DNA of 64,000 nucleotides from Aerococcus sp. (lineage in GTDB: Bacteria; Bacillota; Bacilli; Lactobacillales; Aerococcaceae). Location: positions 62,001-126,000 of the forward strand of contig JAUMZE010000001.1 in assembly GCA_030528285.1 (NCBI GenBank). Direction: 5' to 3'. Shown one piece after another: positions 1 through 64,000 of the stretch. A program made the position numbers and the translations under genes. The notes under the pieces are model-generated. The model worked only from the letters and a program-made list of their open reading frames with translations, did no database searches and was not told where the DNA came from. Positions within the stretch are counted from its first letter, which is position 1. Each line of letters opens with the position of its first letter.

Positions 1-177
1 AATCGGATTCAACGAGGAGGGATCCCCATCGATCGCATAGGTAAATGTCTCATTCGCCGGTGTGGTGGTCCCTGTTGCTGAGGATTGGCTCAACTTCTGC
101 TCCCAAACCAGTAAAAGCGCCAAGATCAAAACAATCACGCCACCACCGATCCAGATTTTATTCCATCTTCTCTTCAT
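1..177 (-). CDS. Peptide ABC transporter substrate-binding protein, N-terminus only (partial)
   Basis: I translated this by hand from the ATG at 177; the window edge cuts it after 59 codons. A short basic start (MKRRWNK) leads into one hydrophobic segment (about residues 8-24) and a Ser/Thr-rich linker. The mature part opens with TFTYAIDGDPSSLNPI, the usual opening of family-5 oligopeptide-binding proteins (OppA/DppA type). I see no lipobox cysteine after the hydrophobic stretch, so this copy may be anchored by an uncleaved N-terminal helix rather than as a lipoprotein. It lies directly downstream of a T-box leader, which suggests that peptide uptake responds to amino-acid starvation. The family call rests on a short segment. 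Confidence 0.7.
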   Translation of the reverse strand, partial: MKRRWNKIWIGGGVIVLILALLLVWEQKLSQSSATGTTTPANETFTYAIDGDPSSLNPI

Positions 178-293
178 AGTTCCTTCCTTCCTTCACTGAT
201 CCATGTTCATTAATGACCTTGATCCTAGTATCATTCAACATAGCCTCTGTGCCCAACAACCAGTATCGATCAATCCAACACGCCCATCTCCAA

Positions 294-338
294 TAAAAAA
301 AGTCCTTATCATTTTACGTAACATAAAATGATAAGGAC
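294..338 (-). terminator. T-box leader terminator hairpin
   Basis: A perfect 15-bp stem (302-316 with 324-338) and a 7-nt loop are followed on the minus strand by an uninterrupted U-run (294-301). It lies just after the conserved T-box sequence, so it is the terminator that uncharged tRNA binding should disrupt before the binding-protein gene. Confidence 0.85.
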
Positions 339-581
339 GAAATAATTCCGTGTTTCCACCTTACTTGTAGTGATTCCCCACTACCACTCAAAAGGGTCCA
401 TCTTGAACCCCTGTCCAGTAACGAGGACGAACCGATGATCCAGGCGTGAACCCGATCACAACTGCTCCGAGCGCAACTTCATTAATTTAGACATGCTCTC
501 TTTCCACCAAACTGAGATTCTCTATCATGCTACCTTAATTACTCTACTCTTCAACGCATTTTTATGATTGATTGATGACCA
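339..581 (-). promoter_or_regulatory. T-box riboswitch leader
   Basis: Read on the minus strand, this leader holds a structured 5' arm with a GGTGGAA element near 507-512, then the T-box core at 349-363 (AAGGTGGAAACACGG), then the terminator hairpin. This is the standard tRNA-sensing antitermination layout. The core departs slightly from the usual GGTGGNACCRCG (AAACACG). I could not assign the specifier codon reliably. The 116 nt between the terminator and the gene (178-293) contain nothing else I recognise apart from a GGAAGGAAGGAA ribosome-binding region. Confidence 0.82.
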
Positions 582-586
582 TGCTT

Positions 587-614
587 AGTATAGCACGCGA
601 AATTTCGCTGTCAA
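587..614 (-). promoter_or_regulatory. Promoter of the T-box leader
   Basis: On the minus strand there is TTGACA (609-614), a 16-nt spacer and TATACT (587-592), a near-consensus vegetative promoter pointing into the T-box leader. Confidence 0.75.
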
Positions 615-664
615 TAAATAAGTAGAATTTCTCATGAAAAGTTTTCATGCGCTCAATGTTCCTG

Positions 665-1441
665 CTACTCCGCGTCTCCTTCCTCTATTGAAGGCGTCTG
701 CCATTCCTGGAGCCAGTGTTTTTGCATATCGGTGAGTGGATAATCTCTCAACAGATCGGGACGGCGCTCATAGGTGCGTTTGAGGGCTTGCTTGTCCTTC
801 CAAGTAGCAATTTTTTGATGGTCCCCACTCAGGAGAATCTCTGGCACACCCATCCCGAGAAATTCACGCGGGCGGGTGTACTGCGGATACTCCAATAACC
901 CGGTCGAGAAGGATTCACTCTCGACCGATTCCTGGTTTCCCACAGCTTCATCGAGGAGACGGACGGTGCTGTCGATCACGCACATGGCTCCTAATTCGCC
1001 CCCCGTGAGAATGAAATCGCCGATAGAAATCTCATCGGTCACATACTCGCGGATCCGTTCATCGTAGCCTTCATAATGCCCGCAGAGAAAAATCAGATGC
1101 TCTTCCTGGCTGAGGGCTTCGGCTTTCTGCTGGGTGAAGGGCTCCCCGGCTGGATCCATCATAATGACCCGCGTATTTTGAGGGCGCTCACTGTGGTCAA
1201 CTGCCACTAATCGCTCATCCAAGGCTTTCAATTGGCGATATATGGGGCCCACCTGCAGCAACATCCCGGCACCTCCGCCAAACGGATAATCATCTACATG
1301 CCCGTGCTTATTTTCGGAGTACGCGCGAAAATCATGGACGTTGAGGGAGAGGAGCCCTTTCTCCTGCGCTTTGCCGATAATCGAGGTATTCATTGGCCCC
1401 ACAAACATTTCTGGGAACAAGCTCAAGACATCAATTTTCAT
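665..1441 (-). CDS. trmD: tRNA (guanine-N1)-methyltransferase TrmD
   Basis: This SPOUT-class enzyme methylates G37 of tRNAs with S-adenosylmethionine, which protects against +1 frameshifting. The 258-aa protein has the family hallmarks: the start [13 protein letters not shown], the knot segments [13 protein letters not shown] (about 117-130) and [20 protein letters not shown] (about 139-158), and a helical C-terminal domain ending in a short tail. It overlaps the end of rimM by 4 nt (ATGA), so the two are translationally coupled in the conserved rpsP-khpA-rimM-trmD order. Its length is at the upper end for the family. Confidence 0.97.
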
Positions 1442-1962
1442 TCATCCATCAGTCCTTCAATCAGTGCAATCGTGACCGTTTGACGAGTGAGGTCGACCTG
1501 TTTCACCACATCATGAATTACAGGAATGAGGAGTTCTTTCCCATTATCACTGCGTTTTAAAACCCAAACGTCATTAGATCCAAGTGAGAGAATGGAATCA
1601 ATCACACCTATTTTATTTCCCGATTCATCTTGTACTTGAAGGCCAATAATGTCATCGTAGTAATAGGTTTCTTGGCCTAATTGATCCTTGCGATTTTCTT
1701 CAGCGACTTGTAGGGTCATCCCTTTAAAGGGCTCTACCTGATTAATATCATCGAACCCTTTGAAATGAACAATCTCGAACTGCTTTTGACGACGGTGGCG
1801 ATCTACTTCCACTGTTTCCACTGGCCGGTTGCGATCAAAAATCGTCAACTGACTGCCCACCTTGAATCGTTCCTCGGGAAAATCAGTCTGACTCATTACC
1901 CGCACCTCTCCCTTGAGGCCCTGGGTATTCACGATCTTGCCTACTAAATAAAACTCACTCAT
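1438..1962 (-). CDS. rimM: Ribosome maturation factor RimM
   Basis: RimM binds S19 and assists maturation of the 30S head. The 174-aa protein has the N-terminal RimM beta-barrel ([15 protein letters not shown], about 8-22) and a C-terminal PRC-barrel starting near [15 protein letters not shown] (about 100-115). It is upstream of and coupled to trmD. About 120 nt of non-coding sequence separate it from khpA. Confidence 0.96.
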
Positions 1963-2082
1963 GCCCCGCTCCTTTATCTATCTTTACTGGGTCTTGATAA
2001 GAAAAATAGGACAGCGCCCACAATCGACACTCCCCTATTCCTCTTTGTGGAAACGACGAGTAACCATCATTTCCATTAAAAT

Positions 2083-2328
2083 TTATTTGCCATCTTCGAC
2101 AATCAGCCGTACACGACGGTGACCTTCCACCCGCACACTGTACAAAATCGTCCGGATCGCATTCGCAATCCGACCGTTCTTGCCAATGACGCGTCCCACA
2201 TCACTCGGATCGAGATAGAGATGGTATTCTAAGAACTCATCGCCATCTTCTATCTGAATACGAATCGTTTCTGGATGGTTCACCAGTGGCTTCACGATCG
2301 ATAATAACAGATCTTCAATATTTGGCAT
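2083..2328 (-). CDS. khpA: KH-domain RNA-binding protein KhpA
   Basis: This 81-aa protein is one KH domain with the GxxG loop GKNG inside DVGRVIGKNGRIANAIRTIL. In Firmicutes, KhpA pairs with KhpB/Jag and binds many RNAs, affecting division and cell length. I place the start at ATG 2328 because AGGTG (2336-2340) is well spaced upstream; an in-frame GTG at 2337 would overlap that site. It follows rpsP by a few bases, as in related genomes. Confidence 0.93.
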   Translation of the reverse strand: MPNIEDLLLSIVKPLVNHPETIRIQIEDGDEFLEYHLYLDPSDVGRVIGKNGRIANAIRTILYSVRVEGHRRVRLIVEDGK

Positions 2329-2340
2329 GGATGTCACCTA

Positions 2341-2616
2341 TTACTTATCGGATAATTTCCATTCGTGTAATTGTTTCATTACTCCATGTTTAGAAAGAAT
2401 ATCACGAACGGTGTCAGTTGGTTGAGCACCTTTCTTCAACCATTCGAGTGCTAATTCTTCGTTTAATTCAACGGTTTCTGGATCGGTTGTTGGGTTGTAG
2501 GTCCCTACTTTTTCGATGATACGACCATCACGTGGAGAACGCGCATCTGCTGCTACAATCCGGTAGAATGGATTACGTTTAGAACCCATACGCTTAAGAC
2601 GTAATTTAACTGCCAT
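2341..2616 (-). CDS. rpsP: 30S ribosomal protein S16
   Basis: This is a 91-aa full-length S16 ([21 protein letters not shown] at the start; [14 protein letters not shown] in the middle). It is the first gene of the rpsP-khpA-rimM-trmD operon. The ffh gene that often precedes rpsP in Firmicutes is absent here; a transporter remnant lies upstream instead. Confidence 0.98.
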
Positions 2617-2750
2617 AATTTATATTTCCTCCTTGATTCGATGTTCCATGAGCACCATCATTTGGCACTCACCATCTAACTGATTACAGTGTCTAAGGAT
2701 AACAGGAAATCATCCAGGTGTAAAGGATAAATTCTTTACACCCTTAATTT

Positions 2751-3176
2751 TCAAGCCAGCCAATGTGCTTTGAGCGTGTAAATCAGCATCAACATTGCAC
2801 TAACAGCCCAGGAAAGTGGATAGATCATAAATACGGTGGGAATGCTATGAAATTGTGGCAACACCGCCTGGAGCCAGAGAATAGGGAACACGCACATTCC
2901 CGCCAACATAATGATCATCGGCGGCACCGTGCGACCCGTACCTCTCACCGCGCCCGCCAATGCATGGAGAATACCTAAAATAAAGTAGAACGGACAGAAA
3001 TATTGCATTGCCAATGCTCCGACACGAATCACATTGGGATCACTGGTGAACAGACTCATCACGGATTCGGCATTCAGTAACAGAATCGCCCCAATCGAAA
3101 GCGTATAAATCAACACCATCGCCAGGGTGACCCACATTCCGATGTCCAGCTCGATCTTATTTGGAAACGACATCAA
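2751..3176 (-). pseudogene. MATE-family efflux transporter, C-terminal remnant
   Basis: The 141-aa reading frame matches only the last third of a MATE multidrug/Na+ antiporter: a helix, then FTSDPNVIRVGALAMQYFCPFYFILGI, GAVRGTGRTVPPM and the closing helices with YPLSWAVSA. Full proteins have about 450 aa and 12 membrane helices. No upstream part is visible on either strand between 3177 and 3365. I call it a truncated, probably non-functional remnant. Confidence 0.8.
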
Positions 3177-3293
3177 CCTTTTCCCATGCTACTCAAGCCT
3201 TTCTCACTCGCATCAAGCAACACCAAAAATAAGTCCGATTGCCTGTTGATGGCTCAATAATCCCCCCTTATATATCGCTAATAGCACACAAAA

Positions 3294-3350
3294 ACGCTCG
3301 ATCCTTTAAGCGAGCGATTGTCAAAAAACTCGCTTAAATAGGTCGAGTGT
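3294..3350. terminator. Bidirectional intrinsic terminator
   Basis: A long imperfect hairpin (ACGCTCGA...TAAGCGAG paired with CTCGCTTA...TCGAGTGT) has A's on its left flank and T's on its right flank. It would end the leftward floA operon (last stop at 3366). Confidence 0.8.
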
Positions 3351-3365
3351 TTTTAATAGATGATC

Positions 3366-3932
3366 TTAATATTTGTGTTCCAATAATGTCGCCAGTTTTA
3401 CACCAGCACGCAGGGTGTCTTGGGAGAGTGACTCCCGCTCATGATCTGGATTGAGGCGTTCCACTTCTAATGGCGGATGCACCTCCATATCCGCGAAAGT
3501 CTTCGCTAACTCATCATCCAAATAATTATTGAAGGCAGCTGTATGATCCTTGTCATTAGAAGCCTCTCCCTGCTCACGCTTTTTAGTCGCAACATCCGAA
3601 CGCCCATTTTTTGCGGGGCGTGGCTTTTTGTTCCGCTGGTTTTCAAACTGGGCCTGCTGAGCTGCATATTGTTGCGGCTGATTTTTCTTGGGGGTATTAA
3701 GAGGGAGCCGAGTTTTGGCGGAGGATTTTGAAGTCGCTGCAGGAGACTTTGCCTGCTCCTTCTCCTCTTCTTCTCGCTTGGCTTCCTCAATGCCTTCCTT
3801 CACTGCCCCCAGAACTTCTTTCCACAATGCACTAAAACTCATCTGAACGTGCTTCGGTGGCCGTTTCATTTTGGGCTTTGGGGATTGTTGGTCGTCTTTT
3901 CTTGGTTCTCGCTTAGTCCTCATCCGACTCAC
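3366..3932 (-). CDS. Uncharacterised third protein of the floA operon
   Basis: I do not recognise this 188-aa protein by domain. Residues 1-30 are very basic. Residues 30-60 form a probable amphipathic/coiled segment ([27 protein letters not shown]). A Q/N/K-rich, low-complexity middle (60-125) follows, and then an acidic, more ordered tail ending in [15 protein letters not shown]. It overlaps the end of floA by 20 nt and precedes the operon terminator. A similar small hypothetical gene often follows floA in Firmicutes, so a membrane-microdomain role is plausible but inferred from position only. The start could also be the second Met. Confidence 0.75.
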
Positions 3933-4896
3933 GCGCCTTCGTATCGCCGCTGAAAGAACGACGCATGGACGTATCAGCCTTCACATTGTCCAGCCGATAA
4001 TAATCCATCACACCAAGATTGCCACTGCGCAAGGCTTCGGCGAGAGCTTGTGGCACTTCGGACTGGGCTTCCACCACTTTGGCACGCATTTCCTGGGTCT
4101 TGGCCACATTTTCTTGTTCTTCTGCCACCGCGGTTGCACGCCGCTCTTCTGCTTTGGCTTGGGCAATGCGCTTGTCGGCTTCTGCTTGTTCTGCCTGCAA
4201 TTTCGCCCCGATATTTCGTCCGACATCAACGTCCGCAATATCAATGGAGAGAATTTCATAGGCTGTTCCGGAGTCGAGCCCCTTCTTCAAAATGGTCTGT
4301 GAGATTGCATCTGGATTTTCCAAAACGGCAGAGTGATCAATCGAACTCCCGATTGTTGTAACGATCCCCTCGCCGACACGAGCGATGATCGTTTCTTCAC
4401 CGGCCCCACCGACCAAGCGTTCAATGTTGGCACGGACGGTCACTTTGGCTTTGACGCGAAGTTCAATCCCGTTACGAGCCACCGCCGCAATCACTGGGGT
4501 TTCGATAACTTTCGGGGTAACAGATACCTGCACCGCTTCGAACACGTCACGGCCGGCCAAGTCAATCGCCGCTGCCCGTTTGAACTCGAGATCGATATTC
4601 GCGCGCTGGGCCGCAATCAAGGCATCGACAACGGAATCGATATCCCCACCTGCAAGATAATGCGCTTCTAACTCATCAATTTCTAGTGTGAGTCCGGCTT
4701 TGGTGGCTTTAATCATCGGACGGATAATGCGCCCGGGATTCACTCGCCGCAGCCGCATCCCGATGAGCGTCCCGATCCCAACCGAGACCCCGGAGAAGTA
4801 CGCCGTAACCCACAGTCCGAGCGGTACGAAACTCAAAAAGAGTATGATCAGGACAATAATAATAATCGGTATGATAAAACTCTCTAACATTTCCAT
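3913..4896 (-). CDS. floA: Flotillin-like protein FloA
   Basis: This is a 327-aa bacterial flotillin. It has an N-terminal membrane hairpin (about 5-45), an SPFH/band-7-like region ([15 protein letters not shown] to [15 protein letters not shown]), and a long Ala/Glu-rich coiled coil (about 230-300) that drives oligomerisation. Flotillins scaffold functional membrane microdomains and affect membrane fluidity and secretion. It sits 3 nt downstream of the NfeD-like gene, the normal floA partner. Confidence 0.95.
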
Positions 4897-4899
4897 GGG

Positions 4900-5526
4900 T
4901 TATTCCCCCTTTTCTTTGACTATGTTTGAGGATTTTGGACGCACCATCCATTCCTGCGTTTGCTGGTTGATAATCTCAACAACCTCCCCCGCTGGAATAT
5001 AACTCGTTTCTGAACGTGCATCCACCACTTGCCCGGTCTCTAAACGAATCTGCCCCACCGGATGAAGGGGCGTGATCGTGGTCGCTGTCAGTGTAGTGGG
5101 TGCTTTCGGTTCTTGCGGGAAGGAGACGCGTTCGGGGTGGTTTGCAGTATTCAAGACAAGCCGCTTTGTCAATGGCAAGTGGTACCCGAGTTTGGTTAAG
5201 ACATAGGCACTGACTGCACCGACAATCAGTCCCATCGTCCCATCAATGAATGCTTCCTGCCATGTGCCATTTGACAAATAGAAACTGCCGTACATACTGA
5301 GTGCACCAATCACCCCGAGCACACCAAATGTCGGTAGCAAAAGTTCTGCAATCATCAGCAAGACGCCGAATGCGAACAGCCCCATAATGAGCCACCCACC
5401 TGCATTCAACAGCAAAAAGTACGTTACAAAGCAGCCGATCGACACCGCGCCAAATGGAATCGACCCTTTTGTCATGAGTGCAATCAATAAACTTACCACA
5501 CCCAACATCAAGACGATAAATGCCAT
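4900..5526 (-). CDS. Short NfeD-family membrane protein (YqeZ-like)
   Basis: This 208-aa protein begins with four to five membrane helices (about 1-125, including GVLGVIGALSMYGSF). It ends with a small beta-barrel/OB domain (HPVGQIRLETGQVVDARSE, about 152-195). It lacks the N-terminal ClpP-like protease half of long NfeD proteins. NfeD proteins work with the flotillin encoded just downstream. It is the first gene of the operon. Confidence 0.88.
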   Translation of the reverse strand: MAFIVLMLGVVSLLIALMTKGSIPFGAVSIGCFVTYFLLLNAGGWLIMGLFAFGVLLMIAELLLPTFGVLGVIGALSMYGSFYLSNGTWQEAFIDGTMGLIVGAVSAYVLTKLGYHLPLTKRLVLNTANHPERVSFPQEPKAPTTLTATTITPLHPVGQIRLETGQVVDARSETSYIPAGEVVEIINQQTQEWMVRPKSSNIVKEKGE

Positions 5527-5641
5527 ACCACTCCCCTCACTTTCCTTGGATCTATTTTAACATATTTCAAAAAGATGAGGATGGAAGTGGTTGCAAAAAA
5601 TCTTCAGGCCCCATCACAAACGCTCTAGTGAATCATCGCTA

Positions 5642-6625
5642 TCACGAAAACTTAGCTGGCACGACCGTTACCTTTTGATCGGAACCCGATTTTCCATTTA
5701 ATAGATCGACCATGATTTCACCGGCACTGGCTCCTAATAAGAACGGACTTTGTGAGATCAATTTGAGTTTAGGCTCAATGCGACGAGCCATGCCTGTATC
5801 CGCAAAGGCCGTAGCGGTGGTTTTAACATTATCGATATAGCCTTCCGAAACAAGACTAGGGATGAACTCCAATAGCCAGCGTTCCTTCAGTGAAATAATC
5901 ACGGTGCGTTCGGTGGTCTTCGTCAGTAATTCGATTAATTGCTGCTTTACCTGTTTGTGATTGTAGGATGTCTCAGAAACCTCCAGCACATCCACATTCT
6001 TAGCTGCTACTTGAACGCCACGATAACGTTCACGTCGAGTCGTCGCTGCTGCTAACTCAGAGGTCAACACAATAAAATGCGTGTAGCCTTGACTGAGATA
6101 GTACTCCGTGGCTTCTTTTGTGATTTCATAGTTATTCGTGAGCACCTGTGGCCAGGGGGATTGCGGAGTCTCGCGGTCAATAATCACAATCGGTAAATCG
6201 CGACTAACCAGCGATTGAATCTCAGACACACTGCTGAATGGTTGAATCAATAAACCATCAAATCCATGCGCATTGACAGCTTCCATTAAATGCTGCTCAC
6301 GGTCAATATCCGAGTCTGCATCAAACATCGTAGCGACATAGCCGTGCGCCTCCAAAATCGAACTGACACCTTTAAACACCTCTGAAGAAAAGTAATCATC
6401 CGTATTCGCCACAATCAAAGCTACCAGCTGACTGGATTTCGTCACCATCTGTCTAGCAGCGGCATTCGGGACGTAATTCAATTTTTCGATGGCCAGTTTC
6501 ACACGCTCGGCCGTAGCTTTTGACATGCGATTGAGATTGCCATTGAGATAACGTGAAACAGTTGCGATGGAAACATTGGCGAGTGCTGCAACATCTTTAA
6601 TGTTGGCTGATGGAGTCTTGTGCAT
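5642..6625 (-). CDS. LacI-family transcriptional regulator, probable regulator of the adjacent sugar-acid operon
   Basis: The 327-aa protein has an N-terminal LacI helix-turn-helix (NIKDVAALANVSIATVSRYLNGN, residues about 8-30), the hinge LNYVPNAAARQM, and a periplasmic-binding-like effector domain. It resembles KdgR-type regulators of 2-keto-3-deoxygluconate metabolism. I use ATG 6625 because the frame start at 6673 has no ribosome-binding site, while AAGGAAG lies upstream of 6625. It is separated by a hairpin from eda and encoded in the same direction. Two LacI-type palindromes lie upstream of the operon (12,154 and 12,251), which makes autonomous control of that operon likely. Confidence 0.88.
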   Translation of the reverse strand: MHKTPSANIKDVAALANVSIATVSRYLNGNLNRMSKATAERVKLAIEKLNYVPNAAARQMVTKSSQLVALIVANTDDYFSSEVFKGVSSILEAHGYVATMFDADSDIDREQHLMEAVNAHGFDGLLIQPFSSVSEIQSLVSRDLPIVIIDRETPQSPWPQVLTNNYEITKEATEYYLSQGYTHFIVLTSELAAATTRRERYRGVQVAAKNVDVLEVSETSYNHKQVKQQLIELLTKTTERTVIISLKERWLLEFIPSLVSEGYIDNVKTTATAFADTGMARRIEPKLKLISQSPFLLGASAGEIMVDLLNGKSGSDQKVTVVPAKFS

Positions 6626-6800
6626 CTTAACTAACTCTTCCTTGCTTTGTAATTTGTAAATTGCACATAGCAAGAGGAAAATGACGCTATCCGTCCCTCT
6701 CCTATATGCTCATTGCTTGCAGTATAACACGCCTCCTGAATGATGCGCACTCAGAAGCTGTCACTCCTCCCATTTTCCATTACAAAATAAAAAGTACGTT

Positions 6801-6837
6801 AGCGATAGTGGAAATCAGAGAAATCCTTCCTATCGCT
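6801..6837 (-). terminator. Probable terminator of the sugar-acid operon
   Basis: An inverted repeat AGCGATAG...CTATCGCT with an inner GGA/TCC pair lies after the eda stop. On the minus strand it is followed by a T-rich but interrupted tract. Confidence 0.5.
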
Positions 6838-6860
6838 TACATACTACGATGGGGCTTTGC

Positions 6861-7514
6861 TTAGTTTTGGGATTTGATTTGGGTAATGACCGCTCGATAT
6901 TGTTTCGCGCGCGCCGTCACACTAGCGAAATCCCCCCGTTTGGCTGCCCCCGTTAAATCACTGCCAGCGCCTAGTACCACAGCCCCTTTTTCGAACCACT
7001 CCTTGAGATTGTCCAAATGAACGCCACCGGTAATCATCAGGTTTGCCTGTGGGAATGGCCCATGAATGGCTGTGATTGCCTGTTGTCCGATGACAGAGCC
7101 AGGGAACAATTTAATGAGATCTGCGCCATATGTCAGTGCTGATTGGATCTCATTGGGAGTCATGCATCCAGGCGAATAAGGAACGGCATATAGATTACAT
7201 AACTTCGCCACCTCTTGATTAAAAGCAGCACTTACAATGAACTCTGCACCAGCAATCATGGCGATTCTAGCCGTAGCTGTATCCAAAACCGTCCCCGCTC
7301 CGATCACCACTTCTGGATCAGCTTGATATTGCTCTTTCAACTCAGCGATGATTTCATCTGCATGTGGGGCGGTAAAAGTCACTTCGATTGCTTTAATTCC
7401 CCCGTTGATACAGGCTTGGGCGGCTTTATAGGCGGTCATTTTTGTTTCGCCGCGAATAACGGCGACAACGCCGGCATGAATCACTTTATTTAAGGTTTCA
7501 AGTTTTTGTAACAT
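6861..7514 (-). CDS. eda: 2-dehydro-3-deoxyphosphogluconate (KDPG) aldolase
   Basis: This 217-aa class I aldolase of the KDPG/KHG family cleaves KDPG to pyruvate and glyceraldehyde-3-phosphate. Landmarks are VVAVIRGETKMTAYKAA, the catalytic-Glu strand IEVTFTAPHADE, IGAGTVLD, PGCMTPNEI, and the Schiff-base lysine region LIKLFPGSVIG, followed by TGGVHLDNL. It is the last gene of a seven-gene operon and works with the KDG kinase at 8,702. Confidence 0.93.
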   Translation of the reverse strand: MLQKLETLNKVIHAGVVAVIRGETKMTAYKAAQACINGGIKAIEVTFTAPHADEIIAELKEQYQADPEVVIGAGTVLDTATARIAMIAGAEFIVSAAFNQEVAKLCNLYAVPYSPGCMTPNEIQSALTYGADLIKLFPGSVIGQQAITAIHGPFPQANLMITGGVHLDNLKEWFEKGAVVLGAGSDLTGAAKRGDFASVTARAKQYRAVITQIKSQN

Positions 7515-7542
7515 ATTGTGTGCGCCTCCAACGCCAGAAAAA

Positions 7543-8085
7543 CTACTCTAAGTTACTATGCTCCGCCTTCGCTGACGCATTAGAGACATGATCCCGTTGA
7601 CTAAGCATGAGGCAGAGAACATCTAATGTGATATGAACACTCTGATCGAACAAGGTACTCAATAGCTGGATGGATTGCACACCGTCGCCACCCTTCGTCG
7701 CTCCAGGCACCACGATCGTCGCATCTCCCACTTCTGCTAGTGGGGAGTGGGCATTACTCGTCACAGCGATCACTTTGACACCTGCTTGTTTTGCTTTTTC
7801 GGTCGGCTCTAGTACACTGCCTGTTTTGCCGGACCCAGACACAGATACAAGGACGTCCCCCGACTGGATGGATGGTGAGATCGTTTCCCCAATCACATAG
7901 ACCGTATATCCGATATGCATTAGGCGCATCGCAAAACTCTTTGCCATTAATCCCGAGCGACCCGCACCCAGCACAAAGATCCGTTTATCCTTTTGAATGA
8001 GCGCCTCCGCTTCAGATAGTTCTTCCGTGTTGACCATACCCATGACCGTATTAATTTCTTTGACTACCTCATCTATCAGACTCAT
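7543..8085 (-). CDS. hxlB: SIS-domain 6-phospho-3-hexuloisomerase-like protein
   Basis: The 180-aa protein is one SIS sugar-isomerase domain: IFVLGAGRSGLMAKSFAMRLMHIG (about 35-58), then VSVSGSGKTGSV and VIAVTSNAHSPLAE. This matches 6-phospho-3-hexuloisomerase (HxlB/PHI), which interconverts D-arabino-3-hexulose-6-phosphate and fructose-6-phosphate. It overlaps the upstream hexulose-phosphate synthase-like gene by 4 nt, the usual HPS-PHI pairing. Its placement in a KDG/KDPG operon suggests a role in sugar-acid or pentose-phosphate salvage rather than formaldehyde fixation. Confidence 0.85.
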   Translation of the reverse strand: MSLIDEVVKEINTVMGMVNTEELSEAEALIQKDKRIFVLGAGRSGLMAKSFAMRLMHIGYTVYVIGETISPSIQSGDVLVSVSGSGKTGSVLEPTEKAKQAGVKVIAVTSNAHSPLAEVGDATIVVPGATKGGDGVQSIQLLSTLFDQSVHITLDVLCLMLSQRDHVSNASAKAEHSNLE

Positions 8086-8705
8086 TTTAATACCTCCATA
8101 AATTGCTTGGCTGTTGCGACAGGATCATCCGTACCAATAATTTTTCCGCCTACAATCACCGTTTCTACAATGCCTTGTTGCCTGAGCTTCCTCACTTGCT
8201 CAAGATCGATGCCACCCGCAACGGCGACCCGTTTCACCTGAGGAAAGTCCTGATGAAATTGGGCAACAGTATCTACCGCATCAAAATCCCCACCGGCATC
8301 CTTAGAGTGATGCAATCCAAATATCGCATGCTCAAATACCGTTAAGCGGTCAATTTGCTCCTGAGTCGCTTCGAGGAGATCAATCAAGACATCCTTGTTC
8401 AGTTCTTCGCTCACCGCATACACTTGTTGGATAGTTTCATAGGAGGAAGCCGCCATCACAGTGAGAATCGCTGCTTCTGTTGTATACCCCTGTTTAAATT
8501 CGTAGGTGCCTTCATCATTCGTTTTAAGGTCGATCAGCCACTCTGCATGCTTTAAGTGGAGAGAGTACTCCCGCAATGTGATTAAACCGTAATCTTTCAC
8601 GAGGGAGGTACCAAACTCGATAATATCGACGAAGGGATCTAATTGATGGGCTAACTCGATCGCTCTATCCAGTGACACGCGATCAATCGCTACCTGTAAT
8701 TTCAT
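8082..8705 (-). CDS. hxlA: 3-hexulose-6-phosphate synthase / 3-keto-L-gulonate-6-phosphate decarboxylase family protein
   Basis: This 207-aa protein belongs to the orotidine-5'-phosphate-decarboxylase suprafamily. It has MKLQVAIDRVSLDRAIELA, VDIIEFGTSLVKDYG, the metal/catalytic DxKxxD motif as DLKTND, DVLIDLLEA, VAVAGGIDLEQV and VIVGGKIIGTDDP. The DxKxxD residues are intact, but the sequence after them (EGTYEFKQGYTTEAA) and the absent HxGxD segment differ from textbook HPS. The exact substrate is therefore open between hexulose-phosphate synthase and keto-gulonate-phosphate decarboxylase activity. It is coupled by 4-nt overlaps to both neighbours. Confidence 0.8.
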   Translation of the reverse strand: MKLQVAIDRVSLDRAIELAHQLDPFVDIIEFGTSLVKDYGLITLREYSLHLKHAEWLIDLKTNDEGTYEFKQGYTTEAAILTVMAASSYETIQQVYAVSEELNKDVLIDLLEATQEQIDRLTVFEHAIFGLHHSKDAGGDFDAVDTVAQFHQDFPQVKRVAVAGGIDLEQVRKLRQQGIVETVIVGGKIIGTDDPVATAKQFMEVLK

Positions 8706-9667
8706 TCGTCCTCAGCTACTCCTTCTTTTGCGTAGAATGCTAGTAAACCATTTGGATCAGGGTAGCCATCATTATCGCCGACTGTCTGAACCTGCAGCGC
8801 CCCTACTGCATTTCCTCGCAGCACCGCACTCTTCAATGATTTGCCTTCCAGTAATGCCGTAATGACTCCTAAAGCAAAGCCATCACCAGCACCCACTGTA
8901 TCCACGACCTGATCAACATGGAAACCATCGACCGTGTAGTTCTCTCCCGTTTTCGTCTTGACAAATGCGCCGGCCGGTCCGAGTTTAACGATCACTGTTT
9001 TTGTACGTTCCCCCTGTAGATAGAAATCCGCGACAGCCTCTGGGTCATCAGAACCCATCAAGAGCTTGCCTTCCTCAATGCCTGGCAGCACAATATCCGC
9101 GTAGCCAGCTAATTCATTGATCGTTTTCACCATGTAGTCGTGACTCTTCCAAAGCGTTGGGCGCAGGTTTGGATCGAATGTCACTGGGATATCCGCGTCA
9201 TTTAAACGCTTGTATAGCTTCCGGAAACTTGCCTCGGAGGTATCACTGATCGCCGGAAAAATCCCTGACATATGCGCGAACTTCACATCACTCAAGTCCA
9301 CTTGATCGATCACACCGGGTTCTAGGTGGGACGCTGCCGAATTGCGCCGAAAATTAAATGTCGCTGGATCTCCCTTCGTTACTAGCTGTTTGAGTTGGTA
9401 GCCGGTGAAATATTGATCATCCTCAGAAATATAAGTGGTCCCTACTTCATGTTCACTGATCGTTTTGATGACATATTTCCCAAATGGATCATTTCCTACG
9501 CGCGAGATATATTCAACCGAGTGCCCCAACCGTTTAACACCGATCGCCACATTTAATTCCGCACCCCCCATGATTTTATGCCACTTCTCAACATCTACCA
9601 GTGACACATCCGGTTCAGATGAAGCAAAAGTCGTCAATGGTTCACCTATCGTAATCACTTCACTCAT
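8702..9667 (-). CDS. kdgK: PfkB-family 2-keto-3-deoxygluconate kinase
   Basis: This 321-aa ribokinase-like sugar kinase has the N-terminal GGAELNVAIGVKRLG substrate region and the C-terminal PfkB signature DTVGAGDGFALGV with the catalytic Asp. It likely phosphorylates KDG to KDPG for the aldolase encoded downstream in the same operon. Specificity is inferred from operon context; other keto-sugar kinases share the fold. Confidence 0.88.
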   Translation of the reverse strand: MSEVITIGEPLTTFASSEPDVSLVDVEKWHKIMGGAELNVAIGVKRLGHSVEYISRVGNDPFGKYVIKTISEHEVGTTYISEDDQYFTGYQLKQLVTKGDPATFNFRRNSAASHLEPGVIDQVDLSDVKFAHMSGIFPAISDTSEASFRKLYKRLNDADIPVTFDPNLRPTLWKSHDYMVKTINELAGYADIVLPGIEEGKLLMGSDDPEAVADFYLQGERTKTVIVKLGPAGAFVKTKTGENYTVDGFHVDQVVDTVGAGDGFALGVITALLEGKSLKSAVLRGNAVGALQVQTVGDNDGYPDPNGLLAFYAKEGVAEDE

Positions 9668-9708
9668 TTTTATATGCTCCTTTTCTATGATTCAATCTCA
9701 TTCCATTT

Positions 9709-11010
9709 TTATCCGAAGAACTTAAAGACCAATAACTCATTAATGATTGATACAATCCACATGACTGGCACACCATATTTCATAAAGTCTTTGGATTGTA
9801 CTTTCATATAATCTAATGCCCAGACATTCCATGATTGCGTAATATCAACAGAAACAGCCATTAAGGTTGGTACATACAGCAGCGGTAATAGAAAGGCATC
9901 TGTGAACAAACCCGTCCCAGATAATACCGCTGCGGTGGCCGCTCCCGCTCCCCATACATGCACTGGTCCACGGAAGAGCGCTAACGGAGCCAATATCCCT
10001 AAAGCCAGCGCTAGGACTAAATGGCTCTCTGGTAAAATTGCTTCAAATAGTGGCTTAAATTGTTCAGCGTTCATTGAAGCTGCACTCGTAAACATCGCGA
10101 GTGCCATTAAGAACATGACCAATCCTGCGATATCAGAGACTGCTTGTTTGATCGTGTCATTCATGAAATCCACAAAGCCCTTGTAGCTCTTCATATGTCC
10201 CGTCAGTAAAATCGCAATCAAGGAAGCAAGTGTGAGCGCAGGAATCGCATCCCACTGGAACAGCATGTTCATTAATACTGGCACGATTGGAATGATATAG
10301 GCGATCTTAGGAATTCTATCCATTGCTTTCTCATCATGAACCCCTGCACCAATCGCTTCTAGATTCTTTTCCGCATTGTTAGGGTCAATCTTCTTTCGGA
10401 ACAGGAATAGGAAAATGATCACTGCCATAATTTGAACGACCATCGCAATCATCCCAAACTTGAGATAGTGAGCATCGTAGGTCGCTTTAGGGAAGAAGCC
10501 TTTGATTTGGTTATAGAGGACCACGTTGATGTACATAGGAGCCCCAATACTCATAGAAAAAACCGCTGTCGCCAGATCTCTAGGCACCCCAATTGAGAGC
10601 ATGATCGGTAACAGAATGACCCCGATTGCAATGACAGAGCCGACACCATAAGCCGAGACGAAGATAAAGGAAGTCACTAATGCAATTAACATAGCTGCCA
10701 ACAACGGCTGCTTGCTACTTACTTTGTTGGTTGCTTCTGAGATAGCCGGTGCGATTCCCGAAGAGACCAAGACGCGTCCAAACCAAGACCCAAAGACGAT
10801 ATAGATAATGGTTGGTGCATAGTTCGTTGCTGGTTCCGCAAAAACCTTCTGGATCGCAACATTGAAGGGGATTAATCCAATGATGGACCACACAATGGCC
10901 ATCACGAAGAACCCAATCATTAAGTTTCCGCCTTTGAGGATATAAACGATAAAGAGCACAAAGGTAATTAACAAGAGCGCCGCAATCAGCGTTGAACTCA
11001 TAACCATCAT
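9709..11010 (-). CDS. GntP/CitMHS-like organic acid or sugar-acid permease
   Basis: The 433-aa protein has about 11-12 hydrophobic helices, with motifs resembling the gluconate/citrate H+ symporter superfamily (SWFGRVLVSSGIAPAISEA; ALFRGPVHVWGAGAATAAVL). It probably imports the sugar acid that feeds the operon. Its start codon overlaps the upstream stop (TAATG). Three in-frame Met codons occur within the first four residues, so the precise start is uncertain. The substrate cannot be read from sequence. Confidence 0.78.
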   Translation of the reverse strand: MMVMSSTLIAALLLITFVLFIVYILKGGNLMIGFFVMAIVWSIIGLIPFNVAIQKVFAEPATNYAPTIIYIVFGSWFGRVLVSSGIAPAISEATNKVSSKQPLLAAMLIALVTSFIFVSAYGVGSVIAIGVILLPIMLSIGVPRDLATAVFSMSIGAPMYINVVLYNQIKGFFPKATYDAHYLKFGMIAMVVQIMAVIIFLFLFRKKIDPNNAEKNLEAIGAGVHDEKAMDRIPKIAYIIPIVPVLMNMLFQWDAIPALTLASLIAILLTGHMKSYKGFVDFMNDTIKQAVSDIAGLVMFLMALAMFTSAASMNAEQFKPLFEAILPESHLVLALALGILAPLALFRGPVHVWGAGAATAAVLSGTGLFTDAFLLPLLYVPTLMAVSVDITQSWNVWALDYMKVQSKDFMKYGVPVMWIVSIINELLVFKFFG

Positions 11011-11759
11011 TAATCACCTACTTCATTCTTGAACAATTTTATCTGGGCAGCGATTTTTTCATCAGAAGCCATTGGGTACTCTAGAGCGTAATATTGATCA
11101 CTTGGCAGTAATTTTAATAGCGCACGCCAGTCATATCTCCCTGTGTCGAGGTCCTCACTCGTTATCAATGATCCGTTATCTTCTATCGTGTTTTTCAGAT
11201 GGATGTAGTGCGTGAATGGGGCCAATTCTTTTGCTGCTGCCTTCGCATCGCCGTGAGTGAACGCCCAATTTCCCAAATCGTACACATACCCTAGGCTTGT
11301 TAAACCTGCCTCATGTGCCACAGTCAAGAAATTTTTGATGGCTTTGATTGTCCCAGAGACCTGCGTTTGATCGTTTTCGACATTCATTTCGATGAAATCA
11401 AGCGGGAGCGCGGCAAATGCTTCTTTGAGATCTCCCTTAAAGCGATCAAAATGCCCTGTATTGAATTTGATCTTCTCAATCCCTAAAACTTTTCCTTCTT
11501 CAAAGTAGGTTTCTAGCTTGGGATTAACAGATCCATCCGCTTCGAAAACAACATCCTGAACACTGTAATTAACAATCAGATGATGCTCTTTTGCTTTCTT
11601 TTTGACTGCTGGTAATTCAGTTTCCAGGTCTTTAAAGTATTCGCGACGGACTTCAATCCCATCTGCCCCCAACTGTGCTACTCGATCCACTAGCTCAGAT
11701 TGCTTCGTTCCTGCTTTTACATCCGCTTCGAAGATCCACGTATTTAAAATCAATGTCAT
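11010..11759 (-). CDS. TIM-barrel sugar phosphate isomerase/epimerase family protein
   Basis: This 249-aa protein belongs to the xylose-isomerase-like/AP-endonuclease-2 superfamily. Typical strands are GADGIEVRREYF (about 31-42), IEMNVENDQTQ with a metal-binding Glu, LGYVYDLGNWAFTHGDA, FTHYIHLKN and YYALEYPM. I use ATG 11759, which follows GAAGGAGAGAGG closely; the longer upstream frame has no support. It probably rearranges a keto- or aldo-sugar acid before kinase and aldolase act. The exact reaction is unknown. Confidence 0.8.
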   Translation of the reverse strand: MTLILNTWIFEADVKAGTKQSELVDRVAQLGADGIEVRREYFKDLETELPAVKKKAKEHHLIVNYSVQDVVFEADGSVNPKLETYFEEGKVLGIEKIKFNTGHFDRFKGDLKEAFAALPLDFIEMNVENDQTQVSGTIKAIKNFLTVAHEAGLTSLGYVYDLGNWAFTHGDAKAAAKELAPFTHYIHLKNTIEDNGSLITSEDLDTGRYDWRALLKLLPSDQYYALEYPMASDEKIAAQIKLFKNEVGD

Positions 11760-11850
11760 GATTCCTCTCTCCTTCTCTACATAAGAACCACCATATGAGT
11801 AGGCGCCTCTACTATCTCCAATGAGTGATTGCTTGGCTGCTCTCTCTGTT

Positions 11851-12108
11851 TTAATACTTGTTAAGATGCTGTACACGATGCATTAACTCATCGAATGTCA
11901 TATCTTTAAAATGTGTTTCCGTTTTACTATTGAAATTCGTTTGCTCGATGCCATTGAATTCTTCTACCAAATAGTAAGCAGTAAGGTACTTCAATAAGTA
12001 CTTCTTCGCTGCACGGACCGTATCAGCTTGGCTACTGATCGGATGCGAGAACGCTGTCGCAAAGTTAAAAGCAAATTTCTCAGCGTCAATAAAGGTACCC
12101 TTTTCCAT
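11851..12108 (-). CDS. Small uncharacterised protein heading the sugar-acid operon
   Basis: This 85-aa protein has a strong ribosome-binding site (GAGGAGG before ATG 12108). It looks helical, with an aromatic-rich start (KFAFNFATAFSHP) and a KKYLLKYLTAYYLVEEF segment. No signal peptide or membrane helix is visible. I do not recognise a family. As the first gene downstream of the operator-bearing promoter it is co-transcribed with the catabolic genes. Confidence 0.7.
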   Translation of the reverse strand: MEKGTFIDAEKFAFNFATAFSHPISSQADTVRAAKKYLLKYLTAYYLVEEFNGIEQTNFNSKTETHFKDMTFDELMHRVQHLNKY

Positions 12109-12153
12109 ACGAATTCCTCCTCAAATTATTATGAAAGCCTTCTCATTTATTAT

Positions 12154-12167
12154 GGTAAACGTTTACC
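12154..12167. promoter_or_regulatory. LacI-type operator 1
   Basis: A perfect 14-bp palindrome GGTAAACGTTTACC with the central CG typical of LacI/GalR operators. It lies 46 bp upstream of the first operon gene and overlaps the likely promoter (TTGCTT about 17 nt before TACCAT on the minus strand). Confidence 0.8.
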
Positions 12168-12250
12168 TAAATAAAAGCAACCGTTACTTTGATTTGATGA
12201 GGGACATTTTATGTAAGTGACAGTTAACATACATCGATAGGTTACTAATT

Positions 12251-12268
12251 AAGGTAATCGTTTACCTT
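12251..12268. promoter_or_regulatory. LacI-type operator 2
   Basis: An 18-bp near-perfect palindrome (AAGGTAATCG-TTTACCTT, one mismatch) shares the core of operator 1. Centre-to-centre distance is about 99 bp, compatible with DNA looping by a tetrameric regulator. The rest of 12,109-12,455 holds no gene I can support. Confidence 0.7.
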
Positions 12269-12455
12269 ATCAGTACAATATCTAGCCTTACTCTTTTTGG
12301 ATTTTTACTTTTGTATTGCCTCACTCCACTTGCTTCTTACCATATAACTAGTACAATGAAGGCAGAAGATATTGTTACTTATTTCACAAATAGATATGGA
12401 CGTATTCGATATCTATAAGAGTCACTGCTACTTTTTTACGAAGGAGTGTTAATCG

Positions 12456-12895
12456 ATGGCTAAGGAACAATTTAGTGCAATAGCCACCTCCATTCATCAA
12501 TTAGAGGGGAGGCATCTGCCCGCCACTTTACTTTGACGTTGGATAAACCCACTGCGTTAGGTGGCACGAACAAGGGAATGAATCAAGTAGAGGCCTTGTT
12601 ATCTGCTCTCGGCGCCTGCAAGATTATCGTGGCTCGCTCATTCGCTGAGGCAAACCACATTCAGTTAGAGGATATCAAGATTGAATTAACAGGTGAATTA
12701 GATCCAGATGGCTTTACAGGGAAAAATCCCGATGCAAAAGTGGGCTTCTCTAAGATCACCTCGAAGTTCATCATAAAAGCTGATAATACAGAGGAGGAGA
12801 TCGCCCAGTTTGTCCATTTCATTGAAACACACTGTCCCGTGAACGACACCATCCTAAATGCTCCAACGTTAGCTACAGAGATAGAAACATTATAA
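12456..12895 (+). pseudogene. OsmC-family protein with an apparent -1 frameshift
   Basis: ATG 12456 follows AAGGAG and opens MAKEQFSAIATSIHQLEG, then runs into a stop at 12534. The natural continuation EASARHFTLTLDKPTALGGTNKGM... lies in another frame and runs to 12895. It includes LLSALGACKIIVARSFAEA with the single cysteine and ETHCPVNDTI with the second, the two redox cysteines of OsmC/Ohr proteins. One missing base near GAGGGGAGG (12,504-12,512) would rejoin the halves. It is either a genuine lesion or a base-calling error. A TTG start at 12533 would give only a truncated 120-aa form. Confidence 0.82.
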
Positions 12896-12906
12896 TTTCC
12901 AAATAG

Positions 12907-13009
12907 AAAACTCCTTCTGAGCGTGTATATCCTATTGTGCTGGCCCCAAAAATTAGATTTTTTGTCTAACTTTTGGGGATCAGCACAGAATCCATCAGAA
13001 GGAGTTTTT
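12907..13009. repeat. Nested palindrome with IS3-family-like inverted ends
   Basis: The outer stem AACTCCTTCTGA / TCAGAAGGAGTT encloses an inner pair, TGTGCTGGCCCCAAAA...TTAGA at 12,936-12,955 and TCTAA...TTTTGGGGATCAGCACA at 12,965-12,987, around a 9-nt centre. The inner pair resembles the outward ends of IS150-group elements with no transposase between them. It probably serves as the terminator of the OsmC gene. Confidence 0.6.
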
Positions 13010-13083
13010 ACTTATTATATATAAAGCGATGTCGCTTGTTGCTAAACACAAAAAACAGGCCACGTACAGTGACCTGCTCTTCA

Positions 13084-13157
13084 TCGGGAAAACCAGATTT
13101 GAACTGACGACCCCTACGTCCCGAACGTAGTGCTCTACCAAGCTGAGCTATTTCCCG
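13084..13157 (-). tRNA. tRNA-Pro (anticodon CGG)
   Basis: The cloverleaf folds on the minus strand: acceptor CGGGAAA/TTTCCCG with discriminator A, D-arm GCTC..GAGC, anticodon stem CTACG/CGTAG and loop TTCGGGA (anticodon CGG). The T-stem GTCAG/CTGGT has two G-U pairs. No CCA is encoded. Confidence 0.93.
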
Positions 13158-13166
13158 TATATAAAT

Positions 13167-13203
13167 AAAAAGGCAGTTTCTGTTTTACGAGACTTGCCTT
13201 TTT
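13167..13203. terminator. Bidirectional hairpin between the two tRNA-Pro genes
   Basis: AAAAAGGCA-GTTTC pairs with GAGAC-TGCCTTTTT around a short loop, with A and T tracts on both sides. It would separate transcription of the two tRNA-Pro genes. Confidence 0.65.
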
Positions 13204-13204
13204 A

Positions 13205-13278
13205 TCGGGAAAACAGGATTCGAACCTGCGACCCCTTGGTCCCAAACCAAGTGCTCTACCAAGCTGAGCTATTTCCCG
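13205..13278 (-). tRNA. tRNA-Pro (anticodon TGG)
   Basis: The acceptor and D-arm are identical to the neighbouring tRNA-Pro. The anticodon stem is CTTGG/CCAAG with loop TTTGGGA (anticodon TGG), and the T-arm GCAGG-TTCGAAT-CCTGT is standard. Discriminator A; no encoded CCA. Confidence 0.96.
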
Positions 13279-13298
13279 CGCTTCAAACATATAAAAAA

Positions 13299-13372
13299 TG
13301 CGCCTAGCAGGATTCGAACCTGCAACCGCCTGATTCGTAGTCAGGTACTCTATCCAGTTGAGCCATAGGCGC
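13299..13372 (-). tRNA. tRNA-Arg (anticodon ACG), copy 1
   Basis: Acceptor GCGCCTA/TAGGCGC with discriminator A, anticodon stem CCTGA/TCAGG with loop CTACGAA (anticodon ACG, normally edited to ICG by TadA), and a standard T-arm. Identical in sequence to the gene 141 nt further right. Confidence 0.96.
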
Positions 13373-13439
13373 ATAACTCAAAAATATTTGATTATTGCAT
13401 TGACACATCAGCAGTCTCATCATGCATAATATCAATGAA

Positions 13440-13513
13440 TGCGCCTAGCAGGATTCGAACCTGCAACCGCCTGATTCGTAGTCAGGTACTCTATCCAGTT
13501 GAGCCATAGGCGC
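13440..13513 (-). tRNA. tRNA-Arg (anticodon ACG), copy 2
   Basis: Sequence-identical to the copy at 13,299-13,372, with an unrelated spacer between them. This is a tandem tRNA duplication. Confidence 0.96.
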
Positions 13514-13626
13514 AAATTATATGTTTGCCTTATTATTACTATAGATCTAAAAAAAGACTTCGTTAACATGGCTTTTGAAACGAAGATGCTCGAAATCAAA
13601 TTCATGTTCAAGAAGTCATTTTAGAA

Positions 13627-13698
13627 AGCGGAAGACGGGATTCGAACCCGCGACCCCCACCTTGGCAAGGTGATGTTCTACCACTGAACTACTTCCGC
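13627..13698 (-). tRNA. tRNA-Gly (anticodon GCC)
   Basis: Acceptor GCGGAAG/CTTCCGC with discriminator T, anticodon loop TTGCCAA (anticodon GCC) on stem TCACC/GGTGG, and T-arm GCGGG-TTCGAAT-CCCGT. It is the promoter-proximal gene of the leftward tRNA cluster. The 280 nt further right (13,699-13,976) show no gene I can support. Confidence 0.96.
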
Positions 13699-13976
13699 AT
13701 AGGTCATAAAGAGCTGTCTCTCAACGACTCATTTATAATACCTCGTATAGTGCAAGATGTCAAATGTTTTTTTGATTTTTATTGGTGATTGGCCGCCCCT
13801 TTTCATTCAAGTATTTCTGAATCACTCTCCCTTTTCTATCTCCCATAAATACGTTCCCTTCAGAGCCTTAACTTCTAGACATCCGCTATGAAAATACACC
13901 TATAAACACAGTCTCTAAAGGGAATCCCATATTTATGAAGTAGCTTTCTATCTTCCATTATCGAAATGACATTAAA

Positions 13977-14339
13977 TCACTTACCAATAATCCCAAAGGC
14001 GCCCAAAACAATTCTTAGAACCAGCACTAAGATAATGAGACGCGTGGAGTTCATCTGCTTCTTCTCTAGTAACCAGTAGCATAGAGCAACCAAGGCAACT
14101 GGTAAGAGCGATGGCATGATCTAATCTAAAACAGTTTGTGCCTCAAGACTCACTGTCCCTGTTTTGAACACTAGTGAAACCTTGATGGAGATAACAGTTG
14201 GGATAAGTGCTCCAACGACGGTGACACCCACACTAAAAGCTACCTTGAGTATGGAATCAGTTATAAACTCCCTGAATTTTGGGGTCTTCAAACTGATTCG
14301 ACTTATGGATTTCTGGAATCAGAGGAATCCCCGCTTTTA
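13977..14339 (-). pseudogene. Degraded PTS mannose-family IID component
   Basis: Hand translation of the minus strand gives a decayed C-terminal third of a mannose/fructose/sorbose-type IID protein. It contains a GVTVVGALIPTVISIKVSL segment, then an in-frame TAG near 14,119, then MPSLLPVALVALCYWLLEKK and ILVLVLRIVLGAFGIIGK followed by TGA at 13,977. Full IID proteins have about 270-300 aa. The upstream part and the other PTS components are absent, so this is a pseudogene. Confidence 0.7.
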
Positions 14340-14410
14340 CGTTACCTGCTACGCTACTCTAATATGATCATTTTTCAAGGACACTGAGTAAGTTCCTCTC
14401 TATTTTCTGC

Positions 14411-14439
14411 TTGCACAAGCTCCTCTTATTTTGTACAAT
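14411..14439 (+). promoter_or_regulatory. Promoter of rpsT
   Basis: TTGCAC (14,411-14,416), a 17-nt spacer and TACAAT (14,434-14,439) lie about 50 nt upstream of the rpsT start. Confidence 0.7.
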
Positions 14440-14496
14440 AGCAATGTTAGTGATTAATACTCACTTTATTCTAATCTGGAAAGTTGAGGTGTCGAG

Positions 14497-14751
14497 ATGC
14501 CAACGATTAAATCTGCTATTAAACGCGACCGCAAAGCCAAAAAAGCCAATGCACAAAACTCTTCTTACAAGAGTGCAATGCGTACAGCTATCAAACGTTT
14601 TGATCAAGCTGTTGAAGCTGGTGCGGATAATACGAATGACTTATTTAAAAATGCCACAAAATTGGTTGATAAAGCAGTCAGCAAAAACCTCATTCATCAA
14701 AACAAGGCAGCCCGCGAAAAATCTCGCATGGCTAAGAAATTAAATGCCTAA
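14497..14751 (+). CDS. rpsT: 30S ribosomal protein S20
   Basis: The 84-aa, very basic helical S20 (MPTIKSAIKRDRKAKKANAQN...AREKSRMAKKLNA) is full length. It is preceded by GAGGTGTCGAG as ribosome-binding region. It is monocistronic, with its own promoter and a strong terminator, and convergent with holA. Confidence 0.98.
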   Translation: MPTIKSAIKRDRKAKKANAQNSSYKSAMRTAIKRFDQAVEAGADNTNDLFKNATKLVDKAVSKNLIHQNKAAREKSRMAKKLNA

Positions 14752-14760
14752 TGACAAGAA

Positions 14761-14798
14761 AATCCGAAAGCTTCATGACTGGAGCTTTCGGATTTTTT
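14761..14798. terminator. rpsT terminator
   Basis: A perfect 12-bp stem AATCCGAAAGCT/AGCTTTCGGATT with a 10-nt loop and a T-run (14,793-14,798). It may also serve the convergent holA gene. Confidence 0.9.
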
Positions 14799-14813
14799 CT
14801 ATCCTCTTCCTGT

Positions 14814-15842
14814 TCACGATGACGGCGCACTGAAGGCTAACATGAACCATTCAATGCCGAGATTCTGATCCACTTGCCCCATCTTCATCTCTTCCTCTAA
14901 TTCAACAAGTCTTTTATATCCTTGAATCATTCGCTCTGTCGAGTAATGCGTTAACTGCTTCATGGCCATTTTCACCCGGAATGGATGGGCATTGATCGCT
15001 TTAGCAATTTCATTTTGCCCATAGCCCACCTGTTTGAGCAACAAGATCTGCGTGTACAAGCGGAAGTTCGACTCTAACAAAGCCAGAATCGCGATCGGCT
15101 GTTGCTTCTCCTCAATGAGCGTTCGGTAGAGCTGAATAGCGGGCTTGACCTCTTGGCGCATGAGATAATCCGTCAAATGAAAAATATTATCATCCAACGA
15201 CGGCGAAACGACCTGTCTGATGTCTGCGGCGGTGATCTCTATAGCATTCCCAACATACAATAACAGTTTTGTGGCCTCTTCCATGGTGCGGGTGAGATCA
15301 TAATTCGTCCGTTCCAGAAGTAACTGGAGGGCATGGCGGTCAATCGTCACGTCTTCATTAAAGATAAACTGCTTCACATATTGGGTAGTCTCTGCTTCTG
15401 AGAGCTCATTAGCCTCAACCACTGTCGCTTCTTTTTTCAAGGTCTTGACCACTTTTTTGCGGTTATCCAATTTCTCAGTTGGCACTTGAAAACACAGCAC
15501 TACATCCGGATTAGGGGATTTCAGATAGTCCAATAAACTATCTTCTTGTTCCTTTCGTTTAGCGCGCTCCGTACTGAGAAAGGTCGCATTCTTCACCCAA
15601 ATCAGCCGCTCTGCTGTAAAGAAAGAGACGGTATTGGCCTCCGCAATGACCTCATCCAGGGGCGTCTCATCCATGTCAAACCGCGTAAAATTAAAATCAT
15701 CCCGCTCAGTGTCTCTCCCCAAAACGGCGGTGGTGATTGTTTCTTCAAACCAATCCATCAAATAATTTTCTGTCCCATAAATCACATACAGTGGAGCCAC
15801 ATGTTGCTGCTTAATCTGATTCATCACTTGTTGAAATGCCAT
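14814..15842 (-). CDS. holA: DNA polymerase III subunit delta
   Basis: This 342-aa clamp-loader delta subunit loads the beta clamp with delta' and tau/gamma. The start (MAFQQVMNQIKQQHVAPLYVIYGTENYLM) matches the delta ATPase-like domain. Later parts include LIWVKNATFLSTE, LDDNIFHLTDYLMRQEVKPAIQLYRTLIE and a C-terminal collar helix bundle. It lies downstream of comEC, the common arrangement comEA-comEC-holA opposite rpsT. Confidence 0.95.
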   Translation of the reverse strand: MAFQQVMNQIKQQHVAPLYVIYGTENYLMDWFEETITTAVLGRDTERDDFNFTRFDMDETPLDEVIAEANTVSFFTAERLIWVKNATFLSTERAKRKEQEDSLLDYLKSPNPDVVLCFQVPTEKLDNRKKVVKTLKKEATVVEANELSEAETTQYVKQFIFNEDVTIDRHALQLLLERTNYDLTRTMEEATKLLLYVGNAIEITAADIRQVVSPSLDDNIFHLTDYLMRQEVKPAIQLYRTLIEEKQQPIAILALLESNFRLYTQILLLKQVGYGQNEIAKAINAHPFRVKMAMKQLTHYSTERMIQGYKRLVELEEEMKMGQVDQNLGIEWFMLAFSAPSS

Positions 15843-15893
15843 TATCGGACTCCCCTTCTGTTATTTGGTACGATCAAGATTGGTCTATCTCCT

Positions 15894-18188
15894 CTATTGT
15901 ACCGTTTTTATCCACCACCTGCCATGAAAATAATAATAATGAATGGCTCCCTGCTGATCTGTGCGATAGATAGCGATATGTTGCTGTTTCAAATCTTCAA
16001 TGACGCGTTTCCCCGGATGGCCGTAACGATTCTTCCGTCCGACTGAGATAAAGGCACATTTTGGATGCACACGCTCTAACCAATCTGTGGCACTCGAATG
16101 GTCGGACCCGTGATGAGCCACCTTGAGAATATCGACGGGCCAATGCTTTTTATTGAGGCGTTCAGCCACTTTCTCTTCATTAGGTCCCACTAAATCCCCC
16201 GTAAATAGAAATGTCTGCGGTCCAAATTGGCCGTATAGCACAAGCGAATCCTCATTCTTGCCCGTCCCTATCGCATCCGGAGAGAGGACAGTGACAGCCG
16301 TTTTTCCTTTGAGTTGATAGGTCTCCCCTGCCGATAACCAAATAAGTTCTGTCTTTTGATAACAGCTCTTCATGAAGGCTTCCTTTACAATCTGTTGCCC
16401 TTTTTCGCTCGCCTGCATGCCAATGGGGAGGTAGAGACGTTTGGTTGGGATTGTCTGCATGATTTCAACAAGTGCGCCGATGTGATCCTGATCTGCATGC
16501 GTAATGAAAATCCCGTCGAGCGTCCGGCAGCCCTCCGCCTTCAAGCTGGGAATGATTTGACGGCTGGCGACAGTTTTATGTGGACGCTTTTGCCAGGCGG
16601 ACTGTTGATATTGGATTGTTTCACAGGCGTCAATCAGATAGGTACCACGTTGATGTGGGAGTTCAATATAATGGGTATCCCCCTGCCCTACATCCAAGGT
16701 CGCCACCTGTCCCAGCGGATCAAGATAAGGAGCGCTCCACAGTAACATTAAAGCCAATGCCAACCCCCAGTAACTCCTACTCCGATGTTGCCTAGTTAAT
16801 TGGCACTGGAAATAATAGAGGATGGCGAGCACCAATAATCCTATGATCAATCGCCCGGGTGTCCCGACCCGCCACTGCAGGAGATGCCAGTGAGCGAGTG
16901 TCTCACTCAACCACTCAATTCTCTGTATGATCCACGAAACAACACGTTGCAATAAAATGAACCACCCGCTAATGCCGAGCCAGTGTGCCCCCATAATAAC
17001 TAATAGCAGTGGCATCAAGCAAAGCGTAAAGATCCCTGCAAATAGTTGCCCAAAGAGAACCGTCACCCAGGAAAATTCGTGGTACTGGTATACCAGAAAC
17101 GGAATTGCCACGAGCACACATTGAAAACTGAGGCAGATCCCACTGAGCCATGGCGAGTGCTTGGTAGGACGTTGACTCAGATAGCGCAGGAGAAAAGACA
17201 ATGCATAACTCAATTGAAAGCTGAGTGAAAAGATGGCTAACGGATAGCAGACCAAAATCAACAGTAAACTGATACTCGTCGTTTCGAATCGATTTTTGGG
17301 GCGATAGATACAAACTTTGGGTAGGCCATAATCCCCCAGTGCCCGAATCATTCCATATGGCCATCCCAGAACTGTTCCATAGAGCAGGAGAATGACGAGC
17401 GTAAACCACTCAAAATGCTCCTTCAACATGCCAACTCTCAGACAGATCTGTTTGAGTAACCTCACCAGTAGATTCACATGAAATCCTGAAATACTAAACA
17501 GATGGATAAGCCCAATTACTTGATAATGAGTCAGCACATCCGCATCGAGCGCCTGTTTATCATTGAAAAATAAGGATTGTAAGTAATCTCTCACCTCAGG
17601 GACTGCCAGCGTATCAAATGAATCATGTAACTGACGTGCTGTATTGGCAATGAATGCTCGAATGCCCGTCGCTGGTCCTGCGATTGTTAGCTGTTTTGCT
17701 TGAATGAGCCAATGGATATTGTGGCTGTAGAGATATTGGCGATAGTCGAATACACCAAAATTTGTGCGGGCATCCGGTAACTTCACCTCGCCACGCACTT
17801 GAATGATCAAGGAGTGCGTCTGATGGAGCCAGTTTGCCTGCTCCCCTTTTGATTTGATCCGGAAAAAAATTGGGAGCTGTTCCTGCCAACGTCCATGTAT
17901 CAAATATCCCTTGAGTGAGAGTTGATCCCCCTGTACTTGGATGTCGGTTGCGGGCACAAACAGACGAAGAGTTGCCTCCCCCGCTGTCAATTGCGTTCGA
18001 TACCATAAGAAGAACAAACCAATCAATAGGATACCAACCCCCTGCAGCACAAAATAACGCCGCCTGAGCGAACGATCCGCCACGCTCCACATGCGCCAAG
18101 TGAAATATCCCCATAGTATCAGTGTCAACGGTGAGGGGATCAGGCACGCTAGCGTCAGTAATAAATAACCTAAAGCGAACCAAACCAT
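15894..18188 (-). CDS. comEC: DNA internalization competence protein ComEC/Rec2
   Basis: This 764-aa membrane channel carries transforming DNA across the cytoplasmic membrane. It has N-terminal helices and an OB/DUF4131 region, the ComEC core with IGLIHLFSISGFHVNLLVRLL (about 226-246), and more helices. The C-terminal metallo-beta-lactamase-like domain has THADQDHIGAL (the HxDxDH motif) and KVAHHGSDHSS. It follows comEA by 4 nt. Length and domains are complete, so the gene looks functional. Confidence 0.96.
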   Translation of the reverse strand: MVWFALGYLLLTLACLIPSPLTLILWGYFTWRMWSVADRSLRRRYFVLQGVGILLIGLFFLWYRTQLTAGEATLRLFVPATDIQVQGDQLSLKGYLIHGRWQEQLPIFFRIKSKGEQANWLHQTHSLIIQVRGEVKLPDARTNFGVFDYRQYLYSHNIHWLIQAKQLTIAGPATGIRAFIANTARQLHDSFDTLAVPEVRDYLQSLFFNDKQALDADVLTHYQVIGLIHLFSISGFHVNLLVRLLKQICLRVGMLKEHFEWFTLVILLLYGTVLGWPYGMIRALGDYGLPKVCIYRPKNRFETTSISLLLILVCYPLAIFSLSFQLSYALSFLLRYLSQRPTKHSPWLSGICLSFQCVLVAIPFLVYQYHEFSWVTVLFGQLFAGIFTLCLMPLLLVIMGAHWLGISGWFILLQRVVSWIIQRIEWLSETLAHWHLLQWRVGTPGRLIIGLLVLAILYYFQCQLTRQHRSRSYWGLALALMLLWSAPYLDPLGQVATLDVGQGDTHYIELPHQRGTYLIDACETIQYQQSAWQKRPHKTVASRQIIPSLKAEGCRTLDGIFITHADQDHIGALVEIMQTIPTKRLYLPIGMQASEKGQQIVKEAFMKSCYQKTELIWLSAGETYQLKGKTAVTVLSPDAIGTGKNEDSLVLYGQFGPQTFLFTGDLVGPNEEKVAERLNKKHWPVDILKVAHHGSDHSSATDWLERVHPKCAFISVGRKNRYGHPGKRVIEDLKQQHIAIYRTDQQGAIHYYYFHGRWWIKTVQ

Positions 18189-18192
18189 GGGA

Positions 18193-18891
18193 CTAAACGC
18201 ACACGTGTGGACGCAATTTCTCTAGCGTCTTCTCGCCGATGCCACTAACATTGGTGAGGTCGTCCACGCGCTGAAAGGAACCATTCTGTTCGCGATATTG
18301 AATAATGTCTTCCGCTTTCTTCTCGCCAATCCCTGAAATGGTCATTAATTCCTCCTTGGTGGCGGTATTGAGATTCACCTGCTTGGAATCAGCGGACGAA
18401 TGCCCCGGTGTCTCAGTAGCAGCAGTCGATTGCTGCATCGTGGGGACTGCTTCGCCTTGTTTAGGGATATAGATGACCATCTGATCAGCCACTTTTTGAG
18501 AGAAATTCACCTGCGATTCATCCGCCGCCTCGCTCACCCCACCTGCCAGTGCGACCACATCATGAATCCGCATCGTCGTCTCAACCGGATAGACGCCGGG
18601 ATGTTTCACTGCTCCCTTCACATCCACATACCATTGCTCCGACACTGAGGAAGACCCTGCTGCTGTTTCTGATTTGGGCTCGGCTGCTTGAACGGCAACG
18701 GTAGAGGCAGTATCACTGGTGGTATCCGTTTGTTGCCACTCTTCAGTCCCCGGTGTTTTTGTGTCCTCCCCATTCAGTATGAAATATCCACCTGCTAATA
18801 CCACGAGAATGACCCCAATTACTCCCACCATCACTAATTGCCGATGCTCCTCTACCCATTCCTTCAGTGCTTTCATTATCTGGCTTTGCAT
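18193..18891 (-). CDS. comEA: Competence DNA receptor ComEA
   Basis: The 232-aa membrane-anchored DNA receptor has one N-terminal membrane helix (LVMVGVIGVILVVLAGGYFI), a Ser/Thr-rich linker, and a SLBB domain (VDVKGAVKHPGVYPV). It ends in tandem helix-hairpin-helix motifs (VNLNTATKEELMTISGIGEKK and VDDLTNVSGIGEKTLEKL). I choose ATG 18891, seven codons into the open frame, because AAAGGAG stands 9 nt before it. It delivers double-stranded DNA to ComEC, encoded 4 nt downstream. Confidence 0.95.
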   Translation of the reverse strand: MQSQIMKALKEWVEEHRQLVMVGVIGVILVVLAGGYFILNGEDTKTPGTEEWQQTDTTSDTASTVAVQAAEPKSETAAGSSSVSEQWYVDVKGAVKHPGVYPVETTMRIHDVVALAGGVSEAADESQVNFSQKVADQMVIYIPKQGEAVPTMQQSTAATETPGHSSADSKQVNLNTATKEELMTISGIGEKKAEDIIQYREQNGSFQRVDDLTNVSGIGEKTLEKLRPHVCV

Positions 18892-19005
18892 TATGATCTG
18901 CTCCTTTCTCATAACCGCGGTTTTATAATAGATACGTGTAATTGAGAAAGATTCACCTGGATCAATGCGTTTGGTCTAAAAAAATTTATAGATATCTGCC
19001 CACAC

Positions 19006-19040
19006 AAAAACGCCCACCGCCAAATCTCAGCAGTGAGCGT
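19006..19040 (-). terminator. Terminator of the phosphoglucomutase gene
   Basis: On the minus strand ACGCTCAC-GCT pairs with GGC-GTGGGCGT and is followed by TTTTTG, about 95 nt after the pgcA stop. Confidence 0.75.
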
Positions 19041-19133
19041 ATTCAACTTATCTTTATAAAGTATCAACCCTTACAAGCAACCCTTTATCATTAACATATT
19101 ACAGTGCTTGGCAACTCGAACCCACAGACTGCG

Positions 19134-20855
19134 TTAATTTGCAAATTTCATCACGAAAGCTTCGTACTTCGCTAGTTGCGCTTGGGCACCGGCTTTGTCT
19201 TCTGCAACAGTTCCAATGTAGAACTTGATCTTCGGCTCAGTACCACTTGGACGCACCGCAATCCAGGTTTGGTCTGCGAGGTAATACTTCAATACGTTGG
19301 CTTTTTCAATATTGAGGGTTTCCGTTTCGCCATTCTTCACATGACGGACGCCTGCTTGATAGTCCTCAACGGCTTCCACAGGGACATCCGCAATGGTTTC
19401 TGGTTGGTTGTCGCGCAGATTGTTCATGATTTCCGTAATCTTAGCGGCCCCTTCTTGCCCAGATAATTTAACCGAAATTGTCTTCTCTGCGTAATGCCCG
19501 TATGCGCTAAAAATTTCCTGCAACCCATCGTACGGCGTCTTGCCTTGTTTCTTGTAGTAAGCAGCCAATTCCGCAAAAAGCATCGCCGTTTGAATGGCAT
19601 CTTTATCACGGACAAATGGTTTGATCAAGAAACCATAGCTCTCTTCGAATCCAAAGAGGAAGGTATGGGCACCCGTTTGTTCGTACTGCTTGATCTGTTC
19701 AGCGATGAATTTGAAGCCAGTTAAGGTATTCACCGTCCCCATATTGAAGTGTTTAGCGATCACTGCTGGTAATTCGCTGGACACGATGGATTTCACAATG
19801 ACCCCATTCTCTGGTAAATCATTGGTGCCCTTGCGCGCGGTGAGGATGTATTGGGTCAACAATGCCCCAATCTGGTTCCCGGTCAGGATGCGATATTCCC
19901 CATCCGGCATCTTCACGCCAGCTCCCATCCGGTCAGCGTCAGGGTCGGTCGCAATCAGCACATCCGCGTCATGTTCCTTGCCATATTTCATCGCATATTC
20001 GAAAGCACTTGCTTCTTCTGGGTTTGGTGATTTCAGCGTGGAGAAGTCCGCATTGGGTTCGCGCTGTTCATCGATATAGACCACCTGATTGAAGCCCGCC
20101 TGATCAAAAGCTTGTTCTGCCAATAATTGTCCTGTTCCTTGGAGTGGGGTGTAGACAATCGTTACGTCGTCTTTCATCTCTTTGATGATGTCTTCGTCGA
20201 TCGTTACCTCCTTCACCTGAGCGAGATATTTATCATCGACATCTTTTCCAATGGCGTGGTAGAGGCCCGATGCTTTCAGTTGACTGAGATCCTCGACTTC
20301 AATCGTTAGTGGATCGACATCTTTAATGTGGTTGGTGAGGGCGGAGGCGTCTTCTGGTGTCATCTGACCGCCATCTTCCCCATACACTTTGTAGCCGTTG
20401 TATTCCTTGGTATTATGGCTCGCGGTGATCATAATCCCCGTGTAAGTTTTCAGTTCACGCACCGCAAAGGAGAGTTCAGGCGTTGGACGCACCCCTTCGA
20501 ACACGTAGGTTGGAATGCCGTGTTTGCCGAGAACTTTTGCGGATTCGAGAGCGAATTCTAGAGAGTGATGACGCCCATCGTAAGCGATCGCAACCCCACG
20601 ATCCATTGCTTCTTGTCCGTATGCCTCCATCAAACGTGCGAGCCCTTCCGTTGCCAAACGCACGGTGTAGATATTCATCCGATTAATACCGGCACCCATC
20701 AACCCGCGCATGCCAGCTGTCCCGAAATCAATTGCTTGATAAAAAGCGTCTTCTAAAGCGGCCTCGTCATCGCCCAATGCCTCTAAATCGGCTTTGACGT
20801 CCGCGTCGAGCGTTGGTGATTGCTTCCAATTGGTATAGATTTCTTTCCATCCCAT
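19134..20855 (-). CDS. pgcA: Alpha-phosphoglucomutase (PgcA-type phosphohexomutase)
   Basis: This 573-aa enzyme interconverts glucose-1-phosphate and glucose-6-phosphate, feeding UDP-glucose and envelope polymers via GalU. It shows the catalytic phosphoserine loop ITASHNTKEYNGYK (about 142-155), the metal-binding DPDADRMG, the sugar-binding GFEESYGFLI and the phosphate-binding VRPSGTEPKIKFYI near the C-terminus. Its length suits the long bacterial alpha-PGM/PMM class. It is monocistronic. Confidence 0.95.
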   Translation of the reverse strand: MGWKEIYTNWKQSPTLDADVKADLEALGDDEAALEDAFYQAIDFGTAGMRGLMGAGINRMNIYTVRLATEGLARLMEAYGQEAMDRGVAIAYDGRHHSLEFALESAKVLGKHGIPTYVFEGVRPTPELSFAVRELKTYTGIMITASHNTKEYNGYKVYGEDGGQMTPEDASALTNHIKDVDPLTIEVEDLSQLKASGLYHAIGKDVDDKYLAQVKEVTIDEDIIKEMKDDVTIVYTPLQGTGQLLAEQAFDQAGFNQVVYIDEQREPNADFSTLKSPNPEEASAFEYAMKYGKEHDADVLIATDPDADRMGAGVKMPDGEYRILTGNQIGALLTQYILTARKGTNDLPENGVIVKSIVSSELPAVIAKHFNMGTVNTLTGFKFIAEQIKQYEQTGAHTFLFGFEESYGFLIKPFVRDKDAIQTAMLFAELAAYYKKQGKTPYDGLQEIFSAYGHYAEKTISVKLSGQEGAAKITEIMNNLRDNQPETIADVPVEAVEDYQAGVRHVKNGETETLNIEKANVLKYYLADQTWIAVRPSGTEPKIKFYIGTVAEDKAGAQAQLAKYEAFVMKFAN

Positions 20856-20954
20856 AATATCATCCCTTCTAAACGAACCTCTTGACGCTTTTATTATACC
20901 CTACCCCGCCAATTTCGGTAGTCTAATATCAAAAATATCAACAAAGAAAGCAGT

Positions 20955-21908
20955 CTACTCCTCTGTTAATGATTGGTCGTTGAGCGCAGTAATGTAGTCA
21001 TAGGCGCCCTGTCCAGCAATCCCACCGTCACCGACCGCCGTAGAAATTTGACGCAGATGTTTCTTGCGCACGTCACCAGCCGCAAAGATACCTGGAACAC
21101 TCGTCTTCATTTGATCGTCGGTTTCAATCCAGCCTTCCACATCGGTAATCCCGAGATCCTGGAAACCATCCGTATTTGGGACTAAACCAATATAGATGAA
21201 GACGCCATCTGTTGGGACTTCTTCTTCCTGGCCGGTTTCCTTATTCAAAACGACCACTTTCGTCACTTTTTGGCCGTCGCCTTCGATCCGTTTCACTTCG
21301 CTATCCCAAGTGAAGGTCATCTTGTCGTTATTGAAAGCACGATTTTGAAGAATTTGTTGGGCCCGCAATTGGTCACGACGATGCACCAAGTTGACGCCAT
21401 TCGCGAACTGGGCGAGGTAGGTTCCTTCTTCCACAGCGGAATCCCCACCACCAATGACTTTCACGTTCTTGTCCTTGAAGAATGCCCCGTCACAGACCGC
21501 ACAGTAGCTCACGCCGCGGCCCTGGTATTCCTCCTCGCCGGGTACATTCAAGTTACGATGCACGGATCCTGTCGCAATCACAACTGCCTTAGCTTGATAC
21601 GTGGTCGTGTCCGTTTGAATGGTGTGGTAGGGTTTGCCGATCTCTATATGTTTCACAACCCCATAGGCATATTCTGCGCCAAACTGCATGGCGCTCTCAT
21701 ACATCTCTGTGGCTAAATCGGCACCGAGAATACTCTTGAAGCCTGGATAATTCTCCACTTCAGCGGTATTTAGTAATTCTCCGCCTGGCACCCCGCGTTC
21801 GAGCACCAAGACCGATAAATTCGCGCGTGATGCATATAGAGCCGCAGTTAAACCAGCAGGGCCACTCCCTACGACAATCACATCATATTGTTTGATTTCC
21901 TCACTCAT
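20955..21908 (-). CDS. trxB: Thioredoxin-disulfide reductase
   Basis: The 317-aa FAD/NADPH enzyme has the N-terminal FAD motif VGSGPAGLTAALYASRA, redox-active CAVCDG (about 140-145), the NADPH motif VIGGGDSAVEEGTYL and the C-terminal GIFAAGDVR. It recharges thioredoxin. A hairpin separates it from galU upstream, so it has its own or read-through expression. Confidence 0.96.
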   Translation of the reverse strand: MSEEIKQYDVIVVGSGPAGLTAALYASRANLSVLVLERGVPGGELLNTAEVENYPGFKSILGADLATEMYESAMQFGAEYAYGVVKHIEIGKPYHTIQTDTTTYQAKAVVIATGSVHRNLNVPGEEEYQGRGVSYCAVCDGAFFKDKNVKVIGGGDSAVEEGTYLAQFANGVNLVHRRDQLRAQQILQNRAFNNDKMTFTWDSEVKRIEGDGQKVTKVVVLNKETGQEEEVPTDGVFIYIGLVPNTDGFQDLGITDVEGWIETDDQMKTSVPGIFAAGDVRKKHLRQISTAVGDGGIAGQGAYDYITALNDQSLTEE

Positions 21909-22043
21909 CGAAAAACTCCCTCCTATTAGAGCTGTTGATTCCTATTTTGCTTCTTCATTTTATAAACTTACTATTTGTGAGTCAAAAGAACTGCTTATCT
22001 GCTTTATTAGCACTCCTGCACCTTCTCTCCCCTATAAAGATAA

Positions 22044-22073
22044 AGAAAGCTTGAGATCTCACTCAAGCTTTCT
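22044..22073 (-). terminator. Probable terminator after galU
   Basis: A perfect 12-bp stem AGAAAGCTTGAG/CTCAAGCTTTCT with a 6-nt loop is followed on the minus strand by an interrupted T-rich tract. Confidence 0.65.
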
Positions 22074-22099
22074 GAGGGGAGGGCCACTCATATCGTTCA

Positions 22100-22975
22100 T
22101 TATAGTTGATCTTCAAGACTGAGGATGTAACGCTTCAATTCTTCTTTGTATTCAGGTTGCTCAAGACCGTAATCAATAAGCGTCTGCATGTAGCCGAGTT
22201 TGTTTCCAACATCATAACGGTCGCCCTTGAATTCGAGTGCGAAGACCCGCTGCGTCTTGTTCAAACGGTCAATCGCATCGGTCAATTGGATTTCATTCCC
22301 AGCACCAGGGGTTTGCGTTTCCAGCAAGTGAAATATTTCTGGTGTCAGGAGGTAACGGCCGACAATAGCGAGATTACTTGGGGCATCTTCTGGCGCTGGT
22401 TTTTCAACAAACTGGCGCACATTGTAGATGCCTTCTTGCCATTCACCTTCAGGATCGATCACCCCGTACTTGTTGGTTTCTTCTTCTGGAACAGGAATCA
22501 CGGCAATTGTGGAAGCATGGGTCTGCTCGTAGCTATCGATCAATTGGCGCGTCAATGGCACCTCATCTGACATCAAATCGTCCCCGAGCATCACAACGAA
22601 AGGTTCATCCCCCACAAAGGCTTTGGCTTGGAGCACTGCATCGCCCAAACCGCGTGGATACGGCTGACGTTTGAAGAAGATATTCAGTCCTGTATTCTCA
22701 TTCATTACTTCAACGAGATCTTCGCGCCCCTTTTCTTTCAGGAAACCTTCCAATTCCACATTCGAATCGAAGCTATCCTCAATCGCACGTTTACTCTTCC
22801 CGGTGATGATTAACACATCCTCAATTCCTGAGGCAATGGCTTCTTCCACAATAAATTGGATTGTTGGTTTATTGACGATTGGAAGCATTTCTTTGGCGAG
22901 GGCTTTCGTTGCCGGGAGGAAGCGGGTCCCAAATCCAGCGGCTGGGATAATGGCTTTCGTTACTTTTTTCTTCAC
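22100..22975 (-). CDS. galU: UTP-glucose-1-phosphate uridylyltransferase
   Basis: This 291-aa nucleotidyltransferase makes UDP-glucose. The N-terminal signature [26 protein letters not shown] (about 11-36), [10 protein letters not shown] and [14 protein letters not shown] are all present. It is the last gene of the leftward hprK-lgt-gpsA-galU run. PgcA, encoded nearby, supplies its substrate. Confidence 0.96.
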
Positions 22976-23011
22976 TACTAATCACACTCCTATTATCGTT
23001 TTCAATTATTT

Positions 23012-24025
23012 TTATTCGCTTTTCTTCTCGCGTTCCATCAACTGCATAATGACCGTTCTGAGATCACTCTGTTGATTCAACACCTGATACATCGCTTCGG
23101 TGATTGGCATCTCCACGTGATACGCTTTGGCGAGGGTATAAGCTGCTTGTGTGGTGGTGACCCCCTCCACAATTTGGCCCATTTCAGCGACGGCCTGTTT
23201 CGGATCAGTGCCCTGTCCAATCGCATAACCGCAACGCCAATTCCTGGAGAGCGCACTCCCGGTTGTTACGAGAAGATCACCCACACCGCTGAGTCCACTA
23301 AAGGTGAGGGGATCAGCCCCCAATGCCACCCCGAGTCGCGTAATTTCTGCAAGTCCGCGAGTAACGAGGGCGGCCTTGGTGTTGATGCCGTAATTCAAAC
23401 CGTCGCTCACTCCTGCACAGAGGCCGATGATATTCTTCAACGCGCCCCCGAGTTCCACTCCGATAATATCGGTACTCGTATAAACACGCAAATATCGATT
23501 CATAAAAAGCGACTGGATCACTTTAGCGGCTGCTTCGTCCGTACTAGCAGCGGTAATTGCCGTCAGATGATGCGTGACCACTTCTTCTGCATGACTTGGA
23601 CCAGAGAGCACCACAATCGCTTGGTATGAGACACCGAGAAATTCTTCCATCAACATCTCACTGATCCGTTCATGCGTTCCTTGTTCAATTCCTTTGCTGG
23701 CGTGAAAAATCAGCGGATGAAGCGGTGGGTCCATTTGCTTTAGAGTGGACACCACCTGTTTGGAGACTTCACGAATAGCTTTGGTAGGAACGACAAAACC
23801 GATCACTTCCGCCTGTTTGATCGCCATGTTTAGATCTGACGTCGCCACCACTCGTTCGCTCAATCGAAAGTCTTCGAGGTACCGTTGATTGGTGCGTTGT
23901 TCTTGTAATTCTTGGGCTTGCTCCGGATGATGCGTCCATAGTGTGACCGCATGCCCATTCTCGCCTAAGACATTGGCGAGCGCACTGCCCCAGGTACCGG
24001 CACCGAGAATCGTTACCTGTACCAT
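23012..24025 (-). CDS. gpsA: NAD(P)-dependent glycerol-3-phosphate dehydrogenase
   Basis: The 337-aa enzyme reduces dihydroxyacetone phosphate to sn-glycerol-3-phosphate for lipid synthesis. It has the dinucleotide motif ILGAGTWGSALANVL, FHASKGIEQGT, VLSGPSHAEEV and the substrate-binding GGALKNIIGLCAGVSDGLNYG. It lies 4 nt downstream of lgt in a typical Firmicute cluster. Confidence 0.96.
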   Translation of the reverse strand: MVQVTILGAGTWGSALANVLGENGHAVTLWTHHPEQAQELQEQRTNQRYLEDFRLSERVVATSDLNMAIKQAEVIGFVVPTKAIREVSKQVVSTLKQMDPPLHPLIFHASKGIEQGTHERISEMLMEEFLGVSYQAIVVLSGPSHAEEVVTHHLTAITAASTDEAAAKVIQSLFMNRYLRVYTSTDIIGVELGGALKNIIGLCAGVSDGLNYGINTKAALVTRGLAEITRLGVALGADPLTFSGLSGVGDLLVTTGSALSRNWRCGYAIGQGTDPKQAVAEMGQIVEGVTTTQAAYTLAKAYHVEMPITEAMYQVLNQQSDLRTVIMQLMEREKKSE

Positions 24026-24029
24026 CTTT

Positions 24030-24875
24030 TCACCTACTTTCTACGAGAGGAAGGGGGCCGTGAACATCCGTATAATACTGGGCATCCAAACGTTTGGTGC
24101 GACTCCAGATGAAGGCAGAGACCCCAAATAATACGAGGAGGAGTGAGAGCACCTGTGACACACGGAATGGGCCCCACCACAAGCTGTCGGTTCGGAGCCC
24201 CTCAATGAAGAAACGCCCCGATGCATACCAAATCAGATAGAGGAGCGTGGTTTCACCCACCTTGAGCGTTTGTTTGCGTCCTCTCAGCCACATAATGACA
24301 ATCACCCCGAGTATGCTCCACAATGATTCATAGAGAAAGGTTGGGTGGTAATAAACACCATCAATCTGCATACGGTTCACAATGAAATCTGGTAAATGAA
24401 GCATCTGCCGCAGGAAACTTTCACTGACAGGCCCGCCATGTGCCTCCTGATTAGCGAAATTCCCCCAGCGTCCGATTGCTTGTGCGAGTAATAAATACGG
24501 CGCCACAATATCTGTCATCAAAAACGGATGAAAGTGTTTCTTGTGGCAATAAACGAAGAGCGTAAGTGCCCCCGCAATCACACCGCCGTAAATTGCGATC
24601 CCACCGTTCCAAATCTGTAAAATTTCATTCGGATGAGCAGCATAATATGACCACTCAAAAATCACATAGTAAATTCGTGCCCCGATAAAACCAATCGGAA
24701 TTCCCCACAATACGAGGTCATATCCGATATCTTCAGGGAAACCTTTTAATCGCAGTTCGCGTGTAATCCATTCAATCGCAATCAGCATCCCAACTGCGAT
24801 AATGATCCCGTACCAGTGTACCGGAATCCCAAATAAATCAAAAGCCACTGGATAGCTTAATATTAGTGGTAACAT
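24030..24875 (-). CDS. lgt: Prolipoprotein diacylglyceryl transferase
   Basis: This 281-aa integral membrane enzyme attaches diacylglycerol to lipobox cysteines. The Lgt signature GRWGNFANQEAHGGP is intact, preceded by ARIYYVIFEWSYY and followed by YHPTFLYESLW. About seven membrane helices are visible. It lies 13 nt downstream of hprK. Confidence 0.96.
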   Translation of the reverse strand: MLPLILSYPVAFDLFGIPVHWYGIIIAVGMLIAIEWITRELRLKGFPEDIGYDLVLWGIPIGFIGARIYYVIFEWSYYAAHPNEILQIWNGGIAIYGGVIAGALTLFVYCHKKHFHPFLMTDIVAPYLLLAQAIGRWGNFANQEAHGGPVSESFLRQMLHLPDFIVNRMQIDGVYYHPTFLYESLWSILGVIVIMWLRGRKQTLKVGETTLLYLIWYASGRFFIEGLRTDSLWWGPFRVSQVLSLLLVLFGVSAFIWSRTKRLDAQYYTDVHGPLPLVESR

Positions 24876-24888
24876 CCTTCGCCTCCCA

Positions 24889-25899
24889 TTAATTGTCCCG
24901 CGACAGATAGTAATTGCTATCCTTCTTCGGCGCGGGCGGCATTGGACGTTTGATTTCCGTCACATTCTTATCAAAATCTGAGTTGCGCTGGATGAGTTCG
25001 GTTAATCGCTCTTCAAATTGCTGCTCAGAATCGAATCCCATCGACCGTGCCCGGAAGTTCATGGCCGCAACTTCCACGATATTGGAGCTGTTACGCCCGG
25101 TGCGGATTGGAACGGTGATTTTAGGAATCTCAATTCCAAAATAAGACACCATCTCAGGCGCCGTGCCGAGACGATCATAATTTCCCTCTTGATCCCAGTC
25201 GAGGAGATTAATAATCATATTTAATTCCTGCGCGCGACGGACGGCCCCGGCACCAAAGAGCGTGAGGACGTTCATAATCCCCAAGCCCCTAATTTCGATC
25301 ATGTTCTGCAGGATCTCCGGTGCCTCACCAATAATCGTGCGTTCATCGCGTTTATGTAATTCCACGCGATCATCCGCCACCAACCGATGTCCGTGTTTAA
25401 TCAGTTCCAGGGCCGTTTCAGACTTACCAATACCGCTATCACCGATAATAAGAATCCCGAGCCCGTATACATCCACGAACACACCATGGACCGATTGCCG
25501 CGACGAGAGGGTTTCCTGGAGGTAGCTGGTGATATTCTTGAATAATTGCGTTGTGATCGTGTCACTCCCGAGAATCGGAATCTGATTTTCACTGAGCGCT
25601 TGAATCACTTCATATTCCGGACGCAACCCCCGTGAAAAGATAAAGCACGGGGTTTCAGGGCGAGCCATGCGCCGCGTCATGAGTAATCGTTCCGCACTCG
25701 TCATCTTCTTCATATAGGAATGCTCATTCAGACCGAACAGCTGTACCCGTTCAGACGCATAATAATTAAAGTATCCCGTTAATTCCAATCCTGGCCTGGA
25801 AATATTCGTCGTGATTATTTCACGATTAAGAAATTCTTCTCCGCTGATCACCGTCAAATGTAAAGCATCAGCTAAATCACGAACAGTGACATTTGCCAT
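24889..25899 (-). CDS. hprK: HPr kinase/phosphorylase
   Basis: This 336-aa bifunctional enzyme phosphorylates and dephosphorylates HPr on Ser46, the switch for carbon catabolite control. The Walker A loop GDSGIGKSETALEL (about 153-166) and the HPrK signature EIRGLGIMNVLTLFG are present. It heads the hprK-lgt-gpsA-galU operon. Its 5' region is unusual: the integrated satellite ends 85 nt upstream of the start codon, inside what looks like the native promoter, so expression may now depend on element-derived sequence. Confidence 0.97.
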   Translation of the reverse strand: MANVTVRDLADALHLTVISGEEFLNREIITTNISRPGLELTGYFNYYASERVQLFGLNEHSYMKKMTSAERLLMTRRMARPETPCFIFSRGLRPEYEVIQALSENQIPILGSDTITTQLFKNITSYLQETLSSRQSVHGVFVDVYGLGILIIGDSGIGKSETALELIKHGHRLVADDRVELHKRDERTIIGEAPEILQNMIEIRGLGIMNVLTLFGAGAVRRAQELNMIINLLDWDQEGNYDRLGTAPEMVSYFGIEIPKITVPIRTGRNSSNIVEVAAMNFRARSMGFDSEQQFEERLTELIQRNSDFDKNVTEIKRPMPPAPKKDSNYYLSRDN

Positions 25900-25983
25900 C
25901 TTCTCGCTCCTTCACTGTTTAAAATCGCTCCATCGTAGGAAGCGTTGTTATGATTGCTATTTACCACTGGTTAAATGGCTTTC

Positions 25984-26011
25984 ATGCCCTTCATTCTATC
26001 ACACTCCCCAT
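25984..26011. repeat. attL, 28-bp direct repeat (hprK side)
   Basis: Identical over 28 bp to 35,069-35,096; the flanking bases differ on both sides. On the minus strand it contains TGATAGAAT, an extended -10 element, 85-100 nt upstream of hprK. Confidence 0.92.
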
Positions 26012-26034
26012 AAATATTGATATGACACGGTTTA
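26011..26034 (+). repeat. End/origin repeat, site A
   Basis: TAAATATTGATATGACACGG followed by TTTA, abutting attL inside the element. It aligns with site B near attR and sites C and D in the probable origin around the core TTGATA...CGG. Confidence 0.6.
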
Positions 26035-26062
26035 TATTTCCACTTCCCGACTACTTCACGAA

Positions 26063-27217
26063 TCACCCCATAAAGTTGGCAAAAATTTGCGCCGTCTTTG
26101 TCTCTTGTTCTTTCGTCACATGGGTATAAACGTTTAATGTCATTTCAATGCTGGAATGGCCTAGCCTCGTTTGAACATCTTTCATATTCGCCCCCGCTTG
26201 AAATAATAAACTCGCGTGCGTATGCCTAAACCCGTGAACATTTAAATACGGCAAGGCGTGGCGCTTTGCGGTTCTTCTAGCAATATGGGCGGGGTTGTCA
26301 TAGCCTAGATAGCTGTTTGACTTAAAACGAGGGAAAACAAGTTGCTGAGCATCTAAGGCATTGAACCCAAATCCCAACAACAGGCGGGCGCTTTCTGTTT
26401 TCCACTGTTTAAGCAATTGAACAGTCTTATCATCGAGGGCGATGGTTCTAGCCTTGCCATTCTTTGGCGGGTGTACCTCTAACCCATACCGCCCCCGCTC
26501 GTCTTTAACTTTCGCTAATGTCTTGTTAATGGTGAGAGTTTGAGCACTAAAATTCACATCTTGCCAAGTGAGCGCCAATGCTTCACCACGACGCGCGCCG
26601 GTGTAGGATAGTAGATGGAAATACATGAACCACAAAGAATCATTATCATTTTTTAACGCCTCTAAAAAGCTTTTTAATTCCTCACGGGTATAAAAGTATT
26701 TAGAGCGGTTAAGGTGTTGCGCTTTCGTACGTTTGGGGCGGATCACTCTATTACATGGGTTTTCATGGATATAGCCAATCATAACCGCATATTTAAGGAC
26801 CCGACTAGCATAGTTAAAAACAGCTTTACCGGATATATAACGTTCATTCAAATCATTCGCCAATTGTTGCAAGACATGAATAGGAATCTTATTAATGGGA
26901 TAGTGCCCCAATGCGGGCAATAAATGGATTTGAAAATATTCCTCTATTGTTTTAAGCGTGCTTGATCTCACGTCTAGGCGGTACACCTCTAACCATTCAT
27001 CATAAATATCTTTAAAAGTCTTGCGCGACCTCGTGACCTCATGCCCCTGATAGAAAGCAATTTGCGCCTGCTTATAATACTGTTCAGCCTCCTTTTTAGT
27101 CTTGAAGCCTCTTTTTTGTAGTTCTTTCTTCTTGCCTGTTGCTGAGTCATAGCCTAAAAATGCCCGGACCTCGTAAAACGTACCGCGGGCGGTGCTGTAT
27201 TCCTTATACGTTGCCAT
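26063..27217 (-). CDS. int: Tyrosine-recombinase integrase
   Basis: The 384-aa phage-type integrase has three parts: an arm-binding N-terminus (MATYKEYSTARGTFYEVRAF, GFKTKKEAEQYYKQA), a SAM-like core-binding domain (about 65-160), and a catalytic domain. The catalytic residues visible are Arg in TGARRGEAL (about 202), His-x-x-Arg in HGFRHTHA, His in RLGHSS and Tyr in VYTHVTKE about 20 residues from the end. I use ATG 27217, which follows GAGGAGG; the longer frame start at 27280 has no ribosome-binding site. It reads outward toward attL and hprK with no terminator between. Confidence 0.95.
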   Translation of the reverse strand: MATYKEYSTARGTFYEVRAFLGYDSATGKKKELQKRGFKTKKEAEQYYKQAQIAFYQGHEVTRSRKTFKDIYDEWLEVYRLDVRSSTLKTIEEYFQIHLLPALGHYPINKIPIHVLQQLANDLNERYISGKAVFNYASRVLKYAVMIGYIHENPCNRVIRPKRTKAQHLNRSKYFYTREELKSFLEALKNDNDSLWFMYFHLLSYTGARRGEALALTWQDVNFSAQTLTINKTLAKVKDERGRYGLEVHPPKNGKARTIALDDKTVQLLKQWKTESARLLLGFGFNALDAQQLVFPRFKSNSYLGYDNPAHIARRTAKRHALPYLNVHGFRHTHASLLFQAGANMKDVQTRLGHSSIEMTLNVYTHVTKEQETKTAQIFANFMG

Positions 27218-27253
27218 TGTGGTGTTGCCTCCTCGTGTTTTTCTCCTCAATCT

Positions 27254-27286
27254 CCCCGAACTGAATCGAATGAAAAACATAAAAAA
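27254..27286 (+). repeat. 33-bp direct repeat, copy 1
   Basis: Begins CCCCGAACTGAATCGAATGA and ends in an A-run. It differs by two substitutions and one A from copy 2 at 28,413. It lies between the repressor gene and int. Confidence 0.75.
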
Positions 27287-27301
27287 GGCGATGGCATTAG
27301 A

Positions 27302-27730
27302 TTAAATTTTGTTTTTCCAAATTAAAAAGGTCAAGAAGTCGACCAGTGTTTTTTGATCGGACGCGTTCAATTCCCTCACCTGCTTAATTATTTCCCTTTC
27401 TTCTCGTGTTAGGTTGTCGCTTTGGTCGATGGGTTGCAGTCTATTAATAACTTCTTTTAGCTCTTGCAATACATCAGAATCAGACATCTGTAAGGAATTC
27501 GCGCGGTCTAACAGTTCTTCAGTTGTCATATTACCTAATTTGGCTATTGCCTCTATGGTGATGGGGTTAGGCATGTTTATACCTCTTTCCCATTTCGATA
27601 TTCCGCTTTTTGTTGGTCGGGTTACTTTGGTGACCTTTTGCAGTGAGTCGGCAAACTCCTCCAGCGTTTCGCGTCTTTGTATGCGTATATCTTTAATGAT
27701 TGCGCCTAGTGCTTTCTTATCGATCGGCAT
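27302..27730 (-). CDS. XRE-family repressor of the satellite (Stl/CI-like)
   Basis: This 142-aa protein has an N-terminal XRE helix-turn-helix (IIKDIRIQRRETLEEFADSLQ...TKSGISKWERGINMPNPITIEAIAKL). A helical C-terminus carries a long charged segment (LTREEREIIKQVRELNASDQ). There is no RecA-cleavable S24 peptidase domain, so induction by SOS cleavage is unlikely. A phage-encoded antirepressor, as for SaPI Stl, would fit. I choose ATG 27730 after AAAGGGG; the track frame begins ten codons earlier. It is transcribed divergently from the Cro-like gene. Confidence 0.85.
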   Translation of the reverse strand: MPIDKKALGAIIKDIRIQRRETLEEFADSLQKVTKVTRPTKSGISKWERGINMPNPITIEAIAKLGNMTTEELLDRANSLQMSDSDVLQELKEVINRLQPIDQSDNLTREEREIIKQVRELNASDQKTLVDFLTFLIWKNKI

Positions 27731-27773
27731 TATTCTCGCCCCCTTTATTATTGCAATCATAACATAAATAAGG

Positions 27774-27818
27774 AAAGTTTAATATAGGGCTTGACAAAGT
27801 TTATTGATATAGTAATAT
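27774..27818 (+). promoter_or_regulatory. Rightward early promoter with probable operators
   Basis: TTGACA (27,791-27,796), a 16-nt spacer and TAATAT (27,813-27,818) point into the Cro-like gene. Two direct AAAGTTTA copies (27,774 and 27,796) are 22 bp apart, about two helical turns, one overlapping the -35. They are good repressor-operator candidates in the divergent intergenic region. Confidence 0.68.
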
Positions 27819-27851
27819 GTAGTCAATCACCTGAAGAGAGGAGGGAAACAC

Positions 27852-28082
27852 ATGACTACCAAAGTCGCAAATTACCGGCGCTATCTGAACTATAGTCAAA
27901 AGCAAATGGCGGACTTATTGGGCGTTTCTTACCAAGCTTATTGGCTTAAGGAGAAAGGCAAAACCCCATTCACTGACACCGAAAAAATAAAGCTGGTCGA
28001 CTTCTTTAAAAACCATATTGAAGATAGTGAACTAGCTAGCAAGGTCACAATTGAAGCCTTATTTTTTAATGCGAAAGTGTAA
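27852..28082 (+). CDS. Cro-like helix-turn-helix regulator
   Basis: The 76-aa protein is almost entirely one XRE-type domain (VANYRRYLNYSQKQMADLLGVSYQAYWLKEKGKTPFTDTEKIKLVDFF). GAGAGGAGGG precedes its ATG. It is the first rightward gene opposite the repressor, the position of Cro or of the PICI early activator. Confidence 0.85.
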   Translation: MTTKVANYRRYLNYSQKQMADLLGVSYQAYWLKEKGKTPFTDTEKIKLVDFFKNHIEDSELASKVTIEALFFNAKV

Positions 28083-28130
28083 TAAATGGATCAAAATAGC
28101 AAATAAAATCCATAGAGAGGAGGGGAAATC

Positions 28131-28409
28131 ATGGAAACACCTCAAACGCTTGCCCCTGAATGGCGTGAGGCGCTGAAAGCTGAAGCGATAGCGGTGTATC
28201 GTCAAACCGCTAAAGAAGCACGGCGGGACATACTGAATTTTAAAGACTGGTACACATTTAAAGAAGTTAGCAAGCTGTTAAATGTATCAGCCGGAACGCT
28301 TAATAAGTGGATCGGGTACGGCCTACCGTATTCGAAAATAGACGCAAAGAAATACATCAGCCGAACAGAATTATACAAGTTTCTGGAACGTCACAAGGTC
28401 AACCAGTAA
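28131..28409 (+). CDS. Excisionase/AlpA-like DNA-binding protein
   Basis: The 92-aa protein has a charged N-terminus followed by a MerR/AlpA-like winged helix-turn-helix (DWYTFKEVSKLLNVSAGTLNKWIGYGLPYSKIDAKKYISRTELYKFL). Such proteins act as excisionases or as activators of satellite replication genes. GAGGAGGGG precedes the start. It is the last gene before the first set of leftward terminators. Confidence 0.78.
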   Translation: METPQTLAPEWREALKAEAIAVYRQTAKEARRDILNFKDWYTFKEVSKLLNVSAGTLNKWIGYGLPYSKIDAKKYISRTELYKFLERHKVNQ

Positions 28410-28412
28410 TCC

Positions 28413-28446
28413 CCCCGAACTGGATCGAATGAAAGACATAAAAAAA
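28413..28446 (+). repeat. 33-bp direct repeat, copy 2
   Basis: CCCCGAACTGGATCGAATGA, then a stretch ending in a 7-A run. It lies just after the Xis-like gene; with copy 1 it brackets the regulatory module. Confidence 0.75.
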
Positions 28447-28467
28447 GACCCCTCACGTTGAGGAGTC
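28440..28467 (-). terminator. Leftward-oriented terminator hairpin 1
   Basis: GACCCCTCA and TGAGGAGTC pair with one mismatch around CGT. The A-run on the left becomes a U-run only for a minus-strand transcript; no T-run exists on the plus side. Confidence 0.55.
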
Positions 28468-28494
28468 GGACAACATAAAAGAAATACCGAGGAC

Positions 28495-28529
28495 AAAAAA
28501 CGCCCCGATATTCTAACCATATCAAGGCG
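28495..28529 (-). terminator. Leftward-oriented terminator hairpin 2
   Basis: CGCCCCGATAT pairs with ATATCAAGGCG (9 of 11) around a 7-nt loop. The left-flanking A6 gives GGGGCGTTTTTT on the minus strand, a strong intrinsic terminator for leftward transcription. Confidence 0.65.
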
Positions 28530-28570
28530 AATAGATGGCAAGGACGTACCGAATTCAACCGCCTCAATAT
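28495..28570 (-). ncRNA. Candidate leftward small RNA 1 of the satellite
   Basis: On the minus strand an extended -10 (TGGTAAAAT, 28,577-28,585) is followed after about 45 nt by terminator hairpin 2, predicting an RNA of roughly 75 nt. There is no convincing -35 and no minus-strand gene. This is inference from promoter and terminator signals only. Confidence 0.25.
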
Positions 28571-28615
28571 ATTTATATTTTACCATAGTACGAACAAAGA
28601 AAGAAGCGCATTCAT

Positions 28616-28870
28616 ATGAGTTTAAAGACTACACTGCGGGCCAATCTATGGGGCTCACATTTTTCAAGCTACACCACCGCCCTAGGTTTGCAAGAGCTTG
28701 TTAACAAGACGATAGAAGACACCAAAGCAGGCAAGCCCATGAATGATAATTATCTGATGGCGTTAGAAATCTACACAAATGAATTAATAAGCGAATTAGA
28801 GCAAATGACGGGCTTAATGGCAAAAGAGTGTAACCCCGTGAAGACGGTGATAGAGAAATTAGAGGAATAA
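28616..28870 (+). CDS. Small satellite protein of unknown function (84 aa)
   Basis: I do not recognise this protein. It has a basic start (MSLKTTLRANLWGSHF), then two predicted helices (TTALGLQELVNKTIED and NYLMALEIYTNELISELEQM) joined by a short Gly/Pro/Asn turn. This pattern recurs in the following ORFs. The ribosome-binding site is weak (AAGAAAGAAG). Leftward terminator hairpins lie on both sides of it. Confidence 0.65.
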   Translation: MSLKTTLRANLWGSHFSSYTTALGLQELVNKTIEDTKAGKPMNDNYLMALEIYTNELISELEQMTGLMAKECNPVKTVIEKLEE

Positions 28871-28894
28871 AAAACCGCCCCAAGCTGAGGCGGT
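28868..28894 (-). terminator. Leftward-oriented terminator hairpin 3
   Basis: ACCGCC/GGCGGT around a 9-nt loop. It overlaps the stop codon of the 84-aa gene, and its U-run exists only on the minus strand. Confidence 0.6.
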
Positions 28895-28975
28895 CAAATT
28901 GGCAACAGTGAACAAGGGAGGAAACTACTAAAAAAATGAATTTAGGAGGATTCCCGCAAGTCCTTTGCTCACGGT
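28869..28975 (-). ncRNA. Candidate leftward small RNA 2 of the satellite
   Basis: On the minus strand a perfect extended -10 (TGCTATAAT, 28,982-28,990) is followed about 90 nt later by terminator hairpin 3. The predicted RNA of about 107 nt carries two CCTCC stretches that could pair with Shine-Dalgarno sequences. It is antisense to a 25-codon ORF. The -35 is weak; this is inference. Confidence 0.28.
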
Positions 28976-29013
28976 ACTTATATTATAGCACGTTACTAGG
29001 AAAAGGAGAATGA
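28936..29013 (+). CDS. Possible 25-aa micro-ORF or leader peptide
   Basis: ATG 28936 encodes MNLGGFPQVLCSRYLYYSTL and five more residues. Its stop at 29,011 sits on the ribosome-binding region of the next gene. GGGAGG lies about 14 nt upstream of the ATG, further than ideal. It could be a coupling leader or simply chance. Confidence 0.25.
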   Translation: MNLGGFPQVLCSRYLYYSTLLGKGE

Positions 29014-29019
29014 AGAATT

Positions 29020-29316
29020 ATGAATATCTATACCACTAAAACAGTCAAAGCCTGGAAATTGAACGGAATCAAAACAGAATCCGAGCAATGCGCCATCCTT
29101 GCCGAAATGCTAAGACGTGTAACGAGTCACGGCGGGGACGACATCGAAAGAGGGGCGGACGTTTATGCCTATCTTGATAATGTGAGCGCCTGTGCCCGCA
29201 TTCTTGAAAATCATTTGTACGAATTATGGGATGACATTGAAGAACTAGACAAAGACGAGAACGCGGACGGCTACGCCATCGACTACGACGACGAGGACGA
29301 GAAGGAGGAGGCTTAA
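29020..29316 (+). CDS. Small acidic satellite protein of unknown function (98 aa)
   Basis: Not recognised. Two helices (SEQCAILAEMLRRVTSHGG and ADVYAYLDNVSACARILENHLYELWDDIEEL) are followed by a very acidic tail (DDEDEKEEA). AAAGGAG lies 11 nt before the ATG. The acidic tail could mimic nucleic acid, but this is only a possibility. It is the start of a tightly packed run of small genes. Confidence 0.72.
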   Translation: MNIYTTKTVKAWKLNGIKTESEQCAILAEMLRRVTSHGGDDIERGADVYAYLDNVSACARILENHLYELWDDIEELDKDENADGYAIDYDDEDEKEEA

Positions 29317-29319
29317 CAC

Positions 29320-29673
29320 ATGGATTTAAACGACTTATCAAGCACCCCGGATATCATCGAAACGCTGGAAACAGTGGCGGGGATGTGCCTACAAGGGGCC
29401 ATAGCGCTCGACCCGACTATCATTAAGAACAAGCGGGAAATGAAGAACGCTATGAACACATTTAGCACCGCGCAACGGTCTATTTTCAGTTTTCTCGTGT
29501 TGTCTATTCATGCGTTGAAGTGTATCGAAAACGGGCAACCCGTGCCATACATCCCGACACGTGCCGAATTAAATAAAGAACTTGAGAACATGAAGAAGAC
29601 TGTTCAAGCCCTCGACGACGCGCCAACCGTTAGACGGTCAATCATTGAGGCGCTGAATAACATTAGTTACTAG
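29320..29673 (+). CDS. Small satellite protein of unknown function (117 aa)
   Basis: Not recognised; apparently all helical. It has a hydrophobic stretch (AQRSIFSFLVLSIHALKCI) too polar for a clear membrane helix. Its ribosome-binding site GGAGGAGG lies within the end of the previous gene, so the two are coupled. The helix-loop-helix spacing resembles the neighbouring ORFs. Confidence 0.72.
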   Translation: MDLNDLSSTPDIIETLETVAGMCLQGAIALDPTIIKNKREMKNAMNTFSTAQRSIFSFLVLSIHALKCIENGQPVPYIPTRAELNKELENMKKTVQALDDAPTVRRSIIEALNNISY

Positions 29674-29684
29674 GAGGCCAACCA

Positions 29685-29873
29685 ATGGAAATAACAGAAC
29701 TAGAAGACGCATACAATACCATACACGACTATAACACGATCTTACAATTGTGTAGCCATGCCATCAATACGCCCAAGCGATCACCTAAAGAAATGGCCAT
29801 CGATGAAGCTTTAATGATCGTCATGGATTACCTAGAGAATTCGGCGAACCTGATCGCCAAAGCAATGGAATAG
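29685..29873 (+). CDS. Small satellite protein of unknown function (62 aa)
   Basis: A two-helix protein (DAYNTIHDYNTILQLCSHAI and EALMIVMDYLENSANLIAKAME) with a KRSPKE turn. It can be aligned loosely with the 70-aa ORF at 30,285 through an I..QL...AI...(D/E)AL....L pattern. AGGAGG precedes the start. Confidence 0.68.
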   Translation: MEITELEDAYNTIHDYNTILQLCSHAINTPKRSPKEMAIDEALMIVMDYLENSANLIAKAME

Positions 29874-29887
29874 AAACGGACACGGCT

Positions 29888-29930
29888 AGGAGGGTGACCG
29901 CTTGCCCTCCTGATCGCCGTATTGAGGAGG
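29888..29930 (+). promoter_or_regulatory. Possible Shine-Dalgarno switch before the 116-aa gene
   Basis: CCCTCCT (29,905-29,911) can pair with AGGAGGG upstream (29,888-29,894) or, alternatively, with the AGGAGG ribosome-binding site (29,925-29,930) of the next gene. Two mutually exclusive hairpins suggest translational control. Confidence 0.35.
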
Positions 29931-29937
29931 TTACAAA

Positions 29938-30288
29938 ATGGATAACAAAACGATCACCGCATACAAACAATCCTGTACAAACATCTGGAATAGTTACACC
30001 CTCACCCAATCCATGAGTTTTCTTTTATGGGACATCAAACAACGAGCGGAACGCGTAAACGACGAGGACGACACCGACAAGCGGGGGGAGCTGTATGCCG
30101 TGCTCTATGACGAACTGGAAAACCTACACGGACAAATAAATATCATCATCGATCTTCTAAACGCGTCAATGGTACCAATTGGGCTGGTTGAAAAGCATTT
30201 AGACAACTACCAACGAGCGACAAAACCGAATTCAGTGATTGCGGGGCGTGATTGGTGTATCGATATGAGTGAGGAGGCGACGGAATGA
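29938..30288 (+). CDS. Small satellite protein of unknown function (116 aa)
   Basis: Not recognised. Helical and acidic in the middle (RVNDEDDTDKRGELYAVLYDELENLHGQINIIIDLL). A more polar C-terminus ends GRDWCIDMSEEATE. It has a strong ribosome-binding site and overlaps the next gene by 4 nt (ATGA). Confidence 0.73.
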   Translation: MDNKTITAYKQSCTNIWNSYTLTQSMSFLLWDIKQRAERVNDEDDTDKRGELYAVLYDELENLHGQINIIIDLLNASMVPIGLVEKHLDNYQRATKPNSVIAGRDWCIDMSEEATE

Positions 30289-30497
30289 CCCCCGTCAGCG
30301 ATCGAACTAAACAACTATTACTCATTGAGGACTTGCGGGACTGTTACACGATCGCCCAAGTTTCCCGCAACAGCCTTCAAAATGGCGGGGATGTGTTGCC
30401 CGTCAGTGACGCCCTGACCGTCCTTTTACGGCGCTTAGACGGCTGTATAGACGATTTAACGGACATCCTAGAGAAAGACGAGGGGGCAACAAAATGA
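30285..30497 (+). CDS. Small satellite protein of unknown function (70 aa)
   Basis: A two-helix protein (LIEDLRDCYTIAQVSRNSLQN and SDALTVLLRRLDGCIDDLTDILEKDE), resembling the 62-aa ORF. ATGA overlaps at both ends show strict translational coupling in a run of four genes. Confidence 0.7.
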   Translation: MTPVSDRTKQLLLIEDLRDCYTIAQVSRNSLQNGGDVLPVSDALTVLLRRLDGCIDDLTDILEKDEGATK

Positions 30498-30790
30498 ACC
30501 AACTACGACACCACGCCGACGCCTTAGAAGCATGTTATTACAGTCTAAAGACATCCAACAGCCTTATCGGTTACATCGCTGGCAACATCAGAGAATTGAA
30601 AGAGAAGTGCCCGGATAATATTGTGACCCTCTATCTCGAGAAAATGCAAACACAACTAGAGGACATATATATCTTACAGGATAAAATGACCTTTCAAATA
30701 GATGAGGCTACATACTATTTATTAAATGAGCTAGATGAACGGAATAAGCTAGAACCCTATACAGCGAAAGTTGAGGACGTAAAATCATGA
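30494..30790 (+). CDS. Small satellite protein of unknown function (98 aa, second)
   Basis: Helical throughout (ALEACYYSLKTSNSLIGYIAGNI; TLYLEKMQTQLEDIYILQDKM; EATYYLLNELDE). It overlaps both neighbours by 4 nt. No known domain is seen. Confidence 0.7.
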   Translation: MNQLRHHADALEACYYSLKTSNSLIGYIAGNIRELKEKCPDNIVTLYLEKMQTQLEDIYILQDKMTFQIDEATYYLLNELDERNKLEPYTAKVEDVKS

Positions 30791-31122
30791 CAAGACCAAC
30801 CAAAATAACAACCAAAGCCGAGGCAATTGAAGCCCTCCAACTAGTGGCCGGATCTGAGGCGATATTAATGGGTATGATCCTCTATGACGCGACAAAACAC
30901 AAAAAGCCGGCATTACTGGAAAACATACAAATCGGGCAAGCCCTCGCCTTGTATCAATTAACGGGCGTTATTAACTATCTGAAAGGCAACACGGACATGA
31001 AGACAATTGCCGAACAGCTAGAAGAAGCCAAACAACTATACAAGAGCAAGAACACAAACCACCCCAACCGGGACGAGTTTTTAAGCTTTATCGATATCAT
31101 TATCAAGAACGAGGAGGATTAA
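30787..31122 (+). CDS. Small satellite protein of unknown function (111 aa)
   Basis: Begins with a basic segment (MTRPTKITTKAEAIEAL), followed by helices around GSEAILMGMILYDATKH and NIQIGQALALYQLTGVINYL, and ends acidic (IIKNEED). It overlaps the previous gene by 4 nt and is the last of the small-gene run before the helicase. Confidence 0.7.
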   Translation: MTRPTKITTKAEAIEALQLVAGSEAILMGMILYDATKHKKPALLENIQIGQALALYQLTGVINYLKGNTDMKTIAEQLEEAKQLYKSKNTNHPNRDEFLSFIDIIIKNEED

Positions 31123-31154
31123 AAAAATGATTTTTACTGAGGAGGATGAACGCG

Positions 31155-32864
31155 ATGAATGTCGAATATCGAACAGCGTCGGCCCTCTACCATGAACTAA
31201 ATTACATACTTGTGCAATTAGACAATATAGACGACTGGGGAACCGTCGACACCATGACCCTAGACAACATTAAAGAGATTATTAACAGCATGATCTTTTG
31301 TGATATATCGGGATCCACTCAGGAGCAGAGACATACAGGGAACGGCTTTTATAAGGAGTTTAGCGGGGCTGATCCTGAACGGCTACCCAATATCAAAGTT
31401 AATTACACGATCAAAGCGGGGGCTTTGGGTCTTGCGTATGGCCGTGTTTCGCGTAAGAAAAAGAATGAACAAGAATTCATTACCTACAACCCTATCAAAT
31501 TCAATAATTACGCTCGGTTTTTAGCTGATTTAGTAGCGGGTAGAGTCATCTACGACAAGGGACATTTTTTGATATATCTAAGACATCAATACATCCCCAT
31601 CAACGACAATAACGCCCTCTTAAAATACTACTCAACGGACGAGCACCAACGCCAACGCGATTTTTTAAAGGTGATGGAAATTATCTATAAGAACCGTGAG
31701 GACTATAAACACCCTTACATCATTCACCGGCATACCATGAGCGGGGCGGATTTTCGAATTCACGCCAAGCCGTGGGGCATTGAAACCAATATCACCCCGA
31801 AAGATAACGAGTTGTTTTTTCTCTATGATGATATTTCGCTCACTGATTTAGATTTACAAAAAGCAAGTGACTTCACGGAAATGATCGCCCAACCAGGCGC
31901 AAGCTATGAAAACGCGATGCAAGTTCATGCCTATGTGTTAGCCCGTATGATGGATCTGATCCATCCTGAGAAGTTTTTTATCTTTAAAGACTTTGGGCGA
32001 ACCGGTAAAGGTCTCTTCATTTCAACGCTTGGCGGTTTTGCCAAAGTTCACCGAATCAATTATCACAATTTAATAGAAGCCAACGGGATAGAAAAATCGA
32101 ACGAATGGGCCAAGTTATACGATGCGGATGTCGCCCATGCCAACGAGGCAAAGGGAATCAAATCGAAAGGAATGAACGAACTTAGATTAATTTCAAGCGG
32201 TGAAGTAGCAACCGGGCGGTTCATTAGCAAAAATACATTTAGTTTTAAAGTGAAGTGCGTGTTAATTATTGACACAAATGGGCCTGTAGACATTGAACAA
32301 ATTACCGCGAACAAACGGCGGGCGGTGAATATCGCATTTAAAGACCGACCAGAAGAGGAAACAGAAGCAGAAGCGGATAAGATTTTCAGGCCTTATATAG
32401 ATTGGATTACGGACGAGGAAACCAAAAAAACGGCGTCCTGGTCGGTCTTAGTTAACAGCGTGTTATACATGCAGGCATGCCATGGGCGTTTTAATTTCCA
32501 ACATGCCGAACTACCTGAGTATCATGACGCGGACCAGTTGACGGATACACAAATCATCATGTTAGAAGAGATATACGCAAGGGGCTTTATTGAAGCCGGT
32601 AATGAAACACTGCAACGCGCGATCTTGGCCGACTATGGCAAACTAAGCGCAAAGAAAGCACAAGAGGCAACGCGGGCGATCGGTGTAGCGACTAACCAAC
32701 AAAAATGGATCAATGGCAAGAACACCAAAATTCACAAAGTCGCCAACCGTGAAAAGTTTTTAATGGCTTATAAGTTGTTACACGATCACCCAAATAACGA
32801 CAATAGATCACAAACTGAACTTAAAAAGAATATTGAGAGCCTAACCAATCTAACTCCTCTATAA
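31155..32864 (+). CDS. rep: Satellite replication initiator/SF3-type helicase
   Basis: This 569-aa protein has a D5_N-like region (YDKGHFLIYLRHQYIPINDNN...) before a P-loop domain. The Walker A equivalent is FGRTGKGLF (about 280), with Gly where Ser/Thr normally follows the Lys. The Walker-B-like segment is DVAHANEAKG (about 325), and sensor-type segments are SSGEVATGRFISKN and VLIIDTNGP. This matches phage and PICI replication helicases that open the satellite origin. I choose ATG 31155 over 31146 because GAGGAG then has normal spacing. It lacks its own primase; that is supplied by the next gene. Confidence 0.85.
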   Translation: MNVEYRTASALYHELNYILVQLDNIDDWGTVDTMTLDNIKEIINSMIFCDISGSTQEQRHTGNGFYKEFSGADPERLPNIKVNYTIKAGALGLAYGRVSRKKKNEQEFITYNPIKFNNYARFLADLVAGRVIYDKGHFLIYLRHQYIPINDNNALLKYYSTDEHQRQRDFLKVMEIIYKNREDYKHPYIIHRHTMSGADFRIHAKPWGIETNITPKDNELFFLYDDISLTDLDLQKASDFTEMIAQPGASYENAMQVHAYVLARMMDLIHPEKFFIFKDFGRTGKGLFISTLGGFAKVHRINYHNLIEANGIEKSNEWAKLYDADVAHANEAKGIKSKGMNELRLISSGEVATGRFISKNTFSFKVKCVLIIDTNGPVDIEQITANKRRAVNIAFKDRPEEETEAEADKIFRPYIDWITDEETKKTASWSVLVNSVLYMQACHGRFNFQHAELPEYHDADQLTDTQIIMLEEIYARGFIEAGNETLQRAILADYGKLSAKKAQEATRAIGVATNQQKWINGKNTKIHKVANREKFLMAYKLLHDHPNNDNRSQTELKKNIESLTNLTPL

Positions 32865-32962
32865 CCAATACTTAACCACTAGAAAACAGCATAATAACAA
32901 CAACTAACTAACATAACCATATATATTTGTTTTTAGTTACTACTATACTATTAAAATACCTA

Positions 32963-32985
32963 TAAACGTTGATACGATACGTTTT
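32963..32985 (+). repeat. End/origin repeat, site C
   Basis: TAAACGTTGATACGATACGT plus TTT. It matches site B in its first half and keeps TAAACGTTGATA exactly. Confidence 0.6.
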
Positions 32986-33062
32986 CATAATGTTTCATAA
33001 ATCTATGAGAGTATCCCCCTTTTTTTACTATTATGTTGGTTAATTTGGTTAGTGGTGAGGAC

Positions 33063-33082
33063 CCGCATAACGTCAACGTTTT
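33063..33082 (-). repeat. End/origin repeat, site D
   Basis: On the minus strand AAAACGTTGACGTTATGCGG, which differs from site B at only 2 of 20 positions. It is inverted relative to site C. Confidence 0.65.
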
Positions 33083-33190
33083 GGGCTGTTAACTGTTGGT
33101 TATAAAATTATTTCTATCGGTTAGGCAAGCCAAACCACCGAAAACAAGCACCACCCTGACAAATTTCACAAACTTGAGGAGGTGAACGAC

Positions 33191-33982
33191 TTGAATAGCT
33201 ATGAAATGGCGTTAGACATGTTAGAGAGTGAGGGCGTCGAGTGTATCCCCATTGATCAAGATAAGCGCCCGGCCCTCGCATTCAAGGACAAGCCAATAAC
33301 AACCGACTTCATACAAGCCAACGCGACCATATACGCCAACAGCCCGGGTCTTGCGGTTCTATGCCGGGGGTTGTGGTGTATCGATATCGACAAAGGACAC
33401 GGCGACGGCGTGAACGGGTTTCAATCCTTGCAGGAATCGGAATACATGCCCGAACTACTGAACAACCTCAACACCTGGCAACAGAAGACACCAAGCGGGG
33501 GGCGTCATCTGATTTATAAGAAACGGGAGGGCATCCCCTACCGTCAAAAAATCAGCTTCATGCCCGGGGTCGACATCAAGGCCCATCATAATAATTATTT
33601 TCTGTTAAGTGGATCCAGAACAGCGCGGGGCGTGTATCAATCCAACCACAAGCGCCCCCAATACTACGCCGGGGAATTAGAATCACATATCTTTGAGGAG
33701 GAGGACACGGGGGCGGGGTTTGTTTCTCCTGTTCTTCAGTCGATGGATTTTAGCCATCTCAAGCCCTACGCCCATCACGGCAAGGGCAAAGGCAAAGAGG
33801 CATACAACAGAATCATACGAGGCGAAAGCGTGAACCGTAACAACGATCTGTTTCTAGCCTCGTCCTATTGCAAAGCTTGCGGGATTCCGATTGATCCACT
33901 GATAACCCTCATCGGCGACATAAAAAACGGGGATGCGTTCACTGAATCCGAATTCTTGAAGACGGTGAACAGTGCCAAATAG
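33191..33982 (+). CDS. Bifunctional DNA primase/polymerase (prim-pol) domain protein
   Basis: This 263-aa replication primase has the prim-pol motifs: WCIDIDKGHG (DxD, about 63), TPSGGRHLIYKK (sxH-type, about 103) and PGVDIKAHHNNYFLLSGS (about 125). A C-terminal PriCT-like segment (RNNDLFLASSYCKACGI...ESEFLKTVNSAK) follows. I choose TTG 33191 rather than GTG 33182 because GAGGAGG (33,176-33,182) overlaps the latter. It is separated from rep by the origin and follows rep, the reverse of the usual primase-then-helicase order. Confidence 0.85.
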   Translation: MNSYEMALDMLESEGVECIPIDQDKRPALAFKDKPITTDFIQANATIYANSPGLAVLCRGLWCIDIDKGHGDGVNGFQSLQESEYMPELLNNLNTWQQKTPSGGRHLIYKKREGIPYRQKISFMPGVDIKAHHNNYFLLSGSRTARGVYQSNHKRPQYYAGELESHIFEEEDTGAGFVSPVLQSMDFSHLKPYAHHGKGKGKEAYNRIIRGESVNRNNDLFLASSYCKACGIPIDPLITLIGDIKNGDAFTESEFLKTVNSAK

Positions 33983-34058
33983 CTAGAGGGGCATACCGAC
34001 CCCCATCCCCGGGCCTAGGTCATTCCCCCGCCTTGACTGTACAAATATATTCATGAAG

Positions 34059-34088
34059 CACCCTCACCATATGGGCGGGGTGTTTCTT
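34059..34088 (+). terminator. Probable terminator after the primase
   Basis: CACCC and GGGGTG arms around CATATG, followed by TTTCTTT. It would end the replication transcript about 75 nt after the primase stop. Confidence 0.45.
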
Positions 34089-34165
34089 TGCATTTAGAGC
34101 CCGCTAGCGTCCTCCTGGTGCTCGTATTCTCCTCCTCACGTATCATCCATTCATAACGAGGGAAA

Positions 34166-34188
34166 AACGCCATACAGGGCGTTATAAT
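34166..34188 (+). promoter_or_regulatory. Promoter -10 overlapped by an inverted repeat
   Basis: A perfect inverted repeat AACGCC-ATACAG-GGCGTT (34,166-34,183) runs into TATAAT (34,183-34,188), 18 nt before the ArpU-like gene's start codon. No good -35 is visible, so an activator or repressor probably binds the repeat. Confidence 0.55.
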
Positions 34189-34205
34189 GGGTCTGAGGTG
34201 ATGAC

Positions 34206-34610
34206 ATGAGAAAGACACAACTAGCCCAATTAAAAAGCATTTTGCAAGAGTATCCACAAACGCCCCGCATATTGGCCGAAATTCGCGAAAAGATATTCAA
34301 TCCGTATATTGAAGAAGATACCAACATAGGAGGTAGCAGGGGGCAACTGAACCCGGACAAAGATGTCAACAAGATTCTCACCATAGCAGATAACCGACGT
34401 TTTAAGCGTCTGACCTTGAACGCTGAGGGCGTGAAATACACGCTAGAGCAGTCGCCGGAATGGGTGCAGGAATTAATAAAACTCATGTACTTCAAGCGCT
34501 CACCTATGGGAATCACAAAAGCTTGTGACTTTGTGGCGTGCAATTACCGGACGGCCAAGAAGTATCATGATGACTTTTTGGAAAGACTTGCCGACCAGTT
34601 AGGCATATAA
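34206..34610 (+). CDS. ArpU/RinA-family late regulator-like protein
   Basis: The 134-aa protein has a basic helical N-terminus, a conserved-looking core (NKILTIADNRRFKRLTLNAEGVKYTLEQSPEWVQELIKLMYF) and a C-terminal sigma-region-4-like helix-turn-helix (PMGITKACDFVACNYRTAKKYHDDFLERLAD). This layout fits the ArpU/RinA phage regulators that control late packaging and lysis genes and lie just before cos and the small terminase gene in phages. GAGGTG precedes the start. It is the last gene of the element. Confidence 0.72.
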   Translation: MRKTQLAQLKSILQEYPQTPRILAEIREKIFNPYIEEDTNIGGSRGQLNPDKDVNKILTIADNRRFKRLTLNAEGVKYTLEQSPEWVQELIKLMYFKRSPMGITKACDFVACNYRTAKKYHDDFLERLADQLGI

Positions 34611-34870
34611 GCACGCTGAGCACCTCCAGTCTATGGGGCTATATGGGGCGATGGTGTAGCGGACACATGGGTTTAACAAAATATTAGAACCGGCATTCGA
34701 TGGCGGTCGGGGTGTAGCAGATTCCCAAAATAGGAACATGCCAATTCATGGGGTAACGATTTGTTACGTCACCAGAAGCCAATATAGCCCCTTAGAGCCG
34801 TCTAAATGGTGGGCGGGTCCTCACCCTCTAAGGCGCTGACAAAGCTGACCCCTTAAAAAGAGCGCAATAA
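34611..34870. other. Gene-free region after the ArpU-like gene, candidate cos/packaging site
   Basis: No coding frame can be supported here. The DNA is G-rich, with recurring TGGGG/TGGGC blocks, an inverted pair GGTGGGC...CCTCACC and a 13-bp match (GCGGGTCCTCACC, 34,813-34,825) to the origin. In cos phages the segment right after the ArpU/RinA gene carries cos, so a captured helper-phage packaging site is plausible. This is inference. Confidence 0.35.
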
Positions 34871-34873
34871 AAA

Positions 34874-34897
34874 GGAGCTAGCTTATTAACTAGCTCC
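34874..34897. terminator. Bidirectional terminator near the right end of the element
   Basis: A perfect 8-bp stem GGAGCTAG/CTAGCTCC with an 8-nt loop and A5 on its left, which gives TTTTT for leftward transcripts. The right side is only mildly T-rich. It may insulate the element from the host. Confidence 0.6.
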
Positions 34898-35005
34898 CAT
34901 CATTTTCAAATTGTTTAATTGAGGAGATTAAGGAGCGGGAATCATTCCCGAAAATTTCCCGAATTACAGACGTGAATTATTTGAGTTTATTTAAAAGTAA
35001 TCCGA

Positions 35006-35031
35006 TTAAAACGTTGATATTATGCGGTTTA
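35006..35031 (+). repeat. End/origin repeat, site B
   Basis: TTAAAACGTTGATATTATGC then GGTTTA, about 38 bp inside attR. It is the best match to the consensus of sites A, C and D. Confidence 0.65.
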
Positions 35032-35068
35032 TTGTGCTTGGTTGTATGCTTTTGAGTGATCTTTTGTA

Positions 35069-35096
35069 ATGCCCTTCATTCTATCACACTCCCCAT
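35069..35096. repeat. attR, 28-bp direct repeat (yvlD side)
   Basis: Identical to attL at 25,984-26,011. Confidence 0.92.
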
Positions 35097-35105
35097 GCCC
35101 GACAA
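35078..35105 (-). promoter_or_regulatory. Ancestral hprK promoter, disconnected from hprK by the satellite
   Basis: On the minus strand TTGTCG (35,100-35,105), a 16-nt spacer and the extended -10 TGA-TAGAAT (35,078-35,086) form a promoter lying downstream of the yvlD terminator. The -10 is inside the att repeat; the -35 is outside it. At attL the -10 is kept next to hprK, but the corresponding -35 position reads TCAATA or ATCAAT. Confidence 0.5.
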
Positions 35106-35191
35106 AGTATTCTCTAAATATCTCAAAACCTGCTTAAGGAGTTTAGACCTCTCTATATCCAAAAAATATCATCCGCTACTAACAAATATGC

Positions 35192-35221
35192 AAAAAAGGA
35201 CTGACGGAATGCATCCATCAG
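35192..35221 (-). terminator. Terminator of the pspC-yvlD transcript
   Basis: CTGACGGA/TCCATCAG pair with one mismatch around a 5-nt loop, and A6 on the left gives a U-run on the minus strand, 36 nt after the yvlD stop. Confidence 0.7.
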
Positions 35222-35256
35222 CCCCATACTTTATGATTTATTTTATATCAAAGCAT

Positions 35257-35622
35257 CTAAAAGCGGTCATAGTAGTGCGGTTCCACCAAACGCTGAATGC
35301 CCCACTGGATGATACCATAAAGAAGTGCAAACAACATCGTATAGCCGAACGATTCCATGTAGACAGCGCGCCCCATGATCGCATCCGCTATCGCGAAAAT
35401 AATCCCATTCAATACAATCCGAAACAGCCCCAGCGTGAGGAGCGTAATTGGAAAGGAAATGAAACGCAGGATCGGATAAACGATACGATACAGGATCATC
35501 AACACAATTGCTAACACGACCGCTGTCCCGAAACTCGAAATATAGGCGTGTGGCCAAAATACCTCAGAGAGTCCCGTCAAGACCACCGCATTCAAGATGA
35601 GTTGTAAAAGAAAACGCAACAT
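35257..35622 (-). CDS. YvlD-like phage-holin-superfamily 4 membrane protein
   Basis: The 121-aa protein has four hydrophobic helices (about 4-24, 30-46, 55-75 and 85-110), as in the YvlD/PF04020 family of small envelope-stress-related membrane proteins. It follows the PspC-domain gene by 2 nt, with GAGGAGGAATAAGC before its ATG. The pair resembles the Bacillus yvlC-yvlD unit. Its molecular function is not established. Confidence 0.85.
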   Translation of the reverse strand: MLRFLLQLILNAVVLTGLSEVFWPHAYISSFGTAVVLAIVLMILYRIVYPILRFISFPITLLTLGLFRIVLNGIIFAIADAIMGRAVYMESFGYTMLFALLYGIIQWGIQRLVEPHYYDRF

Positions 35623-35624
35623 GC

Positions 35625-35969
35625 TTATTCCTCCTCGTCATCCACGTGCTCCGCCTCACGGAGATTGGTAGGATGCCCACCTTTGCGCTGGTTTTGGAAG
35701 ATAGTTTGAGATTTATCCTTGGCTTTATTCATCCAGTCAGCTTGACGTTCATAGAAATTCCTAAACTCAGCCTCCAGTGGTGATTCTCCGCGTGGGACAA
35801 ACACTGCAGCCAAGAAATAGAGGGTTACTATCAAGAGATTTAAATGGGTCACCAGTAATAATAAGAAAATCAAACGGATAATGCGTGGGTCAATATGGAA
35901 GTATTCGCCGAGTCCACCACAGACACCCGCAAATACTCGATTTGTGCTTGAGCGTGTAAATTGCTTCAT
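35625..35969 (-). CDS. PspC-domain membrane protein
   Basis: The 114-aa protein opens with the PspC signature (RSSTNRVFAGVCGGLGEYFHIDPRIIRLIFLLL, from about residue 5) and a second hydrophobic segment (LLIVTLYFLAAVFVP). A charged cytoplasmic tail ends HVDDEEE. PspC proteins take part in envelope-stress responses. I choose ATG 35969 because family members begin just before this motif; upstream in-frame Met codons exist, one only 3 nt after AAGGAG. Confidence 0.85.
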   Translation of the reverse strand: MKQFTRSSTNRVFAGVCGGLGEYFHIDPRIIRLIFLLLLVTHLNLLIVTLYFLAAVFVPRGESPLEAEFRNFYERQADWMNKAKDKSQTIFQNQRKGGHPTNLREAEHVDDEEE

Positions 35970-36047
35970 TCGTTCATACACTCCTTCAGTGCGTTGTTTA
36001 TTCATGAATGTGATTTGGGATAGGGGCCTAATTGTTACCGGCTCCAC

Positions 36048-36062
36048 TGCCCTCATTCTATC
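36048..36062 (-). promoter_or_regulatory. att-like motif upstream of pspC
   Basis: TGCCCTCATTCTATC equals the left half of the att core (TGCCCTTCATTCTATC) with one T missing. On the minus strand it also contains TAGAAT. It may be a shared promoter motif or a secondary attachment site. Confidence 0.35.
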
Positions 36063-36091
36063 GGAAAGGCTCCCTTCAAAATAAGGTTTGA

Positions 36092-36265
36092 CTATATTTT
36101 ACCATAGTCGTCCCCAGCTGCGTCAATATAAGGAGTCAGTGGATGGATCCTTATCATCTTTTTAAGAATTAATTGTGCTATCTCAACACCTAGTAAATCC
36201 ATGATCAAAGGGTGAATCACATTATCCACCTGCGTACAGCTACCACATGATACTCTATCCAACAC
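36092..36265 (-). CDS. Possible 57-aa CxxC micro-protein downstream of sbcC
   Basis: Translated by hand from GTG 36265 (or TTG 36262) with AGAGGTGG upstream. It starts MLDRVSCGSCTQVDNVIHPL and ends DDYGKI. The CGSC motif could bind metal or be redox active. It starts 16 nt after the sbcC stop. No family is recognised, and a chance ORF cannot be excluded. Confidence 0.3.
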   Translation of the reverse strand: MLDRVSCGSCTQVDNVIHPLIMDLLGVEIAQLILKKMIRIHPLTPYIDAAGDDYGKI

Positions 36266-36280
36266 AAACCACCTCTCTCG

Positions 36281-39200
36281 TCACATCAGCCCGCTAAACT
36301 GCGCATGACTCCCGTGATCGTTCTTGGTGACCTCCAGATGCACAGGAAGCTCAGTTTTCAATGCTTCCACGTGCGAAATAATCCCGATCAAGCGGTTGCC
36401 CTGGCTCTCGAGCTGCCCAAACATTTCCATCGCCAATTGGAGACTCTCACTATCCAATGACCCGAACCCCTCATCAATAAAGAGGAGCCCCATTTCAATG
36501 GCACCGGCTTGTTCCTGGATCATCTCACTGAGTCCCAATGCGAAGGCCAGAGACGCCTGGAAGCTCTCTCCGCCCGACAAGGTATTCACACTGCGTATCT
36601 GCCCGGTAAAGGCATCAAATACCGCTAAGTCAAGTCCCAATTCCTTGTTCGAGGTGCGTTCACGATTCAGCGCCTCTCTAACAAAATGATACTGCCCGCC
36701 TGTCATCTGTTTGAGCTTATGATTGGCACGCTGGATCACACCATCGAAATAATGTTGCAGGACATAGGTTTCAAAACTGACCTTCGTCGTTTGAGACACC
36801 TGCCCACTCGCAACTAGGTACATCTGTTTGACGGCTTGATTGATTTGAGACTGCTCCTCATAAGCCTCTGTAGCTGCCTTCAAGCGCTCCAAGCCATCAC
36901 TAAAGAGCGTAACTTGCGCCCTTGTTTGAGTGAAGTGCTCTCGTTTATTCTTCAGTTGTTGGTTGGTTGCTTCCAGTTGATGCCGATAGGTAGGGAGATC
37001 TGCGGTCAGCTGAGCCTTTTCGCGTGCTGCCTGATTCTGTGATTGCTTAATTTGATGGGTTTGCCGTTTTTCTTGAAAGGCCGCTAACACTTGACGCTCA
37101 ACCTCCCAGTCGCGTTTAGATTCAAAGAGTATTAAGATCTCTTCTGCTTCAATATGGAGAGTCTGTTCTTCCTGTTTTCGGTCAGTTGTGAGCTGTTCTA
37201 GTTCTTTCTGGTAGGCAGATACATTTTGCTGGCGCTCCGCTAATTGACTCGTCAGCTGGCTTTCTTGTTGAGCTAACTGGGCCGATTCTCTCTCTAACGT
37301 CCCTTGCATCCTTTCGATAGTTTGGATGTTCTGTTTTGTTTCTTCTAATACTTGTTGAACCGCAGCTTGATGATCGAATAACAGACGTGTTTGTTGAGTG
37401 GCTATGCGTGCCTGCTGCTGGTTGATCTGCTCCATCCAAACACTGACTTGCCCTTTGTTACCGGCAAGTTGCGACTGCAAGGTAGTGAGGGACTCTTGGT
37501 AGTCAGCGTCTGCCTGCTCGACTTTTGCGAGTGCTTCTTGCCACTCCTTTTTGGCAGAGTGTTGTTGCTGGAGAGACGCTGCTTCTTTTTTGAGCGCTTC
37601 TTTTTGTTGGACGAGGGCTTTCTCCCACTGATTGCCATCTGTCATATCGTCTGGAAGCAAGGAGGATAGAGTGTCTTTTGTCTGCTGATATTTGAGTTGG
37701 CATGTAATGAGGGATTGGTGAATCTCCTCTACTTTTTCTTTGGACGCTTGTAATTGAACAGGATCAATCGTTTCTGATGCTGTCACTGGCATATGGGTGA
37801 AGTTGTGATGTCGACTCCCACAGACTGGGCAGGGTTCTCCATCAGTGAGGGCCACCCGCAATTCCTCCAGCCACTGTGATTGCTGCAACTGCTCATCCTG
37901 CTGCTGGCGATCAACAGCATCCTCGTACTGTTTCTGGAGTATTTGCTGTTGTTGATTCAGAGTGGTCGCACTCTCCTGCAGCTGCTGGTAGGTGATTAAT
38001 TGCTCTTGATCACGTTGCCACGCCTGTTCTTTTTCGCGGTAGGCGAGTTGCTGTTCACCGAGATCCTCCACCGTCGCTAGTTGCTCCATTAACTGCTGCT
38101 GTTGAGTCCTTAGCGCAATGCGTTTGGCGGTTAAATCGGTGAGTTGCTGTTCCTGGGTCGTGGTTTCTTCAACTAATGCTTGGTAACGTCCCTCTTGCTC
38201 TCTCATTTCAACCCGTAATCGTTCATACTGCTCCCAATCCGACAGTGCCTGCTCATACCGCTTGAGCTGTTGGTTAAGTATAGGCAGCTGTTCAATCTTT
38301 TCTTGCCACGCTGCTTCCTTTTCATGAAAATCTGCTTGTTCTTTTTTGAGTGTTTCCAGTGCTACCTCAGTTTCTACTAATTTCTTTTTCCTATCTTTCA
38401 GTTGGTGCACTTTGTCCTGTTGCTGGCGATAGATTTGATAGAGCACGCGCGATTGGTCGTAGCGATGGAGTTCATTGGCCAACTGATCCATCGCCTCGGC
38501 TTGGGCTTCTAGCTGAGTCGCTTCAGCTTGAATGCGCCCCGCCTCCTCCAATAATTGAACAGCGGTTATGAGGGAGGCCTTCTCATGTTCTAATTGATCA
38601 ATCTGTTTCTGCTGGTGTAACTGCGCTGCTTCTTGTTCTGCTTGGTAGTCCTCACCGATCCGAATGGCATCCTGGAATTTCTCCCGGCTCATCGCGAGGA
38701 TAAAGGTTGCTTGCGCCTGCTCTGGTAATTTCTTCGTTAACAATTCTTGTTCATGCTGGAGGGTTTCCGTCACCGCAGCTACCTGCTGTTTGGCCTCGTG
38801 GTAGCGTTCCTTCAACGTGAGCTCGAACTGCCGATAGTCCTCGGTGTTGAAGATATGGCGAAAAGTTTCCCGTCTTTCCTTGGTATCTGCTGTGATGAGC
38901 TGCTGAAACTCTCCCTGTGGCAACATCACCACCTGCCGAAATTGCTGAGCGGTGAGTCCGAGGATAGATTCTACCTTTTCTCTAGCATCGGTAATCCGCG
39001 AAATCGTTTCTTTTGGTGTGGTCAACGTCACCTTCTGCTCGCGGTCATTCTTGGCATTGGGATCCTTGCTCGGCTGTTTGGGTTCACGATGAATCTGATA
39101 TTGCTCCCCTCGCACCTCAAATGTAAAATCGACCGCCGTCAGTTCCCCCGGCTTAGCGAGTTGAGATCGCATGGCTTTCGGTTGGCGCAGGGATCCGCTC

Positions 39201-39367
39201 GCCTCCCCATACAAGGCAAAAATCATTGCATCGAAAATCGTCGTCTTGCCCGCGCCCGTCTGCCCACTAATGAGGAAAAGATGCTGATTCGTGAGTTTTT
39301 GAAAATCGATGGTGGTGGGTTCTAGGTATGATCCAAACGCCTGCACCGTTAAAACAAGTGGTTTCAT
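36281..39367 (-). CDS. sbcC: SbcC, nuclease SbcCD ATPase subunit
   Basis: This 1028-aa SMC/Rad50-like ATPase has Walker A GQTGAGKTTIFDA (about 35-47), a long Gln/Glu-rich coiled coil, the zinc-hook CPVCG (about 520) and a second coil. It ends with the ABC signature LSGGESFQASLAFALG plus Walker B LLFIDEGFGSLD. With SbcD it cleaves hairpins and blocked DNA ends. It overlaps sbcD by 4 nt. Confidence 0.95.
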   Translation of the reverse strand: MKPLVLTVQAFGSYLEPTTIDFQKLTNQHLFLISGQTGAGKTTIFDAMIFALYGEASGSLRQPKAMRSQLAKPGELTAVDFTFEVRGEQYQIHREPKQPSKDPNAKNDREQKVTLTTPKETISRITDAREKVESILGLTAQQFRQVVMLPQGEFQQLITADTKERRETFRHIFNTEDYRQFELTLKERYHEAKQQVAAVTETLQHEQELLTKKLPEQAQATFILAMSREKFQDAIRIGEDYQAEQEAAQLHQQKQIDQLEHEKASLITAVQLLEEAGRIQAEATQLEAQAEAMDQLANELHRYDQSRVLYQIYRQQQDKVHQLKDRKKKLVETEVALETLKKEQADFHEKEAAWQEKIEQLPILNQQLKRYEQALSDWEQYERLRVEMREQEGRYQALVEETTTQEQQLTDLTAKRIALRTQQQQLMEQLATVEDLGEQQLAYREKEQAWQRDQEQLITYQQLQESATTLNQQQQILQKQYEDAVDRQQQDEQLQQSQWLEELRVALTDGEPCPVCGSRHHNFTHMPVTASETIDPVQLQASKEKVEEIHQSLITCQLKYQQTKDTLSSLLPDDMTDGNQWEKALVQQKEALKKEAASLQQQHSAKKEWQEALAKVEQADADYQESLTTLQSQLAGNKGQVSVWMEQINQQQARIATQQTRLLFDHQAAVQQVLEETKQNIQTIERMQGTLERESAQLAQQESQLTSQLAERQQNVSAYQKELEQLTTDRKQEEQTLHIEAEEILILFESKRDWEVERQVLAAFQEKRQTHQIKQSQNQAAREKAQLTADLPTYRHQLEATNQQLKNKREHFTQTRAQVTLFSDGLERLKAATEAYEEQSQINQAVKQMYLVASGQVSQTTKVSFETYVLQHYFDGVIQRANHKLKQMTGGQYHFVREALNRERTSNKELGLDLAVFDAFTGQIRSVNTLSGGESFQASLAFALGLSEMIQEQAGAIEMGLLFIDEGFGSLDSESLQLAMEMFGQLESQGNRLIGIISHVEALKTELPVHLEVTKNDHGSHAQFSGLM

Positions 39368-40521
39368 TGCTCTCTTTCCTCCTGTGCGAGCGTGGCTAAT
39401 GTCTCAGTCAGTAGCTCCTCCTGGACGGGACTGAGTGCTTCTCCTGTCATTTGCTGATAAAAGTCCCGATACAGCTCTGTCATATTTTTAGGAGTGGCTG
39501 TTTCATCGGTGGTTGTCATCTCCTGAAAATCGGGTAACGCCATCGTAGTCACATAGCTCAAGCTCATCGCATTTGGATACACTTGGCGCAAACGGCTCAT
39601 CGCTTCTTCTTGTGGGGTGGTATCCGTCAACTCAAAATACAAATAGTCATAACATGGAGATGCCTGTAATAGCTCGTGGAATGCTCCTTGAACAATACGT
39701 ACATCATGAACCGGAGTAATGGGATGGTGCGTCACCTGACAATGCGTTTTGGTGAGGTCAACTTCTAGATACTGCTTCGGTTGATTGGCCTCCTGCTTGG
39801 CATATTTCATCGGCGATCCACTGTAATAACACGCCACTTCGCCAATTTGCTGTGCGCGATGAATGTGCCCCAGCGCAACATAATCGAACTCCTTGAATAC
39901 TGATACGGGCACAAACTCCACCGTCCCGATGCTCAACAAATGGTGCAGGCCAGCTGTTTCTACATCACTCCCTGCCTCTTCTCCACGCTGTCCACTGACG
40001 GAGCCGTGGTAGACCAGGAGATTCAACCGCTCTGGATCCCAGTTTGACTTGATCGTTTCTACCTGACGTTTAGTAGCATCAATCACCGTCTTAATCGTGT
40101 CCTCCTGATACAGGGCGCGGATTGTCGCAGGATAGGCGAACGGCAGGAGATAGATATCGGCGTCTTTCACGCTGACTTTCTTGGGCTGAGGTTGTGGAGT
40201 TCCTGCCATATAGATCCCCTGACGCTCGAAGAAATAGCCCCCATAGCCCACGCGTTTGCCGTTATCGTGATTTCCACTGATCACCACTACCGGACAGGAA
40301 AAGGTCTCTGACATTTTCACAAAGAGTTCATCCACTAATTCCACTGCATCCTGACTCGGCAAGGCACGGTCGTACAGATCCCCCGCAATAATCACAACAT
40401 CGGGGTCTAGGGTCGCCACTTCCTCAATCCAGCGATGAAAAATCACACGCTGATCCTCGAGTAGTTCTTGCCCATTGAGTCGTTTCCCAATGTGCCAATC
40501 TGAGGTATGAATGAATTTCAT
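39364..40521 (-). CDS. sbcD: SbcD, nuclease SbcCD exonuclease subunit
   Basis: This 385-aa Mre11-like metallophosphoesterase has HTSDWHIGKRL (residues 4-14), AGDLYDRA, VVISGNHDNGKR and LGHIHRAQ, the four metal-binding blocks. I choose ATG 40521, preceded by GGAGGGATTCA; the open frame extends 14 codons further up without a ribosome-binding site. Confidence 0.95.
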   Translation of the reverse strand: MKFIHTSDWHIGKRLNGQELLEDQRVIFHRWIEEVATLDPDVVIIAGDLYDRALPSQDAVELVDELFVKMSETFSCPVVVISGNHDNGKRVGYGGYFFERQGIYMAGTPQPQPKKVSVKDADIYLLPFAYPATIRALYQEDTIKTVIDATKRQVETIKSNWDPERLNLLVYHGSVSGQRGEEAGSDVETAGLHHLLSIGTVEFVPVSVFKEFDYVALGHIHRAQQIGEVACYYSGSPMKYAKQEANQPKQYLEVDLTKTHCQVTHHPITPVHDVRIVQGAFHELLQASPCYDYLYFELTDTTPQEEAMSRLRQVYPNAMSLSYVTTMALPDFQEMTTTDETATPKNMTELYRDFYQQMTGEALSPVQEELLTETLATLAQEEREQ

Positions 40522-40544
40522 TGAATCCCTCCTATTCCATGTAC

Positions 40545-40599
40545 AAAAGCCGAGTGAAATCACTCCGTATCATAATATGGAGATCTTCCACTCGGTTTT
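40545..40599. terminator. Terminator between uvrA and sbcD
   Basis: A long interrupted stem AAAGCCGAGTG...CTCC / GGAG...CCACTCGGTTT. A and T tracts on both sides allow use in either direction, though both neighbouring genes run leftward. Confidence 0.7.
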
Positions 40600-40626
40600 C
40601 AATGCTTATTTCATTTTTTATCCAGG

Positions 40627-43449
40627 TTATTTTTTGGCTAAGAGCGGTTTGAGGTATTGGCCAGTATAACTCTCCGGCACCTCCGCTATTTCCTCCGGTG
40701 TACCGGTAGCGACAATCGTACCGCCCCCGTCCCCACCTTCTGGACCGAGGTCAATCAGGTAGTCGGCGGACTTAATAACGTCCAGATTATGTTCAATCAC
40801 AATCACTGTATTACCGTCATCCACCAAACGTTGGAGTACTCCGAGGAGGCGTTTAATATCCTCCGAATGAAGACCCGTCGTTGGTTCATCGAGAATATAG
40901 AGCGTGTTACCCGTCGATACGCGCTGCAACTCACTCGCCAATTTCATACGCTGCGCTTCTCCCCCTGAGAGCGTTGGTGCAGGCTGCCCGAGCGTTACAT
41001 AACCGAGCCCGACATCTTCAATTGCTTGGAGTTTGCGAGTGATTTTCGGGATGGCTTGGAAGAAGGACAGTGCCTCTTCCACACGCATATCGAGAATATC
41101 CGCGATGTTCTTCCCTTTATAGTGCACTTCCAGAGTCTCTGCATTGTAGCGCGTCCCCCCGCAGACTTCGCACGGCACGTAAACATCAGGAAGGAAGTTC
41201 ATTTCCACCTTGATAATCCCGTCACCCTTACAATTCTCGCAGCGTCCGCCTTTCGTATTGAAACTGAACCGCCCCTTACTGTAGCCGCGCACCTTGGCTT
41301 CGTTCGTCTGGGCAAAAAGTTCACGGATATCGTCGAACACACTCGTATAAGTCGCTGGATTACTCCGCGGGGTGCGACCAATCGGACTCTGATCGATGTC
41401 GATAATCTTGTCTAACTGACTGTAGCCGGTCACTTTATCGACTTTGCCGGGAACGACCTGCGCACGATTTAACACCCGAAGCAATGATTTCTTCAATACT
41501 TCATTCACGAGCGAACTCTTGCCGGAGCCCGAAACGCCGGTTACCACATTCAAGCGTCCCAGTGGAATATCGACATTCACATTCTTGAGGTTGTTCTGTT
41601 TGGCCCCAATCACATGGAGCCATCCCTTATCTTCACTGCGACGAGTAGCAGGAATTTCGATTTTACGTTTCCCACTCAAGTATTGGCCGGTGAGGGAGTC
41701 CGGGTTCTTAGCGATTTCTGCGGGTGTACCGACCGCTTCGACCTCGCCACCGTGGTCCCCCGCACCGGGTCCCATATCAATCAGATAGTCGGCCTGACGC
41801 ATCGTATCCTCGTCGTGTTCCACCACAATCACGGTATTTCCAAGATCGCGCATCCGTTTCAGGGAATGAATCAAACGGTCATTGTCGCGCTGATGGAGTC
41901 CAATTGAGGGTTCATCGAGGACATACATAATCCCCGAGAGATTCGATCCGATCTGAGTAGCCAAACGAATCCGCTGCGCTTCTCCCCCTGAGAGCGTCCC
42001 GGCAGAACGTTCGAGCGTGAGATAGTCCAATCCGACTTCATTCAAGAAAGAAATCCGTGCCTTGAGTTCCGCCATAATCGGAGCAGCAATCGCCAAATCC
42101 TCGCCGGTGAGCTGTAACTCTTGGAAGAATTTTTTGGCATGTTCCACTGACATCGCCGTCACATCCGCAATATCCTTTCCGTCAATCTTGACAGAGAGGG
42201 CTTGACGATTGAGGCGTTTCCCGTGGCACACCGGACATGGGAGTTCCGCCATATATTTCGCCATATTTTCACGGATCATTTTACTAGAACTGTTGAAGTA
42301 GCGCCGTTTAACATTGTTCAACACGCCCTCAAAACGCATTTCCTTGTCCTGGACATTCCCAAACTCATTCTCATAGTGAAAATGGAATTCATCCTCGCCA
42401 CTCCCATTGAGAATCAGATCCTTTTGTTCTTCCGATAAAGATTTGAATGGCACATCCATCGCAATATCGAAGGCAGTGGCTGCTTGTTCTAACAGCTGCG
42501 GATAGTACCCGCTCCAGGACGAATCCCACGGTACGATGGCACCATCTCTGAGGGATTTCTCTGGATCAGCCACGACTAAACTCGGATCGACCTCCATCTT
42601 GATTCCAAGCCCGTCGCACTCCGGACAACTACCATATGGAGCGTTGAAGGAGAACAAGCGCGGTTCCAGTTCGCCCACCGTGAATCCGCAGTACGGGCAG
42701 GAATAATGCTCGGAAAATAGCATCGGTTCGTCCCCGATCACATCAGCCACCGCATAGCCGTCCGTTAACCGCAAAGCCGTCTCCAATGAATCAGCTAAGC
42801 GCGCACGGATGCCGTCCTTCACTACCAGACGGTCCACCACGACATCGATATCATGTTTTTTATTCTTGTTGAGTTCTGGGAGATCGTCAATATCATACAT
42901 TTCCCCATCAATCCGCAGTCGCACGTAGCCCTGCTTTTGGATTTTCTCCAGCAATTTCTTGTGTTGGCCTTTCTTACCATAGATAACGGGCGCCATAATC
43001 TGCACCTTGGTCCGTTCTTCTAAAGCAAGTACACGGTCAATCATCTGGTCCAACGATTCACTCTTAATAGGCGTCCCATCATTTGGGCAGATCGGATGTC
43101 CTGCCCGTGCAAAGAGTAGCCGCAAATAATCATTAACCTCAGTGATCGTCCCTACCGTTGAACGAGGATTACGGTTGGTTGTCTTCTGATCGATCGCAAT
43201 CGCTGGGCTCAACCCTTCGATACTGTCAACATCGGCCTTCTTGACATTCCCTAAAAACTGCCGCGCGAATGACGACAGACTCTCGACATATCGACGCTGC
43301 CCTTCTGCATACAAGGTATCAAATGCCAAAGAACTCTTGCCCGACCCTGATAAGCCTGTGATCACGACTAATTCATCACGTGGAATCGTGACATCAATAT
43401 CTTTCAAATTATGAGAACGCGCTCCGCGAACTACAATGGTATCTTTCAC
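40627..43449 (-). CDS. uvrA: Excinuclease ABC subunit A
   Basis: This 940-aa damage-recognition ATPase has two ABC cassettes ([15 protein letters not shown] near the start and [15 protein letters not shown] near 640). Each has an [16 protein letters not shown] signature and a Walker B. Zinc-finger cysteines are visible in [10 protein letters not shown]...CPECDG and CENCKGDG...CEVCGG. The usual neighbour uvrB is not in this window; uvrA stands alone between pstB and sbcD. Confidence 0.97.
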
Positions 43450-43580
43450 CTAGACATCCCTCTTCTCTGTGATTGCTTCGTTATCTCGTTTAATTTGGTA
43501 ATTGACTGCTTTAGACTCTAACCATCTTACTGATTTCGCCTTGAAAAAGCAAACAAACGTTCTTATTCGATGGCAAATAA

Positions 43581-43602
43581 AAAAGCCAGGTCTTTCCTGA
43601 CT
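43581..43602 (-). terminator. Terminator of the pst operon
   Basis: GCCAGG-TCTTT-CCTGAC (one mismatch) with a preceding A-run that becomes T6 on the minus strand. It overlaps the last codons region downstream of pstB. Confidence 0.6.
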
Positions 43603-43620
43603 TTGGTTGAATCCATTTAT

Positions 43621-44415
43621 TTAGCCGAAACGTCCGGCAACATAATCCGCAGTTTGTTCTTCACGTGGATCATTGAAGATTTGTTCGGTCCGGCCATACT
43701 CAATAATCTTGGAATGCCCGCCACCGAGTTCCGGATCCGCATAGAAGAAAGCAGTGTAATCAGACACACGCGCAGCCTGCTGCATGTTGTGGGTCACAAT
43801 CACAATCGTATAGTCGCTCTTCAGTTCGTGAATGAGGTCCTCTACTTTGAGGGTGGAGATTGGATCCAATGCACTCGTCGGTTCGTCCATCAACAAAACA
43901 TCCGGTTTCACGGCCAATGCGCGGGCGATACAGATCCGCTGTTGTTGCCCCCCAGATAACGCGAGGGCACTCTTATTTAGTTTATCTTTCACTTCATCCC
44001 AGATCGCAGCTCCTTTTAGTGAGGTTTCTACGAGTTCGTCCAGCATTTTCTTATCCTTCACGCCATGAGTCCGCGGTCCGTAACAAATATTGTCATAGAT
44101 GGACATTGGGAATGGATTCGGATGTTGGAACACCATACCGACATTTTTTCTGAGCTGATTAATATCGATTTCTTTGCGGAAGAGATCTTTGCCTTCTAAT
44201 TCCACTTTACCGGTTACCTTGCAGCCTTCCACGAGGTCATTCATCCGGTTCAGCGTCTTCAAAAAGGTCGATTTTCCTGATCCAGATGGTCCGATCAAAG
44301 CGGTCACTTTCTTCTCATAGATATCAATGTTGATCCCTTCCAAGGCTTTGAATTTACCGTACCAGAGATCCATATTTTCTACTTCAAATTTGATATGTAA
44401 ATTTGACTCAGACAT
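43621..44415 (-). CDS. pstB: Phosphate ABC transporter ATP-binding protein
   Basis: The 264-aa ATPase has [21 protein letters not shown] (Walker A), [19 protein letters not shown] (signature) and [15 protein letters not shown] (Walker B). Its start overlaps the last base of pstA. It powers high-affinity phosphate uptake with PstA, PstC and PstS. Confidence 0.96.
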
Positions 44416-45233
44416 TAACGTTGTCCTCCTTTAGCGCCTAGTTGATGCGATAGCCACGTGGATAAGCTGTTGATCACAAAGACGAGAATGAGTAATACAA
44501 CCCCCGTCGCCATCGCTTCGTTGCGGTGTAATCCCTCACCGGACAGAACATACATATGTAACGCCAACGTTCGTCCTGATGAGAAGAGCCCGTGTGGTAA
44601 GCCAGTTGATGTCCCTAGGGTGTACATCAAGGCTGCTGTTTCACCGATGATACGCCCGATTGCGAGGATGATCCCGGATAGAATTCCTGGCATCGCAACC
44701 GGCAGTACGATCCGAAAAATGGTCCGTAATTTGCCGGCGCCGAGCCCGTAACTCGCATTACGCAGGGAATCATTCACCGCTAAGAGTCCCTCCTCGGTGT
44801 TTCTGATGATGAGTGGTAAGACCATAATCACCATGGTCAAGATCCCCGCCAACATGGAGAATTGGAATCCAGCCGCAATGACAAATGCCAGCATCCCGAA
44901 TAAACCATACACAATGGATGGGACCCCTGACAAGGTATCAGTCGCAATCCGAATCGCGCTGACCCACTTATTGCCGCGCCCCGCATATTCCACCAGATAG
45001 AATCCCGCAAATACACCGAGCGGCACCGCAATGATAAGCGCCCCCATCACAAGATAGAGCGTCGTGAGTAACGCCGGCATCAAAGACACATTATCCGTCG
45101 TGTAATGTAAGGAGAAGAGATCCAACGACAGATACGGGACCCCGTTAATAATTACATATAAAAGAATGAACAAGAGCCAGCCAAACGTAAAAATCGCGAA
45201 GAAATAGGTGAGCGCACGTAGCACTTTATCCAT
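44415..45233 (-). CDS. pstA: Phosphate ABC transporter permease PstA
   Basis: The 272-aa inner-membrane permease has six hydrophobic segments and the EAA-like loop [20 protein letters not shown]. It shares its boundary base with pstC and pstB, giving very tight coupling. Confidence 0.95.
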
Positions 45234-46105
45234 TAGTGACGCCCTCCCTTCTCATTCACATAAGCTAATAAGGCATTGATGATCAAGATGATAATAAAGA
45301 GAATCGCACCGGTCGCAATCAGAGCCTCTCGGTGGGTCCCACCTGCATAAGCCATTTCCAACATGATATTGGTGGTCATCGTCCGCACCCCCTGGAATAA
45401 TCCAGATGGGAAGATCGCCTGGTTCCCGGCAACCATGATCACCGCCATCGTTTCGCCGACCGCACGCCCCAAACCGAGGATCACTGCCGCAATGATTCCA
45501 GAACGAGCAGCCGGTAACATGATTCGGTAGCACGTCCGATCATGTGTCGCGCCTAATCCCACAGACGCATTGTAGTAGGACTTCGGTACGGCCCGGAGTG
45601 AGGATTCGGAGGTAGTAATAATCGTCGGCAATATCATGATACCGAGCACCAACCCTGCCGTGAACACGCTCAACCCCGGACTGTGCGTGCCAATCATTTG
45701 GGTGAACTGTCTCACGGCTGGTACGAGCACCACCAGTCCGAAATAACCATAAACGATCGAGGGAATCCCCGCCATCAGATTGAGCGCGGGTTTGAGGATA
45801 CGATGGAGTTTGGGTGGGCAATAGAACGCCATGTACACCGCGGTAAAAATTCCCGCGGGTACGCCAATCACCATCGCCAGTAAGGTCACATACAATGACC
45901 CCACCAACATCGGTGCAATCCCAAATAATTCCTGCGTTGGTCGCCACTCAACTCCTAAGAGGAAGTCTTTTAATCCGTACTTCGCCAAGAACGGAATTGA
46001 GTTGGCAAAAATAAAATAACAGATGGACAGCAACGCAACAATGGAGATCGCCGCACATGCAAAGAAGACCCACTTCATTAACGTTTCTAATTTATCATTT
46101 TGCAT
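45233..46105 (-). CDS. pstC: Phosphate ABC transporter permease PstC
   Basis: The 290-aa permease has PALNLMAGIPSIVYGYFGL, the EAA loop NASVGLGATHDRTCYRIMLPAARSG, and GRAVGETMAVIMVAGN with the conserved Glu. It lies 46 nt downstream of pstS. Confidence 0.95.
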   Translation of the reverse strand: MQNDKLETLMKWVFFACAAISIVALLSICYFIFANSIPFLAKYGLKDFLLGVEWRPTQELFGIAPMLVGSLYVTLLAMVIGVPAGIFTAVYMAFYCPPKLHRILKPALNLMAGIPSIVYGYFGLVVLVPAVRQFTQMIGTHSPGLSVFTAGLVLGIMILPTIITTSESSLRAVPKSYYNASVGLGATHDRTCYRIMLPAARSGIIAAVILGLGRAVGETMAVIMVAGNQAIFPSGLFQGVRTMTTNIMLEMAYAGGTHREALIATGAILFIIILIINALLAYVNEKGGRH

Positions 46106-46151
46106 AGTCGTCTCCCTATTTCTTATTTCACTAATGCTTCATCAACCTGCA

Positions 46152-47021
46152 TTACGACTTGATATCCTCCCAGTTCTTGACGTTCCCGAGATAGATCTGT
46201 TTGAGCGCCTCACTAGAGATATCATCGGCCGCATTGGCTTTGCTGGCAATGACCACAATCCCATCGTTAGCAATCACTGTTTCACTGACATCCTGCTCGC
46301 TATCCGTTAATTCGCGCGAAGACATTCCGAAATCAGAACTCCCCTGCCGCGCTGCTTGAATGCCGGCACTGGAACCATTTTGGGTGATATTGATCGTGAC
46401 TTGTGGATTTTGTCTTTCATAGGCTTCAGCGAGTTTCTCCATCACTGGCCCCACCGATGTCGATCCAGAAATATTGATATTCCCACTGAGAGATTGGGAT
46501 TGATAGCTCTTGTCGGTTTGGATTGGTACATACCCGCCCTCACGCACCACCTGTTGTCCGTCACGTGAGAGAATGAAATTGATAAAGTCCTCTGCCACCG
46601 CAGAGAGTGATTTATTCTTGTTCGTTACGATGATAAACGGGCGATACAACTTGTACGTCCCGTTGACAATATTATCCTCTGTTGGTGCCACATGATCAAC
46701 CTTCATTGCCTTGACCGTTGAATTCAAGGACCCGAGCGAAATATAACCAATCGCCCCAGCGTCCTCTTCCACCAGAGTCATCACCTGATCCGTCCCATTC
46801 TGCACGATCGCAGCGGGTGTCGTGTTATCGATGCCATTGGTGGTAATCCCTAACATTTCATTGAAGGCAGCACGTGTTCCCGATCCTTCATCGCGCGTGA
46901 CCAAATCAATCGGCCCCGTAATGGTTTTTGGCGTGGGATCTGTTGTTTTTTGACCACAAGCGGTAAGGGTAAAGATAGCCCCCAATAAACACACCACTCG
47001 GGCAAATTTCCTGATTGTCAT
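46152..47021 (-). CDS. pstS: Phosphate-binding lipoprotein PstS, apparently circularly permuted
   Basis: The 289-aa protein has a signal peptide ending in the lipobox LTACGQK, so it is membrane-anchored outside the cell. Domain order is unusual. The segment VTRDEGSGTRAAF...AIGYISLGSL...SRDGQQVVREGGYVPI, normally the second half of PstS, comes first. ISGSTSVGPVMEKLAEAY...NGSSAGIQAARQGSSDFGMSSREL...LKQIYLGNVKNWEDI, normally the first half, comes last. I believe similar orders occur in some clostridial PstS-like proteins. I choose ATG 47021, which puts the signal peptide at the N-terminus. Confidence 0.88.
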   Translation of the reverse strand: MTIRKFARVVCLLGAIFTLTACGQKTTDPTPKTITGPIDLVTRDEGSGTRAAFNEMLGITTNGIDNTTPAAIVQNGTDQVMTLVEEDAGAIGYISLGSLNSTVKAMKVDHVAPTEDNIVNGTYKLYRPFIIVTNKNKSLSAVAEDFINFILSRDGQQVVREGGYVPIQTDKSYQSQSLSGNINISGSTSVGPVMEKLAEAYERQNPQVTINITQNGSSAGIQAARQGSSDFGMSSRELTDSEQDVSETVIANDGIVVIASKANAADDISSEALKQIYLGNVKNWEDIKS

Positions 47022-47078
47022 CTGAAAAGTAACATCCTTTCCATCTGGCTCTTTAGGTCCGTACCCAAAAGCCATCAC

Positions 47079-47537
47079 AGTTACATAATCGCGATTCTCG
47101 CATTGATTGAGTCAGTAGATGAAGGTTATGTGGTTGAACAACTTTTATCGATGGATTGTCCACCGATTGCTTTTAATCAGAGTTCTTGAGTGACGCCCAC
47201 ACGATTTCTCATTAATAGGACGGCTAGGACACAATAAAAAAGCATGGTCCTGTTGATATTTTACGTCATTATCGTGTTAATGGCTATTGTAATCTGCTTT
47301 TGTCATCGTTATGTAAAAGCCTAAAGCGACATTTCCCGGGAAAATGATAATCATTTATCATATCATCCTCCGTGATTGATTTGCCCCCACTTCATTGTAC
47401 ACGTTTATGTATTTTTATAGTCGCTTGATTACTTTTAGGATAGCAAGAATGGGCGCGATCGAAAACCCCCAAATTCAACCTTTTTAAGGCTTATTTTGCT
47501 CCGCTTACTGAAATCCTCATGAAAGCTTGCCACAACA
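47079..47537. other. Gene-free region upstream of pstS
   Basis: About 460 nt with no supportable ORF. It should hold the pst promoter. On the minus strand a TTTACATAA-type stretch (near 47,310-47,325) could belong to a Pho-type box, but the repeats are too weak for me to call one. An ATGATAATCATTTATCAT palindrome-like stretch occurs near 47,345. Confidence 0.4.
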
Positions 47538-47617
47538 AAAACCACAACCATCTCATGCCACGGGAAACAGTGCGTGATTTTCGCTATCTGCTCCCTCGTT
47601 ATGAGTGGTTGTGGTTT
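47538..47617 (-). terminator. Terminator of prfB
   Basis: AAACCACAACCA-CTCAT arms (one bulge) enclose a 44-nt loop, and the minus strand continues TTTTTGTTG. It lies 28 nt after the prfB stop. Confidence 0.65.
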
Positions 47618-47644
47618 GATTCATTGTGATCTTTTTATCTATGG

Positions 47645-48767
47645 TTAGGCGTCCATATCCTTCTGTTCGAGTTTCCATTTGAGATAGTGGTCGATAAATG
47701 GATCTAAATCGCCGTCCATCACCCCATCGGTATCGCTCGTTTCATAGTTGGTGCGGTGGTCTTTTACCATTTGATACGGATGGAAGACGTAGGAACGAAT
47801 CTGAGATCCCCAGGCAATCTCCGTCTTTTCCCCGCGAATCTCGTCCAGCTCCTTGGCGTTCTTTTCTTCGAGGAGACGTGCGAGTTTTGCCTGCAACATT
47901 TTCATCGCGGTTTCCCGATTCTGGAGCTGCGAGCGCTGATTCTGGGAGGACACCACAATGCCAGTCGGTTCATGGGTCAGGCGCACCGCTGAACTGGTCT
48001 TATTGATGTGCTGCCCCCCTGCCCCGCTCGAACGGAACACGTCGACTCTGATGTCATCCAGATTAATGTCAATTTCCGTCGCCTGATCGAGTTCTGGCAT
48101 AACCTCCACCGATGCGAAGGACGTGTGGCGCCGGCTATTTGTATCGAACGGCGAAATCCGGACCAGCCGATGCACCCCATGCTCAGAATGGAGCAACCCA
48201 TATGCATTGAGCCCGGATACCTCCAGAGACACACTCTTCACGCCTGCTTCATCGCCGGCCTGGTAATCGAGAATCGCCAATTGGTAGCCGTGCTGTTCCC
48301 CCCACCGACGATACATCCGAAGCAACATATCCGCCCAATCCTGCGCCTCGGTGCCACCCGCGCCTGCATGAATTTCTAGTAGCGCGCTCGCATGGTCATG
48401 TTCACCATCGAGGAGGAGCTGGCGTTCGTATTGGCGGAGTTCTTTTTGGAATGCCTCCAGTTGTGGGGTGAGTTCATCCAGCAATGCCTCGCCATCCGGT
48501 TCTTCTTGGATCAGTTCCGCCATCGTATTCAGATCGTCCCACTTCTCTTCTAATTGATGGAACGTATCATAGACAGCTTTGAGTGCGTTGTTACTCTGGA
48601 TCACCTGCTGTGCTTGCTGGCTATCATTCCAGAAATTCGGTGCTAGCATCTTGTCTTCATTCTCTGCAATGGTGGCTGCTAACTCATCTAAGTCAAAGAG
48701 ACCCCCTAAAGCTCGATAACTGTTGTTGATTCTGGTCGAGTAAATGACGTATTTCACTAAACTCCAT
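47645..48767 (-). CDS. prfB: Peptide chain release factor 2, with programmed +1 frameshift
   Basis: RF2 terminates at UGA and UAA. Translation starts at ATG 48767 (after AAAGGATG) as MEFSEIRHLLDQNQQQLSSF, then RGSL, and meets an in-frame TGA after 24 codons. The continuation DLDELAATIAENEDKM... is in the +1 frame, giving about 373 aa. SPF (RISPFDTNSRRH, tripeptide anticodon) and GGQ (SGAGGQHINKTSS) motifs are intact. A leftward open frame reaching 48,919 has no relevance upstream of this start. It is separated from secA by an ABC transporter pair, unlike the usual secA-prfB adjacency. Confidence 0.95.
48693..48707 (-). promoter_or_regulatory. RF2 programmed frameshift signal
   Basis: On the minus strand AGGGGG (48,702-48,707, internal Shine-Dalgarno), TCT, slippery CTT (48,696-48,698), then TGA followed by C. 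This is the classical autoregulatory site. Confidence 0.95.
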
Positions 48768-49001
48768 AATGAGTGGTCATCCTTTCTTCTATAGAGTCGA
48801 CCTGCCAGAGATCCTGACAGCGCCAAAACTGATATCATTAAATCATATTTTAACCCGTGAACCAAATCTTTTTCATGCGAAATCAGCGTAAAAGTGGCAA
48901 TAAAAAGCGGGCGAGCCACATCGACTCACCCGTTCAAACCTAAGGGACAGAGACACCTATTTTCCAATATCGAGTACCATGAAACATGCCTCCTCCTATA
49001 T

Positions 49002-49049
49002 TTGAATTGACTTCATCTTAATCCTCTGGTAAAATTTTGTCAATTCAAA
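49002..49049. promoter_or_regulatory. Face-to-face overlapping promoters inside an 11-bp inverted repeat
   Basis: Rightward: TTGACT (49,008-49,013), 16 nt, TAAAAT (49,030-49,035). Leftward: TTGACA (49,038-49,043), 16 nt, TAAGAT (49,016-49,021). Each -35 lies in an arm of the perfect inverted repeat TTTGAATTGAC/GTCAATTCAAA. They would serve the ABC genes and prfB respectively, and RNA polymerase could occupy only one at a time. Confidence 0.6.
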
Positions 49050-49087
49050 GTTTTTTATACATACCGTTGAATGGAGGTGTCCTCACG

Positions 49088-49126
49088 ATGCGCTTACGTA
49101 CGGCCGTCTATCAAAACATCCGTTAA
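49088..49126 (+). CDS. Possible 12-aa leader peptide of the ABC transporter operon
   Basis: ATGCGCTTACGTACG... encodes MRLRTAVYQNIR. It follows ATGGAGGTG and ends in TAATG, which overlaps the in-frame ATG 49126 of the ABC gene. Such an arrangement allows termination-reinitiation or leader-peptide control. Confidence 0.4.
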   Translation: MRLRTAVYQNIR

Positions 49127-50070
49127 TGATAGATAGGAGGACGATGATTATTAATACGTTAATTATGATTGAGGCCCATGATCTGGCAGTCGGCTACAGC
49201 AAGCATCTCGAAGAAGCCGTGCTGCACGATCTCACCTTTACGATTCCGACGGGGCATGTGGTTGCACTCGTGGGATCGAATGGTGTCGGGAAGAGTACCC
49301 TCATTAATACACTCATTGGCATCAACGCACCCATGCATGGGGACATTACAGTGAACCTCACACCTAATCCGGCGGGACGTTCCAAGAATCTCTTCAGCAA
49401 TGTGGGATTCTGTGCACAGGCGCAGATTATGGACTGGTACACCAATGTTTCTACCAACGTGCTCTCAGGCCCCAAGATGGCGGGAATCCCCACCACTCAA
49501 GCCAAGAAATTCACAGATAAAGCGCTCGATCTCATGTCGATTAGTGACCTCAAAACCAACCCTGTCGACCATCTCTCCGGTGGCCAACAGCAGCGCGTTC
49601 AGGTCGCCCGTGAATTGGCGAGACAGCCACTGTTATATATTCTCGACGAACCGACAACCGGTTTGGACGCAGAATCCTCGGAGCAACTCCTCGCTTACCT
49701 CAAAATACAGGCAGCGACCGGTGCCACTGTAATTGTTTCAAGTCACGATTTAACGATTATCGAGAAATTTGCGGACATCTTGCTATTACTGGACCGGGGA
49801 GAGATGCGTTACTTCGGCAGTATGCAGGATTTCCTCGCTAACAGCCAAACCACGAATTTAATCGAGGTACGTTTCTCACCATTGGAACGCCCACTCCCCG
49901 ATGACTTACTAGCGATCGGGACGTTCACAGAGAATGTCTTATCCGTAGACGAAACGTTCGGTATGCAGTCCCTCCTCGCTTTATTAGCTAAATATGATTT
50001 ACCTATCGAATCGGTGGGACGGCGCAAACCAACGCTCCGTGAGTTGTATTTGTCATTAAGGAGGGGTTAA
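49126..50070 (+). CDS. ABC transporter ATP-binding protein
   Basis: The 314-aa ATPase has VALVGSNGVGKSTLINTLIG (Walker A), [22 protein letters not shown] (signature), [16 protein letters not shown] (Walker B) and VSSHDLTII (H-loop). A C-terminal domain ends RKPTLRELYLSLRRG, typical of ABC-2 exporters. The start is uncertain: ATG 49126 is coupled to a possible leader, ATG 49144 is only 3 nt after AGGAGG, and ATG 49165 is also in frame. It pairs with the downstream permease; the substrate is unknown. Confidence 0.9.
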   Translation: MIDRRTMIINTLIMIEAHDLAVGYSKHLEEAVLHDLTFTIPTGHVVALVGSNGVGKSTLINTLIGINAPMHGDITVNLTPNPAGRSKNLFSNVGFCAQAQIMDWYTNVSTNVLSGPKMAGIPTTQAKKFTDKALDLMSISDLKTNPVDHLSGGQQQRVQVARELARQPLLYILDEPTTGLDAESSEQLLAYLKIQAATGATVIVSSHDLTIIEKFADILLLLDRGEMRYFGSMQDFLANSQTTNLIEVRFSPLERPLPDDLLAIGTFTENVLSVDETFGMQSLLALLAKYDLPIESVGRRKPTLRELYLSLRRG

Positions 50071-50071
50071 C

Positions 50072-50872
50072 ATGGATCCAAGAAATTTTAGATATGGAAA
50101 ACTCGGGATATTCAACAGTCTGTCCCTCATCATGCGTAATGAAGTACTCGCGCTGTGGCAAAACAAAGGGTTAATCTTATCGATGTCTGTGCAACCATTC
50201 CTCTATGTGGTTTTCTTAGTGAATGGATTTGGGGCATTGGCAGGAACGATCACCTATCATGGGGTAGCGATTCCCTATACGTCTTACGCACTCTGCGGGG
50301 TGTTGTCGACGGTGATGACCGCACAGATGTCACAAGCGACCTATCGTAGTACGATCGACAAACAATATGGGCTCCTCGCGCTCAAAATCACGAATGGCGT
50401 GCGTCCCTTAGAATATATTATCGGGATGTCAACCTTCCCTGTGATTGGTTACTTCCTCGAAGCGATTTTACTTTGGATCTTAGGTGCTCTGACAGGTGCA
50501 CTCGCGGGTATTCCTTTCTTTGGTCTGGCGATTATTGCTGGGGTGCCGGTGCTCTTTTTCTGGACGACGATCGGGATCATGGTGAGTTCACTCCTCAAGA
50601 ATTACCAACAGCGCGATCTATTCTTACAGCTGGTCTTCGCTCCCCTGGCGTTCACCTCACCCGCCTTTTATCTGTTGGATCGAGCGCCTACCTACATCCA
50701 GGTGATCGCAGCCATCAATCCAATGACCTATCAGCTCTCATTTATCCGTGGAGTAGCGATGGGCGACTTCAATTTGACATTCTTCCTGATTACGGTGATT
50801 TTAGCGGTGCTCTGTTTAGGACTAGCGATGATCCTACTGAACCGCATGCCACTGACCTTACAGGAACGTTAA
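50072..50872 (+). CDS. ABC-2 type transporter permease
   Basis: The 266-aa protein has about six membrane helices and the ABC-2 pattern (MRNEVLALWQNKGLILSMSVQPFLYVVFLVNGFG at the start; PLAFTSPAFYLLDRAPTYIQVIAAINPMTYQLSFIRGVAMG toward the end). It begins 1 nt after the ATPase stop. Such pairs export antibiotics, peptides or polysaccharides; nothing here fixes the cargo. Confidence 0.9.
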   Translation: MDPRNFRYGKLGIFNSLSLIMRNEVLALWQNKGLILSMSVQPFLYVVFLVNGFGALAGTITYHGVAIPYTSYALCGVLSTVMTAQMSQATYRSTIDKQYGLLALKITNGVRPLEYIIGMSTFPVIGYFLEAILLWILGALTGALAGIPFFGLAIIAGVPVLFFWTTIGIMVSSLLKNYQQRDLFLQLVFAPLAFTSPAFYLLDRAPTYIQVIAAINPMTYQLSFIRGVAMGDFNLTFFLITVILAVLCLGLAMILLNRMPLTLQER

Positions 50873-50889
50873 TTTCATATCTATAACCA

Positions 50890-50938
50890 AAAACTCCCCA
50901 TTCATTGACGAGAAATCATCTCAATGAGCGGGGAGTTT
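50890..50938 (+). terminator. Terminator of the ABC operon
   Basis: AAACTCCCC...CATTGA / TCAATG...GGGGAGTTT hairpin directly after the permease stop. Confidence 0.75.
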
Positions 50939-50952
50939 CCTTATACATAATC

Positions 50953-51028
50953 AAAAAGAACGAAGGTGGCATCATCACACGTTAGGTCATCTAACTGCGA
51001 CGTTACCACTCATCCGTTCTTTTTTATT
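50953..51028 (-). terminator. Probable secA terminator
   Basis: AAAAAGAACG...GGTGG and CCACT...CGTTCTTTTTT form an imperfect outer stem around an inner GTTAG/CTAAC hairpin, just downstream of the leftward secA stop. Confidence 0.6.
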
Positions 51029-51035
51029 TAATTAA

Positions 51036-53411
51036 CTAAACTTGTTGGCGTTGTAGGTTTTGACGGATTTCGGAGTTCATGAAGATCCGAGTAGCGTCGT
51101 ATTCAATCCCATTCACCATCGCATTGAACCGTTCGTACCCCTCTGTTTGATATTCAACGAGCGGGTTGTTCTGCGCATACGCTCGTAAACCGATCCCCTG
51201 ACGCAACTGTTCCATCGCATCGATATGATCCGTCCAGCGCGTATCCACGGCCCGCAAGATGATGACTTTCTCAAACTCCAGAGCGAGCTGGGTATTATTG
51301 ATATTATCGATCTTCTCTTCAAAACGTTGACGCGCGAGTTGTTTGAGATCATTCTTCAACTGAATGCGTGATTTTCCGTCCAGATCGGTCCGCTCTAGGT
51401 CGGTTGGACGCAGGAATTTCGTAGTTAATTCTTCATAGAGGGCGTCTAGATTCCAGGATTTTTCCTCATCAATGGTAAAGGAATCCACAATCCGCTCCAT
51501 CGTCCGTTCAATCATGCTCCACATCACTCTATCAAGGGAATCCTTGGCATTGATCACTTCTTGGCGCTGTGCATAGATGATTTCACGCTGTTCACGCATG
51601 ACCTCATCGTATTCCAAAACGCTCTTACGGGTGTCGTAGTTGTTCCCTTCGACACGTTTTTGCGCAGATTCTACCTGACGCGACAACATGCGACTCTCAA
51701 TCGCCATATCTTCGTCGCCACCGTCATTGAGGCGTTCCCACAATGCTTTCACACGATCCGATCCGAACCGGCGCATGAGGTCATCCTCCAGACTGAGGTA
51801 GAAGCGACTAAAGCCTTTATCTCCTTGACGTCCGGAACGCCCACGCAACTGGTCGTCAATCCGCCGTGACTCGTGGCGCTCAGTCCCGATGACAGCGAGT
51901 CCACCCGTATCTTCCACGCCTGGCCCTAACTTGATGTCGGTCCCACGTCCGGCCATGTTGGTAGCGATCGTGACAGCGCCCATCTGACCAGCCTGGGAGA
52001 CGATCTCCGCTTCCTTGGCGTGATTCTTGGCATTCAAGACGTTATGTGCAATTCCGCGTTCCGTAAGTAGTTGAGAGATATACTCGGAGGTTTCTACGGC
52101 CACGGTCCCGACGAGCACCGGTTGTCCCTGGTTGTGGCGTTCTTCAATTTCATTCGCCACCGCATTGAACTTCGATTTCAAGTTTGGATAGATGACGTCT
52201 GGCGCATCAATCCGCTGTACAGGGCGGTTGGTTGGAATCTGAATAACGTCCATATCATAAATTTCCCGGAATTCCTGTTCTTCCGTTTTTGCGGTCCCGG
52301 TCATTCCAGACAATTTATCGTACATCCGGAAATAGTTCTGGAAGGTAATCGTCGCCATCGTCTTGGATTCATTCTGGATTGTGACGTCTTCTTTGGCTTC
52401 GATCCCTTGGTGGAGACCATCTGAATACCGACGTCCCTCCATGATCCGTCCGGTGAAGCCGTCCACGATTTTTACTTCGTCGTTCTGCACCACATAATCA
52501 ATGTCTCGAATCATGATATAGTTCGCGCGCAAAGCCGTATCCAAATGGTGAATCAATGCCCCATTTTCCGCATCGTAGAGATTCTCGAGATGGAAGGTAT
52601 CTTCTGCTTTGTCGACCCCTTCTTCGGTAAGGCTGATGGTTTTGGATGGGACGTCAATCACATAATCGTCCTCTTCTTTGAGCGTCTTCACGAAACGGTC
52701 CGCCTGTTCATAGAGGACGGTCGATTGTTCCGCCTGCCCCGAAATAATCAATGGCGTCCGTGCCTCATCAATCAAGATGGAGTCGACCTCATCGACAACC
52801 GCATAGTAAAGTTCGCGCTGTACCATCTGTTCCTTGTAGACCACCATGTTATCGCGCAAGTAGTCAAACCCGAGCTCATTGTTGGTGGAGTACATAATGT
52901 CACAGTTATAGGCTTCACGTTTCTCTTCGCTGGACATCTCATTGGCGTTAAATCCAACTGTTAATCCTAAGAAGCGGAAAACTTCCCCCATGTTCTCGGC
53001 GTCACGTTTCGCCAAGTATTCGTTAACGGTCACCACATGCGCTCCCTTTCCTAGTAAGGCGTTCGCATAAATTGGCATCGTTTCAGTCAGGGTTTTTCCT
53101 TCACCGGTTTTCATTTCGGCAATATTCCCATAGTGGAGCGCAAACCCACCCATGATCTGCACGTGATAGGCATAGAGTCCCAATACGCGCCGAGCTGCCT
53201 CACGCACGGTTGCGAAAGCTTCATAGATCATGTCTTCGAGAGATTCCCCATATGCGAGACGTTCGCGGAAAGCATCCGTCTTATCGCGCAACTGTTCATC
53301 GGTGTATTCTGCGTACTTTTCGCCGAGTTCTTCTACCTTGGTGGCTTGGCGATCAAAACGGCGCATCTCCGCTTTATCGTTATCAAACATTTTCTTTAAA
53401 ATGCTAGCCAT
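51036..53411 (-). CDS. secA: Preprotein translocase ATPase SecA
   Basis: This 791-aa motor drives proteins through SecYEG. It has [14 protein letters not shown] (Walker A, about 101), [20 protein letters not shown] (DEAD-type), [13 protein letters not shown] and the helicase C-terminal [11 protein letters not shown]. It ends at QNLQRQQV without the C-terminal zinc-binding tail of many SecA proteins, as in several lactic acid bacteria. It lies downstream of hpf. Confidence 0.97.
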
Positions 53412-53604
53412 ATCATTCTCCTCTTAATTCTTTATTTTGCTTTGGATGATGCTGGTTAAGTCATGTACCTGCATAGCGGTGCCCTTAATCAGCGGAGGCA
53501 CGTTTACTTTTCACTTGATGAAAATGGGTACAGGCACCGATACTATCTCGTTCATTATACATACAAACCCGTTAAAACGCTAGAACCATCCCTATTCATT
53601 CCAT

Positions 53605-53633
53605 CAAAAAAGGAGGAAGCTATGACTTCCTCC
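53605..53633 (-). terminator. Terminator of hpf
   Basis: GGAGGAAG-CTATGA-CTTCCTCC perfect 8-bp stem with A7 on the left, giving CCTTTTTT on the minus strand. Confidence 0.85.
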
Positions 53634-53668
53634 CCTTCATTAATATTCATCTATTATTGGGTTATGAT

Positions 53669-54229
53669 CTATTCGCCACCCACAGTGGTATCCACATCGA
53701 TTAATCCGTAATCACCACTGTGACGTTTATAGACCACTGCCACTTCTTCTGTTTCGGCATCTCTGAAGACGAAGAAGGCATGTCCCAACATTTCCATCTG
53801 TAAAATCGCTTCTTCAGCGGACATTGGTTTGACACCGACTGTCTTATGACGAACGATCTTGATATCTTCTTCGTTGTCATCTGCTTCAGCTGGTTGATCT
53901 GTCAACATTTCTGGAAAGCCTTTTTCACGGGATTTGCGGTTCACTTTGGTTTTGTATTTCTTCACTTGGCGTTCCAATTTGTCCACGACCAAGTCCAAAC
54001 TACCATAGAGATCTTGAGACGTTTCTTCAGCGCGCAAAGTCAAACGTGGCATTGGCACAGTCACTTCCGCTTTAGCGTCTCCATTGCGATAGACTTTCGC
54101 ATTCACATAAACCGTAATATCAGGTTCATTTTGGAAGTACTTTTCGATTTTGCTAATTTTGTTTTCAGCATAATCGCGAATAGCCGGAGTAATTTCGATG
54201 TTTTCTCCGCGAACATTATAAGTAAACAT
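53669..54229 (-). CDS. hpf: Long-form ribosome hibernation promoting factor
   Basis: The 186-aa protein has an N-terminal S30EA domain (FTYNVRGENIEITPAIRDYAENKISKIEKYF; SLDLVVDKLERQVKKYKTK) and, after a linker, the C-terminal dimerisation domain (IVRHKTVGVKPMSAEEAILQMEMLGHAFFVFRDAETEEVAVVYKR). Long HPF forms 100S ribosome dimers in stationary phase. It is adjacent to secA and comFC as in other Firmicutes. Confidence 0.96.
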   Translation of the reverse strand: MFTYNVRGENIEITPAIRDYAENKISKIEKYFQNEPDITVYVNAKVYRNGDAKAEVTVPMPRLTLRAEETSQDLYGSLDLVVDKLERQVKKYKTKVNRKSREKGFPEMLTDQPAEADDNEEDIKIVRHKTVGVKPMSAEEAILQMEMLGHAFFVFRDAETEEVAVVYKRHSGDYGLIDVDTTVGGE

Positions 54230-54369
54230 AATGACTCATCCTTCCTAACCCATGTCTGGGCGAGAGCATTCAGGTTAAATAACCGCTCTCTTATTACCTC
54301 AATTAGATTATACTAAAATCGCTTTCACATTTCAATTGATTCGATTATCCCAATCAAGATTTTTGTCGA

Positions 54370-55041
54370 TTAGCGGGCAAGGGTGAGGGAACGAATGTCC
54401 GTAGCCCCCGCATGATAGAGGGATGTTGCCGCCTGATGCAGAGTCGATCCTGTCGTATAAACATCATCAAAAAGTAAAATTTTATTCGGGATGGATAGAG
54501 AATCAATCACTTCAAATGTTCTCGGATTGTGGAGGCGCGCCTGTTTCGTTAATAAAGCCTGTTTACTGGTCATGGTGGGTGGTTTCAATAATTCGAGATA
54601 AGTAATCTGACTCCAATAGAGGATGCAAGCAGTCTGATGAAACCCGCGCTGCTGGTAATTATGCATGCTAGAAGGGATAGGCACCCACGTATAGCCAGTG
54701 TAGTTTTTACGCATTTTCTCTAGTTGGTCCTGAAATAATCCGGCGAGGCGCTGTTCCCGCTTCCCCTTCAATAGTAACAGCCACGTGCGAAATCCTGCGT
54801 CATAGTGATAGTAAGCGTGGTTTTCAATTGTGAGGCCCTCTTTTTCCCACTGCTGGCAATCGGAACAGATCTCGTTGTTCAACTGCTCGCGTCCACATTG
54901 CGGGCACGTCTCCCCTGTAATGGGTGTCAGTTTTCGGTAACAGGCGGGACAGATGGGCTGTTTTTCCGTTCGCTTCCACAATAATAGATCACTCAGGGTT
55001 AGGATAGGCAGAACCTCTTCCCCACAGATCAAACAGTTCAT
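54370..55041 (-). CDS. comFC: Competence protein ComFC, phosphoribosyltransferase-like
   Basis: The 223-aa protein has N-terminal zinc cysteines (CLICGEE, CPACYRKL, CPQCG, CSDCQQW) and a C-terminal PRTase domain with the PRPP motif ILLFDDVYTTGSTLHQA. It takes part in DNA uptake. It overlaps comFA by 4 nt. Confidence 0.94.
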   Translation of the reverse strand: MNCLICGEEVLPILTLSDLLLWKRTEKQPICPACYRKLTPITGETCPQCGREQLNNEICSDCQQWEKEGLTIENHAYYHYDAGFRTWLLLLKGKREQRLAGLFQDQLEKMRKNYTGYTWVPIPSSMHNYQQRGFHQTACILYWSQITYLELLKPPTMTSKQALLTKQARLHNPRTFEVIDSLSIPNKILLFDDVYTTGSTLHQAATSLYHAGATDIRSLTLAR

Positions 55042-56471
55042 GCTCCTTCCTCCCTTAATAGATGCTTTGCTCTTGCTATTCGGTTCATTTGTTTAATCTG
55101 CTTCACCGCACCTACACTCGCCTGGGTCCGTCCCTCGTGGAGAAAAATCACCTCGCCTGTGGGGGCCACTTTCTTCCTCCCGACACGGCCACTGATCTGA
55201 ATGAGTGCCGCCTGCGTGAAAATCGCCTGCTCACTCCCCACTACCACCACATTAATTGCGGAAAAGGTCACGCCACGTTCGAGAATCGTCGTTGTCAGGA
55301 GAAAATCATATTGCGCAAGCCGCATCGCTTCTACCTTGGTCAGGCGCTCAGCATCCTTAGAAGAAACGCTGGTGAAGGTATGTTTTGGAAAAGTGCAATG
55401 TAAAATATCCTCCAGCTGCTGCATCAATGAAATATGTGGCATGAATATCAAAAAGCGCTGTTTCCTAGCCACCCAACGTTGGATAATCCGTTTCAGCGTG
55501 CGCGGACATTGACCACGTTGAATACTTGTTTGCCAGCCCATCGCTAACTGATGTACCGGTTCAGGCAGAGGATAACAATGGTAACGCGCTGGCAGTAGGG
55601 AGGTGGGGAGAATTCCCTGCTGGCTACGACGTTTTAGCGCTCTATCAGGGGTAGCCGTCAGCATTACGAGCGACCCGGTAGCCATGAGCGCACGTTTGGC
55701 TACATGATGAAGCATCGGATCATTATGGAAGGGAAAAGCGTCAATCTCATCAATAATCAGGAGATCAAACGCCTGATTAAAGCGCACGAGCTGATGGGTG
55801 GAACAGATCAAGAGCGCACAGTAAATCATCTCCTCAGTGGACTGACTATGGAGTAACCCTATTTGTACCCCTTGAAAAGCCTCCTGAAAGCGTGGATAAA
55901 GTTCATTACAGACGTCTAAACGCGGGGTGGCGATGGCGACGCGTTTGCCCTGCTGAATGGCTAGATCCACCACCGGAAAAATAATCTCTGTCTTACCTGC
56001 CCCGGTGACTGCCCAGATGAGGTGATCCGCATGTTTCATGAAGCTGGCGCACACCTCCTGAGATGCACGCTCCTGTTCTGGTGAGCGCTGACCTTGCCAT
56101 GTGAGGGAGCTGGTTGGTTGTTGCCAGGGGTGAACAGCGGGATTAGGTAATGTATAGAGCATATCGCAAGCACGAAGAATCCCAAACTGGGCACATGAGA
56201 GGCAATAGACACAAGGTTTTTGATCGCAACAACAGAAATTCAGCTGAAACTGTTTTTTATAATGATTCCCGCAGCGTTGACACTGCCACCCTGTTTTCGT
56301 TTTAGCGATGGCGGGGATGCTCTGAATGCCTATGATCTGTTCCAACATCTCCTCATCCACCCCCAGTTCCCGCGCGGTAACCAGGCGTCCATAGAGTTGT
56401 TCTTGGAGTGCTTCGATGGAAGGCGCCTCTGTTTCAATAAATGGTTTTTCCTGGTTTATTTCTTCTGTCAT
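55038..56471 (-). CDS. comFA: Competence ATP-dependent helicase ComFA
   Basis: The 477-aa DEAD-box-like translocase has a four-cysteine zinc region (WQCQRCGNHYKKQF...CCCDQKPCVYCLSC), Walker A VTGAGKTEIIFP, Walker B LLIIDEIDAFPF, and helicase motifs TATPDRAL, TTTILERGVTF and QISGRVGRKK. It pulls in single-stranded DNA with ComEC. I choose ATG 56471, preceded by GGGGTGAGG; the longer frame to 56,552 has no good signal. No K-box-like competence promoter was identified. Confidence 0.95.
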   Translation of the reverse strand: MTEEINQEKPFIETEAPSIEALQEQLYGRLVTARELGVDEEMLEQIIGIQSIPAIAKTKTGWQCQRCGNHYKKQFQLNFCCCDQKPCVYCLSCAQFGILRACDMLYTLPNPAVHPWQQPTSSLTWQGQRSPEQERASQEVCASFMKHADHLIWAVTGAGKTEIIFPVVDLAIQQGKRVAIATPRLDVCNELYPRFQEAFQGVQIGLLHSQSTEEMIYCALLICSTHQLVRFNQAFDLLIIDEIDAFPFHNDPMLHHVAKRALMATGSLVMLTATPDRALKRRSQQGILPTSLLPARYHCYPLPEPVHQLAMGWQTSIQRGQCPRTLKRIIQRWVARKQRFLIFMPHISLMQQLEDILHCTFPKHTFTSVSSKDAERLTKVEAMRLAQYDFLLTTTILERGVTFSAINVVVVGSEQAIFTQAALIQISGRVGRKKVAPTGEVIFLHEGRTQASVGAVKQIKQMNRIARAKHLLREEGA

Positions 56472-56641
56472 AGTCCTCACCCCTCTCAGTAATAAATACG
56501 TGGAGAAATGAGAGGTTGATTTGATGATCAAAAAATTGTAGACGCACGCCAATGGACAATCGCATTCATTGAGTTGATTGGGAATCCTTTGCTACAATAA
56601 GGACATTATAAATAGGTTGTGCCAGCTGAGGAGGCATAAGA

Positions 56642-57286
56642 ATGATTGAATATCGAACGATTAAAACGACAGGAACCCATGAAATCATCATTAAAAAGTC
56701 CCGTTTCATCTGCAATATCAAGCATGTCGAGACGGAAGAAGAAGCTGAAGACTTTATTAATCAGATTAAGAAGGAACACTACAAGGCGACGCATAATTGT
56801 GTGGCCTATCAAATTGGAGAGAAAAATGAGATCCAGCGTGCCCTCGATAATGGCGAGCCGAGCGGAACGGCGGGAATTCCGATGCTTGAAGCGTTGAAGC
56901 ATATGGAACTCCAAAATGTGGTAGCCGTGGTTACCCGTTACTTCGGCGGGATTAAACTGGGGGCAGGCGGTTTGATCCGCGCTTACAGTAATGCGGTGAG
57001 CGAGGCGGTGCATGAAATTGGCGTGATTGAGCGCACCATCCAGCACCCCGTTTCCGTGACCGTGGATTACGCCTTCACCGGGCCCATGGATAATTGGATC
57101 GCCAACCACCCGTACACACTTCTCGATACCACTTATCTGGAAAAAGTCACCTACACACTGGGCGTGCCTAAAAAAGACGTCGAGACGTTCCAACAAACTT
57201 TGACGGATTTTACCAATGGGCAAGCCCAATTTGAAGTGGCGGACGCTCGCTATGTCGATATTCCTGTGAGTCCTGACCCTGAATAG
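56642..57286 (+). CDS. YigZ/IMPACT-family protein
   Basis: The 214-aa protein has the UPF0029 N-terminal domain (IKKSRFICNIKHVETEEEAEDFINQIKKEHYKATHNCVAYQIG; NGEPSGTAGIPMLEAL; VVTRYFGGIKLGAGGLIRAYSNAV) and the DUF1949 C-terminal domain. It is related to eukaryotic IMPACT; its bacterial role is uncertain. It is divergent from comFA, the common location for this gene. AGGAGG lies before the start. Confidence 0.93.
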   Translation: MIEYRTIKTTGTHEIIIKKSRFICNIKHVETEEEAEDFINQIKKEHYKATHNCVAYQIGEKNEIQRALDNGEPSGTAGIPMLEALKHMELQNVVAVVTRYFGGIKLGAGGLIRAYSNAVSEAVHEIGVIERTIQHPVSVTVDYAFTGPMDNWIANHPYTLLDTTYLEKVTYTLGVPKKDVETFQQTLTDFTNGQAQFEVADARYVDIPVSPDPE

Positions 57287-57361
57287 ACCGGGAATCCTCA
57301 TTCCAAGTGAAACGCGAGTGCTCATCTCAAATCAAATGCCCCCCTGATTCCAATCACATAT

Positions 57362-57407
57362 AAACCTGCATGAAGAAGCTAACGAATGTCTTCTTCATGC
57401 AGGTTTT
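57362..57407. terminator. Bidirectional terminator between yigZ and patB
   Basis: A perfect 17-bp stem (AAACCTGCATGAAGAAG with its complement) and an 11-nt loop between two convergent genes, with T-rich right flank. Confidence 0.85.
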
Positions 57408-57420
57408 CTTATGGATAAAA

Positions 57421-58611
57421 TTATGAGTTCACATGTTTTTTGAGCACACGAACGAGCTGATTCAAGATCCGTTCCAATACTGCCGTTGGACATGCGAGAT
57501 TCAAACGCTCGAACCCTTCCCCCTCAGAACCAAACGCACGGCCCTCTGTTGGGAAACATTCTGCCTCTACCATCCAGTCCAGCAAAGTATCGCTATCCAC
57601 CTCGAGCAAGCGGAAATCCACCCACGCGCAGTACGTGCCTTCACTCACAGGCGCTTTCACCAGTGGAAATTCGCGCTCAAAGAAGTCATGAACGAACTGC
57701 TGATTATGATGAATGACCGCCAGTGACGCCTCATGCCAGGCGAGCCCATCATGATACGCAATCTGTGTTCCCTGGTAGCCTACCGCATTCACGTGTCCCA
57801 GCCGCAATCGTTCTGCCTCTGCTTGGTAAATTGCTCGCGTATCAGGATCCGGTACAATGATGGACGCACACTGCAATCCCGCCAGATTGAATGTTTTTGA
57901 GACCGAGGTACATACAACGAGATGTTTGGCGAGGGACGGGTTAATCGCCGCGAGCGTACAATGCGTTGTCTCCTCACTCGTGAAGTCGTTCCAGATTTCA
58001 TCGCTCACCACATGGAGATCATTTTCGACGCAGATGTCCGCGAGTTGTTGGAGCTCTTCTTTTTGCCAGACGCGTCCCACCGGATTATGCGGACTGCAGA
58101 AGATCAACAATTTATTATTGGGATCACTGGCTGCCTCCCGGAATGCCTCGTAATCAATTGTGTAGTGGCCTGTTTCTTCGATCAACGAGACATTTACCAC
58201 TTCGCGGTGGCTGTCCTCAATCACCTTCGTAAATGGCGCATACACCGGGCGGAAAATAATCACGCCCTCCCCCGGCTCCGTGAAGGCATTCACTCCCGTA
58301 TAAAGAGCGTCCACCACACTCCCAAATGGTACAATCCAGTCAGTATCAATCTGCCAATCGTGTTGATTTCGTTGCCACGACTGAACCGCTTGAAAGAAAG
58401 CAGGTGTCGCTCCCGTATATCCAAATACGGGGGGCTGGTCGATAAACTGTTTCAACCCTGCATAAATCTCGGGGGCTGCCTCAAACTCCATATCCGCCGT
58501 CGATAGGGGCACAATCCCCTCTGATACATCCGGTTTTAGCTCGCGCATTGCTTGCCATTTATAGCTACCGGTGTCGGTTCGATTCGGCGCCACCTCAAAT
58601 TGATAGTCCAT
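57421..58611 (-). CDS. patB: PatB/MalY-type cystathionine beta-lyase (PLP-dependent aminotransferase fold)
   Basis: The 396-aa enzyme has the MalY/PatB opening (NRTDTGSYKWQAM; PLSTADMEFEAAPEI), FCSPHNPVGRVW (the Asn-Pro motif), VSDEIWNDF and the PLP-lysine segment TSVSKTFNLAGLQ. The C-terminal Arg region is NLACPTAVLERIL. It likely releases homocysteine, pyruvate and ammonia from cystathionine. I choose ATG 58611 after AAAGGAG. Confidence 0.92.
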   Translation of the reverse strand: MDYQFEVAPNRTDTGSYKWQAMRELKPDVSEGIVPLSTADMEFEAAPEIYAGLKQFIDQPPVFGYTGATPAFFQAVQSWQRNQHDWQIDTDWIVPFGSVVDALYTGVNAFTEPGEGVIIFRPVYAPFTKVIEDSHREVVNVSLIEETGHYTIDYEAFREAASDPNNKLLIFCSPHNPVGRVWQKEELQQLADICVENDLHVVSDEIWNDFTSEETTHCTLAAINPSLAKHLVVCTSVSKTFNLAGLQCASIIVPDPDTRAIYQAEAERLRLGHVNAVGYQGTQIAYHDGLAWHEASLAVIHHNQQFVHDFFEREFPLVKAPVSEGTYCAWVDFRLLEVDSDTLLDWMVEAECFPTEGRAFGSEGEGFERLNLACPTAVLERILNQLVRVLKKHVNS

Positions 58612-58704
58612 CTGATTGACTCCTTTCATTACTTTCATTTCTTAAAGCGGTGATTGATGGCAGGATCTGTCATCGTACGTTGTGGTTCATTTGTATCTAT
58701 TCAT

Positions 58705-59226
58705 TTAGAAGGTCAAATGGCGGTAATCCGTCGTTAGTTGTGCAGAGAGCGCTTGGTTCCGTTTGCGCAAAGCTTGTCGATCGGCTTGGCGCTCTGCATA
58801 ACCGGCACAGACTAATTTCTCTTCTTCCGTTTCTGGGACAATTTCCGGTAGCTCAAAGTCTTCCGTGTCTTTCGGGGTGGCTACAAAGGTCACAAACCCC
58901 ATTGCTCCGAGATAGCGTTCGCCTGTTTCCGGATTTTCACCGATGATCTTAATGAAAATTTCCATACTGCGCGTGCCACAGCCACTCACATAACTTTCCG
59001 TAATGGCATGGTTCCCCACCGGAAATCCGCGCAGGAAATTGAGATTGTCCACTGCACCCGTCACACCCGGGCAACGGCAGAACTGAATCCCCGACATCGA
59101 CGCCGCATTATCCACATCTTTTAATAATTGCCCTCCGTACATCATGCCGTATTGATTCGCATCTTGCGGGAGCACCATCGTTCCATGTACAGAGAACGTC
59201 TCTGCACACGTGACTTGTTTTCGCAT
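58705..59226 (-). CDS. Acyl-CoA thioesterase family protein (hotdog fold)
   Basis: The 173-aa protein matches the YkhA/BACH-type hotdog: VLPQDANQYGMMYGGQLLKDVDNAASMSG (about 18-46, with the conserved Asn and Gly residues), VDNLNFLRGFPVGNH and GYLGAMGFVTFVA-like strands. A helical tail is rich in Arg/Gln. It probably hydrolyses acyl-CoA. Monocistronic. Confidence 0.88.
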   Translation of the reverse strand: MRKQVTCAETFSVHGTMVLPQDANQYGMMYGGQLLKDVDNAASMSGIQFCRCPGVTGAVDNLNFLRGFPVGNHAITESYVSGCGTRSMEIFIKIIGENPETGERYLGAMGFVTFVATPKDTEDFELPEIVPETEEEKLVCAGYAERQADRQALRKRNQALSAQLTTDYRHLTF

Positions 59227-59318
59227 AAATTAACCTTCCTTTTTATTCCTCATTATTGATGAAGAAATCACTTTCATTGCTTAATCATTATAACGCATCC
59301 GAGGAAAATTAGCGCCAA

Positions 59319-59355
59319 TGAAAATAAATTTCTCTTATCAATGAAATTTATTTCA
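59319..59355. promoter_or_regulatory. Probable DeoR operator sites upstream of deoC
   Basis: TGAAATTTATTTCA (59,342-59,355) is a near-palindrome, and a related copy TGAAAATAAATTTC lies 23 bp to the left. They resemble the AT-rich palindromes used by SorC-type DeoR. Assignment is inferred from the deoR gene in the same operon. Confidence 0.45.
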
Positions 59356-59373
59356 GATTTTATATGAAAAATA

Positions 59374-59402
59374 TTGCATCCTTCTCTGAAACACAGTATG
59401 CT
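59374..59402 (+). promoter_or_regulatory. Promoter of the deo operon
   Basis: TTGCAT (59,374-59,379), 17 nt, TATGCT (59,397-59,402). It leaves a leader of about 165 nt before deoC that includes a GTATGAT...ATCATAC inverted repeat; nothing else is recognised there. Confidence 0.55.
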
Positions 59403-59573
59403 GGAAGTATGATAACGGTTGAGGATCTAGAAGACTGCCGGCAAGCATCATACCTTCATTCCTCACGTTATTCTGTGGTTGATGGCGTCACTACTCCTCT
59501 TGCAACGCCCCATCAGCCCTCCCGTTTTAAATAATTATGGAAGCGATTTATTAATTAAATGGAGGTTTTATCT

Positions 59574-60239
59574 ATGGAAATGTCCAATCAAGAATTAGCG
59601 AAGTATATCGATCATACCCTCTTAGTCGCCAATGCAACGGCCGACGACATCAGGAAAGTCTGCGCTGAAGCTAAGCAGTTCAACACCGCGTCTGTCTGCG
59701 TGAACTCTTACTGGATCCCACTCGTTGCTGCAGAACTCAAGGACTCCGATGTGAACCCAATCAGCGTGGTGGGTTTCCCATTCGGTGCGGGTAACACAGA
59801 AGGGACTGTGGCAGAAGCAGAACAAGCCATTAAAGACGGTGCCGAAGAAATCGACATGGTCATTAACGTAGGTGCCCTCCGCGACAAACAAGATGACGTC
59901 GTGAAAGCAGACATCCAAGCCATCACCGATAAAGTCCACGAATACAACAAACTATTGAAAGTCATCATTGAAACGGTCTATCTCACTGACGAAGAAAAAG
60001 TGCGTGCCTGCCAACTCTCCGTCGAAGCAGGCGCTGATTTCGTGAAGACCTCCACCGGTTTTGCAGGTGGTGGCGCAACGCTCGCTGATGTGAAACTGAT
60101 GCGTGAAACAGTCGGCGATAAAACAGGCGTGAAAGCATCCGGTGGTATTCATACCCGTGAAGAAGCCCTTCAAATGATCGAAGCCGGGGCCACCCGTTTA
60201 GGCATGAGTGCCACGGTGAACGTTTTAACGGAAGACTAA
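59574..60239 (+). CDS. deoC: Deoxyribose-phosphate aldolase
   Basis: The 221-aa class I aldolase cleaves 2-deoxyribose-5-phosphate to acetaldehyde and glyceraldehyde-3-phosphate. It has [16 protein letters not shown], the Schiff-base lysine region [17 protein letters not shown] and [17 protein letters not shown], and [13 protein letters not shown] choose ATG 59574 because GGAGG (59,561-59,565) precedes it; the open frame starts at 59,559, before that site. First gene of the deo operon. Confidence 0.96.
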
Positions 60240-60284
60240 TTCATCAAAAATAAAGGACGTTTATCAATAGAAAGGATCAATCAC

Positions 60285-61493
60285 ATGGCTGAATACAAGA
60301 AGTACAAACGCATTTTCGGACTCGTATTAGACTCAGTCGGTGCCGGTGAAGCGCCCGACGCCAAGGATTTCGATGATGAAGGGGCAGACACCCTCGGACA
60401 TTTAGGGTCATTCTTCAAGGGCGACTTAAAACTTCCAAACCTACAAAAACTCGGTGTCTCCAACATGTACGCGGACGGCATTCCTAACCTCCCTAAGATG
60501 GATCAACCATTGGGCTACTATGGCAAGATGCGTGAAGTCTCAGTCGGCGTTGACAGTTTAGAGGGCCATTGGGAAATGATGGGGCTCCCTGTAATGTTCC
60601 ACTTCGATCATTTTCCAGATGGATTCCCAGATGACCTCCTCGATAAAATCAGTGCCTACGCTCACCGTGGCATCATCAAGGAGGCCAATAAACCGATCTC
60701 AGGCACCACCGTTATTGCGGAATACGGCGAGGAACAATTAAAAACTGGCGACTTGATTATCTATACCTCTGGGGACTCTGTGCTCCAAATTGCCGCCAAC
60801 ACCGCAGTCATTCCACTCGAGGAACTCTATGACATCTGCCGCTATGCCCGCTCTCTCGTCAATGGCCCAGAATACCGTCTCGGCCGTGTCATTGCGCGTC
60901 CGTATGTGGGGGATGACGCAGAGCATTTCGAACGGACGAGTGACCGCCACGATTTCGCGTTTGAACCCTATGATGCGACCGCGCTCGACTGCATCCAAGA
61001 GGCAGGCTTCAAGACAATCGGAATTGGGAAGATCAATGACATCTTCACCGGACGTGGGATCGATGAAGGCTTCCACAATGATTCCGATATGGATGGAATG
61101 GATCACGTCCTCACCGCCATGGAGGAAGACTTCACTGGTTTTTGCTTCACTAATTTAGTGGACTTCGATGCGAAATTTGGCCACCGCAGAAACGCGAAGG
61201 GTTACGGCGAAAATCTCATGAACGTGGATACCCGTATTGGCGAAGTGATGGATCAGATGCATGACGATGATTTATTAATGATTACCGCAGACCACGGAAA
61301 CGACCCAACCTACAAGGGCACAGATCACACCCGCGAACTCGTGCCACTCTTGGTCTACTCGCCAAGCATGACAGAAACAGCTCCACTCGGAACGCGCGAC
61401 ACCTACGCGGACTTTGGGGCAACGATTCTCGATAACTTCAATTTATTAACCGATGAAGACAAAGGGACGAGCTTCCTTGATACCCTCAATTAA
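60285..61493 (+). CDS. deoB: Phosphopentomutase
   Basis: The 402-aa alkaline-phosphatase-superfamily enzyme interconverts (deoxy)ribose-1- and -5-phosphate. It has the metal/catalytic region GLVLDSVGAGEAPDA with DEGADTLGH, GHWEMMGLPV, and C-terminal NLVDFDAKFGHRR and ITADHGNDPTYKGTDHTRE. It supplies deoC with substrate made by the phosphorylase. Confidence 0.96.
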   Translation: MAEYKKYKRIFGLVLDSVGAGEAPDAKDFDDEGADTLGHLGSFFKGDLKLPNLQKLGVSNMYADGIPNLPKMDQPLGYYGKMREVSVGVDSLEGHWEMMGLPVMFHFDHFPDGFPDDLLDKISAYAHRGIIKEANKPISGTTVIAEYGEEQLKTGDLIIYTSGDSVLQIAANTAVIPLEELYDICRYARSLVNGPEYRLGRVIARPYVGDDAEHFERTSDRHDFAFEPYDATALDCIQEAGFKTIGIGKINDIFTGRGIDEGFHNDSDMDGMDHVLTAMEEDFTGFCFTNLVDFDAKFGHRRNAKGYGENLMNVDTRIGEVMDQMHDDDLLMITADHGNDPTYKGTDHTRELVPLLVYSPSMTETAPLGTRDTYADFGATILDNFNLLTDEDKGTSFLDTLN

Positions 61494-61514
61494 TGCATTA
61501 AAGGGCTGATTGCA

Positions 61515-62474
61515 GTGAAAGAAAAAATCAAGAAAAGCATTAAAGTAGCACAACTCTATTACTTAGAGAATAAGAGCCTCACAGCCATCAGCAAACAAAC
61601 CCATATGTCCGTCGCCACCGCTTCTCGCCTACTCCAATATGCGCGGGACGTTGGCGTTGTGAAAATCGAAATCAGTAATCCCTATTTCAGCGCTCAGGAA
61701 CTCACTGAGACGTTGAGTGATTATTACCACTGCCCAATTCAGGTCGTGCCAAATCTCTACGGGAATGCGGTAAATCCACTCGACAGTACCGGTATTTACG
61801 TAGCCAATTATCTGCGTGAAGCTGTTCATCCTCACGATATCTTAGGCATTGGTTGGGGCAAGACGATCAAGGCGATTGCCGATCATCTCCTGGACTATCC
61901 GCAAACCGATGTCCAGGTCGTCCAACTCAAAGGGCACGCCAGTCTCTCTGCAGCGGATAATTACGCCATGACCGGGATCAATGCCTTTGGGCGCGCGTTT
62001 CATACGCAGGCGAACTTCCTCCCGCTGCCGACGATTTTCGATACGGCCGAAACCAAAACGCTCGTGGAGAAAGACCGCTATATCCGCCAAATTCTCGATC
62101 TCGGCCGCAAAGCTAATATTGCTCTCTATACGGTCGGGTCCGTGAAACAGAATGCCCTATTCTTCCAGTTGGGATTCCTCACGCCAGAAGAAATTGAGAC
62201 CCTACAAACCGAAGCGGTCGGCGACATTGTGTCTCGGTTCTTCGATAAAAATGGGCAGATTGACAGTCCCGGGCTCGATGATCGGACAGTTGGGATTTCA
62301 CTCGCTGACCTCAAACAGAAAGAACGGCGCATCCTGGTCGCCACCGGTAGCCGGAAAGTGGTGGCGTTTGACATCGCCGTGCGAACCGGACATTGTACAG
62401 AAGCAATTATTGATGAACAACTTGGTCAAGCATTATTAGATTTAATGGAGGTACATAGCGATGCGAATGGTTGA
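61515..62474 (+). CDS. deoR: SorC-family regulator DeoR of the deoxynucleoside operon
   Basis: The 319-aa protein starts at GTG 61515. It has an N-terminal helix-turn-helix (KVAQLYYLENKSLTAISKQTHMSVATASRLLQYARDVG) and a sugar-phosphate-binding domain of the SorC type (LGIGWGKTIKAIADHL; TVGSVKQNALFFQLGFL; VATGSRKVVAFDIAVRTGHCTEAIIDE). It probably senses deoxyribose-5-phosphate and represses the operon. It overlaps pdp by 14 nt. Confidence 0.9.
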   Translation: MKEKIKKSIKVAQLYYLENKSLTAISKQTHMSVATASRLLQYARDVGVVKIEISNPYFSAQELTETLSDYYHCPIQVVPNLYGNAVNPLDSTGIYVANYLREAVHPHDILGIGWGKTIKAIADHLLDYPQTDVQVVQLKGHASLSAADNYAMTGINAFGRAFHTQANFLPLPTIFDTAETKTLVEKDRYIRQILDLGRKANIALYTVGSVKQNALFFQLGFLTPEEIETLQTEAVGDIVSRFFDKNGQIDSPGLDDRTVGISLADLKQKERRILVATGSRKVVAFDIAVRTGHCTEAIIDEQLGQALLDLMEVHSDANG

Positions 62475-63762
62475 TATTATTCATGACAAACGCGAAGGCA
62501 AAGCACTCACTGATGAACAGCTCCAATTCGTTGTGGATGGAGTAGTGGACGAGTCACTCCCATCCTACCAGATCAGTGCCCTCCTGATGGCCATTCATTT
62601 CCAAGGCATGACCGCGGAGGAAACCTCAAAACTCACGCTCATGATGGCTCATTCCGGGGACATGATGGATCTCTCCAGTATTCCGGGCATTAAGGTTGAT
62701 AAACATTCCACAGGTGGCGTGGGTGACAAGGTAAGTCTCCCGCTTGCGGCGCTCGTGGCAGCATTGGACATCCCAGTACCAATGATTTCAGGGCGTGGAC
62801 TCGGACATACAGGCGGGACCCTCGACAAATTGGAATCTATCCCAGGCTACCAGATTGAGATCAGTACTGAGGACTTCCTCAAACAAGTGGCTGAGGAGAA
62901 ATGCGCAATCATTGGGCCCACTGGTTCCTTCGCCCCAGCAGATAAACCGATCTATGCCCTCCGCGACGTCACCGATACAACCGATGTGATGCCACTCATG
63001 GTCTCCTCCATTATGAGTAAAAAAATCGCTGCCGGTGCCGACGCTATTGTGATCGACGTGAAAACCGGTGCCGGGGCGTTCATGAAGACATTGGAGGAAT
63101 CCACCGCTCTCGCCAAAGCCCTCGTTCAAACCGCGAATGCTGCTGGAATGAAGGCCATTGCGGTGATTTCCGATATGAACCAACCGCTCGGAAACAAAGT
63201 TGGGAATGCCTTGGAAGTCGAAGAAGCCATTGACCTCCTCAAAGGCAAAGCGCCAAAAGACATTACCGAAATCACACTCACCTTAGCGAGCTACATGGTG
63301 GTGCTCGGTGGCAAGGCCAAAGATGAAAAAGAAGCACGCAAACTCCTAGAAGGCACAATCAAAGACGGCAGTGCCCTCGAACGATTCCGTGCCATGATCG
63401 AAGCCCAGCACGGGGATGGACATGTAGTAGATGACTACTCCCTCCTCCCAGAAGCTAAGTACAAGATTCCACTCACCGCCAAAGCATCCGGTGTCATCAC
63501 CAAAATTGCAGCCGATAGCGTTGGGATCGCCAGCATGATGCTCGGTGGTGGACGGGCTATGACAGATGACCAATTAGACTACGCGGTGGGGATTGAACTC
63601 GAGAAGAAAGTCGGCGATACCGTAAACGAAGGCGATACCATCCTGACCCTCCATGCTAACCGTGAAGAGGTCGAGGACGTCAAACAACTCCTCTATGATC
63701 ACATCGAAATTTCCGATCGCGGTGAAACCCATCCGATGATCTATGACATCATCAAAGAATAA
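62461..63762 (+). CDS. pdp: Pyrimidine-nucleoside phosphorylase
   Basis: The 433-aa class II nucleoside phosphorylase has the family signature SGRGLGHTGGTLDKLESIPG, the phosphate-binding KHSTGGVGDKVSLPLA and VIDVKTGAGAFMKT, and a C-terminal domain ending ISDRGETHPMIYDIIKE. It splits uridine, deoxyuridine or thymidine. Its GGAGG site lies inside the end of deoR. Confidence 0.95.
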   Translation: MRMVDIIHDKREGKALTDEQLQFVVDGVVDESLPSYQISALLMAIHFQGMTAEETSKLTLMMAHSGDMMDLSSIPGIKVDKHSTGGVGDKVSLPLAALVAALDIPVPMISGRGLGHTGGTLDKLESIPGYQIEISTEDFLKQVAEEKCAIIGPTGSFAPADKPIYALRDVTDTTDVMPLMVSSIMSKKIAAGADAIVIDVKTGAGAFMKTLEESTALAKALVQTANAAGMKAIAVISDMNQPLGNKVGNALEVEEAIDLLKGKAPKDITEITLTLASYMVVLGGKAKDEKEARKLLEGTIKDGSALERFRAMIEAQHGDGHVVDDYSLLPEAKYKIPLTAKASGVITKIAADSVGIASMMLGGGRAMTDDQLDYAVGIELEKKVGDTVNEGDTILTLHANREEVEDVKQLLYDHIEISDRGETHPMIYDIIKE

Positions 63763-63798
63763 TCCATTACGCACTCACACTCGAAAAGAGGGACAACA

Positions 63799-64000
63799 AT
63801 GAATAAGAATACCCGGCGCATCTTTAACTGGGTGGTTACCATCGCGATGATCGTGATCACCGGCTATGGCTCCATGAAAAACGGCTGGCTCTCCCTAGCG
63901 AATTTGGTGAGTTGGCTCGGTTTACTCGGAACAATCGGTCTAGCCTATGCCCAACAGTGGAACTTCCCCTTCAACATGGCGCAGAACCTCTTTGCGGCAG
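63799..64000 (+). CDS. PnuC-like nucleoside/nicotinamide riboside transporter, N-terminus (partial)
   Basis: Translated by hand; the right window edge cuts it after 67 codons. It begins MNKNTRRIFNWVVTIAMIVI, and a later stretch reads GWLSLANLVSWLGLLGTIGL, then WNFPFNMAQNLFAA. The WNFP-x-N-x-x-Q-N context resembles PnuC transporters. In the deo operon it may import (deoxy)nucleosides. AAAGAGGG precedes the start. Confidence 0.6.
   Translation, partial: MNKNTRRIFNWVVTIAMIVITGYGSMKNGWLSLANLVSWLGLLGTIGLAYAQQWNFPFNMAQNLFAA

Follow-up and report, generated by a model that had tools for sequence, protein, structure and literature searches.

The closest described systems are the SaPIs and Gram-positive PICIs. 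As characterized in PMC6092414, these islands encode an integrase, a divergent repressor switch, Xis, Rep and PrimPol, lack structural and lytic genes, carry an origin immediately 3′ of rep in which two sets of iterons flank an AT-rich core, and are typically, not obligatorily, roughly 15 kb long. Promoter-targeting islands are already known: SpyCI, SpnCI/SmiCI (at the uvrA promoter) and EfCIV583 are phage-like islands with att sites at a 5′ end or promoter (PMC3430984, PMC4129442). The PICMIs, a Vibrionaceae family, are presented in PMC10803314 as small and free of capsid remodelling genes.

The 64-kb stretch of DNA analysed here (the window) comes from a host in the family Aerococcaceae. It holds a 9.1-kb element that is likely (we estimate roughly 80%) a phage satellite that would be mobilised by a prophage of the same genome, probably the contractile prophage C10. 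Its features and immediate surroundings are as follows.

24889–25899, minus: host hprK, downstream of attL (PF07475, PF02603)
25984–26011, no strand: attL, 28-bp direct repeat taken as the att core, hprK side (exact repeat)
25993–26001, minus: predicted hprK promoter, extended −10 TGATAGAAT, lying within the attL core (putative function)
26012–26033, plus: copy of the 22-bp motif directly next to the attL core, covering the −35 position of the predicted hprK promoter
26063–27280, minus: tyrosine integrase (PF00589, 6.2e-28; PF14659; Arm-DNA-bind_4; phrog_1), with a probable translation start at an internal ATG near 27217
27302–27760, minus: CI/Stl-like repressor, HTH_3 (domain/profile matches)
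27852–28082, plus: Cro-like HTH protein (profile matches)
28131–28409, plus: Xis-like HTH_17 protein (PF12728, phrog_66)
28616–28870, plus: small orphan gene, 84 aa, no family
29020–29316, plus: small orphan gene, 98 aa, very acidic (net charge −16), no family
29320–29673, plus: small orphan gene, 117 aa, no family
29685–29873, plus: small orphan gene, 62 aa, no family
29938–30288, plus: small orphan gene, 116 aa, 94% identical to the sister satellite copy
30285–30497, plus: small orphan gene, 70 aa, 95% identical to the sister satellite copy
30494–30790, plus: small orphan gene, 98 aa, no family
30787–31122, plus: small orphan gene, 111 aa, no family
31146–32864, plus: Rep, PICI-type helicase/initiator with P-loop GRTGKG (phrog_5609, 5.5e-89; alignment; relatives)
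32865–33181, no strand: predicted replication origin, inverted TAACCA/TGGTTA iterons around a 76% AT stretch (32920–33035)
32964–32985, plus: 22-bp motif copy in the origin region
33182–33982, plus: PrimPol primase-polymerase (PF09250, 8.5e-14; phrog_695; alignment)
34206–34610, plus: RinA-family late-gene activator (TIGR01636), 58% identical to the RinA of resident prophage C10
34669–34843, no strand: non-coding right-end block common to the sister satellite (75–86%)
34945–34966, plus: tandem 11-bp repeat, candidate integrase arm site
35009–35030, plus: 22-bp motif copy near attR
35069–35096, no strand: attR, 28-bp direct repeat taken as the att core, yvlD side (exact repeat)
35078–35105, minus: putative original promoter pair at attR, TTGTCG-16-TAGAAT with TG, now facing into the element
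35257–35622, minus: host yvlD-like gene (PF04020)

The gene order resembles that of SaPIs and Gram-positive PICIs, including the origin with two iteron sets around AT-rich DNA 3′ of rep. A preliminary description made from the letters alone had proposed a repressor/Cro/Xis switch, replication genes, an origin-like region and an ArpU/RinA-like gene, and each holds up under profile searches and shuffling. The CI-like repressor gene is divergent to cro and has no peptidase domain among its profile matches; the Xis-like protein matches TIGR01764 ‘excise’ below its cut-off. The element differs from SaPIs and Gram-positive PICIs in its size, in carrying its own RinA, in integrating at a promoter, and in that no terS, capsid-size, pti-type or other known interference gene was recognised among its 15 proteins in profile searches. 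Those searches likewise revealed no structural, terminase or lysis family, as the preliminary description had supposed; the only terminase labels are three sub-significant small-subunit matches (E 0.046–0.24) on the Cro and Xis HTH motifs. The own capsid and packaging genes that characterize cfPICIs were not found in the element either. It resembles PICMIs, by description alone, in small size and the absence of capsid remodelling genes, and differs from that family in its host. The eight genes between Xis and rep, which the preliminary description had found unfamiliar, indeed have no match at E < 0.001 in Pfam or PHROGs, with one weak PADLOC PDC-S59 match (17.3 bits) for the acidic protein. 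Together with RinA, these orphans are candidate interference or redirection genes.

By sequence, Rep and PrimPol belong to the PICI-type replication lineage. Of the 45 phage records that Rep matches, 26 are named Streptococcus satellite phages (the Javan set, at about 24–29% identity). Over 134 aa, Rep also shares 43.7% identity with Staphylococcus phage PT1028, which we take to be a SaPI. The Javan satellites are nevertheless distant in sequence, and the DNA of the small-gene region matches nothing in the phage collection except 32 bases of an unrelated phage. Relatives of Rep occur in 7/76 family genomes (own genome included). An alignment-based search added eight loci in named genomes, and Rep and PrimPol match loci in three named Staphylococcus genomes and 16 viral contigs; scans of genomes and viral contigs with the single Rep protein found nothing. 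Fifteen of the 16 contigs carry a terS akin to the terminase small subunits of phrog_51, and no terS of the L053 type was seen in the three Staphylococcus relatives. The survey covered 31 satellite loci, among which three places are counted twice (L029/L047, L030/L051 and L031/L048) and L052/L067 is probably one further such place. Neither Rep nor PrimPol has a relative of solved structure by sequence. The predicted origin contains five TAACCA/TGGTTA copies in 317 bp, where 0.15 are expected and none of 5000 shuffles reached five.

The 28-bp repeat ATGCCCTTCATTCTATCACACTCCCCAT, reported in the preliminary description as perfect, is exact in both copies. At up to three mismatches it occurs only at these two places in the genome (an 85% complete assembly), and a reversed-pattern control gave none. 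The window holds four exact direct repeats of at least 20 nt, two of them within a tRNA cluster. Uninterrupted hprK–yvlD neighbours occur in 12 of 14 same-genus genomes, and because this adjacency is conserved we read the yvlD-like gene as a host gene, not a phage holin. Joining the flanks of the element leaves 272 bp between hprK and yvlD; the gap is 264 bp in the nearest species (G011, hprK 92% identical), and the two align across the att core with a local score reached by 0 of 1000 shuffles. The flank comparison suggested in the preliminary description thus located empty sites. That description had also held that relatives with the same locus and no 28-bp duplication would speak against an insertion; such relatives exist, yet this is how an empty site appears, and it supports insertion. 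The integrase has relatives closer than 1e-100 in 7/395 genomes (own included), 42–48% identical except for the 72% of the sister satellite, and a plasmid comparison gave no near match to the element. We also considered hprK as a recurrent insertion target and rejected it: HprK is absent from all other satellite or integrase loci searched (L028–L033, L045–L068 and L070–L076), leaving only the locus in the window.

The preliminary description placed the element beside hprK. The adjacency stands, and it understates the relationship: the att site overlaps a conserved extended −10 upstream of hprK, within a predicted promoter. Thirteen of 14 relatives have the motif TGNTARAAT upstream of hprK, versus 5 of 98 control pieces. 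We base the promoter claim on this conservation, as a promoter-like scan of the region showed no excess over shuffles (17 found, mean 20.7). Since the repeat contains the extended −10, insertion would replace the −35 side of the promoter and keep the −10, and hprK expression is predicted to be altered, not lost, and to change upon excision. The att position recalls SpyCI, SpnCI/SmiCI and EfCIV583, with hprK as a different target; in SpyCIM1, as described, promoter separation is full, whereas the core here retains the extended −10 and a hybrid promoter is predicted. Integration may instead have no regulatory effect, the extended −10 in the repeat sufficing alone, a reading to which we give somewhat less than even odds. 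With the 28-bp core in place, the extended −10 and all that lies downstream of it are regained, which favours this reading; the −35 match nonetheless falls from 4/6 (attB) to 3/6 (attL) and a 22-bp element motif now covers the −35 position, both weak evidence against it.

The three strong copies of this 22-bp motif in the element follow from how the search was constructed. The sister satellite has two good copies (scores 22.2 and 17.1) and a left-end copy within background (11.4), and one prophage place also scores 17.1. The CACGA-type tandem 11-bp repeat is found at satellite ends and, in both resident prophages, between rinA or arpU and the next genes (10 matches versus 3.15 expected in shuffles). 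Two roles for the right-end block were discarded. As a structured RNA it has a fold z-score of −0.13, no Rfam match at E up to 1, and no common fold with the sister copy; as a C10 packaging site it shows only matches of chance length.

The sister satellite (G000:C12, L027) lies in the same genome ∼54 kb away and shares with the window element the integrase (72% identical), PrimPol (96%), two orphan genes (94–95%), the right-end block and a late activator. It differs in encoding ArpU in place of RinA and in carrying a minor-head gene, and we read its att site as lying at the 3′ end of a TMEM175-like gene. The sister shares 63–89 bp (91–97%) with DNA beside prophage C10 (L038:10983–11070), and a further stretch of about 120 bp (79%) is common to it and the HNH region of a second resident prophage, C11; neither type of shared stretch was found in the window element.

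The late activators pair the two satellites with different resident prophages. The element’s protein scores 71.1 bits against TIGR01636 (cut-off 31.9), placing it in the RinA family. Among 395 Lactobacillales genomes its nearest relative is the RinA of C10 (58%, 160.6 bits; the next is 38%, 96.3 bits), and the nearest relative of the sister ArpU is in C11 (46%, 111.5 bits; next 40%, 82.3 bits). Contractile prophage C10 encodes a tail sheath along with an SPP1-type portal and a PBSX-type terL, and its rinA directly precedes terS. The first terL match there spans seven stops because it extends past the terL frame, which is itself open (422 aa). A C10 HTH protein and the satellite repressor share 48% identity across 96 aa; the contig appears to end within the prophage, leaving its own switch out of view.

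Tentatively, we conjecture that the satellites here recognise their helpers through a matched copy of the late-gene activator, that each could drive its own helper’s terminase operon directly, and that hprK responds to excision via the att site. In the proposed cycle, a prophage product, for which the repressor-like C10 HTH protein is one candidate, would lift the CI-type repressor, and Int and Xis would then excise the element. Replication would then start from the iteron origin through Rep, primed by PrimPol. The target of the satellite RinA would be the late promoter ahead of the prophage terS, where it would either turn on transcription to the advantage of the satellite or compete with the prophage RinA, and satellite DNA would be packaged by the prophage terminase.

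RinA might also be a decoy that blocks helper late genes as a form of phage interference. In known PICIs, PtiA and PtiM target the late regulator of the helper (PMC5052747, PMC8125051), and the C-terminal part of the satellite RinA, presumed to bind DNA, is identical to C10 RinA at 26 of 43 positions, including NYRTAK[K/R]YHDDF. We regard a decoy as possible, with the odds against it, in that the alignment runs nearly full length (133 columns without gaps) and ArpU-type genes that are open and of normal length are also present in the sister satellite and in an island of a second genome (G002). RinA-like genes near the right ends of three other islands (L061, L065 and L066) may lie outside those islands.

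It is doubtful, in turn, that the satellite depends on an absent or lytic phage and owes its C10-like RinA to gene exchange among this host’s phages. The pairing could draw on a gene pool shared by phages of one host, no packaging signal common to the element and C10 was found, and induction of satellites by virulent phages has been reported (PMC13376191). Against this, each of the two satellites pairs with a different resident prophage, in which its activator has the top match outside itself. That the element is a defective prophage, stripped of its structural genes and now merely resident in the chromosome, is very improbable: such a remnant would account for the phage-type integrase, switch and RinA genes, the small size, the missing terS and packaging genes, and a related Rep in full phages, but the rep–ori–PrimPol set and the order of the genes are found again in islands and in named satellite phages, the sister follows the same plan at another site, and no trace of structural genes from the two resident prophages or the capsid-bearing island L067 is seen in the element DNA. 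The last point comes from 273 ORFs of those three elements, whose matches to the element DNA are confined to int, the repressor region, rep, PrimPol and rinA (some in other frames) and one 19-residue match (E 0.006). L067 carries terL, portal and major head genes beside a related rep–PrimPol. Because full phages of Streptococcus and Lactococcus are also among the Rep matches, Rep by itself is no proof of a satellite.

At the level of sequence, then, the element is a PICI-lineage satellite, in agreement with the preliminary description. This assignment draws on the absence of recognisable particle genes together with replication genes common to named phage satellites; the integrase, switch, replicon, att site, empty sites, sister and RinA–C10 pairing complete its basis. 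We infer that a helper mobilises it. The element provides an example, open to testing, of a match between satellite and helper. One bacterium harbours two satellites and two prophages, each satellite activator matching a different prophage, which constitutes a natural two-by-two test of helper choice and of whether the control of helper late genes by satellites goes beyond inhibition. If true, the matched-activator reading would describe a route of late-transcription hijacking distinct from the SaPI Pti inhibitors. hprK encodes the kinase of carbon catabolite control, and the insertion site may thus link satellite excision to sugar regulation.

The element at 25984–35096, between hprK and a yvlD-like gene, is supported on sequence grounds as a satellite of the PICI lineage by its replicon, its anatomy and the empty sites in related genomes, in agreement with the satellite identity suggested in the preliminary description. 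The perfect 28-bp direct repeat claimed as its boundary is exact, and its two copies are the only ones in the genome, also at up to three mismatches (20 contigs, 1.62 Mb, 85% complete). Elsewhere, the window holds an exact 26-bp direct repeat (40949–40974 and 41972–41997, ∼1 kb between copies) and five clustered tRNA genes (13084–13698, minus strand; Pro, Pro, Arg, Arg, Gly), both tRNA-Arg genes of which are spanned by an exact 77-nt repeat. The element contains 15 open genes between the 28-bp copies:

Leftward: int, repressor
Rightward, in order: cro, xis, eight small genes, rep, a 317-bp gap, PrimPol, a RinA-family gene

The repressor/Cro/Xis switch, the replication genes and the ArpU/RinA-like gene first noticed in the sequence are all present, the last being of the RinA family. 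The claimed lack of virion, terminase and lysis genes also holds: Pfam and PHROGs searches found no structural, terminase or lysis gene in the element, and 273 ORFs from the two resident prophages and a capsid-bearing island (L067) left no structural-gene trace in its DNA.

HprK is present in all 15 genomes of the genus, including this one. The proposed check for empty sites found the yvlD-like gene directly upstream of hprK, with the element absent, in 12 of the 14 other genomes; no yvlD-like gene was found within 1.5 kb of hprK in the other two (L017, L018). Without the element, yvlD and hprK would lie 272 bp apart; the corresponding distance is 264 bp in G011, the closest species, whose hprK is 92% identical. 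When joined, the flanks align to G011 over 51 columns spanning the att core, with a local score reached by 0 of 1000 shuffles and a global score reached by 0 of 500.

The att core overlaps a promoter-like motif. On the hprK strand it contains TGATAGAAT, 102 bp ahead of the start codon. Of the 14 relatives, 13 have TGNTARAAT in the 320 bp preceding hprK (at a distance of 42–52 bp in 12, 151 bp in G011), as do 5 of 98 control pieces taken from the same loci; the sole relative lacking it, L013, carries TGATATGAT. The uninterrupted site, attB, has TTGTCG 16 bp upstream of the −10 (4/6 matches), and the best −35 candidate at attL, the hprK side of the element, is TCAATA (3/6). The old putative promoter pair stays at attR, pointing into the element, with a terminator-like hairpin downstream (34898–34873). 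A scan of the region for promoter-like sites gave no excess over shuffles. We infer that the conserved motif is a working hprK promoter and that the insertion would alter hprK expression. Precedents for islands that sit at 5′ ends or promoters are described in the accessible text of PMC3430984 and PMC4129442: SpyCI at mutL, SpnCI and SmiCI at uvrA, and an E. faecalis V583 island at a permease family promoter. hprK is mentioned neither in the text of PMC4129442 nor in the other satellite papers searched.

Relatives of Rep occur in 7 of the 76 genomes of the host family, Aerococcaceae (this one counted), at eight loci of named genomes, Enterococcus, Staphylococcus and Tetragenococcus among them, and in 16 viral contigs. 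It matches 45 phage records at roughly 24–30% identity; 26 are named Streptococcus satellite phages, and most of the remainder are full phages of Streptococcus and Lactococcus. Identity rises to 43.7% over a 134-aa stretch in Staphylococcus phage PT1028. The P-loop GKG is kept in all eight aligned Reps, and the seven other aligned PrimPols are 48–96% identical to that of the window. All but one of the 16 viral contigs have a terS related to the one in locus L053, itself a match to the terminase small subunits of phrog_51; no L053-type terS matched at the three named Staphylococcus Rep loci. We read these Rep-bearing islands as SaPIs. The origin-like region of the preliminary description corresponds to the gap 3′ of rep, where five TAACCA/TGGTTA copies, a number equalled in 0 of 5000 shuffles, form inverted halves flanking a 76% AT stretch. 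This plan is that described for PICIs in the available text of PMC6092414. A 228-aa protein on another contig (L042:935–1621, minus strand, C18) resembles the middle of the satellite Rep (26% identity), with the P-loop region replaced by FVLDSPDWFSSDAV; its gene neighbours read as repressor, integrase and type I methylase sequence, and it is perhaps a remnant or decoy.

The same contig carries a second element, ∼54 kb away end to end:

Sister satellite: L027 (G000:C12:16000–34000), about 5123–17988; same lineage, same genome

Its identity to the window element is 72% for int, 96% for PrimPol, 46% for Rep and 94–95% for two orphan genes. Both elements share a right-end non-coding block, which was detected in a single one of the 15 genomes of the genus and occurs three times within the two elements. 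The sister att is 15 bp long and overlaps the last codons of a gene that we take to be TMEM175-like. The gene set of this satellite includes an ArpU activator as well as a minor-head protein (337 aa, phrog_2494).

Each satellite activator has its nearest relative in a different resident prophage. The first prophage (contig C10) has a contractile tail, with rinA directly upstream of terS:

C10 prophage genes: rinA, terS, PBSX-type terL, SPP1-type portal, tail sheath

The second (C11) carries arpU and a minor-head protein 41% identical to the sister's over 240 aligned columns. Among 395 Lactobacillales genomes, the window RinA is closest to C10 RinA (58%, 160.6 bits; next best 38%, 96.3 bits), with matches at E ≤ 1e-8 in 25 genomes, and the sister ArpU is closest to C11 ArpU (46%, 111.5 bits; next best 40%, 82.3 bits), with matches in 56, this genome counted both times. 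The window RinA had no match beyond chance to C11 ArpU; both satellite activators are assigned to phrog_36. An island in another species of the genus (L032, G002:C1:1430500–1450499) likewise has an ArpU-type gene close to its right end, preceded by two genes (12510–13628) that read as HicA/HicB-like. A C10 HTH protein, encoded among the genes ahead of rinA, is 48% identical to the satellite repressor over 96 aa and is a candidate cross-regulator. Two further stretches were noted. One, of 27 bp with a one-base difference, ATTTCGCACGATT[C/G]TCTCACGATTAGC, directly follows rinA in one prophage and arpU in the other (L039 near 16558 and L041 near 15054, both minus strand), regulators of different NCBIfam families, and is possibly a common late-promoter or packaging element of both prophages. 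The other, of 89 bp (91%), links the sister (L027:17050–17138) to DNA near the apparent end of the C10 prophage (L038:10983–11070), possibly as an exchanged promoter or terminator. Because the genome offers only two satellite-prophage pairs, the activator pairing is suggestive rather than proven; a gene pool common to phages of one host could also have produced it. The CC-licensed literature on satellites and PICIs with RinA or ArpU, in its accessible text, yielded no report of a satellite-coded RinA or ArpU.

Three observations count against a helper-satellite reading: the small size of the element, the negative search for a packaging site common to the element and C10, and the lack of a recognised interference gene in the element. 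Known PICIs target the helper late regulator via PtiA/PtiM, according to the portions of PMC5052747 and PMC8125051 consulted. At the level of sequence, the anatomy, empty sites, replicon lineage and activator pairing are shown, and a helper-satellite cycle can be proposed: a prophage would induce the element, which would excise and start replication from the iteron origin; the satellite RinA may then act at the C10 late promoter, and the C10 terminase would package satellite DNA.
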